Source: Candidatus Dormiibacterota bacterium
GTDB lineage: Bacteria > Chloroflexota > Dormibacteria > Dormibacterales > Dormibacteraceae
NCBI GenBank assembly: GCA_003151935.1
Contig: PLYZ01000012.1
Span: 321 to 36,886, forward strand
DNA: 36,566 bases
Reading direction: 5' to 3'
Position 1 is the first letter of the stretch; every line of letters begins with the position of its first letter. Shown in pieces: positions 1 through 36,566 of the stretch. The notes under the pieces are model-generated. The model was given only the letters and a program-made list of their open reading frames with translations. It was not told the DNA's origin and did no database searches. The position numbers and the translations under genes were made by a program.

Positions 1-926
1 GTCGCCTTCTCGCGGCGGATGTGCTGCTCCCGCGCGGCGAGCGCCAGCACAAATCCCCGGCGACCCTGGGCGTCATAGGCGCTGCCGATCAACCGTCCGG
101 GGAGGCGCCTCACGAGCTCGCGCCGGCAGGCGATGAAACCGACATGGGGTCCGCCATAGCTCGGGCTCAATCCCAGCTGCTGGCCCTCCCCTACGGCAAT
201 GTCCGCTCCGTACTGGCCCGGCGGCGCCAGGATGGCGAGGCTGATCGGGTCCACGCACGCAATCGCCAGGGCGCCTGCAGCGTGGGCGCCCTCGGTGAGC
301 GTCCTGGCGTCGACCAGGAGGCCCAGGAAGTCCGGCTGCTGGAAGATCACCGCCGCGGTCTTCGGTCCGGGCTCGGTTCCCTTGCGCACCTTGATGCCAC
401 GGCCGTCGCTGAAGGCACGAAGCACCTCCACGTACTCAGGGTGCAGGTAACCCGAAACCACGATCTCGTTGCGGCCCGTGTGGACGTGCGCCATCATCGC
501 GGCTTCCGCGACCGCGGTCGCGCCGTCGTAAAGCGATGAGTTGGCCACGTCGAGCGCGGTCAGCTCCGCGATCAACGTTTGAAATTCGAAGATCGCCTGC
601 AGGGTGCCCTGGCTCGCCTCGGGCTGGTACGGGGTGTACGCCGTGTAGAACTCGGGCTTCGAGGTCACCGCGGCAACGGCTGCGGGGATGAAGCGCCGGT
701 AAACGCCGCCGCCGCGAAAGGTCAAACGGTCGGGGAAAACCCGATTGCGAGCCGCGAGCGACGTGATCTGGGACATCGTCTCGTGCTCCGAGAGCCCGGC
801 GGGAAGCTCGAGGGCTGCGATCCGCAGCGATTCCGGGATGTCGACCAGCAGATCGTCCATCGATTGAACGCCGATTGCCGCCAGCATCGACGCACGGTCC
901 TCATCGGAATGGACCAGGTAGGGCAC
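1..926 (-). CDS. gcvPA: Glycine dehydrogenase (decarboxylating) subunit 1, N-terminal part, cut by window edge
   Basis: The reading frame is open from position 926 to the left edge, so only about the first 308 residues are visible. It begins MPYLVHSDEDRASMLAAIG and continues with LPAGLSEHETMSQI, YTPYQPEASQGTLQAIFEFQ and SYGGPHVGFIA, which are typical of the N-terminal subunit of the two-part P-protein. This subunit, with gcvPB, decarboxylates glycine using PLP and passes the aminomethyl group to lipoyl-GcvH. The PLP lysine belongs to the other subunit. The GTG start at 926 follows the gcvH stop with no gap, and no ATG lies nearby, which suggests translational coupling. Position after gcvT and gcvH in one minus-strand operon supports the call. 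The C-terminus, and any gcvPB, lie outside the window. Confidence 0.93.
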   Translation of the reverse strand, partial: MPYLVHSDEDRASMLAAIGVQSMDDLLVDIPESLRIAALELPAGLSEHETMSQITSLAARNRVFPDRLTFRGGGVYRRFIPAAVAAVTSKPEFYTAYTPYQPEASQGTLQAIFEFQTLIAELTALDVANSSLYDGATAVAEAAMMAHVHTGRNEIVVSGYLHPEYVEVLRAFSDGRGIKVRKGTEPGPKTAAVIFQQPDFLGLLVDARTLTEGAHAAGALAIACVDPISLAILAPPGQYGADIAVGEGQQLGLSPSYGGPHVGFIACRRELVRRLPGRLIGSAYDAQGRRGFVLALAAREQHIRREKA

Positions 927-1304
927 CTAGGACGCCCCGGCCTCCGCCACCTTCTTGTACTCCGCCTCGCCCAGCAGATCGGCGGGCAGGTCGCCCGTGA
1001 GCTCCACCTTCATGATCCATCCGTCGCCGTAGGGATCCGAGTTGATGAGCTCCGGTTTTGCGGTCAGCTTCTCGTTGACCGCGGTCACTCGTCCGGCGAC
1101 CGGCGAGTAGAGGTCACTGGCGGCCTTCACCGATTCCACCACTCCGAAGCTTTCGCGCACCGCGAGCTTCCGGCCGGGGCTCGGCAGCTCGAGAAAAACG
1201 ACGTCGCCCAGCTGGGACTGCGCGAAGTCGGTGATCCCCACCGTGACGGTCTTGCCGTCGACGATGACCCATTCATGTGTCTTGGTGTAGCGGCGCTCAG
1301 CCAT
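927..1304 (-). CDS. gcvH: Glycine cleavage system H protein
   Basis: This 125-residue protein matches the full family length. It is the small lipoyl carrier that shuttles the aminomethyl group from the P-protein to the T-protein. The N-terminus RRYTKTHEWV and the lipoylation segment GVVESVKAASDLYSP are clear; the modified lysine should be K60. The C-terminal part GDGWIMKVEL is also typical. An AAGGAG-like ribosome binding site precedes the ATG. The gene sits 36 bases after gcvT and abuts gcvPA, so the three form one operon. Nothing looks degenerate. Confidence 0.97.
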   Translation of the reverse strand: MAERRYTKTHEWVIVDGKTVTVGITDFAQSQLGDVVFLELPSPGRKLAVRESFGVVESVKAASDLYSPVAGRVTAVNEKLTAKPELINSDPYGDGWIMKVELTGDLPADLLGEAEYKKVAEAGAS

Positions 1305-1340
1305 CGGACACTCCTTCTCCTCGCTGTTTGCGGCGGCCGG

Positions 1341-2471
1341 TCAGGACTTGGCCGGAGCGACCGCGGATCGCGCCGAACCCCGATAGAAAGGAAGCTTCAC
1401 CACCTCAGCCCGGGCTTCGCGGCCTCGAACTTCGACTGTGACCTTCTCTCCGACCCGCAATGATGGGCCTTCCATCAAAGCGAGCGCGATGGGGTGACCG
1501 AGGAAGAAGGAGTGCGTGCCGCTCGTGACCACGCCGGCGCGGCGGCCGGCGTTGCTCACAGCTGCACCGTGGCGCGGAATGTCCCCGGGCGCGGTCTGGA
1601 GGCCGATGAGGTTGCGCCGAGGCCCGCTCTCTTTCACCTTGGCGAGCGCGTCGCGGCCGATGAAGTCACCTTTGCCGAGCTTCACGGTCCAGCCGAGGCC
1701 CGCTTCATATGGATTGACCGTCTCGTCCATGTCGTTTCCGTAAAGCCGCAGAGCGGCTTCGAGGCGAGTCGCATCCCGCGCGCCGAGGCCCGCCGGAAGG
1801 ACGCCCTCCGCTTTCCCGCGCGAGAGGATGGCGTCCCACACCTCGCCCACACGTCCTGACTCGATGAAGAGTTCGAAGCCGTCCTCTCCCGTGTAGCCGG
1901 TTCGCGAAATGAGCGCGGCAACGCCCGCGATTTTGCCGGGGCGAAACGCGAAATACGCGATGTCATCGGTGGTTGACGAGCCGCGCGGCAGGAGTGCATG
2001 AGCCCGAGGGCCCTGGAAAGCGATGAGGCTCATGTCCTCGGTGTGGTCGTTCATCGACACGCCAGCCGGAATGTGCCTTCGCATCCAGGCCGTGTCTTTC
2101 TCGCGATTGGCCGCGTTGACCACGACGAGGAACCGGTCGGCCGCCTCGCGATAGACGACCAGGTCATCGATCGCGCCGCCGTCTTCCTTACACATGAGCG
2201 TGTAGATCGCGTGACCCGGAGCGAGCGAAGCGAGGTCGTTGGTGAGGAGGCCCTGCAGGTACGACTCGGCGCCGGCGCCCTCGACCACCAGCCGGCCCAT
2301 ATGCGAGATGTCGAACAGGCCCGCGGCCTTGCGGACGGCGAGGTGCTCGTCGCGAATCGACGTGTACTGCTGTGGAAGCTCCCAGCCTCCGAAGTCGACC
2401 ATGCGGCCTCCGAGCGCTACATGGCGATCGTAGAGAGGCGTTCGGTGTGGCGCGCTAGTTGCCAAATTCAA
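1341..2471 (-). CDS. gcvT: Aminomethyltransferase (glycine cleavage T protein)
   Basis: The 376-residue product transfers the methylene group from aminomethyl-lipoyl-GcvH to tetrahydrofolate and releases ammonia. Visible family signatures are TPLYDRHVALGGRMVDFGGW and AGLFDISHMGR near the N-terminus, YTLMCKEDGGAIDDLVVYR, TGYTGEDGFELF in the middle and ARDATRLEAALRLYGNDMD, followed by the C-terminal barrel. The TTG at 2471 overlaps the last 17 bases of the upstream sigma-like gene; a second TTG lies at 2465. No strong ribosome binding site is visible, so translation may depend on ribosomes finishing the upstream gene. The enzyme family and length are secure; the exact start is less so. Confidence 0.95.
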   Translation of the reverse strand: MNLATSAPHRTPLYDRHVALGGRMVDFGGWELPQQYTSIRDEHLAVRKAAGLFDISHMGRLVVEGAGAESYLQGLLTNDLASLAPGHAIYTLMCKEDGGAIDDLVVYREAADRFLVVVNAANREKDTAWMRRHIPAGVSMNDHTEDMSLIAFQGPRAHALLPRGSSTTDDIAYFAFRPGKIAGVAALISRTGYTGEDGFELFIESGRVGEVWDAILSRGKAEGVLPAGLGARDATRLEAALRLYGNDMDETVNPYEAGLGWTVKLGKGDFIGRDALAKVKESGPRRNLIGLQTAPGDIPRHGAAVSNAGRRAGVVTSGTHSFFLGHPIALALMEGPSLRVGEKVTVEVRGREARAEVVKLPFYRGSARSAVAPAKS

Positions 2472-3099
2472 CGCGCTCGTCGTTATCGAAGTCGATCGCG
2501 GCGGGATCGATGAACTCGAGCATCTCTTCGTCGTGGCGCCTCCTCGCGTCGGCTACCACGCCGGCCATGTAGCGGGTCCGCTCGACCGTCCATTCGAGCT
2601 TTTCGGCCAGCTCGCCGTCGGTCGGCGCCCGGTGGAGCTCCCGGCGCATGACCATCTGGGTGTGCTCGTAATCGGTGGCCGCCGCAATGAGCAGCTCGGC
2701 ATCGCGCACGCCGACCGCCCCGACTGCGATGGCCTGGTCCATCTGCGCGCCGATGCACCGCTCCGCAAAAGCTGCAAAGTCGCCCTGCCCACGGCCGGTG
2801 AAAGTGCGGACGGCCTCGACCAGTCCGATCGATCCCTCCTGGACCAGGTCGGGCATCGACAGGCCTTGCGCGTCGTGGTCGGCCGCCAGCCGGATCACCA
2901 GGTCGAGATTCACGGCCACGAGCCGTTCCTGACTGGCTTTGTCACCAAGCGCGGAGCGCTCGAGAAGTCGTTCCTGCTCACCGTCGCTGAGCGGCGGGGT
3001 CGCCTCGACCAGCCGCAGGAGGTCGCGCATGGTCTCGGCATCGCTGTCGACGATCCTGCGGCGTGGAGCCTTGTCGTGCTGATTCGGGCTTACCCCCAT
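2455..3099 (-). CDS. Sigma-70-like protein with regions 2 and 3 but no region 4
   Basis: The 214-residue protein resembles group 1-3 sigma factors. Residues about 35-60 resemble region 1.2 (LSDGEQERLLERSALGDKAS). Residues about 60-125 resemble region 2.1-2.2, including ERLVAVNLDLVIRLAADH and MPDLVQEGSIGLVEAVRTF, the core-polymerase binding face. The following segment, FAAFAERCIGAQMDQAIA, lacks the usual aromatic/WWIRQ residues used for -10 melting. Residues about 145-190 look like region 3 (APTDGELAEKLEWTVERTRY). The protein ends in an acidic tail with no region 4 helix-turn-helix, so -35 recognition is not expected. It is the first gene of the gcv operon and overlaps gcvT by 17 bases. It may be a degenerate sigma factor or a polymerase-binding regulator; this is inference. 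Confidence 0.8.
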   Translation of the reverse strand: MGVSPNQHDKAPRRRIVDSDAETMRDLLRLVEATPPLSDGEQERLLERSALGDKASQERLVAVNLDLVIRLAADHDAQGLSMPDLVQEGSIGLVEAVRTFTGRGQGDFAAFAERCIGAQMDQAIAVGAVGVRDAELLIAAATDYEHTQMVMRRELHRAPTDGELAEKLEWTVERTRYMAGVVADARRRHDEEMLEFIDPAAIDFDNDERVEFGN

Positions 3100-3211
3100 G
3101 ACTCGGATTTTACGACGTGCCGGAACTCGCCCCGGTCCCGGCGCCTAGGCAATGTTCCACGTTTTACATAGGCATCCCGCCGAGAGGATCGCCATACTCG
3201 GAGGCATGCGG
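3100..3211. promoter_or_regulatory. Divergent intergenic region between sigma/gcv operon and nfeD operon
   Basis: This 112-base spacer must carry the promoters of both divergent operons. I could not assign convincing -35/-10 pairs. It holds a parS-like sequence (listed separately) and, for the plus-strand gene, GGAGG at 3200-3204, seven bases before the ATG at 3212. I see no glycine riboswitch fold ahead of the gcv operon. Confidence 0.45.
3153..3168. other. parS-like 16-mer, degenerate
   Basis: TGTTCCACGTTTTACA matches 13 of 16 bases of the ParB site TGTTCCACGTGGAACA: the left ten bases and last three agree. It lies in the nfeD/sigma intergenic region about 3.3 kb from parA-parB and 10 kb from dnaA. 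Three mismatches in the right half make binding uncertain. Confidence 0.3.
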
Positions 3212-4540
3212 ATGCGGTCGGCGCTGACGTTCGCGTTTGTGCTGTTCGCCCTGGTCGTCCTGCTACCCGCGAACGCGGCTGCGGCCACCCCCCACGTCGA
3301 GCGCGCCGACCTCGTCGGCGACATCAACACGATCATGGCCGCCTACATGGAGGGTGCTGTCAGCCGCGCCGAGGCGGATCACGCCGACGCCTTGCTGGTG
3401 GTGATCAACACGCCGGGCGGAATCTCCACCTCGATGGACGACATCGTCACCAGCCTTCTCAACTCAAAGGTGCCGGTCGTCGCCTACGTCTACCCAAGCG
3501 GAGCTCGGGCCGCGTCCGCCGGGCTGTTCGTTTCGCAGGCGGCCGACGTCCTGGCGATGGCGCCCGGGACGAATATCGGGTCGGCGCATCCGATCGATGC
3601 CTCAGGAGCAAACCTCACAGGTGATCTCGGCGCCAAAGTCCTGAATGACGCTGTCACGCGAGTTCGCAATCTCGCGACGATGCACGGACGTAACGCCGAC
3701 TGGGCCGAGCAGGCGGTGCGCAACAGCGTCAACATCAATGCGGAAGACGCCGTCAAGCTCCACGTCGCAGACCTCGAGGTCTCCGATCCGGTGGCTCTGA
3801 TGAACATGATCGACGGGCGTTCGGTCTCCAGGGCCAGCGGGACTCTCGTCTTGCATACGGCCGGCGCGAGCATCGACGACATGCCCATGCCGTTCTGGCA
3901 GGTCTTCCTCAACGCTTTGATCGATCCGACCATCGCCGCACTCCTGATCATCGTCGCGGGATACGGGATCATCACCGAGCTGTCCAATCCCGGAGCGATC
4001 CTTCCCGGGGTCGTGGGCGGGGTGGCGGCGATCCTCGCCATCGTCTCGCTCGCCAACCTGCCCGTCAATATCGCCGGCGCTTTGATGATGCTGCTCGCGC
4101 TGCTCCTGTTCATTGCGGACCTCAAGGCCAACACGCACGGCATCCTGAGCACCGGCGGCGCGTTCGCGCTCGTGCTCGGCATGGCTTTCCTCGTCAACAC
4201 CGGGCCCATCGGGCTCGGCGTCAACCCGGTCGTCGCGGTGGGCACCGCCGTGGTGACCCTCGGATTCTTCATCGTGTTCGTGCGCAAGATCTGGAACGCG
4301 CGGCGCGCGCCTCCGTTCGTCGGGGTGGAAAGGATGGTCGGGGCCCTCGGGGAAGCGCGCGAAGAGCTCGCTCCGGAAGGTCTAGTGTTTGTCTCAGGCG
4401 CATTGTGGAAAGCCGTCGCAACGCCTGAACCGATCCACGTGGGAGCGCCCGTGCGCGTGGTCGGTCGCGATGGTTTTCAGTTGAAAGTGGTCCCCGGCGC
4501 GAGTGTCGGGATGAACGTGGCGATTAAGGAGAAGAGCTAG
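3212..4540 (+). CDS. NfeD-type membrane serine protease (ClpP class)
   Basis: The predicted 442-residue protein starts with a hydrophobic signal or anchor (ALTFAFVLFALVVLLPANAA). A ClpP/crotonase-fold protease domain follows, with VINTPGGISTSMDDIV, the nucleophile-serine region SGARAASAGLF and a lysine in DLGAKVLND, which fits the Ser-Lys dyad of this family. Several membrane spans occupy about residues 225-365, followed by a small soluble OB-like NfeD domain near the C-terminus (RMVGALGEA...GRDGFQLKVV). I chose ATG 3212 because GGAGG lies seven bases upstream; in-frame ATGs at 3206 and 3152 are alternatives. The next gene encodes a stomatin, the known partner that NfeD proteases can cleave, and the two overlap by one base. 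Confidence 0.92.
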   Translation: MRSALTFAFVLFALVVLLPANAAAATPHVERADLVGDINTIMAAYMEGAVSRAEADHADALLVVINTPGGISTSMDDIVTSLLNSKVPVVAYVYPSGARAASAGLFVSQAADVLAMAPGTNIGSAHPIDASGANLTGDLGAKVLNDAVTRVRNLATMHGRNADWAEQAVRNSVNINAEDAVKLHVADLEVSDPVALMNMIDGRSVSRASGTLVLHTAGASIDDMPMPFWQVFLNALIDPTIAALLIIVAGYGIITELSNPGAILPGVVGGVAAILAIVSLANLPVNIAGALMMLLALLLFIADLKANTHGILSTGGAFALVLGMAFLVNTGPIGLGVNPVVAVGTAVVTLGFFIVFVRKIWNARRAPPFVGVERMVGALGEAREELAPEGLVFVSGALWKAVATPEPIHVGAPVRVVGRDGFQLKVVPGASVGMNVAIKEKS

Positions 4541-5370
4541 TGGATATCGGAGTTCTCACCGTCATCGCGGTGATCCTCGTGCTGGCCGTGATCGTCGCCT
4601 TCTCCAGCCTTCGGATCGCAAATGAATATGAGCGCGGCGTGGTGTTCCGGCTGGGCCGGCTCATCGCGCTCAGAGGCCCCGGGCTGTTCTTCATCATCCC
4701 GTTCGGCGTCGATCGCCTGGTCAAGATCGACCTTCGCGTCATCACACTCGAGGTGCCTCCCCAAGAAGTCATCACGAACGACAACGTCACCGCCAAGGTC
4801 AACGCGGTCATCTACTTCCAGGTCATCGACGCGCGCAAAGCCGTGACCCAGGTCCTCAACTACATCAACGCCACCTCTCAGATCGCGCAGACCACCTTGA
4901 GAGCGGCGCTTGGGCAGGCGACCCTCGATGAGCTGCTGGCCAATCGGGAAAAGATCAACCAGAATCTTCAGAAGATCATCGACGAGCAGACCGAGCCATG
5001 GGGCATCAAGGTCGCCGTGGTCGAGATCAAGGACGTCGAGCTGCCGAGCACGATGCAGCGCGCGATGGCGAAGCAGGCCGAGGCGGAGCGCGAGAAGCGC
5101 GCCAAGATCATCAACGCCGACGGTGAGTTCCAGGCTTCGCAGACGCTGGCCAACGCTGCACGAGTGATCTCTTCACAAAAGGGCGCCCTCCAGCTGCGTT
5201 TCCTTCAAACCATGGTGGAGATCGGATCCGAGAAGAACACCACGATCCTGCTTCCGTTCCCGATCGAGCTGATCCGGCCGCTGATCGACATTGCGCCGGC
5301 ACCCGAGGATGGAGCGCCGCCGCCACCACCTTCCATGCCTGTGCCTACGCAAGGTTCCAAGTCGGGCTGA
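4540..5370 (+). CDS. Stomatin/prohibitin (SPFH) family membrane protein
   Basis: The 276-residue protein has one N-terminal membrane helix (VIAVILVLAVIVAFSSL) and a full SPFH/band-7 domain: EYERGVVFRLGRL, PGLFFIIPFGVDRLVKIDLR, EVITNDNVTAKVNAVIYFQV and TLRAALGQATLDELLANRE. A charged coiled-coil segment around MAKQAEAEREKRAKIINADG and a proline-rich tail follow. Such proteins form oligomeric rings on membrane microdomains. GTG 4540 shares its G with the nfeD stop TAG, and AAGGAG lies upstream, so the two genes are translationally coupled. NfeD-stomatin pairing is widely conserved and supports a role in membrane protein quality control. Confidence 0.95.
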   Translation: MDIGVLTVIAVILVLAVIVAFSSLRIANEYERGVVFRLGRLIALRGPGLFFIIPFGVDRLVKIDLRVITLEVPPQEVITNDNVTAKVNAVIYFQVIDARKAVTQVLNYINATSQIAQTTLRAALGQATLDELLANREKINQNLQKIIDEQTEPWGIKVAVVEIKDVELPSTMQRAMAKQAEAEREKRAKIINADGEFQASQTLANAARVISSQKGALQLRFLQTMVEIGSEKNTTILLPFPIELIRPLIDIAPAPEDGAPPPPPSMPVPTQGSKSG

Positions 5371-5477
5371 GCGGCCACATCGTCCTGGACGCGGCAACGA
5401 CTGCCGCGACGGTTCTGCTGCCGCTGCCACTCATCGTTACGGCCAACGCTGCCGTCGGCCGCAGTTGGGCGCATCAC

Positions 5478-6467
5478 GTGATCGCGATCCTCGCTGGGTT
5501 CAGCGCCGGGATCACGTTTCTCATCGGCGCCCTGGACGTGGCCGGCGCCGGCACGCTCACCGCCGGTCAGGGCGGTCAGAGCCGCCTCCCGCTCGACGTG
5601 GGTTTCATGGCTACAGCGTCGATCGCGGCCGCTCTGGCTTCCAAACCTGTCCGCGAACGCGTCGCGCGATTCGTGCCGCTCGACCCCGACAACCCGGTCC
5701 ACGCCTTCGCGCTCGTGCTGGCCGTCATCTTTTTTGGCACTCAGGTCTCGACGATCCTGTTCACGAGCCTGGCGATCTCGTCTCAGTCGGCAGTCGGCGT
5801 CGGCGACCTGATCGCGCAGGAGGCGGGGCTGCTCATCCTTGCGGCCGCTGGGGTAGGCATCTTCATGCGCCGCAACGCATCCCAGACCGCGGCGAGACTG
5901 GGCCTTGTCCGGCCCGCTTGGTGGCACGTGGCCCTGGCCCTTGGGGCAGCCGGGGTTTTCTTTGCTTTCGGCCTGGCCATGGACGACCTGAGCCGGACCC
6001 TGACGCCGGACATCTACCGCCAGGTGAGCTCGAACACCAATCAGCTTTTCGGAGGGCTCGTCAGCGGGCCGGTGGGCATTGCGGCCATCGCCCTGGCGCC
6101 GGCGATTGGCGAGGAAATTCTCTTCAGAGGCGCGCTGCAGCCACGGATCGGACTGATCGCAACGGCCCTTCTGTTCGCGTCGTTCCATGCTCAGTACGGT
6201 TTGTCGTTCGACACGTTGGGTGTATTCGTGATCGCGCTCGGCCTGGGCTCGATTCGCAAGTTCACGAATACCACGACCTCCGCGATGAGCCATGCCGCCT
6301 ACAACCTGCTGGTAGCCGTCGGAATCGCGGATTCGAGCCTCTACCTCGCGGCTGGAGTCGAACTGATCTTGATTGCGGCCTCGGCGTACGGTATCTGGGC
6401 GGCTCGGCGCCGGCAGGCGGAGGCCGTGGAGGGCGACCTTGACAACCTGGCCAGCCGCCCGCAGTAA
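5478..6467 (+). CDS. CPBP family intramembrane metalloprotease
   Basis: The protein is at least 329 residues and is mostly membrane helices. The three CPBP motifs are present near the C-terminus: EEILFRG (EExxxR), FASFHAQYG (FxxxH) and a final segment TSAMSHAAYN (HxxxN type). Such proteins are Abi/Rce1-like glutamate-type proteases. The start is uncertain. GTG 5478 is the first ordinary start codon in this frame but has no ribosome binding site, and the frame stays open upstream past 5370, encoding another hydrophobic stretch (TAATVLLPLPLIVTANAAVG). The only upstream candidates I see are CTG codons such as 5367 or 5385. It lies downstream of the stomatin gene and upstream of parA on the same strand. 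Confidence 0.85.
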   Translation: MIAILAGFSAGITFLIGALDVAGAGTLTAGQGGQSRLPLDVGFMATASIAAALASKPVRERVARFVPLDPDNPVHAFALVLAVIFFGTQVSTILFTSLAISSQSAVGVGDLIAQEAGLLILAAAGVGIFMRRNASQTAARLGLVRPAWWHVALALGAAGVFFAFGLAMDDLSRTLTPDIYRQVSSNTNQLFGGLVSGPVGIAAIALAPAIGEEILFRGALQPRIGLIATALLFASFHAQYGLSFDTLGVFVIALGLGSIRKFTNTTTSAMSHAAYNLLVAVGIADSSLYLAAGVELILIAASAYGIWAARRRQAEAVEGDLDNLASRPQ

Positions 6468-6487
6468 TCTGAACTAGAATCCCGAGT

Positions 6488-7303
6488 ATGCCACCAGATA
6501 TTGGATCTATGGAGCGCATCAACCCCAAGATGTTGGCGACCACCACCCCACCCATCATCGCAGTGGTCAACCAGAAAGGCGGCGTCGGCAAGACGACCAC
6601 GGCCATCAACCTGGGGGCGGCGCTGGCAGAGCTCGGCCACCGAACGCTGTTGGTCGATCTCGATCCGCAGGCGAACTCGACCTCCGGACTCGGCCTGGAC
6701 CCCACGCGCGCCCGGCTCAACATCTATCACCTCTTGACCGGCGAAGCCGACGTGCAGCAGGTGGCGCTGCCGACCGGCGCGAGCGGGCTGGAGCTGGTTC
6801 CCTCGCACATCGACCTGGCCGGGGCTGAAATCGAGCTCGCCTCGCTCAACGCCCGCGAGATGCTGCTCCGTAAAGCGCTCTCTACTCCGCAACCCGGTGT
6901 CGAGTGCGTGATCATCGACTGCCCGCCGTCCCTCGGCCTGCTCACCCTCAACGCACTCACCGCGGCCACGAGCATGCTGATCCCGACGCAGTGCGAATAC
7001 TTCGCGCTGGAGGGCCTGCGACACCTCATGTACACACATCAGCTGGTGCGCTCGCGCCTCAACCCCAAACTGGTGATCGCGGGCATCGTCATGACGCAAT
7101 TTGACGCGCGCACAACACTGTCGTGGGATGTCCTCGAATCGGTGCGGCGTTCGTATCCGCACGAGGTTCTCCAAACGCTGATCCCCCGCAACGTACGTAT
7201 CAGCGAGGCGCCAAGCCATGGCAAATCGGTGATCGAATACGACCCCACATGTCGAGGCGCGATCGCATACCGCGCCCTCGCGAAGGAGCTGCTGGAACGA
7301 TGA
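6488..7303 (+). CDS. parA: Chromosome partitioning ATPase ParA/Soj
   Basis: The 271-residue protein has the deviant Walker A motif KGGVGKTTT, switch/Walker B segments LLVDLDPQANSTSGLGLD and IIDCPPSLGLLTLNALTAA, and the C-terminal TLIPRNVRISEAPSHGKSV typical of chromosomal Soj/ParA. It is an ATP-dependent DNA-binding protein that, with ParB, segregates the origin region and can modulate DnaA. Methionines at 6509 and 6530 are alternative starts that still leave the ATPase core intact. Its stop overlaps the parB start by four bases (ATGA). Location about 6 kb from dnaA is normal for a chromosomal par locus. Confidence 0.96.
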   Translation: MPPDIGSMERINPKMLATTTPPIIAVVNQKGGVGKTTTAINLGAALAELGHRTLLVDLDPQANSTSGLGLDPTRARLNIYHLLTGEADVQQVALPTGASGLELVPSHIDLAGAEIELASLNAREMLLRKALSTPQPGVECVIIDCPPSLGLLTLNALTAATSMLIPTQCEYFALEGLRHLMYTHQLVRSRLNPKLVIAGIVMTQFDARTTLSWDVLESVRRSYPHEVLQTLIPRNVRISEAPSHGKSVIEYDPTCRGAIAYRALAKELLER

Positions 7304-8142
7304 GCCAACCACGCCTGCGCGGTCTCGGTCGCGGACTCGAGGCCTTGATCCCGATGTCGCGCGAGGGCGAAGCCCTCGTGCCGCAGATGATCGCCGTCGA
7401 CCAGATTCGACCGTCGCACCAGCAGGTGCGCACGCGCTTCGACGCGGAGCCACTTGGCGAGCTGGCCGAATCGATCCGGCTGCACGGCGTGCTCCAGCCG
7501 GTACTCGTGCGAAAGCTCACCGACGGCTATGAGCTGATCGCCGGCGAGCGCAGATGGCGAGCGGCAAGGCTCGCAGGCCTGACCGCGCTGCCCGCGGTCG
7601 TGCGCAGCGACGCCGGCAATGACCAACAGCTTGTGCTAGGGCTCATCGAGAACCTGCAGCGGGCGGACCTCGATCCCATCGAGGAGGCGCGGGGCCTGCG
7701 CCGCCTGACCGAAGAGTTCGGCCTTACGCATGAGGAGGTCGCGCAGCGGATCGGGAAGCATCGCGTGTCGGTGACGCAATCGCTGCGGCTCCTCGCCGGC
7801 TGCGCAGCCGTCCAATCCGCCGTCGCGGCAGGCGTCATCAGCGCCGGACACGCTCGCGCCCTGGTCGCGCTGGAGGCCCAGACGGCGCAGGAGCACGGCC
7901 TGAAGGTCGTCATCGCGCGTCACCTTTCGGTCCGCCAGGCCGAGAACTGGGTCAGGACCTACCGTCCGCGCCGGAAGGTGCGCAGCGACTCCACCGCGGA
8001 GCTGCGTGCAATCGCGGCCGATGTCGAGTCGAAGCTCGGCTTGCCGATGAAGCTGACCGGCAGCCTCAATCGTGGAAAGATCGAGCTCCGCTACTCGAGC
8101 CGCGAAGAGCTTGAACGGGTCTGCGCTAAGCTCCTCTCCTAA
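7300..8142 (+). CDS. parB: Chromosome partitioning protein ParB/Spo0J
   Basis: The 280-residue product begins RGLGRGLEALIP, the usual ParB N-terminus, followed by the CTPase/ParB fold (QIRPSHQQVR, GVLQPVLVRK, YELIAGERRWRAARLAG, LGLIENLQRADLDPIEEA). A helix-turn-helix segment, THEEVAQRIGKHRVSVTQSL, contacts parS. A C-terminal dimerisation region follows. The start is the ATG overlapping the parA stop; an in-frame extension to 7123 lies inside parA and is not used. ParB loads on parS sites as a sliding CTP clamp. Two parS-like sequences are noted in this window at 3153 and 18496. Confidence 0.96.
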   Translation: MSQPRLRGLGRGLEALIPMSREGEALVPQMIAVDQIRPSHQQVRTRFDAEPLGELAESIRLHGVLQPVLVRKLTDGYELIAGERRWRAARLAGLTALPAVVRSDAGNDQQLVLGLIENLQRADLDPIEEARGLRRLTEEFGLTHEEVAQRIGKHRVSVTQSLRLLAGCAAVQSAVAAGVISAGHARALVALEAQTAQEHGLKVVIARHLSVRQAENWVRTYRPRRKVRSDSTAELRAIAADVESKLGLPMKLTGSLNRGKIELRYSSREELERVCAKLLS

Positions 8143-8147
8143 AACTG

Positions 8148-8771
8148 ATGGCCGTTTCACAACCGCGCGCGGCCCAACCCGCGCCAGCCGCGAGTTCCGG
8201 CGCTTCGTCGCTGCTGCGCGAAGTCGCCGAGGTCGTCGTGCTGGCGATCATCCTGTACTTCGCCATCAGCTTCGCAGTCCAGGCGGTGCACGTGGAGGGA
8301 CTCTCCATGTACGCGACGCTGGACGACAACGACTACCTGATCGCGAACAAGATCGACTACCGGCTGCACCCGCCGCAGCGGGGCGACATCATCATCCTGC
8401 GCCCGCCCACAAGCAACTCCACGGACTTCATCAAGCGGGTGATCGCGCTTCCAGGAGAGCGGCTTCTCATCCGCGACGGAATCGTCTACATCAACGGGCA
8501 CAAGCTGGACGAGCCGTACCTGCCGGAGGCGTGGACAACGCTCAACAACCCCGCCCCCTGGAGTGTTGGGGACGGCGCGGTCATTCCCGCGAACGAATAC
8601 TTCGTCATGGGCGACAACCGCAACCGCTCGCAGGATTCACGCATCTTCGGCCCGATCACTCGCGATCGAATCGACGGCCGCGCATGGTTTCGCATCTGGC
8701 CGCTGGATCATTTCGGCAACATCTACGCGCAGGAACCCTTTCTCGAAACGTCGACCGCATTCGCCGGTTGA
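8148..8771 (+). CDS. lepB: Signal peptidase I
   Basis: The 207-residue protein has one N-terminal membrane helix (VVVLAIILYFAISFAVQ) and the S26 catalytic dyad: nucleophile Ser53 in VEGLSMYATL and general base Lys96 in DFIKRVIALPGE. The GDNRNRSQDSRIFGPI box is also present. The serine box is slightly unusual, with LSMYA where SGSMxP is common. The enzyme cleaves signal peptides of exported proteins at the membrane. The gene starts five bases after parB, so it is probably the last gene of the par transcript, and it faces the M16 gene across a 15-base gap. I see no strong terminator there. Confidence 0.95.
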   Translation: MAVSQPRAAQPAPAASSGASSLLREVAEVVVLAIILYFAISFAVQAVHVEGLSMYATLDDNDYLIANKIDYRLHPPQRGDIIILRPPTSNSTDFIKRVIALPGERLLIRDGIVYINGHKLDEPYLPEAWTTLNNPAPWSVGDGAVIPANEYFVMGDNRNRSQDSRIFGPITRDRIDGRAWFRIWPLDHFGNIYAQEPFLETSTAFAG

Positions 8772-8786
8772 CGCCAAGCGCCGTGG

Positions 8787-10058
8787 CTAGGCCTGCATTG
8801 CCGACCTGAAGGCGGCGTCGCTCGGAAACGGTCCGATGACTGCCATCTGAAGAGGTCCACGCAGGATCTCGCCGGCAACTCGCTTGATGTCCGCGGCGGT
8901 CACCGCGTCCACGAGCGCGAGCTCTTCCTCGAGCGTCTTGATCTCGCCAAGCAAGAGCTCCTGGTACGTGAGCCAGAATGCGACCCCGTTGGTCGTTTCG
9001 AGCTCGAGGCGCAGGCGTCCCTTGGTGAACTCCTTCGCTCGCTCGAGCTCGTCCGGTAGGACCTCCTCGTCTGAGAACCGCCTCAGCTCACCCATCACGG
9101 CGTTGACCGCTTCCACGGCCTTCTTCGGATCGACGCCGAGATACACCGCCACGTAGCCGGTGTCGCGGTGCTTTTGCATGAAGCTGTGAACGTCGTAAGC
9201 GATGCCAAGCCGCTCGCGAATGTTCAAAAAGAGCCGAGAGCTCATGCCCTCCCCCAGCACGGTGTTGAACAGGTCGATCGTGTAGCGGTCGGTATGCAGA
9301 TAGCTGTAAGCCCGCACTCCAAGGCAGATGTGCGCTTGCTCGGTGCGCTGCCGCCGAACGATGACCTGCGGTGTGGCGAGCGGACCAGGTGCAACGGCTG
9401 GTGCAACGCCATTCAGGTCGCGAGGTAGGGTCAACCGCGGCCGCACGAAGTCAAGGACCGCGGCCTCATCCAGCGCGCCAGCCGCTCCGATCACGACATT
9501 CGGAAGCCGGTAGTGCGCATCGGCATACTCGAGGATGTCGTCGCGTGTGAGACGGCTCACCGACTCCAGCGTCCCCGCGATGTCGCGACCCAACGGATGG
9601 CCTGGCCACATGAGCTCCTCGAACAGGTTCTGAACGTGGTCCTGCGGTTGGTCCTGGTACATCTTCAACTCTTCCAGGATCACGGCACGTTCGCGTTCAA
9701 TGTCTCCCGGATCGAGCTTCGAGTTGGACACGATGTCGAACAGAACGTCGAGTCCGAGGTCCGTGTATTCCGAGGGTACGCGCGTCCAGTAGGCCGTCAG
9801 CTCCTTATCGGTCGATGCATTGATGAAACCGCCAATGCCCTCGATCGCGTCGGCGATCTCCTTCGACGATGGCCGCCTCTGGGTGCCCTTGAAATAAAGA
9901 TGTTCGATGAAATGGGAAGCCCCGGCGAGGCGGTCGCCCTCCAGTCGAGACCCTCCGCCGACCATGATCACGACGCTCGACGAGAGGCGCTCAGGCATCG
10001 CGGCCGTGACGAGCTTCGCCCCTCCTGAAAGCACGTGGACTTGATGAGGGGAGGCCAT
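8787..10058 (-). CDS. M16 family zinc peptidase (processing-peptidase-like)
   Basis: The 423-residue protein carries the inverted zinc motif HxxEH in ASHFIEHLYFKGTQ near residue 50, and the more distal glutamate ligand in VILEELKMYQDQP. The second half (YSYLHTDRY, GEGMSSRLFLNIRERLGIAY) matches the inactive C-terminal M16 domain, so the length fits a single two-domain subunit. There is no signal peptide. Similar proteins in bacteria degrade or process peptides. It is the last gene of the minus-strand origin operon, 47 bases after a small ORF. The substrate cannot be told from sequence. Confidence 0.92.
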   Translation of the reverse strand: MASPHQVHVLSGGAKLVTAAMPERLSSSVVIMVGGGSRLEGDRLAGASHFIEHLYFKGTQRRPSSKEIADAIEGIGGFINASTDKELTAYWTRVPSEYTDLGLDVLFDIVSNSKLDPGDIERERAVILEELKMYQDQPQDHVQNLFEELMWPGHPLGRDIAGTLESVSRLTRDDILEYADAHYRLPNVVIGAAGALDEAAVLDFVRPRLTLPRDLNGVAPAVAPGPLATPQVIVRRQRTEQAHICLGVRAYSYLHTDRYTIDLFNTVLGEGMSSRLFLNIRERLGIAYDVHSFMQKHRDTGYVAVYLGVDPKKAVEAVNAVMGELRRFSDEEVLPDELERAKEFTKGRLRLELETTNGVAFWLTYQELLLGEIKTLEEELALVDAVTAADIKRVAGEILRGPLQMAVIGPFPSDAAFRSAMQA

Positions 10059-10105
10059 GGGAGCGCCAGTATAGGACCGGGCACGAGGGGTCCTTCCGTC
10101 GAGCG

Positions 10106-10381
10106 CTAGGCGGCGGGGCCTCCTTCTCGAAGCGCCCCGAGCGCCGCGTAGAGAGTCATCGCAACGAAGTCGGCGGGCATCCCATCCGACACCGCGTCAA
10201 GGGCTTCGCCGAGGTAGCGCCGGACGTTGGCCACCTGGTCGACCTCGCCCAGCTCGAGGCAGTCGCGAATCGCTTCCGCGATCTCGGTCGGTGTGATGTC
10301 CTCGTCGCCGGCGCCATCCGCAACCGAGTTGACCAGCGCGATCGCTTTCCGGATCCGCTCGGCCGCGGCCCGGCCCGCCAT
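10106..10381 (-). CDS. Small helical protein, 91 aa, unknown; in the usual mnmE slot
   Basis: I do not firmly recognise this protein. It is acidic and predicted helical, with no membrane segment or cysteine pair; codon use is GC-rich at third positions like its neighbours, which supports it being real. It starts eight bases after the jag stop, so it is probably co-transcribed. Its C-terminal part, MPADFVAMTLYAALGALREG, loosely resembles the last helices of MnmE (LLAEELRLAL..LGEITG), and mnmE normally follows jag. It lacks both the MnmE G domain and the terminal FCIGK motif. It could be an MnmE remnant or an unrelated small protein; the resemblance is suggestive only. Confidence 0.6.
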   Translation of the reverse strand: MAGRAAAERIRKAIALVNSVADGAGDEDITPTEIAEAIRDCLELGEVDQVANVRRYLGEALDAVSDGMPADFVAMTLYAALGALREGGPAA

Positions 10382-10389
10382 CGACCTCG

Positions 10390-11040
10390 TTACTCAGCCG
10401 CAGGCTTGCGCGGACCGACGACCACACGCCGCTCCGGCTCTTCGCCGATACTCCCACTCGTCACGTCGGGGTCGCCTTCGAGCGCAAGGTGGATCGCACG
10501 GCGTTCGAACGGCTGCATCGCGTCGAGCGTGATGGCGTCGCCCGTCATTTTCACCTGACGTGCCGCACGCATCGCGATCTCGCGCACCGTGTGCTCCCGG
10601 CGCTGCCGGTAGCGCTCAACGTCGACGATGATCCGCTCGCCTTCCGCAAGATGCCGGCCGACCATCACGTTCGTCACCGACTGCAATGCCCGCAGCGTCT
10701 CGCCTCGCCACCCGATCAACGCACCCAGGTCGCGCCCGCTTATGTCGAGGGTGATCGGCTCGCTGCTCGGCCGCACGGTCACCTGGGCGCGCACGCCCAT
10801 GTGCTTCAAGAGGCCTTCGACGAGGCCGCGCGCAACCTCTGCCTTTCCGTTGGCAGGCGCCGGCGCAGACCCGGTTACCGTCTCGGCTGCGTCGTCGATC
10901 ACGGTCACCTCGACCACAGCTTCCTCCTGGGTCTCGCTGATGACCTTGATGTCGACATTCCGGCGGCTCTCTTTCAGCTCGATCAGTGCCGCGTCGACCG
11001 CTTCATCGACGGTGCGGCCGCGCCCTTCAGCGGAGCTCAT
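10390..11040 (-). CDS. jag: Jag/KhpB RNA-binding protein
   Basis: The 216-residue protein has the three parts expected of SpoIIIJ-associated protein: an N-terminal Jag_N domain (GRGRTVDEAVDAALIELKES), a central KH domain with the GxxG loop in LGALIGWRGETLRALQ, and an R3H domain ending PFERRAIHLALEGDPDV. KhpB binds RNA and in other bacteria influences cell-wall elongation and division. It follows yidC by 32 bases in the rpmH-rnpA-yidD-yidC-jag order found in many Gram-positives. Alanine/proline-rich linkers separate the domains. Confidence 0.95.
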   Translation of the reverse strand: MSSAEGRGRTVDEAVDAALIELKESRRNVDIKVISETQEEAVVEVTVIDDAAETVTGSAPAPANGKAEVARGLVEGLLKHMGVRAQVTVRPSSEPITLDISGRDLGALIGWRGETLRALQSVTNVMVGRHLAEGERIIVDVERYRQRREHTVREIAMRAARQVKMTGDAITLDAMQPFERRAIHLALEGDPDVTSGSIGEEPERRVVVGPRKPAAE

Positions 11041-11072
11041 CGCAACTCACCTCTTGCCCTCATTTCTGCCAG

Positions 11073-12008
11073 CTACCTTTTGGGTCTTTTGGGTCTGGAA
11101 CCATTCCTCGGCCCATTCTTCGGACCGCTGTCAGGGCCCTTCTTCAGCGGCGGCGGCTTCCCGCCCTTCGCATCAGATCCCCCGGACACGGTCCGCCTGA
11201 ACCGCGCCGGCAGCACGTTTCCCCAGCCGACCACGAAGCTCTGCTGAATGATACTGACGCAGTTGCCCACAAACCAGTAGAGTCCCAGGCCCGCCGGGAC
11301 GTTCAGGGCGAAGTACCCGATCATCAGCGGCGAGAGCCACACCATCGTTCGCTGCATCTGCTGGGTCTGCTGCTCCTGGTCCGTCGGGTTGGGAGCCGGC
11401 GGCATCTGCAGCATCCGCGACTGAATCAGAGTTGTGAGCGCCGCGAGCAGCGGAAAGATCAGGTAGGCGAGCAGCGGGATGGGCAGGCCCGCCAACAGAA
11501 GATGGTGGTTGGGGTTGTCGTTCAGGTTCGAGACGAACAGGAACGGCTGCGGCGGATGGCCGGCCTTGGCGAAACCCTGGAAGACGTAATACAACGCCGT
11601 CAGGATCGGCAGCTGGATCACCAACGGGAGGCAGCCGACGAGACCGCCGAGCGGGTTGACCCCGTGCTCCTGGTAGAGCTTCATCATCTCGGCGTTGAGT
11701 TTCGTGGGGTCTTTCTTGTACTTCTTTCGAAGCTCGGCAACCTGCGGGGCGAGCTTTCTCTGCTCGACCATCGTCTTGCGCTGGGTCACGAGCTGGAACT
11801 GCTGAAGGGGTGACAGGATCAGCCGGATCACGATCGTGAGGACGATGATGGCCACGCCATATGCGCCGATCGACTCGACGATCGGAACCCCCTGCAGGTG
11901 CGCGTACAGATAGTTCAAAAAGTGCGAAAGAGGCTGTTCGACGACGGCCAGCCACAGGTCGTGGATCGGCGACAGAAAGCCGCCGATGCTTTTGATGAGA
12001 TTGCTCAG
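11073..12008 (-). CDS. yidC: Membrane protein insertase YidC (short, Gram-positive type)
   Basis: The product has the YidC/Oxa1 core: a helix with the conserved arginine (AIIVLTIVIRLILSPL), a cytoplasmic charged hairpin (VAELRKKYKKDPTKLNAEMM), LGGLVGCLPLVIQLPILTAL and later spans ending GLGLYWFVGNCVSIIQQ, then a basic glycine/proline/lysine tail. It inserts membrane proteins, alone or with SecYEG. The first ordinary start in frame is TTG 11918, but coding-like sequence continues upstream (LSPIHDLWLAVVEQPLSHFL), as expected for the first membrane-proximal segment. CTG 12008 has GGAG eight bases before it (12017-12020) and no ATG, GTG or TTG lies between it and the in-frame TGA upstream. I therefore use CTG 12008 (311 residues); TTG 11918 is the conservative alternative. 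Confidence 0.92.
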   Translation of the reverse strand: MSNLIKSIGGFLSPIHDLWLAVVEQPLSHFLNYLYAHLQGVPIVESIGAYGVAIIVLTIVIRLILSPLQQFQLVTQRKTMVEQRKLAPQVAELRKKYKKDPTKLNAEMMKLYQEHGVNPLGGLVGCLPLVIQLPILTALYYVFQGFAKAGHPPQPFLFVSNLNDNPNHHLLLAGLPIPLLAYLIFPLLAALTTLIQSRMLQMPPAPNPTDQEQQTQQMQRTMVWLSPLMIGYFALNVPAGLGLYWFVGNCVSIIQQSFVVGWGNVLPARFRRTVSGGSDAKGGKPPPLKKGPDSGPKNGPRNGSRPKRPKR

Positions 12009-12041
12009 GTTGATTTCTCCGGTGACAGGTGGACGGTCGGA

Positions 12042-12251
12042 TCAGGGGACAGGATCGTAGCCGCCCTTGGCGAATGGATGGCATCGGGCAATCCGCGCCG
12101 CCCCCATCCAGCCGCCGCGCAGCCAGCCATACCTCTCAATCGCCTCGTACGTGTAGTGGGAGCAGGACGGGTAGTAGCGGCAGGAAGGCGGAAGGAGCTT
12201 GGAAAACGACATCTGGTAACCACGAATCAGGGACAGAAAAAGCCTGGTCAT
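12042..12251 (-). CDS. yidD: Membrane protein insertion efficiency factor YidD
   Basis: The 69-residue protein matches the family along its length: [41 protein letters not shown] and [17 protein letters not shown]. The three conserved cysteines (CRYYPSC and RCHPF) are all present. YidD is a small membrane-associated helper of YidC-dependent insertion. Its ATG overlaps the rnpA stop by four bases, and it ends 33 bases before the proposed yidC start. Confidence 0.97.
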
Positions 12252-12607
12252 GAGTTGAGCTTCGACAGCCTGAGCGCGGCCTCCTCAGCCTCAGCCACGA
12301 GCTCGGCAAAAGCAAGTTCCAGGGCCGCGGGACGGGCGATCAGAACCACGTCATATCGTATTCCCAGGCCGGTTAGCGGCGAATCAGCGCCCAGCAAACT
12401 CACGCGAGCCAGCTCGCGCAGACGGCGGCGAGCCCGGTTGCGATCGACCGCTCGCTTCACCGTCCGGCTGACCGTGACGCCGACCCGGCTCTGGTCCTGC
12501 CGGCTCGGCACGGCAAACGCGACGAGTGCGCGACCGCTGTAAAACCGCTTGCCGCTGATCGCGGCCTGGAAATCGCCGTGCCGGCGCAGCCGGATGCGCC
12601 GCTTCAC
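12248..12607 (-). CDS. rnpA: Ribonuclease P protein component
   Basis: The 119-residue basic protein starts at GTG 12607 ([20 protein letters not shown]) and has the signature RNR-type motif in [20 protein letters not shown], preceded by [13 protein letters not shown]. It binds the 5' leader of pre-tRNAs and assists the RNase P RNA. The start lies six bases after the rpmH stop, the usual tight rpmH-rnpA junction. The C-terminal tail is somewhat extended and helical. The RNase P RNA gene itself is not in this window. Confidence 0.96.
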
Positions 12608-12613
12608 CGCCGC

Positions 12614-12748
12614 CTAGGCGGAAAGCCGCTGGCGACCCTTGCGTCGGCGGTTCTGCACGACACGCACCCCGCCCCTGGCGCTCATCCGGCGCAGGAAGCC
12701 GTGCACGCGACGGCGATAACGCTTCTTGGGTTGGAAGGTTCGCTTGAT
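12614..12748 (-). CDS. rpmH: Ribosomal protein L34, apparently starting at ATC
   Basis: The frame encodes a 44-residue L34: [20 protein letters not shown], then [20 protein letters not shown] and LSA before TAG at 12614-12616. It aligns end to end with ordinary L34, but the codon at the initiator methionine position (12748-12746) is ATC, and the frame has an in-frame TGA at 12769-12767. Between them no ATG, GTG or TTG exists; the only other near-start is CTG 12763, which would add MQGAT and has no ribosome binding site. A CAGGGGG stretch lies a few bases before the ATC at a workable distance. L34 is essential in the large ribosomal subunit and the first gene of this operon, so the protein is surely made; either rare initiation or a base error explains the start. 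Confidence 0.9.
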
Positions 12749-12858
12749 GGTGGCCCCCTGCAGGAGTCAAGAACGGGCGAGAACCGCGGTAGTGTACCGG
12801 AGGGGAGCCTGGGCGATCTTGACAGCGCTTATATCACTTTATCCGTGGGTTCCGTGCC

Positions 12859-12887
12859 TTGCGATGTCCACAGGGCTTTGCTACACT
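12859..12887 (+). promoter_or_regulatory. Candidate sigma-70 promoter reading toward dnaA
   Basis: TTGCGA (12859-12864), a 17-base spacer and TACACT (12882-12887) preceded by TGC form an extended -10 promoter. A DnaA-box-like ATGTCCACA (12864-12872) sits at the -35/spacer boundary, which would suit autoregulation by DnaA. The leader to the dnaA GTG would be over 400 bases. Prediction is by eye only. Confidence 0.4.
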
Positions 12888-13211
12888 CCCCGCCCGGAAG
12901 CAGCCAGGTTAAGGGTTCGGGTATCGACCCAGTACAGATTGCACCAATCGGTCCCACTAATCGTTGTACTTGAGAACGCAATAAGCGTATAGCATCGCTT
13001 CCTGATTTCGGGATCGATCGGATAGTGGATTTCAACCGGCTGGGCAGCGCCACCCTGTGGAAATCCCATCCGCTCTTTTCCACAGGCACCAAGGAGGCGG
13101 AGCTCATGGTCAGGGAGCTTCGGGTTGAACCTGCTGTCGCGCAGAGTGCGATTTGCAAGGTCCTCGCGTGAGCGAAGACGCGGAAAGGTCGAAAGAGGAG
13201 TTGGGCCCAGG

Positions 13212-13220
13212 TTTTCCACA
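13212..13220 (+). promoter_or_regulatory. DnaA-box-like site TTTTCCACA
   Basis: One mismatch from the consensus TTATCCACA. An identical copy lies at 13076-13084, and a reverse-oriented ATTTCCACA at 13056-13064, so three sites fall within about 165 bases upstream of dnaA. Confidence 0.5.
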
Positions 13221-13309
13221 GCATTTGCAGAGCAGGATGACCGGTCGTCCCCAGGGGCCAGCATCGCCTTCCACGCCCAGAGCAGCGCCTCCGGACAAGG
13301 AGATATGAG

Positions 13310-14686
13310 GTGAATCAAGACCAGATCTGGTCACAGGTTCAGGAGGAGCTCCGCTTTCAGCTTGCCAAGCGGACCTATGACATGTGGCTGAAAAACACAT
13401 CGGTGGTTTCAGCCGACGGCGGTACATTTCGGATCGGAGTACCAAGCAAGCTTGCCAAAGACTGGCTCGAAGACCGGTTCTCCGGCCTGATCCAGGAAAC
13501 CCTTCAAGCGGTCACCGGATCAGAGGTCGACATCGATTTCGTAATTTCGCCGACGGGTCATCGGCCCGCGCTTTCGAGTGTCGACGGCGACTTCGGCCGC
13601 GTGTCCGAGAATGGGCACGACAATCAAGTCGAGGCGGTACCGGACGCGCCGGCCATCCCCCCGTCGGAGCTCAATGCCCGCTTCCGATTCTCATCTTTCG
13701 TCGTCGGGCACAACTCGCAATTTGCTCACGCCGCAGCCAAAGCGGTTGCCGAGGCACCAGGTGACAGCTACAACCCGCTGTTCCTCTACGGAGGCGTCGG
13801 ACTTGGCAAGACTCACCTCATGCATGCGATCGGTCATGAGGTCCACGATCGCTTTCCTCGCAAGCGCGTCGTCTACCTGACATCTGAACAGTTCACCAAC
13901 GAGGTGATCAGCTCGATCGCGACCGCACGCATGGGCGAGTTCCGCCACAAGTACCGGACGGTGGACGTCCTCCTGATCGACGACGTTCAGTTCCTCGCGG
14001 GCAAGGACCGCACGAAAGAAGAGTTCTTCCATACATTCAATGCGCTGCACGAGATCAACAAGCAGATTGTCATCTCGTCCGACCGGCCGCCCAAGGAAAT
14101 CCCGACGCTGGAGGACAGGCTTCGTTCGAGGTTCGAATGGGGACTGATCGCCGACATCCAGTCTCCGGACTTTGAAACCCGCCTCGCCATCCTCCACTCC
14201 AAGCTCGGCGAGAACACCAGCTTGATCCCGGAAGAAGTCCTCAACTTCATCGCGCACAAGGTGCAGCGGAACATCCGCGAGCTGGAGGGAGCGCTGACGC
14301 GGGTTCAGGCCTTCGCCGCGGTTCACCAGCGCCAGGTCGATGAAGAGGAGGCGGCCAGACTGCTGGCAGACATCATCCCCGCGGGGACTCGAAAGCCCAT
14401 CAACGTCGAGCGCATTCAGGCGCTCGTCGCCGACTACTACAACGTCACGCTCGAAGACATGAAGAGCAAGCGCCGCGACAAGCACATCGTTTTTCCACGC
14501 CAGGTCGCCATGTTCCTCGTGCGAGAGGAGACGCCTTCATCCCTGCCGGCGATCGGCAAGGCGTTCGGCGGCCGAGACCACACGACAGCGCTGCACTCGA
14601 TTGAAAAGATCGCCAACGAGCTGAAGGAGGACGAGCGGTTGAGATACGAGGTGCAGGCGATCCGCGAGCGCCTTTACGTGCAGTGA
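13310..14686 (+). CDS. dnaA: Chromosomal replication initiator DnaA
   Basis: The 458-residue protein has the four DnaA domains. Domain I begins QIWSQVQEELRFQLAKRTYD and has WLKNT; a variable linker follows. The AAA+ domain has Walker A GGVGLGKTHL, Walker B LLIDDVQFLAGKD, the sensor region VISSDRPPKEIPTLEDRLRS and the arginine-finger region. Domain IV contains the box-binding signature FGGRDHTTALHSIEKI. It opens oriC in the ATP-bound form and loads the helicase. GTG 13310 is preceded by AAGGAG with a seven-base spacer. Flanking spacers on both sides carry DnaA-box-like sites, consistent with autoregulation and an adjacent origin. Confidence 0.98.
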   Translation: MNQDQIWSQVQEELRFQLAKRTYDMWLKNTSVVSADGGTFRIGVPSKLAKDWLEDRFSGLIQETLQAVTGSEVDIDFVISPTGHRPALSSVDGDFGRVSENGHDNQVEAVPDAPAIPPSELNARFRFSSFVVGHNSQFAHAAAKAVAEAPGDSYNPLFLYGGVGLGKTHLMHAIGHEVHDRFPRKRVVYLTSEQFTNEVISSIATARMGEFRHKYRTVDVLLIDDVQFLAGKDRTKEEFFHTFNALHEINKQIVISSDRPPKEIPTLEDRLRSRFEWGLIADIQSPDFETRLAILHSKLGENTSLIPEEVLNFIAHKVQRNIRELEGALTRVQAFAAVHQRQVDEEEAARLLADIIPAGTRKPINVERIQALVADYYNVTLEDMKSKRRDKHIVFPRQVAMFLVREETPSSLPAIGKAFGGRDHTTALHSIEKIANELKEDERLRYEVQAIRERLYVQ

Positions 14687-14927
14687 TGATGCTTTCCACA
14701 GTTTGTTCAAACCGCCTGGGGACGTACCACCCGATTACCGCCGGCGGCCAAATCGTCCCCAGGCCCTCAACAGGGCTCAGCTCATCGGAGGACCTTTACC
14801 CAGACCTTTTGCACCAAACCGGACGATCTGTAAATGATCTCGACATCCACAGTCCGCACAGCGCTTACTGTTATCGACTACGGATAAGTTCAATTAAGAG
14901 AATCTCTATCAACGGGGGACAACTGAC
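14687..14927. other. dnaA-dnaN intergenic region, candidate origin (part 2) with AT-rich patch
   Basis: This 241-base spacer holds CTTTCCACA (14692-14700), ACATCCACA (14843-14851) and the mirrored pair TTATC (14871-14875) and GGATAA (14882-14887). About 14865-14912 is clearly richer in A/T than its surroundings and could serve as a DNA unwinding element. An 11-base inverted repeat, GCCTGGGGACG (14714-14724) and CGTCCCCAGGC (14754-14764), encloses 29 bases. A GGGGG run at 14914-14918 serves the dnaN start. An 82-codon ORF here is not credible as a gene. Confidence 0.55.
14714..14764. repeat. 11-bp inverted repeat downstream of dnaA
   Basis: GCCTGGGGACG at 14714-14724 is perfectly complementary to CGTCCCCAGGC at 14754-14764, with a 29-base loop. 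The core CGTCCCCAGG also occurs at 13246-13255 upstream of dnaA. There is no T-tract after the right arm, so an intrinsic terminator is not obvious; a protein-binding site is as likely. Confidence 0.55.
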
Positions 14928-16073
14928 TTGAATTCGAAAGTATTAGCTGCCCAGATGAGGGTCACCTGCAGGCCGTCGGTGTTGGGTCAGGCATTGCAAG
15001 TGGTTTCGCGAGCGATCTCCAGCCGGACCACCCTGCCCATCCTGAACAACATCCTCATCGAGACGACTTCGGAGGGGCTCGCGCTCACCGCCACCAACCT
15101 GGAGATCGGCATTCGCAAGCTGGTACCGGCAGAGGTGGCGATGGAAGGCGCGACCACCGCGCCGGCCAGGCTGCTGACCGATTTCGTCGGGACCCTGCCA
15201 GACCAGGACCTCGAGCTGGCGCTAGACGGTGCGAGCCAGTCGCTCAGCCTGCGTTGCGCGCGTTTCGACACGCACATCAAGTGCATCGAGGCCGAGGAGT
15301 TCCCCCCAGGCCCGCGGCCCGACGAGGGCGACCGTCTCGAGGTTGCCCTGGACGAGCTGGTCAGTGCGGTCGAGCAGACGCAGATGGCGGCCTCGACAGA
15401 CGAAGCCCGGCCCGTCCTGACCGGGGTGCTGGTCCTGATCCAGGGAGGCAGCCTGACCCTGGCCGCGACCGATGGTCACCGGCTTGCGGTGCGCAAGCTT
15501 GCCGCCAACGGCCCCGCCGACCTGGAAGCCAGCCTGATTGTCCCGGCCCGGGCCCTCGCCGAGCTTTCGAGGGTGTTGAAAGGCGAGCCTGGGAAGGTCG
15601 AGGTGATCATCTCGAAGGCCCGCAACCAGATCTTCTTCCGGGCGGGCACCTCCGAGCTTACCTCGAGGCTGATCGACGGAAAGTATCCCAACTACGCACA
15701 GGTTATCCCCACCAAAAGCTCAACCAAGGTGCGGGTGTCCACGAGCGAGCTCACGCAGACGGTCCGCGCCGTGTCGCTCTTCGCCCGTGACAGCGCGAAC
15801 GTCATACGGGTCAAGGCGCAGGCCGGTGCGCTGATCCTTTCAGCGACCACCAACGAGGTTGGGGACAGCAAGGCGGAGATGGCCGCCGACGTCGATGGCT
15901 CCGACATCCAGATCGCGTTCAACGCCCGCTACGTCCTGGATGCCCTGGGAGTGATCGGGGAGGACGAGGTCGAGCTGCTGTTCGACGGCCCCCTGAGCCC
16001 CGGGCTCCTCCGACCGCCGGGCAAGGAGCACTACCTGTACGTGATCATGCCCGTGCGGGTCGCGATGTCCTGA
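14928..16073 (+). CDS. dnaN: DNA polymerase III beta subunit (sliding clamp)
   Basis: The 381-residue protein shows the three repeated clamp domains: RPSVLGQALQVVSRAISSRT and LPILNNILIE at the start, LTGVLVLIQGGSLTLAATDG with HRLAVRK in the middle domain, and the C-terminal LLFDGPLSPGLLRPPGKEHY followed by LYVIMPVRV. The ring dimer tethers polymerases and many partners to DNA. TTG 14928 has GGGGG nine bases upstream; the ATG at 14955 is a plausible alternative that still includes the whole first domain. It lies in the standard dnaA-dnaN-recF order. Confidence 0.97.
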   Translation: MNSKVLAAQMRVTCRPSVLGQALQVVSRAISSRTTLPILNNILIETTSEGLALTATNLEIGIRKLVPAEVAMEGATTAPARLLTDFVGTLPDQDLELALDGASQSLSLRCARFDTHIKCIEAEEFPPGPRPDEGDRLEVALDELVSAVEQTQMAASTDEARPVLTGVLVLIQGGSLTLAATDGHRLAVRKLAANGPADLEASLIVPARALAELSRVLKGEPGKVEVIISKARNQIFFRAGTSELTSRLIDGKYPNYAQVIPTKSSTKVRVSTSELTQTVRAVSLFARDSANVIRVKAQAGALILSATTNEVGDSKAEMAADVDGSDIQIAFNARYVLDALGVIGEDEVELLFDGPLSPGLLRPPGKEHYLYVIMPVRVAMS

Positions 16074-16090
16074 GGATGTCCTAAGGCGGA

Positions 16091-17176
16091 GTGCGACTCC
16101 GCAGGGTGCGACTCAGAAATCACCGTAACTACGCCCAGCTGGACCTCACCCCTGGGCCAGGGGTGAATGTCTTCATCGGCGCCAACGGGCAGGGCAAAAC
16201 CAACTTGCTCGAGGCGGTCGCGATGCTTGCCCTCTCGTCCTCTCCCCGGGCGCGGCGCGAGCTCGAGCTCGTAGGCCCCGTCGCGCCAATGGCGAGAATC
16301 GAGGCTGAGGTCGAAAGCGGAGGGATCACAGCCGAGCTCGCCATCACCCTGACCGTGGAAGGCGACCGGGCGCGGCGAGTGATCGAGGTCGACGGTGTCC
16401 GGCGCAGGGCCTTCGATCTACCCGGCCGCTTCCGGGTCACCCTGTTCTGGCCGGACGACCTTGGCCTCATCAAGGCCGGACCCGAGCTGCGACGCCGGTT
16501 CCTCAACCAGATGCTGGTCCAAATCGAGCCGGGCTACGCCCGCGCCCTGGCCGGGCTGAAACGGGTCCTCGAGCAGCGCAACAGCCTCCTCAAGCGGATC
16601 GCCGCGGGCGAGGAGGGCGGAGACGTCCTGGACGTGTGGAATCAGGAGCTGATCCGGCTCGGAGGCGAGGTGGCGGCGGCCCGATCGGCGGCGGTCCTGG
16701 AGCTGCAGCCGGAGGCAGCCCGTTACCATGCCGAAATCGCCGGTGGCGAGCGCCTGGATATCCGCTACGAGGGGCCTCCCAAGGATCTGGCCGAGGCTGT
16801 GCATAACTCGCTGGCGGAAGACCTCCGGCGGGGGTCCACGAGCGTCGGGCCGCATCACGACGACCTGCGCGTTCTGCTCGAGGGTCAAGACGCACGCGCC
16901 TACAGCTCGCAGGGGCAACAGCGCACGGCGGTGGTGAGCCTGAAGCTGGCTGAGGCGGCTCTGGTGGCCAGGCGCACGGGCGAGCGCCCCGTACTCCTGC
17001 TGGACGATGTTCTGTCCGAGCTCGACGCCGAACGCAGGGCCGCCCTCCTGAGGCAGGTCGGCGGCGAAGGCCAGGTCATCATCACGTCGGTCGAGGCTGG
17101 CCCTTTCCCTCCCGAGCTCATCGCCAATGCGATGGTCTGGACCGTCATCGAAGGCAGGATCGAAGCCTGTGGATAA
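16091..17176 (+). CDS. recF: DNA replication and repair protein RecF
   Basis: The 361-residue SMC-like ATPase starts MRLRRVRLRNHRNYAQLDL and has Walker A FIGANGQGKTNLLEAVAML, the D-loop/signature region YSSQGQQRTAVVSLKLAEA and Walker B VLLLDDVLSELD. RecF with RecO and RecR loads RecA at gaps. GTG 16091 lies 17 bases after the dnaN stop; a nearly repeated GTGCGACTC occurs at the first codons and again a few codons later. The last eight bases overlap dciA. Confidence 0.97.
   Translation: MRLRRVRLRNHRNYAQLDLTPGPGVNVFIGANGQGKTNLLEAVAMLALSSSPRARRELELVGPVAPMARIEAEVESGGITAELAITLTVEGDRARRVIEVDGVRRRAFDLPGRFRVTLFWPDDLGLIKAGPELRRRFLNQMLVQIEPGYARALAGLKRVLEQRNSLLKRIAAGEEGGDVLDVWNQELIRLGGEVAAARSAAVLELQPEAARYHAEIAGGERLDIRYEGPPKDLAEAVHNSLAEDLRRGSTSVGPHHDDLRVLLEGQDARAYSSQGQQRTAVVSLKLAEAALVARRTGERPVLLLDDVLSELDAERRAALLRQVGGEGQVIITSVEAGPFPPELIANAMVWTVIEGRIEACG
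17168..17176 (-). promoter_or_regulatory. Perfect DnaA box at the recF/dciA junction
   Basis: TGTGGATAA on the plus strand is the exact complement of TTATCCACA, and the only perfect consensus copy I saw. It also contains the dciA GTG start and the recF TAA stop, so coding constraints could explain part of it. Confidence 0.45.
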
Positions 17177-17468
17177 ATTGGGCAATATCCTGCCGAGAGT
17201 GCTGCGCCGCCAGCCCGGCGGCGCAAGGCTGATGGGCACCCAGGTCGCCTCGGCATTTCGAGCTGTGATCGGGGCGGAGCCGGCCGGTCTGTGCGACGAG
17301 ATCGAGCTCCATTCCGGCACGCTCGTGGTCACCACCTCCAGCCCGGCGCTGGCCCATCAGCTGCGGCTGGATTCCGAGGCCATTCTCGGCCGGCTGAACG
17401 GTCTCGAGCTGGGGCGCAAGGTTCGGGCGCTTCGGGTCCGAATCGGCCACTCCACACCGGCGCAATGA
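17169..17468 (+). CDS. dciA: DciA-like DUF721 protein, probable helicase loader
   Basis: The 99-residue protein begins MDKLGNILPRVLRRQPGG and contains the DUF721 pattern FRAVIGAEPAGLCDEIEL, GTLVVTTSSPALAHQLRLD and LNGLELGRKVRALRVRIG. DciA interacts with the replicative helicase DnaB in bacteria lacking DnaC/DnaI-type loaders. Position directly after recF is the same as in Actinobacteria and supports the call. GTG 17169 overlaps recF by eight bases, and the stop overlaps the helicase start by four (ATGA). The sequence is shorter than many DUF721 proteins, but covers the KH-like core. Confidence 0.87.
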   Translation: MDKLGNILPRVLRRQPGGARLMGTQVASAFRAVIGAEPAGLCDEIELHSGTLVVTTSSPALAHQLRLDSEAILGRLNGLELGRKVRALRVRIGHSTPAQ

Positions 17469-20191
17469 GCACCCGCCTGGGACCCGAACAGCGCGCGGCC
17501 GCCGCCATCGGGGGCGGTCCGATCCGCGTGGTCGCCGGGGCCGGCACCGGTAAGACGGCGGTCATCGCAGAGCGCTTCAGCCGGCTGGTCGCCGGCGGAT
17601 TGTCTCCGGCTTCGATCCTCGTCATGACCTTCACCGAACGCGCCGCGGCGGAGATGCGCCAGCGGATCGAAGAGCGGATCGGCGCCGCTGCTCCCGCCGT
17701 GGGGACGTTTCACTCGATCGCCCTCGGGTGGCTGCGTGCGGACGGCCGCACAGTGGGGGTCCCGGCCGGCTTTCGAATTCTCACCGGCGCCGACCGCTGG
17801 ATTGTGGCCCGCGAGCTCATGTGGCAGCTGGGCGACAACGCCCTGACGGGCGACGAGCGCCCGGACGACCTGGTTGCGCCCGCACTGCAAATGCTCGAGC
17901 GGATGAAGCAGGAGCTCGTACCCATCGGAAGACTCGCTGCCTGGGCGACCTCGACCGACGACGCGGAGCGTGGCGAGCTGATGCGCGCTTGCGTCCGGTT
18001 GTTTCGCGCGTACGAAAGAGAATGCAGGAAGCGCCGTCTTCTCGACTTCGAGGACCTCCTCCTGCTCACGGTCCGGATGCTGGAGGAAAACCCGAAGCTC
18101 CTGGACACATACACCGCTCGCTACATGAGCGTGCTGGTCGACGAGTACCAGGACCTCAACCTGGCGCAGGAACGCCTGGTCGAGCTCGTCGCCTCGAGGA
18201 CCCAGCCGTTTGTCGTCGGCGACGACGATCAATCGATCTACCGCTTTCGAGGGGCTTCCCGGGCCAGCCTGGAAAGGTTCGTCGCCAGCCTTCCAAACAC
18301 CAGCACCATGACCATGGGCCGGAACCGGCGAAGCTCGCACCAGATCGTGGCTGCCGCAGCCACGCTGATCGGGAATAACGCCGGCAGGCTTCCCAAACAA
18401 CTGGCTTCCGCCAAGCCAGGACCCAAGGTCGAGCTGTGGAGCTGCCCCGACGGAATGACCGAAGCGGCGTCCATCGCCACCCAGGCGGCGGATCTTGTTG
18501 AACGTGGAACAGCGCTGCGCGAGATCGCGGTGCTCTGCAGGACCAATGCGATCGCGCGGCCGATCGCGTCGGCTCTGGCGGCGCGGGGACTGCCCCACGT
18601 GGTGATCGGAGGCCGCGGCTTTCACGACCGCGCGGAGATCAGAGACGTCATCGCGCTGCTGCGGGTGCTGCGTGACCCCTGCGACGTGGTGGCAATCGCC
18701 CGAGCGATCACCCGCCCGCCTTTGAGCCTTGATCCTTCGAGAGCGCTGGCCGTGCTCAGGGATCGCGGGGAAAAGCTGCCCCTCGACGCCATCAAGGCCT
18801 CGAAGCCCGCGGCGCTGTTCGCGAGCCTCCTGGAGGAGCTTGCCTCGGCCGCGACCCGGCTCGACGTGCGTGACCTGTTCTTCGAGCTGATGAACCGCAC
18901 CCGCTACCTCGAAGCAGTCGGCGACACGCTGGAGGCAGGCGAGGCAGCGCGTGTCACCGCCAACGTGAGTCGCTTTGCCGAGATGATCGCCGAGTTCTGT
19001 GAAACCGAGGTCGATCGGTCGCTCACGGCTTACATGCAGCACCTGGACCTCGTCCTCCTGTCCGGAGAGGACGAGGAGCCGGCTCCGGTCGAGGCGGCGG
19101 ACGACGCGATCCACGTCATGACCATCCACCAGGCCAAAGGGCTCGAGTTCGACGCCGTCTTCGTGCCCGGGCTGGTCGAAGGACGTCTGCCGCAGTCGGG
19201 TAGGTCGCCTCGTTTCGAGCTGCCCCCTTCCGTCCTCGAACCGCTTGTGCGCGGCCGTGAGGACGTGGTCGCGGAGGAACGGCGGCTGCTCTACGTCGCC
19301 ATGACTCGAGCCAGGAACCAGCTGTACCTGACCCGCGCCTCGCACTACGAAGGCGGCCGGCGATGGAGAGATTCGCGGTTTCTCGAGGAGGTGCGCGCCG
19401 CGGGCGCGCGAACGGTTTGCGAGCGTACGTTCGAAGCCGTAACGCAGCCTCCCGCGCGCCGAATGGCGACGAGGAAACCCGGCCAGGTCGTGCTGTCGTA
19501 CAGCGCGATCGCCGCCTACCGGGAGTGCCCTCGCCAGTACTGGTTCCGACAGGAGCAGCGGCTCCCGGCAGCGCAGAGCGCGGAGGCCGTGCATGGCGTG
19601 ATCCAGCACGAGGTCCTGCGCCAGGCGGGCGAAGCTCGAAGGAGCGGCCGCCAGGTTACCGCCAAGGCGCTGAAGTCGATTCACGAAGGGGTCTGGCTCG
19701 TGAGCGCGTTTCCGGATCCGCGGCGCGCTGCCACGTTCAAGCGGATCGGCGCGGCACAGCTGGAGGCCTATCGCAGCCGGGGAGGATTCGACGCACCGCC
19801 CGAGTTTCTCGAGCATCCCTTCAGCGCCGCGGTCGACGGATGGACGCTTCGCGGCGTCATCGACCGCATCGATCGCACGGACTCAGGCTGGAGGATCGTC
19901 GACTACAAGAGCGGCCGGCCGCTGACTCGCCGCCGGCGCGACCTGCAAGTCGCGCTGTATGCGCTCGGCGCAAGCAATGCGCTGCGACTGGACCCCATCG
20001 AGCTGGAGGTCGTCTACCTGGCGACGGGTGAGACGGTGAAGGTCGAGAAGGTTGGAGACCTCGTGACCGACGCCACCAGCCAGGCCGCGGAGGTGGCAGC
20101 GGGAGTTAGAGAGGGGATGTTCGAAGCGCGACCGGAGCGGCGGCGCTGCCGGCTCTGCCCTTACCGGCTCGCCTGCGCCGACGCTCTGTAG
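17465..20191 (+). CDS. UvrD/PcrA-type helicase fused to a PD-(D/E)XK nuclease domain with probable Fe-S cluster
   Basis: The 908-residue protein has all superfamily 1A motifs: VVAGAGTGKTAVIAERF (Walker A), FTERAAAEMRQRI, LVDEYQDLN (II), GDDDQSIYRFRGA (III), IHQAKGLEFDAVFVPGLVEG (V) and RRLLYVAMTRARNQLY (VI). After about residue 680 comes an AddB/Cas4-like nuclease: YRECPRQYWF, the catalytic GVIDRIDRTD and RIVDYKSGRPL, and a terminal CRLCPYRLAC. The four cysteines (one in YRECP, three at the end) fit a 4Fe-4S staple as in AddB or AdnA/B. It probably acts in double-strand-break resection. ATG 17465 overlaps dciA; the longer frame to 17291 lies within dciA. No partner subunit is visible. Confidence 0.92.
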   Translation: MSTRLGPEQRAAAAIGGGPIRVVAGAGTGKTAVIAERFSRLVAGGLSPASILVMTFTERAAAEMRQRIEERIGAAAPAVGTFHSIALGWLRADGRTVGVPAGFRILTGADRWIVARELMWQLGDNALTGDERPDDLVAPALQMLERMKQELVPIGRLAAWATSTDDAERGELMRACVRLFRAYERECRKRRLLDFEDLLLLTVRMLEENPKLLDTYTARYMSVLVDEYQDLNLAQERLVELVASRTQPFVVGDDDQSIYRFRGASRASLERFVASLPNTSTMTMGRNRRSSHQIVAAAATLIGNNAGRLPKQLASAKPGPKVELWSCPDGMTEAASIATQAADLVERGTALREIAVLCRTNAIARPIASALAARGLPHVVIGGRGFHDRAEIRDVIALLRVLRDPCDVVAIARAITRPPLSLDPSRALAVLRDRGEKLPLDAIKASKPAALFASLLEELASAATRLDVRDLFFELMNRTRYLEAVGDTLEAGEAARVTANVSRFAEMIAEFCETEVDRSLTAYMQHLDLVLLSGEDEEPAPVEAADDAIHVMTIHQAKGLEFDAVFVPGLVEGRLPQSGRSPRFELPPSVLEPLVRGREDVVAEERRLLYVAMTRARNQLYLTRASHYEGGRRWRDSRFLEEVRAAGARTVCERTFEAVTQPPARRMATRKPGQVVLSYSAIAAYRECPRQYWFRQEQRLPAAQSAEAVHGVIQHEVLRQAGEARRSGRQVTAKALKSIHEGVWLVSAFPDPRRAATFKRIGAAQLEAYRSRGGFDAPPEFLEHPFSAAVDGWTLRGVIDRIDRTDSGWRIVDYKSGRPLTRRRRDLQVALYALGASNALRLDPIELEVVYLATGETVKVEKVGDLVTDATSQAAEVAAGVREGMFEARPERRRCRLCPYRLACADAL
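18496..18511. other. parS-like 16-mer inside the helicase gene
   Basis: TGTTGAACGTGGAACA matches 14 of 16 bases of TGTTCCACGTGGAACA; only positions 5 and 6 differ. It lies about 5 kb downstream of the dnaA start, a usual distance for chromosomal parS, and intragenic parS sites are common. Binding by the ParB encoded at 7300 is inference. Confidence 0.45.
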
Positions 20192-21411
20192 CGCGCCGCG
20201 AGCAGGAGGCACTCACGCGCGATGTCCGACGAGGCGTAGGGATGCGCGAGGTCCTGCGCCTTGCGTGACATCTCGCGCCACGTCGGTCCACCTTCGGCCA
20301 GAACCCTCACCTCGTCCAGCAGGTCGGAGTCCTTCGGCGCATAGGCGCCGAAGCCCGAGTCGACGACGTAGTCGACGTTTGGCGTCTCCTGTCCCGGCAG
20401 AAAGCCGGTGATGATCAGCGGCAGCCCCGTGGCGAGCGCCTCGGCAATCGCACCGGGACCTGCTTTGGTCACCACCATGTCGCAGGCACGCATCAGCTCT
20501 GGCATGTACTCGACAAACCCGAGCACAAGGGTGGGCGTCGCAAAGCGGAGCTCCTGCAAGCGCCGCCGCAGCTTCTCGTTGCGTCCGGCCACGACGACGA
20601 GCTGCCACTGGTAGGGCTCCCAGGCGAGGGCGCGCACCTGCTGAGGGAGATGTCCGACCCCGGCGGCGCCGCCCATCACCAGCACGGTGAACCGGCCCTC
20701 GTCGAGCCCGAAGCGCCGGCGCAGCGCCTGCTTCTCACCCGGGGCAGGTGGCCGGAACCGAAGGTCGACGGGAAGCCCGAGCAGCTTGACCCGGTCAGAC
20801 GGCACCCGGCGTCTGAGCGCCACCTTGCGCGCGAGCTCGGTCGGTGCGATCACGAGGTCGGCCTGGCTGAAGGTCCAGCCGCGGTGAAAATCGACGAGGT
20901 CCGTGATCACCGTCATGAGCGCGCGCGCCCGGCCGCTCTGTCGAATCGCCTGGTGACTGATGTGGTTGAGCAGCGGGTGCACCGACAGCACGACGTCGGG
21001 GTCGTGCGTCTTCAAAAGATCGACTACGGAGCTGCGTACACCGGGGCCGAAAACGGCGCGGATCGCGGCGAAGGCGGGCCTGGTATTGCTGGTGTGATAG
21101 ACCGCGCCCCACGCGGCGCGCGACCGGCGGATCACCGGTGAGTAAAGGGAGGCGAGCCGTCTGACCACCGTCGGGCCTTGCCCGATCAACGGGTCGGCAA
21201 CCGTCACGATGCAGCTTGGATCGAGCAGCTTGAGGGCATCGGTGAGGGCGCGTGCGGCGGCTCGATGGCCGCCACCGGTGTCGCTAAAGAGGATCAGGAC
21301 TCGTGGCGAACCGCCTGCGGGTGTCGGTACGAGTGGGGGCGCCTTCGGGTGGTCGGCGTCCGCCGGTTCGGCGCTTACTTCCGTCGCGCCGCCGCGCGGC
21401 GCGCGATCCAC
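20161..21411 (-). CDS. Glycosyltransferase of the MGDG synthase / processive diacylglycerol glucosyltransferase family
   Basis: The frame contains the N-terminal MGDG-synthase domain (VLILFSDTGGGHRAAARALT) and a GT28-like C-terminal donor domain with VLVMGGAAGVGHLPQQVRAL, FVEYMPELMRACDMVVTKAG and PGAIAEALATGLPLIITGFL. Such GT28 enzymes add sugar to diacylglycerol at the membrane, or act on related lipids. The start is unclear: no ATG, GTG or TTG occurs between the cytochrome stop and the conserved core, so the most likely start is GTG 21411, inside the cytochrome gene, with GGAG eleven bases upstream. The frame is open further to 21477. Its 3' end overlaps the convergent helicase gene by 31 bases. 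Confidence 0.88.
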   Translation of the reverse strand: MDRAPRGGATEVSAEPADADHPKAPPLVPTPAGGSPRVLILFSDTGGGHRAAARALTDALKLLDPSCIVTVADPLIGQGPTVVRRLASLYSPVIRRSRAAWGAVYHTSNTRPAFAAIRAVFGPGVRSSVVDLLKTHDPDVVLSVHPLLNHISHQAIRQSGRARALMTVITDLVDFHRGWTFSQADLVIAPTELARKVALRRRVPSDRVKLLGLPVDLRFRPPAPGEKQALRRRFGLDEGRFTVLVMGGAAGVGHLPQQVRALAWEPYQWQLVVVAGRNEKLRRRLQELRFATPTLVLGFVEYMPELMRACDMVVTKAGPGAIAEALATGLPLIITGFLPGQETPNVDYVVDSGFGAYAPKDSDLLDEVRVLAEGGPTWREMSRKAQDLAHPYASSDIARECLLLAARYRASAQASR

Positions 21412-21965
21412 CGCATGTTGTACTCCGCGAGCAGGAAGGTGATGAATACCATGGCGACTATCCCGATCCCGACCCACAGGATGGTTCGCTTGGCGAGCTC
21501 ACCTGGAGCGAGGGGCGCTCCGCCTTGAATGCTGTTCTGCTGAATGATGTACGCGGCCAGGTCCTTCACGTCCTGGTCGGTCAGGCCGGGGTTTCCGCCC
21601 TTGGGCGGCATCGCGATCAGTTTGGGGTCACCGGGTTGCGGCGTACGGCCGTTGGTGATGATGCTGATCAGGAAATTCGGGTCGAGCGAGTTCGGCACGC
21701 CAGGCAGCTTGTCGATCGGGTTGAGGACCGCTCCGATCCCTCCCTCGAGGCCGGCGCCGTGGCAGGTGGCGCAGTTCTGGCCGTAGAGGGTGGCTCCCCT
21801 TGTCGGGTCGCCTGGGAGTGCCCCGGCGGTGCCTGAGGGTGACGGTGAAGGGGAGCTGTCGGCCAGGGTGGTGATCGCCGTCAGGCCGACCAGCACCGGT
21901 ACCGCCAGTGCGAACAGCGCGGAAAGTTTGAAGCCCTTCGGGAGGCGCATCGCGCGCCAAATCAT
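21375..21965 (-). CDS. Membrane-anchored c-type cytochrome
   Basis: The 196-residue protein has an N-terminal membrane/signal segment (ALFALAVPVLVGLTAITTLA), a serine/proline linker, then one cytochrome c domain with haem-binding CATCH in TLYGQNCATCHGAGLEGGIG. The likely axial methionine is in LIAMPPKGGNPGLTDQDV, followed by KDLAAYIIQQN. A second membrane helix (TILWVGIGIVAMVFITFLLA) and a basic tail end the protein. It resembles the small cytochromes of quinol:electron acceptor or oxidase modules, but no other respiratory gene is nearby. ATG 21965 or the ATG at 21950 could be the start. A perfect palindrome lies just upstream. Confidence 0.88.
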   Translation of the reverse strand: MIWRAMRLPKGFKLSALFALAVPVLVGLTAITTLADSSPSPSPSGTAGALPGDPTRGATLYGQNCATCHGAGLEGGIGAVLNPIDKLPGVPNSLDPNFLISIITNGRTPQPGDPKLIAMPPKGGNPGLTDQDVKDLAAYIIQQNSIQGGAPLAPGELAKRTILWVGIGIVAMVFITFLLAEYNMRWIARRAAARRK

Positions 21966-21973
21966 AACCGCCT

Positions 21974-21999
21974 CTATTCCCGGGCCTCGGCGGGAATAG
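21974..21999. repeat. Perfect 9-bp inverted repeat upstream of the cytochrome gene
   Basis: CTATTCCCG (21974-21982) and CGGGAATAG (21991-21999) flank an eight-base loop, in the spacer between the divergent cytochrome c and MshA-like genes. In the minus-strand transcript it would form a hairpin a few bases ahead of the GAGG ribosome binding site. It could be an operator or a 5' leader hairpin. The rest of this 118-base spacer shows no clear promoter. Confidence 0.6.
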
Positions 22000-22083
22000 C
22001 TGCTGAGCGCGTAGGTTTTACTGGTATGGCATCCTGCTCGCCGGTCTCTCGTTCCGGCTTCTGCTGCGTCTCACGGCGCTGGC

Positions 22084-23394
22084 TTGACGCGAGATCGGCC
22101 TACCGTGGCTGAGGCGACCAGAAACAGCGCCAACCGTGCCGCCCGCCGGCGGGTCGCGGTCGTTGCCATGCATACGTCGCCCACAGCTTCATTGGGCCAG
22201 AACGCAAACGGCGGCCTCAATGTCTACGTAAGAGAGATCTGCACCGCATTCAGCGAGCGGGGCATCGCCACCGACATCTTCACCCGCAAGCAGTCCATCG
22301 ACGACCCGGATATCGAAACCCTTGCCCCCCTCTCGCGGGTCATCTACCTCCCCGCGGGCAACGGGCTCGACAAGTACTCCCTGTATCGGGAGGTGCCGTC
22401 GTTCGCCGCCCGGATCAAGGAGTTCGCCGCCCAACATGACATCAGCTACGACCTCCTGTACTCGCACTACTGGCTGTCGGGTGAGGTCGCTTGCCTTCTC
22501 CGGCCTGAGCTGGCTACCGGCTGGGCGCACATCGCGCACACGCTCGGGTTGGTGAAGAATCGCACGCTCGCCGCCGGCGCCCGGCCGGAGCCTGAGCTTC
22601 GCATTCGCGTCGAGGCTGAGCTCGCCCAACAGGCAAACCTTCTAATCGCTTCGACCGAGGACGAGGCGCAGGAGCTGATCGCCGGCTACGGCGCGGACCC
22701 GCAGCGCGTCTGCGTGGTGCCACCCGGAGTCGACCTCGGGATGTTTCAGCCCATGGACCGGGCCGTTGCCCGGCGCAAGATCGGATACGGCAGCGGGCGG
22801 CTACTCCTCTTCGTGGGCAGGTTGGAGCGGCTCAAGGGTGTCGAGGTCGCGATTCGCTCCCTCGGGCTGCTGCGCGACCGGCGCCATGACGACGTGCGGC
22901 TCCTGATCCTCGGCGAGGACAGCCACGAGGGCGACGAGAGCGAAAAGGCGCGACTGAAGGCGATTGCCGCAGAGGTCGGTGTGCGCGATCGGGTCGACTT
23001 CGTCGGTTCTGTCGCCCATCATGAGCTGCCGTACTTCTACGCGGCAGCCGATGTCTGCGTGATGCCGTCTTACAGCGAGTCCTTTGGCCTGGTCGCACTG
23101 GAGGCGCAAGCGTGCGGGTGTCCCGTCGTCGCCTCGGGCGTTTCCGGGCTGCGCTCTGTGGTGCGCGATGAGGTCAGCGGATATCTCATCGACCGGCACG
23201 ATCCAGCGGCGTATGCGGAGCGAATCGGACGCTTACTCGAGAACAGCGAGCTCGCGCAGCAGATGGGCCGCCGAGGCAGGCTGCTGTCCCAACGGTTCTC
23301 ATGGACGCGAACCGCCGACCGCCTGGAACAGCTCTTGGAGCAGGTCGTCGCCGGAAATCAGGCCCTGGTCCACGCAAGCGCGCGGCACGAATAG
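22084..23394 (+). CDS. GT4 family glycosyltransferase, MshA-like
   Basis: The protein of up to 436 residues has the GT-B fold of retaining GT4 enzymes. The N-terminal half resembles MshA (VVAMHTSPTASLGQNANGGL, YSHYWLSGEVACLL, WAHIAHTLGLVKNRTLA). The donor-binding half includes VVPPGVDLGMF, LLLFVGRLERLKGVEVAIRS and the EX7E motif in PSYSESFGLVALEAQACGCP. MshA adds GlcNAc to inositol 3-phosphate in mycothiol synthesis, but sucrose-phosphate-synthase-like enzymes share these features, so the acceptor is uncertain. The TTG at 22084 is the first start; GTG 22105 would also keep the full domain. The 3' end overlaps the convergent lipoprotein gene by 37 bases. Confidence 0.88.
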   Translation: MTRDRPTVAEATRNSANRAARRRVAVVAMHTSPTASLGQNANGGLNVYVREICTAFSERGIATDIFTRKQSIDDPDIETLAPLSRVIYLPAGNGLDKYSLYREVPSFAARIKEFAAQHDISYDLLYSHYWLSGEVACLLRPELATGWAHIAHTLGLVKNRTLAAGARPEPELRIRVEAELAQQANLLIASTEDEAQELIAGYGADPQRVCVVPPGVDLGMFQPMDRAVARRKIGYGSGRLLLFVGRLERLKGVEVAIRSLGLLRDRRHDDVRLLILGEDSHEGDESEKARLKAIAAEVGVRDRVDFVGSVAHHELPYFYAAADVCVMPSYSESFGLVALEAQACGCPVVASGVSGLRSVVRDEVSGYLIDRHDPAAYAERIGRLLENSELAQQMGRRGRLLSQRFSWTRTADRLEQLLEQVVAGNQALVHASARHE

Positions 23395-24950
23395 GGAAAC
23401 GACGCCGGGTCGTATCGCGTCAGTGCGGTGGGCCTTGTTCCGTCCGCATTCATCAGCCAGACCTGGTTGCCGCTGACGAACGCGATCTGATGCCCGTCCG
23501 GTGATGGGACCGGCGCCGAGAGGTCCACGTTCGGGTCCGCCGGCAGGGCGGATCCGGAGGTCAAAGCGGCGGGGGGAGCGACGATGTTGACCACGAAAGC
23601 TCTGTGGGAGGTGCCGCTTGCCGACTGGGTGGCCGCCGCGAAGACGAGGTGGGTCGAGTCCGGAAGCCAGGCTGGGGGCCCGAGGTCTCCGGAGGCCACC
23701 GTCGTCGTGCTGCCTGATCCGGTCAGGTTCTTGACCTGAAGGCTCGCCGTCCCACCCTCGTCACGGAGATATGCGATGCGGTTTCCTGACGGCGCCCAGC
23801 TGACGTCGGACACCGCACCCGTGTCGACCGCAAGCTGGTAGCGCGCGCGCAGGCCGACGTCGTAGCCCCAGACCTTGTTCGGTGCGAGCGCGCCCTGCAC
23901 GTAAGCGATCCTCAATCCGGTGGGTGCGACCGTGGCCTGCGCCACGTCGGTGGCGATCGCCTCGTCCACCCCGTCAGCCGACTGTCGATGCAAGACCCCG
24001 GCGTCGTCGATGTACGCGTATCCCATGCCCGAGGCGAGAATGGCCGCCCACGTGCCTTTGAAGGTGAGCTGCACGGCGCCGCTGCCGGGTACGAACTGGG
24101 ACCAGGACTCGCCGTCGCCCTGGATCAGAAGACTCTCGCCGCCTGGCGACCAGCTGAACGAGTGCACCGGGGTGTTGTTGAACAGCTGGCGCGGGAAGGC
24201 TGTCTCATTGACCATCCACAATCCACCCGGGGCGCCGCCCGCACCGTCGGTGGCGAAGGCGAGCCAGCCATTCAGCGCCTGCTGAGAACCTGTCGTGAAA
24301 CGAATCGTCTGATCGCGGCCAAGCTGATTGCCGTCGATATCGAGAGCCGCTGTGTTGACCGACACCTCGTACGTCGTATTAGGGGCCAGGAGCTGAGAGG
24401 GGGCGATGACGGCTCGACGGCCATCCGCGGGGTCCAGCCGCACGTCGAACGGGATGCTGGGGTTGAAGGTGACGGCCGACCGCAGACTCGTCGCGTTCAT
24501 CTCGCGCGTGAAGGCGAGGTCGATATATGCGGCGGGGTCGACACCGGTGTCGGTGTCGGAGGGGGTCGAGTTCGCGAGATTGGGAGGGCCCTCGGTCACG
24601 AAGGACCAGTGGTGGCGCAGCGAGTAGGTGTTGCCCGCCAGGTCTCGATATCCCGCCTCGAGCACGACCTCGTACGTGGTGCTCGCCAGCAGTGTGGGGT
24701 GGTCGTAAACGAGCTGGCTCGCGCTTTCCCAGTGCACGCTGCCGTTGGACGCGGGGCTGAGGTGCAGCCGGCTCTCCACGGACGCCTGATCGACGGCGTG
24801 GTCGAACGCGATCCTGATCGGAGCGGCGGTCGAGACATCGATCGCGCCGCGTTGCGGCGAGTAGTCGACGATCTGAGGGGGATTGCCGGCGCAGGCGGTG
24901 AGCGGGAGCATCAGCGCCAAGGAGCCGATGGCTAAGGCGATCCTGCGCAT
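23358..24950 (-). CDS. Lipoprotein with Ig-like (Big_5) domains and PD40/TolB-like beta-propeller repeats
   Basis: From ATG 24950 the protein has 530 residues. A lipoprotein signal (ALAIGSLALMLPLTAC) ends in a lipobox with cysteine. Two Big_5-type domains follow, about residues 28-125 and 130-230, with repeated phrases such as TTYEVVLEAG and NTTYEVSVNT. The second half holds WD40-like PD40 repeats (FSWSPGGESLLIQGDG, VSWAPSGNRIAYLRDEGG, PVPSPDGHQIAFVSGNQVWL). It is likely extracytoplasmic and may bind protein or carbohydrate; no catalytic motif is evident. The frame stays open upstream into the DUF4388 gene, but that part has no domain character and I leave it out. No strong ribosome binding site is visible. 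Confidence 0.85.
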   Translation of the reverse strand: MRRIALAIGSLALMLPLTACAGNPPQIVDYSPQRGAIDVSTAAPIRIAFDHAVDQASVESRLHLSPASNGSVHWESASQLVYDHPTLLASTTYEVVLEAGYRDLAGNTYSLRHHWSFVTEGPPNLANSTPSDTDTGVDPAAYIDLAFTREMNATSLRSAVTFNPSIPFDVRLDPADGRRAVIAPSQLLAPNTTYEVSVNTAALDIDGNQLGRDQTIRFTTGSQQALNGWLAFATDGAGGAPGGLWMVNETAFPRQLFNNTPVHSFSWSPGGESLLIQGDGESWSQFVPGSGAVQLTFKGTWAAILASGMGYAYIDDAGVLHRQSADGVDEAIATDVAQATVAPTGLRIAYVQGALAPNKVWGYDVGLRARYQLAVDTGAVSDVSWAPSGNRIAYLRDEGGTASLQVKNLTGSGSTTTVASGDLGPPAWLPDSTHLVFAAATQSASGTSHRAFVVNIVAPPAALTSGSALPADPNVDLSAPVPSPDGHQIAFVSGNQVWLMNADGTRPTALTRYDPASFPYSCRALAWTRA

Positions 24951-24973
24951 TCGGCTGCTACCTACAACTTGAG

Positions 24974-25010
24974 TCCCACCCTCACCGGAAATCCCCCTGA
25001 AGGGGGAGGG
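24974..25010. repeat. REP-like palindromic intergenic element
   Basis: The 37-base segment contains a near-perfect hairpin CCCCCT-GA-AGGGGG (24993-25006), flanked by CCACCCTCACCGG and GAGGG. It lies in the 62-base spacer between the DUF4388 stop and the lipoprotein start. A related CTCTCCCC-GAA-GGGG element occurs at 32433-32458, suggesting a dispersed repeat family. Confidence 0.5.
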
Positions 25011-25012
25011 CA

Positions 25013-26551
25013 TTAGAGGTGCGACTTGAGCCGGGCCCTCATCTCCTGGGCGAGCTGTTCGAGCCGCGAGGAATCCACGAAGAGCAGCGAGATGCTCGGG
25101 ATCTGGTCGATCGCTGTTTCCACGCCGCCGAGCGACGGATCGGCCGCGCCGAGTATGTCTTTCACCTTGCGCGCCCGGTTGCCCAGGGCGTCTTCCGCCA
25201 TCGCCTGCAGTTCCGCGACGATGGTCGCCCAATCGAGCTGCGGTCCGGATGACTGTGGCGGCGTGGTCGGCGCGACCTGCACCGAGGGCGGTGTAGGTTG
25301 CGTGTAGTTGGAATAGCCGCCGGTCGGGATCTGCGCGGTCGGCGGCTCGGCGGGCATGACCGGCATCGTCGGGTTGGTCGGAATGACGGGCTCGGGCGCG
25401 GCCGCCACCGGGGGCGCCGGGGGCATTGGCGCGGCGACCTGCGAGCCGCGCGAGCCCCGCAGCCCGCCCACGATCTCGTCGACATCGAGGGGTGGATGCT
25501 TCACGGCGTCGGCCGATTTGACCTCGATCATCGCCGCGGGGTCGTCGCAGAGCGCAAGCGCCCGGTCGGGCTTGTCGGAAATGTCCCGGGATTCGCTGGT
25601 GTAAGCGCCGGCGAGCTCGCCGTCGGCAAGGATGATCACGCCGGTGCCACCCGTCGAGCGGATCATCACGCTGCCGCTCAACTTGCGGTCGCTGAGGAAC
25701 TTGAGAAGCGCCTTCATGTCCACCCAGGCCGCGTACAGCTCGGTGTACATCGGCCTGGAAACAGTCAGCTCGTAAAGGCCGTCGATCAGCTCCGGCGAGA
25801 GTCCCACCACGTCCAGCACCCCGTGGCCGCTCGTCACGTCGTCGTTGAACCGCTGCAGCGCCTGCTTGCCGAGCACGAGACTGCCGGCGTCCGCGGCCCC
25901 GTCGTACAAGCACTCGAGCGCCGACCCCTCGCGGAACAGGATCAGTCCCGAGGCTTCGTCGGTCAGCAAGCGCACGTAGCCCGTGTAGCCCTCCTTTTCG
26001 AGGGTCGTGATCAGGCGCGGGAAATCCACGAACGACGTTTTGAGGGAGTCGTAGATGATCTGCCCCGCGGGAACGGGGATAGGTTCGCGACCGTGCTTCG
26101 GCTGCGGGCGGTGCTTCACGCCGCGTCTCGGCTGGGGTGCTTCCACCTTTCTCTCCGGTTCAACATGATCTCTGCGATCAACCCGTGCCTCGATCCTCTC
26201 CGCCTTGGCCTCGACCTGGGCCGCGGGCTCGGCAGCGCCCGGCACGTTGGGCGCTGACTCAGCAGTCTGGACCAACTCCGAGATGCCGGCTTTGACCGAT
26301 TCGTCGGCCGGCAGCTTGGCTTTGGCGTCAAACTCGAAATCGCCCCTGGTCCAGTGAAGGGCGGAGACGACGGCGTCGTCGCCTGCCTTTCCATCGCTCT
26401 GGGCGTGGAAAAGGTGGCCGAACAGAAAATAAAGCGAGGCCGACTGTCCGTTCCCATTGCGGACGGTAAGGGTACCTGTGGAGCGCTCGCCTTGAGCAGC
26501 CTCCAGAAGTGATCGAAGGGAACTTTCGGCCAGTGAGCCGTGCGATTGCAA
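25013..26551 (-). CDS. DUF4388 domain protein with central sensor-like region
   Basis: The product of about 512 residues begins with a DUF4388 domain (SLAESSLRSLLEAAQGERST, SASLYFLFGHLFHAQSDG, DAVVSALHWTRGDFEFDAKA), a module found in signalling and gliding-type proteins. After a charged linker, a second related fold occupies roughly residues 175-370 (FPRLITTLEKEGYTGYVRLL, GLILFREGSALECLYDG). A proline-rich linker follows, and then a helical C-terminal segment. It is predicted cytoplasmic. TTG 26551 has AGGAG eight bases upstream; TTG 26557 is closer to the site and less well spaced. Function is unknown, and its nearest neighbours are divergent. Confidence 0.8.
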   Translation of the reverse strand: MQSHGSLAESSLRSLLEAAQGERSTGTLTVRNGNGQSASLYFLFGHLFHAQSDGKAGDDAVVSALHWTRGDFEFDAKAKLPADESVKAGISELVQTAESAPNVPGAAEPAAQVEAKAERIEARVDRRDHVEPERKVEAPQPRRGVKHRPQPKHGREPIPVPAGQIIYDSLKTSFVDFPRLITTLEKEGYTGYVRLLTDEASGLILFREGSALECLYDGAADAGSLVLGKQALQRFNDDVTSGHGVLDVVGLSPELIDGLYELTVSRPMYTELYAAWVDMKALLKFLSDRKLSGSVMIRSTGGTGVIILADGELAGAYTSESRDISDKPDRALALCDDPAAMIEVKSADAVKHPPLDVDEIVGGLRGSRGSQVAAPMPPAPPVAAAPEPVIPTNPTMPVMPAEPPTAQIPTGGYSNYTQPTPPSVQVAPTTPPQSSGPQLDWATIVAELQAMAEDALGNRARKVKDILGAADPSLGGVETAIDQIPSISLLFVDSSRLEQLAQEMRARLKSHL

Positions 26552-26681
26552 GAGCAATTCTCCTGAGATCGGCCCAGCCCGATCGGGGGATTAAGAGAAA
26601 GTTAGTATAGATATCGAGATTAGATCCGCGCGCTCGGAGCCGCCAGACCTACCGCTTGCGCCCAAGCCTACGCCCGCGCGG
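26552..26681. promoter_or_regulatory. Divergent promoter region between DUF4388 and histidine phosphatase genes
   Basis: The stretch 26591-26625 is markedly A/T-rich and contains TAGTATAGAT, which could serve as a -10 element for the plus-strand gene. I see no convincing -35 partner. AGGAG for the minus-strand gene lies at 26560-26564. Confidence 0.35.
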
Positions 26682-27308
26682 TTGATCCTCGTTCGCCACG
26701 GGCAGTCCACCTGGAATCGCGAACATCGCATCCAGGGCCAGCTCGATCCTCCCCTCTCCGGCGAGGGCCGGCGGCAGGCCGAGCTGCTCGGGCGCCGGCT
26801 TGCCGGCCGCCGGTTCACGGGCTTTTTTGCGAGTGACCTGAAGCGTGCCTTCGAGACCGCCGAGGCGATCGGCTCGGCGATCGGCCTTGACCCTGAGCCC
26901 CGCCCCGCCCTCCGCGAGATCTACCTCGGAGAGTGGGAGGGTCTGCGCACCGAGGAGATCGCCCAGAGGTTTCCCGAAGCGTGGGCGAGATGGAACGACG
27001 AGCCGGACTGGGACGTCGTGCCTGGCGGGGAAGGAGCCGATCGGTTCGAAACCCGCGTCGTGGCCGCGCTGGACGCAATTCTCGAGGGCCATTCGCATGG
27101 AGACCTGCTGGTGGTCACCCACGGTGGCGTCATCCAGGTCGCGCTGCATCGCGCGGTCGGCCGCCCGAGTCACGGGCTCTTCCCCTTCAAGATCCAGAAC
27201 GCATCCATCTCGCTGATCGAGCATCCCGATGGCCGGATGGTCATCGCCGGCTCCAACGACATCGCTCACCTTGAGCCGGCACTCGTCACCGAACCAGGCC
27301 CGGGATGA
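26682..27308 (+). CDS. Histidine phosphatase (phosphoglycerate mutase) family protein
   Basis: The 208-residue frame has the RHG motif LVRHGQSTWNREHRIQGQLD with the catalytic histidine, the acid/base region LREIYLGEWEGLRTEEIAQR, and the second histidine in VVTHGGVIQVALHRAV. This fits the dPGM-like phosphatase group, which includes alpha-ribazole phosphatase and broad-specificity phosphatases, so the substrate is not certain. TTG 26682 lies only a few codons before the motif and has no ribosome binding site. The frame continues upstream to a TAA at 26592 with no ATG, GTG or TTG, so the true start may be a rarer codon. The stop overlaps the next start by four bases. Confidence 0.88.
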   Translation: MILVRHGQSTWNREHRIQGQLDPPLSGEGRRQAELLGRRLAGRRFTGFFASDLKRAFETAEAIGSAIGLDPEPRPALREIYLGEWEGLRTEEIAQRFPEAWARWNDEPDWDVVPGGEGADRFETRVVAALDAILEGHSHGDLLVVTHGGVIQVALHRAVGRPSHGLFPFKIQNASISLIEHPDGRMVIAGSNDIAHLEPALVTEPGPG

Positions 27309-28276
27309 TGAGTGAGGCTTCGCGGTGGGACGGCGAGCTCGAAGAGCGAAGCTCACCCGCTCCCCTTCTGCAGTCGTGGGCCTGGGGAGAAGTCCAGGCG
27401 CGCGCGGGATGGAGTGTCGAGAGGGTCCGCCTCAAAGGCGGCGCTATGGCAAGTGTCCAGGTGCGCTCGGTGGGCCCGGCGCGTGAGGCGTACATCCCAC
27501 GCGGTCCCGTGCCGGCGACCGGGGAAGCCGTCGACGCGCTCGTGGAATGGGCACGGGACGCCAGGATGGCCCGCCTGCTCGTGGAACCAGAAGGGCCGAC
27601 GGCTCTCGAGGAAGCGCTGTCAGAACGGCGGTTTGCCGCGACCGCGCCGACGCAGCCGCAGCACACCCGCATCATCGAGCTGCGTCCTCCTGGCGAGCTA
27701 CTGAAGAGCTTCCGGCACGGGCGTAGGTACAACATCCGCGCGGGCCTGCGTCGCGGTGTGGTCGTCAAGGAAGGCAAGGACGCAGCCGAGCTGGGGCGCC
27801 AATCGGCTGCGGTCGAGCGGCGCGAGTCGATCCATCTGCCGGACCGCGGCTACTACGCGCTTTTGCTCGAGCTCTTGCCCTGGTGTCGCACCTACGTCGC
27901 CTACCAGGAGGCCGCCGATGAGGCGCTCGCCACAGTCCTGGTCGCTCGCCATGCCGGCCGCGCCTACAGCCTGTTCGCGGGACGCAGCGGCGCTCATCCT
28001 GAGCTGATGGGCAACGACCTCGCCTGGTGGTCTGCGATCAGCTCCGCCGCGGAGGCCGGCTGCCGGGACTTCGACCTCTGGGGCGTGCCGCCTCCTGGCG
28101 CCGGGCCGGACCATCCCTGGCACGGTCTGGGCTTCTTCAAGTCCGAGTTCGGAGGCGAGGAGGTGACCTATCCCGGAGCCTGGGAGCTGGTGCTTTCGGG
28201 AGCTGGGGCGAAGCTCATCGCCCTCGAAAAGAAGTCACGAGCCTACGTTCGTGGGCTGAAACGCAACATCTCCTAA
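27305..28276 (+). CDS. FemAB/FemX-like aminoacyltransferase
   Basis: The 323-residue protein has two tandem GNAT-like halves, as in FemX and lipid II:glycine glycyltransferases. Features are LQSWAWGEVQARAGWSVERV, the YIPRGPV strand, RIIELRPPGELLKSFRHGRR, YNIRAGLRRGVVVKEG and GCRDFDLWGVPPPGAG, with GLGFFKSEFGGEEVTYPG near the end. These enzymes add amino acids from aminoacyl-tRNA to lipid II, forming the peptidoglycan cross-bridge, though exported-lipid relatives exist. ATG 27305 overlaps the preceding phosphatase gene by four bases. It fits a Lys/Orn-type wall, consistent with the altered MurE downstream. Confidence 0.88.
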   Translation: MMSEASRWDGELEERSSPAPLLQSWAWGEVQARAGWSVERVRLKGGAMASVQVRSVGPAREAYIPRGPVPATGEAVDALVEWARDARMARLLVEPEGPTALEEALSERRFAATAPTQPQHTRIIELRPPGELLKSFRHGRRYNIRAGLRRGVVVKEGKDAAELGRQSAAVERRESIHLPDRGYYALLLELLPWCRTYVAYQEAADEALATVLVARHAGRAYSLFAGRSGAHPELMGNDLAWWSAISSAAEAGCRDFDLWGVPPPGAGPDHPWHGLGFFKSEFGGEEVTYPGAWELVLSGAGAKLIALEKKSRAYVRGLKRNIS

Positions 28277-28301
28277 CAATCCTTCAAATCGGTTAGGATT
28301 G
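28271..28301 (+). promoter_or_regulatory. Overlapping inverted repeats covering the ribosome binding site of the response regulator
   Basis: CAATCCT (28277-28283) pairs with AGGATTG (28295-28301) across an 11-base loop. Alternatively, TCCTAAC (28271-28277) pairs with GTTAGGA (28292-28298). Both right arms include the AGGA (28295-28298) placed eight bases before GTG 28307. Formation of either stem would hide the ribosome binding site. It could also be a DNA operator. Confidence 0.55.
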
Positions 28302-28306
28302 GAAAA

Positions 28307-29026
28307 GTGGCTGCGGTAGCGGATTCTTCTCGGAAAGTCCTGATCGTCGACCCGGACGCCGCGACGCGCCGGGAGGTGCGCGCCGCGTGCGAGCAGGACG
28401 GTTACCAGGTGCTCGAGGCCGATGGGGCCGGTGACGCGCTGCGCCAGGTCGAGCAGTCACATCCCAGCCTCGTCCTGCTGGAGGTCACGCTCCCCGACGG
28501 CGCGGGCTTCGACGTATGCAGGGAGCTGCGCAAGGTGGATCCTGCCGTGCCGGTGATCATGATGAGCGCTCGCTCCGAGGAGATCGACGTCGTCGTCGCC
28601 CTGGAGATCGGAGCGGACGACTACGTGGGCAAGCCGCTGCGTTTGCGCGAGCTGGTGGCTCGCATGACTGCCCACCTGAGGCGCACGCGCCTCGAGTCGG
28701 CCGAGGCCATGCGCAGCCGGCTCGAGTTTCGCGACCTCGTGATCGACGTCAACGAGCGGCGGACGTACAAGTCGGGCAAGGAGGTGGAGCTCACCCACAC
28801 GGAGTTCGACCTGCTGACGTTTCTCGCGAGCAACGCGGGCAAGGTGTTGAGCCGCGAAAAGATCCTGAACTCGATCTGGGGCTATGAGTACCCGATCGAG
28901 ACCCGCGTGATCGACGTGCACATTCGCAACCTGCGACGGAAGATAGAAAGTCAGCCCTCGCATCCTTATTACATCCTGGCCGTCCCGGGCATCGGCTACC
29001 GGTTCACCAACGCCCGGCCGGCTTGA
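28307..29026 (+). CDS. OmpR-family response regulator with Glu at the phospho-acceptor position
   Basis: The 239-residue protein has a receiver domain (about 1-125) and a C-terminal winged-helix DNA-binding domain with VELTHTEFDLLTFLASNAGK, REKILNSIWGYEYPIETRV and VDVHIRNLRRKIE. Two receiver positions are altered. The phospho-acceptor, normally Asp in LLDLMLPD, is Glu59 (LVLLEVTLPDG; codon GAG 28481-28483). The acidic pair is D15-P16 (LIVDPDAA) rather than two acids. The switch serine S87 and lysine K109 (DDYVGKPL) are kept. Such an acceptor cannot be phosphorylated normally and may mimic the active state. No sensor kinase is adjacent. GTG start follows the hairpin above; the 3' end overlaps folK by 23 bases. 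Confidence 0.93.
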   Translation: MAAVADSSRKVLIVDPDAATRREVRAACEQDGYQVLEADGAGDALRQVEQSHPSLVLLEVTLPDGAGFDVCRELRKVDPAVPVIMMSARSEEIDVVVALEIGADDYVGKPLRLRELVARMTAHLRRTRLESAEAMRSRLEFRDLVIDVNERRTYKSGKEVELTHTEFDLLTFLASNAGKVLSREKILNSIWGYEYPIETRVIDVHIRNLRRKIESQPSHPYYILAVPGIGYRFTNARPA

Positions 29027-29432
29027 TAGGGGTATTTACCCCAAGCTCCCGAAGCGATTCGCGCACGAAGTCCCGCTCGCCTATGCGCGGGTGTGGGATC
29101 ACGAGGTCGCGCTGTTTCAGCCGCTGATCCCCGAACAGCAGTATGTCGACGTCGATGACGCGAGGCCCCCAGCGCGGAGCCCCCTTGCGCCCTCCTTCGG
29201 CCTCGACTTCTTTGGCCGCTTTCAACAATTGGCGGGGCGTACCGAGCCAGTCCACCTCGACGGCCTGGTTCAAGAAGCGCGGCTGGTCGACGACGCCCCA
29301 TGGCTCGGTCTCGATGACCCGGCTTTGACGCAGGATGCGCGCTCCTTTTTGACGCAGCCGCCTGCGCGCGGCGCTCAGGTTGCGGGAACGCCTTCCGAGG
29401 TTCGAGCCAAGGCCCAGGTAAGCCGTCGTCAA
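29004..29432 (-). CDS. folK: 2-amino-4-hydroxy-6-hydroxymethyldihydropteridine pyrophosphokinase (HPPK)
   Basis: The 142-residue enzyme transfers pyrophosphate from ATP to hydroxymethyldihydropterin in folate synthesis. It has the N-terminal YLGLGSNLGRRSRNLSAARR, IETEPWGVVDQPRFLNQAVE and the metal-binding GPRVIDVDILLFGDQ, then VIPHPRIGERDFV. Length is slightly short but complete. ATG 29432 overlaps the folP stop by four bases, so folP-folK are co-translated. folB is not visible. The tail overlaps the convergent response regulator gene. Confidence 0.95.
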   Translation of the reverse strand: MTTAYLGLGSNLGRRSRNLSAARRRLRQKGARILRQSRVIETEPWGVVDQPRFLNQAVEVDWLGTPRQLLKAAKEVEAEGGRKGAPRWGPRVIDVDILLFGDQRLKQRDLVIPHPRIGERDFVRESLRELGVNTPIKPAGRW

Positions 29433-30238
29433 CGCATGCGGTCGGCGATCCGGACCACGCGCGTCATCTCTCGCACGTCGTGAACGCGGACGACGTCGGT
29501 CCCGCGCAGGATCGCGGCGGTCACGGTGGCGGCCGTGCCCTCGATTCGCTCGTCGACCGGCAGATCCAGGGCCTTGCCGATGAACGATTTACGCGACGTT
29601 CCGATCAGAATCGGTTGACCCAGCTCGCGCAGCTCTTCGAGTCGCCGCATGACGACCCAGTTGTCCTCCGCGGTCTTGCCGAAGCCGATCCCGGGATCGA
29701 TGAGCACTCGCTCGCGCGGCACGCCGGCTCCCAGTCCACGATCGATCGAGTCGCGGAGGAATCGCTTGATCTCGTCCATCAGGTCGCCTGAATAGTCCGT
29801 CCCGTCCTGGTTGTGCATCACGACCAGCGCGCAGCCCCTGCTTGACGCGAGCTGGGCCAGAGCCGGCGAGCGCGTCAAGCCCCAGATGTCGTTGAGCATC
29901 GTGGCGCCGGCCGCAACCGCCGCTTCCGCCACCTCGAGCTTGTAGGTGTCGATCGAGATCGGGACCTCTGTCTCACGCACGAGTCGGGCGATGACCCCTT
30001 CGGTGCGCGCGATCTCCTCGCCGGTGCTGATCGGCTGGTGGCCGGGGCGGGTCGACTCGCCTCCCACGTCGAGCATGTCCGCACCCTCGCGCATCATGCG
30101 CACTCCCTGCGACACAGCGCGCTCTTCATCCGAACCGAGGCCGTCACCGCTGAAAGAGTCGGGCGTTACGTTGATGATCCCCATCACGTAGGTCCGCGAG
30201 CCCCACTCGAACCTCCGCCCACCGATGTCGGCGATCAT
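29429..30238 (-). CDS. folP: Dihydropteroate synthase
   Basis: From ATG 30238 the protein has 269 residues, a normal length. It has the pterin-binding TIM barrel motifs VMGIINVTPDSFSGDGLG, DMLDVGGESTRPGHQPIS, ATMLNDIWGL, VLIDPGIGFGKTAEDNW, PILIGTSRKSFIGK and the final VVRVHDVREM. The enzyme joins p-aminobenzoate to the pterin pyrophosphate made by FolK. The open frame continues to 30334, but that extension lies across the divergent murE start and has no family match. Start-to-start distance from murE is 25 bases, so the divergent promoters must overlap the gene ends. Confidence 0.95.
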   Translation of the reverse strand: MIADIGGRRFEWGSRTYVMGIINVTPDSFSGDGLGSDEERAVSQGVRMMREGADMLDVGGESTRPGHQPISTGEEIARTEGVIARLVRETEVPISIDTYKLEVAEAAVAAGATMLNDIWGLTRSPALAQLASSRGCALVVMHNQDGTDYSGDLMDEIKRFLRDSIDRGLGAGVPRERVLIDPGIGFGKTAEDNWVVMRRLEELRELGQPILIGTSRKSFIGKALDLPVDERIEGTAATVTAAILRGTDVVRVHDVREMTRVVRIADRMR

Positions 30239-30263
30239 CCGCCGATTATGCTGCCCACCAGCA

Positions 30264-31757
30264 ATGAAACTGGGCGAACTGGCCGGCGGAGTGCCCGGCT
30301 CCACCCTGGATGGCAACGGCGACGTCGAGATCACAGGCCTCGCTTATGACTCGCGGCGTGTGAAGCCCGGTGACCTGTTCGTCGCGGTCGAAGGGCTGCA
30401 GGCCGACGGCCATGCTTTCGTCGGCGACGCTGTCGCCCGGGGAGCGGTCGCCGTGGCGGTCGATCGCGATGTCACGCTGCCACAGGGGACGCCCGTCTTG
30501 AGAATGGGCTCCACGCGGGTCGGGCTGGCCCAGGTGGCGGCGCAGTTCTACGACCGGCCGTCGCGGAAGCTCAGGGTGGCCGGCGTCACCGGGACGGATG
30601 GAAAGACGACGACCACCCACATGGCCGAGCATGTGCTGCAGGCCAGCGGCGTGGTGGCCGGGGCGATGAGCACCGTGTCTTTCACCGGCAGCGGCGGCGA
30701 GGTGGACAACCTCAGCGGCCAGACCACGATGGAGGCGCCTGAGGTCCAGGCCTGGCTCGCGCGGATGGTCGAAGGGGGTGTCGCGTGCGCGGTCATCGAG
30801 ACCACGTCGCACGCGCTCGTGCAGGAGCGCGTCGGGGCTTGCGACTTCGATGTCGCGGCGTTCACCAATGTCGGCCACGACCACCTCGACTACCACGCCA
30901 CCTGGGATGAATACCTCGAAGCGAAGGCTCGCCTGATCGACCTGACCGCGAGCTCGGCGGACAAGGGAATCGACAAGACCGCCGTCCTGAACCGCGACGA
31001 CGCGAGCTACGAGCGCCTTGCGCGCCGCCCGATCGCCCGCCGCTGGACCTATGGATTGACGACGGCCTCCGACCTCCATCCGCTCGACCTCAATGTCACC
31101 GGTACAGGCTCGCGCTTTCGCATGAGGACCCCGCTAGGCGAGACCGACGTGACGCTCCACGTGCCCGCCCGTTTCAACATCTACAACGCGCTCTGCGCAG
31201 CCGGCGTTTGCCTGGCCCTCGGCGTGTCCCTCGAGTCCGTGGGCACGGGGCTCGCCGGTTTCGAAGGCGTGCGCGGCAGGCTCGAGCCGGTCGACGTGGG
31301 CCAGGACTTTCGCGTCTACATCGACTTCGCGCACTCGGCTGGCGCGCTGGCCAGCGCCCTCGCCGAGCTGCGTCCCTTCACTTCCGGGCGCCTGATCGTC
31401 GTGTTCGGCTCTACCGCGCGCTCCGATCACGACCGTCCCGGCATGGGACGCGCGGCGGCCGACTTCGCGGACTTCTTCATCATCACCACCGACGATCCTC
31501 TCGACCAGGATCCAGTCGAGATCGCCCGCGACGTGCAGATGGGCGCGGAGGGCAAGGCGCCTGGACACGACTACGAGATCGTCATCGATCGGCGCGCCGC
31601 GATCCGCCGAGCGATCGAGCTGGCCCGGCCCGGTGACTGCGTGCTGCTCGCCGGCAAAGGCCACGAGCGGTCGATGCGAATGGCGTCCGGCTCTGAGCCG
31701 TGGGACGAGCGGGCGGAAGCCGAGGCGGCGATCAGGGAACGGCTCGCGATTCGCTAG
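30264..31757 (+). CDS. murE: UDP-MurNAc-L-Ala-D-Glu: diamino acid ligase (MurE)
   Basis: The 497-residue protein matches MurE: an N-terminal GLAYDSRRVKPGDLFVAVEG, the ATP loop VAGVTGTDGKTTTTHMAEHV, SHALVQERVGACDFDVAAFT, the lysine expected to be carbamylated in EYLEAKARLIDLTA, and the C-terminal LIVVFGSTARSDHDRPGMGR. The motif that recognises the added diamino acid, DNPR in DAP-adding enzymes, reads DDPL here (residues 410-413, bases 31491-31502), which argues against meso-DAP and for lysine or ornithine. ATG 30264 follows AGCA without a strong ribosome site; in-frame ATG 30225 overlaps folP and is less likely. The 3' end overlaps thiS by 26 bases. Confidence 0.92.
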   Translation: MKLGELAGGVPGSTLDGNGDVEITGLAYDSRRVKPGDLFVAVEGLQADGHAFVGDAVARGAVAVAVDRDVTLPQGTPVLRMGSTRVGLAQVAAQFYDRPSRKLRVAGVTGTDGKTTTTHMAEHVLQASGVVAGAMSTVSFTGSGGEVDNLSGQTTMEAPEVQAWLARMVEGGVACAVIETTSHALVQERVGACDFDVAAFTNVGHDHLDYHATWDEYLEAKARLIDLTASSADKGIDKTAVLNRDDASYERLARRPIARRWTYGLTTASDLHPLDLNVTGTGSRFRMRTPLGETDVTLHVPARFNIYNALCAAGVCLALGVSLESVGTGLAGFEGVRGRLEPVDVGQDFRVYIDFAHSAGALASALAELRPFTSGRLIVVFGSTARSDHDRPGMGRAAADFADFFIITTDDPLDQDPVEIARDVQMGAEGKAPGHDYEIVIDRRAAIRRAIELARPGDCVLLAGKGHERSMRMASGSEPWDERAEAEAAIRERLAIR

Positions 31758-31962
31758 GCGCGCCGCCGCCGACCATGCGCACGATCTCGACGGTGTCGCC
31801 CTCGCGCAGCGTCACGGCTTCGTACGCCGATCGCTCGAGGATGGTTCCGTTGTGCTCGACTGCGATGGCGCGCGGGTTGACCCCGAGCTGCGCCAGGTAG
31901 ACGAGCAACCCAGTCGGGCGCTCGAGCTCGACCTGCTTTCCGTTGACCTGCAGCGTGATCAA
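31732..31962 (-). CDS. thiS: Sulfur carrier ThiS with C-terminal extension
   Basis: From TTG 31962 the protein has 76 residues with the ubiquitin-like pattern ITLQVNGKQVELERPTGLL, LGVNPRAIAVEHNGTILERS and GDTVEIVRMVGGG. ThiS normally ends in Gly-Gly, which is adenylated and converted to a thiocarboxylate. Here GGG (residues 65-67) is followed by nine more residues, APSESRAVP. That tail lies in the stretch overlapping the murE 3' end. Either the tail is removed by a protease or the carrier is inactive. TTG 31962 overlaps the thiE stop by four bases (TTGA), so the two are coupled; an ATG-like earlier start is less likely. Confidence 0.85.
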   Translation of the reverse strand: MITLQVNGKQVELERPTGLLVYLAQLGVNPRAIAVEHNGTILERSAYEAVTLREGDTVEIVRMVGGGAPSESRAVP

Positions 31963-32507
31963 CTGAACATTCCAATCGCGGCATAGCCCGCCGCACCCGC
32001 CTCGTGGCACTCCGCGATCCGCGCCTCGGTGACGCCGCCGATCGCAAGCACAGGGATCTTCACCGCTCGCACCACCCGCTCAAGCGCCGCCAGGCCCGCG
32101 GGCTCGGCGCCGGGATGGCTTGCGCTCTGCCACACGGGGCCGAAGATGACGAAGTCGGCGCCTTCGCTCTCAGCCTGCTGCGCAGCCGCGATCGAGTGCA
32201 CCGACCGACCTACGAGGCGCCGGCCGAGAAGGGTCCGCGCCTCAGCGACGCGGATGTCGCTTTCCGGAAGGTTGACCCCGGCGGCGCCAGTCGCGAGCGC
32301 CACGTCGCATCGCGAGCTCACCAGGACCGGCACCGGGCATGCCCCGACCAGCTGCAGGGCCTCGCGCTCGAGCTGTGCCCCCGTGAGATGCGGCCCTCGG
32401 AGCTGGACGATGGTGGGTCTCACAGGCTTAAGCCCCTCTCCCCGAAGGGGCGAGAGAGCAGCCGCTCGCAGCCCAGCCGATGCGCTGGACACGATCGCCA
32501 TCGCCAC
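31959..32507 (-). CDS. Thiamine phosphate synthase / TenI family protein, N-terminally unusual
   Basis: The frame gives up to 182 residues with ThiE/TenI features: PTIVQLRGPHLTGAQLEREA, GVNLPESDIRVAEA, GRRLVGRSVHSIAAA, FVIFGPVWQSASHPG and VLAIGGVTEARIAECHEAGA. Family members normally begin with a strand like LYLITD before the QLR segment; here the N-terminus is replaced by AIVSSASAGLRAAALSPLRG, which partly comes from a REP-like palindrome. A GTG at 32423 would start right before PTIVQLRG and give 154 residues, lacking strand 1. It is between thiG and thiS, so a thiamine role is clear, but whether it is ThiE or the tautomerase TenI is not. Confidence 0.78.
   Translation of the reverse strand: MAMAIVSSASAGLRAAALSPLRGEGLKPVRPTIVQLRGPHLTGAQLEREALQLVGACPVPVLVSSRCDVALATGAAGVNLPESDIRVAEARTLLGRRLVGRSVHSIAAAQQAESEGADFVIFGPVWQSASHPGAEPAGLAALERVVRAVKIPVLAIGGVTEARIAECHEAGAAGYAAIGMFS
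32433..32458. repeat. REP-like palindrome inside the thiE/tenI N-terminal region
   Basis: CTCTCCCC (32436-32443) and GGGGCGAGAG (32447-32456) form a hairpin with a GAA loop and a two-base bulge. It resembles the intergenic element at 24974-25010. If the gene starts at 32507 the element is translated as LSPLRGEG; if it starts at GTG 32423 the element is intergenic. Confidence 0.5.
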
Positions 32508-32515
32508 CGGAATGA

Positions 32516-33310
32516 TCAGCTCGGTCGCGAGATGCCCTCGGCCGGAGAGCTTGCGCTGGCCTCGCCACGTTTCGGGATGCGCCCGGCGTTGTAAGCCTTT
32601 CGCCCAGCCTGCGCCCCCTCTCTGATCGCGGCGGCCATCAAGGCCGGGTCCCTGGCCAGCGCGATCGCCGTGTTCACCAGCACCGCGTCGGCGCCGAGCT
32701 CCATCGCCAGCGCGGCATCGGAGGGCGCTCCGATTCCCGCATCGACGACGACGGGCACCGAAGCCTCTTCGATGATGATGCGGATCTGCTCCAGGGTCTG
32801 GAGCCCCTGGCCGGAACCGATGGGTGAGCCGAGCGGCATGACGGTCACGGTGCCGATCTCCTCGAGCTTCTTCGCGAGCACGGGGTCGGCGTTGATGTAC
32901 GGCAGGACCTTGAAGCCTTCGCCGACGAGCACCCGTGCGGCCTTCAGGGTCTCCTCGGGATCTGGAAAGAGGTAGCGCGGGTCGGGGATGACCTCGAGCT
33001 TGACCCAGTCCGACAAGCCCATCGATCGCGCCAGGTGCGCGATGCGGATCGCCTCATCCGCGGTGCGGCAGCCCGCCGTATTGGGCAGGATGCGGTAGCG
33101 CTTCCAGTCGATCACGTCGAGGATCGTTTTCTTCTTCGGGTCATCGAGGTCCAGCCGGCGCAGCGCCACAGTGACAAGCTCGCAACCTGAAGCTTCCAGC
33201 GCGGCGAGCATGGACTCGTCGGTCGGATACTTTCCTGTGCCGAGAAACAACCGCGAACGCAGCTCGACGCCAGCGATCACCAACGAGTCGGCGGCGGCGA
33301 TCGTCTGCAT
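32516..33310 (-). CDS. thiG: Thiazole synthase
   Basis: The 264-residue TIM-barrel enzyme builds the thiazole phosphate from deoxyxylulose 5-phosphate, ThiS thiocarboxylate and dehydroglycine. It has [38 protein letters not shown], the Schiff-base lysine K104 in [39 protein letters not shown] and [20 protein letters not shown]. The C-terminus has a short serine-rich extension. It precedes thiE/tenI by eight bases. Glycine oxidase or ThiH, ThiF and ThiC are not in this window, and no TPP riboswitch was recognised upstream. Confidence 0.96.
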
Positions 33311-33352
33311 GGCTCCAGCTTAGCGAAGCCTCGAAACAGCTACCGGATCAGG

Positions 33353-33778
33353 TCAGGGAAGGTCCTGCTGTACGAGCAGCGTCTTGTCGCGTTCGTAGGT
33401 CAGGCGCTTGATCGCGTCCTCGACCGTCAGCCAGAGCAGCCGGTCGACCTCGATGCCTGGCCTGAAACGGCCGCCCCGCACCTCCATCACCCAGTAGCAC
33501 GCCACCTTGTCGCGCCCGCGGCGGTCGACGTAGGCCGTGCAGCCGAGCGGGCGCCTCAGCTCGCAGCGAAGCCCCGTCTCCTCTCTGACCTCGCGCAGAG
33601 CGCAGTCCTCGGGACTCTCGTCGGGCTCGATCTTGCCTTTGGGCAGAGTCCAATCGTCGTATTGGGGGCGGTGGATGACAGCGATCTCAGTCTCGCCGGA
33701 TCGCGTGCTGCGGCAGACGACGCCGCCTGCGGCTCTGATCACGCTCACATCGGCCACTTCCAGGATTTTCGTTGCCAC
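33353..33778 (-). CDS. Nudix hydrolase
   Basis: The 141-residue protein has a perfect Nudix box, GX5EX7REUXEEXGU, spanning GKIEPDESPEDCALREVREE and TGL. The pattern of RAAGGVVCRSTRSGETEIAV followed by DDWTLPKGKIEP resembles the diadenosine polyphosphate/dNTP hydrolase and MutT-like group seen in Actinobacteria. The exact substrate is unknown. The GTG at 33778 has GGAAGGAG five bases upstream, an excellent ribosome site. It is the first gene before thiG (42-base gap), so it may be co-transcribed with the thi genes by chance or for housekeeping of ThiG-related substrates. Confidence 0.92.
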   Translation of the reverse strand: MATKILEVADVSVIRAAGGVVCRSTRSGETEIAVIHRPQYDDWTLPKGKIEPDESPEDCALREVREETGLRCELRRPLGCTAYVDRRGRDKVACYWVMEVRGGRFRPGIEVDRLLWLTVEDAIKRLTYERDKTLLVQQDLP

Positions 33779-33890
33779 GATTGCTCCTTCCTTTGCTGAA
33801 ACGTATGCGCGGTGCGCTTCTTTTATTTCACGACTCTGTGGCGGAGTGCAATGAGTTTAACTGCGAAGGCCGCCATCGCGAACATTTGAT
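33779..33890 (-). promoter_or_regulatory. Intergenic region with candidate promoter for the nudix-thi operon
   Basis: On the minus strand, TTGCAC followed 18 bases later by AATAAA (both within about 33820-33855) could be a promoter for the nudix gene. The rest of the spacer is A/T-richer than average near 33885. No terminator hairpin for arsC was recognised. Confidence 0.3.
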
Positions 33891-34292
33891 TCAAGACGAA
33901 TTTTGATTGAGTGATTCCACCAGTAGATTCACTCGCCTCGCAATGTCGTCGCGGATTTCGCGCACCTGTGCGACGGGAAGGCCGCTGGGATCAAGGAGGT
34001 CCCAATCGACATAGCGCTTCCCCGGGATCACCGGACACGCGTCGCCGCAGCCCATGGTGATGACGACATCGGCCCATTGCGCAAGCTCAGTGGTCAGCAA
34101 TTGCGGTTTGCGATCGCTCAGGTCGATCCCTTCCTCGCGCATCACAGTGACGACGCTCTCGTGCACGCGATCGGCGGGCGTCGTGCCGGCTGAGCGCGCT
34201 TCGTGCAAGCCGCCCGCCGCGCGCTCGAAGAGCGCCTCGCTCATCTGCGAGCGACCGGCATTGTGGAGGCACACGAAGAGAACTCTTGACAC
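33891..34292 (-). CDS. arsC: Arsenate reductase, low-molecular-weight phosphatase type
   Basis: From GTG 34292 the protein has 133 residues. It has the phosphatase loop CX5R in LFVCLHNAGRSQMSEALF with nucleophile C8, then SAGTTPADRVHESVV, WADVVITMGCGDACPVIPGK and RYVDWDLLDPSGLPVAQVRE. The second pair of cysteines in MGCGDACP is close to the thioredoxin- or mycothiol-linked enzymes of Actinobacteria. It reduces arsenate to arsenite. The start shares a base with the pstA stop (TAGTG), so it belongs to the phosphate-transport operon. The longer open frame to 35048 is inside pstA in another frame and is not used. No arsenite exporter is visible. Confidence 0.93.
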   Translation of the reverse strand: MSRVLFVCLHNAGRSQMSEALFERAAGGLHEARSAGTTPADRVHESVVTVMREEGIDLSDRKPQLLTTELAQWADVVITMGCGDACPVIPGKRYVDWDLLDPSGLPVAQVREIRDDIARRVNLLVESLNQNSS

Positions 34293-35146
34293 TACAGCTG
34301 GCCGGCGAGCCGGATCTGGCGCCGCAGCACCCACCGGCTCAGCAGGTTGATGCCCAGCACCATCACGACCAGCACGAGCGCGGCGCCCCACGCCTGGTCT
34401 TGAAGGGATTTGTAGGGCAGGAGCGCGTACTGGTAGACCGTAAGCGGCAGGGCCTGCATGGCCTGCGTGGGGTCCACCTTGAAGAGCGTGTTGCCCAACG
34501 AGGTGAACAGGAGCGGCGCGGTTTCGCCGGATGCCCGCGCCACGGCCAGGAGCGCGCCGGTGATCACGCCGGGAGCCGCGGCCGGGAGGATGAGCTGGAG
34601 CGAGACACGCCAGCGCGGGAGGCCGAGGGCGAGCCCCGATTCGCGCAGTCCATGGGGGATGAGCGCGACCGCGCCTTCCGCCGTGCGAATGACGATGGGC
34701 AGCATCAGGATCGCAAGAGCGACCGAGCCCGCGATTCCGGAGAAGTGATGCACCGGAACGACCACCAGGGCATAGGCGAAGAGTCCGATCGCGATTGATG
34801 GAGTGCCGACCAGGACGTCGCTCGCGAGCCGGACCCAGCTCGCCCAGGGGTCGACCGCGTACTCGGCCACGTACACGCCGCCGAGGATTCCGACCGGGAT
34901 CGCCATCAACGAAGCCAGGCCGACCAGGATCCCAGTTCCGACGATGGCGTGGGCGATCCCGCCGCCTGGGATGCCAACCGGACGAAACGAGTTCGTGAAG
35001 AACTCCGGGTGGAGCACCGAAGGCAGGCCCCTGCTGACCGTGAACCACAGCACCAGGCCCAGCGGAATGAGCGCCAGGACGGTGAGCAGATACATGACCC
35101 CGAGCCAGGTCGTGCTTGCGAATCGCCGTCGGACGTTTCGATTCAT
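34292..35146 (-). CDS. pstA: Phosphate ABC transporter permease PstA
   Basis: From ATG 35146 the protein has 284 residues and about six membrane spans. The N-terminal span is TWLGVMYLLTVLALIPLGLV, and the permease loop region includes GTPSIAIGLFAYAL, IVIRTAEGAVALIPHGLRES and ARASGETAPLLFTSL, typical of PstA. With PstC it forms the channel of the high-affinity phosphate importer. The ATG overlaps the pstC stop by four bases. The following gene is arsC, not pstB; ATPase and PhoU genes are not in the window. Confidence 0.95.
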   Translation of the reverse strand: MNRNVRRRFASTTWLGVMYLLTVLALIPLGLVLWFTVSRGLPSVLHPEFFTNSFRPVGIPGGGIAHAIVGTGILVGLASLMAIPVGILGGVYVAEYAVDPWASWVRLASDVLVGTPSIAIGLFAYALVVVPVHHFSGIAGSVALAILMLPIVIRTAEGAVALIPHGLRESGLALGLPRWRVSLQLILPAAAPGVITGALLAVARASGETAPLLFTSLGNTLFKVDPTQAMQALPLTVYQYALLPYKSLQDQAWGAALVLVVMVLGINLLSRWVLRRQIRLAGQL

Positions 35147-36096
35147 GCCGCGCGACTCGCTTCGCGCGAGGTCGAGCGGACCAAGAGCAGCGCGACGATG
35201 TTGACGACGAGCGTGACGAGGATCAGCACCAACCCAAGCTCGATCAACGCAGCCGGGTAAAGCGTTCCGGTCGCCTCGTTGAACTCGTTCGCGATCACGC
35301 TGGCCAGCGTGTACGCCGGCGAGAAGATCGATGGCGGGATCGCGTAGCGGTTGCCGATCACCATCGTCACGGCGATCGTTTCGCCCAGGGCGCGGCCAAG
35401 GGCAAGGATTGTCGCGCCGAAGATGCCGGCGCGAGCCGACGGCAGGATTACGCGCCAGGTGGTTTCCCACCATGTCGCGCCCAGCGCGACTGCGTTCTCC
35501 TTCAATCCGCGGGGGACGGCACGGATCACCTCCCGAGAGATCGCGGAGAGGGTGGGCAGGATCATCACCGCCAGCACGAGCGAGGCGTTGAAGAGGCTCC
35601 GCGCGCCGGGCTGCGAGAGCCATCCGATGGAGCCGAATCGGTCCGAGATGGGGAGCTCCAGGTGCTGGTATGACCAGGGCGCAAGGACGTAAAGCGCCCA
35701 GATGCCATACACCACACTTGGGATGGCGGCCAGCAGCTCGATGCCGGTGCCCAGGATGCCGCGAAGGGTGGTCTGGCCCTGTTCGGCGAGGATGACCGCG
35801 ACCGCGACTCCGACGGGTACCGCGAGCACCAGGGCGAGGAAGGCGGTCGATACCGTGCCGAAGATCGCGGGCAGGGCGCCGAACATGTCGGTGACCGGGT
35901 TCCACTCGGTCCCGGTCAGGAAGCCCAGGCCGAAATGCCTCACCGCCGGAGCCGCTTGCTGGAAGAGGATGACGACGATCACGACCAGGATCGCCGGGGC
36001 TGCCGCCGCGACCAGCGCCGACACCGTGCGAAATCGATCCGGAACTCGCCTCGCCGGCGGCATCGCGGTCGAGGCGCTTTCGACGGCGGCCGCCAC
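35143..36096 (-). CDS. pstC: Phosphate ABC transporter permease PstC
   Basis: The 317-residue protein has six membrane spans and the PstC signatures GFLTGTEWNPVTDMFGALPA, IFGTVSTAFLALVLAVPVG, LLAAIPSVVYGIWALYVLAP and LPTLSAISREVIRAVPRGLK, followed by ALGRALGETIAVTMVIGN. GTG 36096 directly follows the stop of the response regulator gene (36097), so translation is likely coupled. It pairs with PstA. A pstS gene is not visible; it may lie further to the right. Confidence 0.96.
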   Translation of the reverse strand: MAAAVESASTAMPPARRVPDRFRTVSALVAAAAPAILVVIVVILFQQAAPAVRHFGLGFLTGTEWNPVTDMFGALPAIFGTVSTAFLALVLAVPVGVAVAVILAEQGQTTLRGILGTGIELLAAIPSVVYGIWALYVLAPWSYQHLELPISDRFGSIGWLSQPGARSLFNASLVLAVMILPTLSAISREVIRAVPRGLKENAVALGATWWETTWRVILPSARAGIFGATILALGRALGETIAVTMVIGNRYAIPPSIFSPAYTLASVIANEFNEATGTLYPAALIELGLVLILVTLVVNIVALLLVRSTSREASRAA

Positions 36097-36566
36097 CTAG
36101 CCGGACTCGGTGAGGTCGGCGGGCTCGCCTGTTCGATCCAGGCGGTAGCCGATTCCACGCACGGTCACGATCTCGAACGGCGCGACGCCCGCAAACTTCT
36201 CACGCAGCCAGCGGATGTGAACATCCACGGTCTTACGATCGCCGTTGAACTCGTGTCCCCACACGTTTTCGAGCAAGACGTCGCGCGTGTGGACGCGGCG
36301 CGGGAACGCCAGCAGGTAGGACAGGAGCTCGAACTCTCTGGCGGTCAGCTTGACATCGCGTCCATCGAGGACGACCCGGCGTGCGGCCCGGTCGATGCTG
36401 AAGTCTCCGATCGAGTCACGCTCTGGGATCGACTTGGGCTCATTGGCATCCGGGGAGGCCCGCCTGAGCACGGCGTTGACGCGGGCGAGGACCTCGCGGA
36501 TCGAGAAGGGTTTTGTGATGTAGTCGTCGGCGCCCAGCTCGAGACCGACGATCTTGTCGACCTCGG
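36097..36566 (-). CDS. OmpR-family response regulator, probably PhoB-like, N-terminus beyond window edge
   Basis: The frame is open to the right edge; about 156 residues are visible. The last part of the receiver domain has VGLELGADDYITKPFSIREV with the conserved lysine. The winged-helix effector follows: DVKLTAREFELLSYLLAFP, TRDVLLENVWGHEFNGDRKT and VDVHIRWLREKFAGVAPFEI with VRGIGYRLD. It is followed without a gap by pstC, so a role as phosphate regulator (PhoB/RegX3 type) is likely. The phospho-acceptor position is outside the window. Unlike the orphan regulator at 28307, the visible residues are normal. Confidence 0.92.
   Translation of the reverse strand, partial: EVDKIVGLELGADDYITKPFSIREVLARVNAVLRRASPDANEPKSIPERDSIGDFSIDRAARRVVLDGRDVKLTAREFELLSYLLAFPRRVHTRDVLLENVWGHEFNGDRKTVDVHIRWLREKFAGVAPFEIVTVRGIGYRLDRTGEPADLTESG

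Follow-up and report, generated by a model that had tools for sequence, protein, structure and literature searches.

We propose that the gene at 28307–29026 encodes a descendant of a kinase-controlled OmpR-type regulator that has lost phosphoryl acceptance and most likely adopts an active dimeric state without phosphate. We give this reading a probability of roughly 70%. Independence from phosphorylation is strongly supported by the comparison of orthologous sequences, and constitutive activity is probable on the same grounds. We further infer constitutive dimerisation, DNA binding and control through the level of expression. All coordinates refer to the window, that is, the whole analysed stretch of 36,566 nucleotides from a Candidatus Dormiibacterota genome.

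The regulator and its locus

The features of the locus are listed below with the evidence for each.

25013–26557, minus strand: DUF4388 (PATAN-like) protein gene, divergent (Pfam; neighbour conserved in three families)
26558–26681, no strand: divergent intergenic region between the DUF4388 gene and gpm (footprinting; inverted repeat at 26567–26584, TAGTATA at 26603–26609)
26682–27308, plus strand: histidine phosphatase / phosphoglycerate mutase-like gene (gpm), probable first gene of the operon (Pfam, synteny)
27305–28276, plus strand: FemAB-like aminoacyltransferase gene, directly upstream of the regulator in the same direction with a 30-bp gap; conserved neighbour (Pfam)
28307–29026, plus strand: atypical response regulator of the OmpR/PhoB type, 239 aa, GTG start (translation, Pfam)
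28337–28666, plus strand: pseudo-receiver domain, residues 11–120 (Pfam Response_reg, 9.3e-27)
28349–28354, plus strand: D15-P16, acidic pair broken, with Pro as its second residue, DD2 (translation, orthologue alignment)
28481–28483, plus strand: E59 at the phospho-acceptor position (translation, orthologue alignment)
28565–28567, plus strand: S87, conserved Thr/Ser position, kept (orthologue alignment)
28631–28639, plus strand: K109-P110-L111, conserved Lys kept, Phe at K+2 replaced by Leu (orthologue alignment)
28775–29005, plus strand: winged-helix DNA-binding domain, residues 157–233 (Pfam Trans_reg_C, 2.7e-29)
29004–29432, minus strand: folK, convergent conserved neighbour (Pfam, synteny)
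29429–30334, minus strand: folP, conserved neighbour (Pfam, synteny)

The protein has the OmpR/PhoB domain order, Response_reg followed by Trans_reg_C, and both Pfam matches exceed the gathering cut-offs. The residues named in the sequence-only reading of this DNA (E59, D15-P16, S87 and K109) are exact in the translation, where they occur as V-D15-P16-D17, L58-E59-V60, S87 and K109. The domain is thus a receiver by profile with the acceptor Asp replaced by Glu, that is, an aspartate-less receiver or pseudo-receiver; in the canonical two-component set DD/D/T(S)/K, both DD2 and the acceptor D are replaced. The best NCBIfam matches are YycF/WalR (214.1 bits, cut-off 340) and MtrA (213.5 bits, cut-off 300). 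Identity with WalR/YycF or MtrA was rejected, since both scores are below the equivalog cut-offs.

The genome itself provided 58 receiver stretches, some of them overlapping or partial, that were aligned to the regulator. Nearly all the others have the canonical Asp, the exceptions being L086 (degenerate, in a hybrid kinase), L251 (a receiver-like frame) and a second copy of the regulator gene. The other aligned OmpR-type regulators of this genome are canonical.

No HATPase_c match was found within the 36.5-kb window, in agreement with the earlier statement that no kinase gene adjoins the regulator, and the latter is an orphan in this sense. The sole HATPase_c match on the contig (C62:38669-38998) lies outside the window, about 9.6 kb downstream of the regulator; the genome contains 39 such matches in total. 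Just past the window end, at about 8–10 kb downstream, there is a further receiver with a histidine kinase (L246, G000:C62:36700-39500), and receivers at comparable distances were seen in several genomes of the family (G005, G008, G016, G027).

Orthologues and active-site states

Orthologues were searched for in 61 related genomes and then in 110 genomes of the class, each genome usually yielding one high-scoring match. Orthology was defined by synteny in three families: f1, to which the window belongs, and two sister families, f2 and f3. The syntenic order comprises the divergent DUF4388 gene, (gpm)–femAB–regulator, and convergent folK–folP and murE, and is retained in whole or in part in all three. 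Genus g5 of f1 (two genomes, 92% complete) yielded no match of orthologue strength, and no close orthologues were evident beyond the class when 400 genomes of the phylum were searched.

In FastTree phylogenies the f1 regulators are monophyletic with the support of 0.93 for full-length proteins and 0.82 for the receiver alone, and not monophyletic on the tree of the DNA-binding domain alone, which is short and conserved.

At position 59, Glu is present in 36 of 38 f1 orthologues and Asp in the other two, both from genus g11. DD2 is Pro, Gly or Ala in 37/37 f1 proteins with intact N-terminus (L041, with a broken one, was left out of this count). Ser87 and Lys109 are each kept in 37/38. The K+2 residue (position 111) is Leu in 34 proteins, Ala in two and Val in two, and never Phe (0/38), while T+1 is mostly Ser. 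In contrast, all 29 orthologues from the sister families (17/17 from f2 and 12/12 intact ones from f3) have the canonical DD/D/S/K set with Phe at K+2, and T+1 is Ala in every one of them. The outgroup paralogues also have the canonical residues at DD2, D, K and K+2. Since these paralogues and both sister families carry Asp, Asp appears to be ancestral and Glu derived, and on the alignment the Asp-to-Glu change is a lineage-level one. The earlier suggestion of a phosphorylation-independent transcription factor is therefore supported at the level of sequence by Glu59 in 36/38 and loss of DD2 in 37/37 proteins; a strain-specific change, which Asp in orthologues would have betrayed, does not hold within f1, as Asp occurs only in the sister families and g11.

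The two g11 orthologues (L028, L030) keep Asp59 together with Ala at DD2 (A16) and Ala at K+2 (A111), which is either an intermediate or a reversion. Since g11 is the sister of g6, which bears Glu, the residue must have either originated on two occasions or been reverted in g11, with parsimony favouring neither. L043 from genus g12 (about 3575–4280 on the strand of its regulator) has Glu, with Ser replaced by Gly and Lys by Arg, its receiver being further degenerated. The series of orthologues at this one syntenic site is unusually complete, including canonical proteins, intermediates that keep Asp but have lost DD2, and proteins with Glu.

The divergence of f1 is concentrated in the receiver. 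Positions separating f1 from f2 and f3 together number 13 in the receiver and two in the DNA-binding domain, and seven f1-diagnostic positions (16, 59, 85, 86, 88, 89, 111) surround the phosphorylation pocket. The control comparison of f2 with f3 yielded 12 receiver and 12 DNA-binding positions, two of them in the pocket. Mean identity between f1 and f3 is 55% for the receiver and 80% for the DNA-binding domain, and the recognition-helix region is almost the same in all three families. Between closely related f1 members, receiver dN/dS (Nei–Gojobori) is mostly 0.004–0.14; two pairs exceed this, one at 0.22 and the other, L043–L048, which includes the further degenerated L043, at 0.38. Such low values indicate a receiver constrained by purifying selection and not decaying.

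The kinase context also differs between the families. In f3, a 370-aa PAS-HisKA-HATPase gene is located directly upstream of the regulator, and 11 of 12 f3 genomes contain this kinase at E ≤ 1e-50. At the same threshold, it is absent, relocated copies included, from the 37 f1, 8 f2 and 4 f4 genomes among the 61 searched. Either f1 and f2 lost the kinase, or f3 gained it. As the f2 regulators are canonical with no adjoining kinase, a missing neighbour kinase by itself is no sign of a dead receiver, and these orthologues are probably phosphorylated in trans.

Mechanism and alternatives

According to the proposed mechanism, substitution of the Mg2+-ligand Asp by Pro, Gly or Ala and of the acceptor Asp by Glu would have abolished phosphoryl uptake in the f1 receiver. 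Since DD2 is a direct metal binder and the acceptor Asp is lost as well, phosphotransfer is very unlikely. The pocket would have been retuned alongside (K+2 Phe to Leu, Ala or Val; T+1 Ala to Ser or Thr; T+2 Lys to Arg), and the retuned receiver would most likely be in, or easily reach, the active dimeric state without phosphate. In CheY, Phe at K+2 favours inactive conformations, and Leu, Ala, Val or Ile favour active ones (PMC12632262). The shift in this activating direction in all f1 members, together with the retained dimer face, favours phosphate-free activity. Residues E100, D104, D105, E115, R119 and R125 of this face (alpha4-beta5-alpha5) are invariant in the orthologue alignment, which is compatible with a constitutive dimer of the ChxR kind. 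Given that both these residues and the DNA-binding domain are kept, the regulator probably binds a DNA site of the ancestral type as a receiver-mediated dimer. Its output would be set by the amount of the regulator or by a partner, with no kinase involved.

Modelling of the receiver was proposed in the sequence-only reading; in an AlphaFold2 model with a mean pLDDT of 84.6, the fold is intact in both the receiver and the winged helix. The best full-length structural match of the monomer is MtrA 2gwr (TM 0.86/0.91), a closed, inactive form. The monomeric model is silent on dimers and does not favour the open state.

What makes the regulator active may be viewed differently. Glu59 itself might be the activating element, a natural phosphomimic perhaps contacting S87 and K109. 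This is plausible from the sequence, but we hold it only tentatively; it is a sub-case of the preferred reading, with which its confidence overlaps. Both S87 and K109 are retained (37/38 each) alongside Glu (36/38), Glu is the replacement in 26% of aspartate-less receivers, more than any other residue (PMC4395418), and it can partially activate many regulators (PMC12632262). However, the two f1 members with Asp share the class of K+2 change and the loss of DD2, Glu-bearing L043 lacks both Ser and Lys, ChxR is still active after replacement of its Glu (PMC4395418), and the Asp-to-Glu change alone is often insufficient for activation (PMC4395418, PMC12632262). A stepwise conversion of a switch to a constitutive regulator at one locus, with DD2 and Phe at K+2 lost on the f1 stem and Asp-to-Glu fixed separately or reverted in g11, seems to us rather doubtful; if true, K+2 rather than Glu would be the main source of activity. 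Somewhat less likely still is that the regulator, though independent of phosphorylation, is not constitutive, and is toggled between states by some other signal, such as a small ligand bound in the former pocket, redox state or a partner protein. The strong purifying selection on the receiver in most pairs and the pocket changes, fixed with no drift, would fit such an input, and partner proteins are known to control some pseudo-receivers, as MirA does Rem (PMC12632262). Yet a constitutive dimer predicts purifying selection equally, no conserved candidate partner was seen beyond the general neighbours, and femAB and the DUF4388 gene flank canonical orthologues too.

It is very improbable that a distantly encoded kinase still phosphorylates the regulator, be it on Glu or on a different residue. 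The 39 HATPase_c matches offer candidates, and the canonical f2 orthologues, probably phosphorylated in trans, manage with no adjoining kinase. Nevertheless, no intact f1 member has kept the Mg2+-binding DD2, both K+2 and T+1 have been altered, and phosphorylation of Glu is not known to play a part in bacterial signalling (PMC4395418). Finally, the genomes are metagenome assemblies and a few loci have broken N-termini (L041, L059, L192), so a sequencing error or a decaying pseudogene might be considered. The same state recurs in 36 independently assembled genomes, where the reading frames are intact and dN/dS is low, and the Glu59 codon, GAG in 35 of the Glu-bearing orthologues and GAA in one, is shared between independent assemblies, which excludes a sequencing error. 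Conservation and low dN/dS likewise rule out a strain mutation and a pseudogene.

Known systems and other features of the window

The regulator belongs to a known kind, the aspartate-less receiver regulators such as ChxR and HP1043/CosR, and fits the ALR/PsR definition, a PF00072 domain without key catalytic residues. In these proteins Glu is the commonest replacement and DD2 is lost more often than DD1 (PMC4395418, PMC12632262); about 2% of REC-OmpR/PhoB architectures are aspartate-less (PMC4395418). ChxR from Chlamydia trachomatis works without phosphorylation and shares with the regulator the OmpR/PhoB architecture, Glu at the acceptor position and the absence of several active-site residues (PMC4395418, PMC3960148). 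Unlike ChxR, the regulator keeps the conserved Ser and Lys, its phylum and gene neighbourhood are unrelated, and its dimer is only predicted; we do not claim orthology. In the CosR/CosS and HP1043 case (Helicobacter, Campylobacter), the CosS kinase adjoins an Asp-bearing regulator in some species, and in sister species without the kinase Asp is replaced (PMC3938529). The evolutionary pattern here, an absent kinase and a replaced acceptor compared with sisters, is the same, and Campylobacter CosR/CosS is a direct precedent for it. The replacing residue differs (Asn or Ser there, Glu here), and here either kinase loss in f1 or gain in f3 is possible. MtrA, WalR (YycF) and RpaB, which come nearest in NCBIfam score (MtrA in structure as well), are canonical phosphorylated regulators, unlike the window regulator.

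What activates pseudo-receivers has been called a major unknown (PMC12632262), and the value of the locus is that of an unusually clean orthologue series for asking this question. Canonical, intermediate and Glu-bearing orthologues occupy one locus, with a well-conserved DNA-binding domain and a likely cognate kinase in f3; hence the contributions of DD2, Glu and K+2 can be told apart with a handful of point mutations and exchanged domains in laboratory strains. The locus also adds a case of the CosR/CosS-type pattern from a little-studied phylum (the uncultured Dormibacterota lineage); we found no publications on two-component systems of Dormibacterota/Dormibacteria.

Phylogenetic footprinting of the divergent promoter revealed the TAGTATA heptamer, invariant in 30 family members, and the inverted repeat at 26567–26584 reads GATCGG/CCGATC. 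Both are probably promoter elements. In the genome, the 20-mer containing TAGTATA occurs only once; allowing mismatches, the repeat is no commoner in the window than by chance, and TAGTATA is missing upstream in the sister-family loci; therefore no regulon or operator is claimed. Neither footprinting nor the search of the own genome yielded a binding motif or regulon of the regulator.

Elsewhere in the window, dnaA (13310–14686), dnaN (14928–16073) and a RecF/SMC-like ATPase gene (16091–17176) are clustered at 13310–17176, which probably places the origin region of the chromosome within the window. The gene at 17291–20191 (plus strand) encodes a protein of 966 aa that joins a UvrD-like helicase to a PD-(D/E)XK nuclease at the C-terminus; the nuclease weakly resembles Cas4, and the protein is either AddA-like or another helicase–nuclease fusion. 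At 33891–35048 (minus strand) there is a 385-aa ORF, the C-terminal part of which matches low-molecular-weight phosphatase / arsenate reductase (ArsC).
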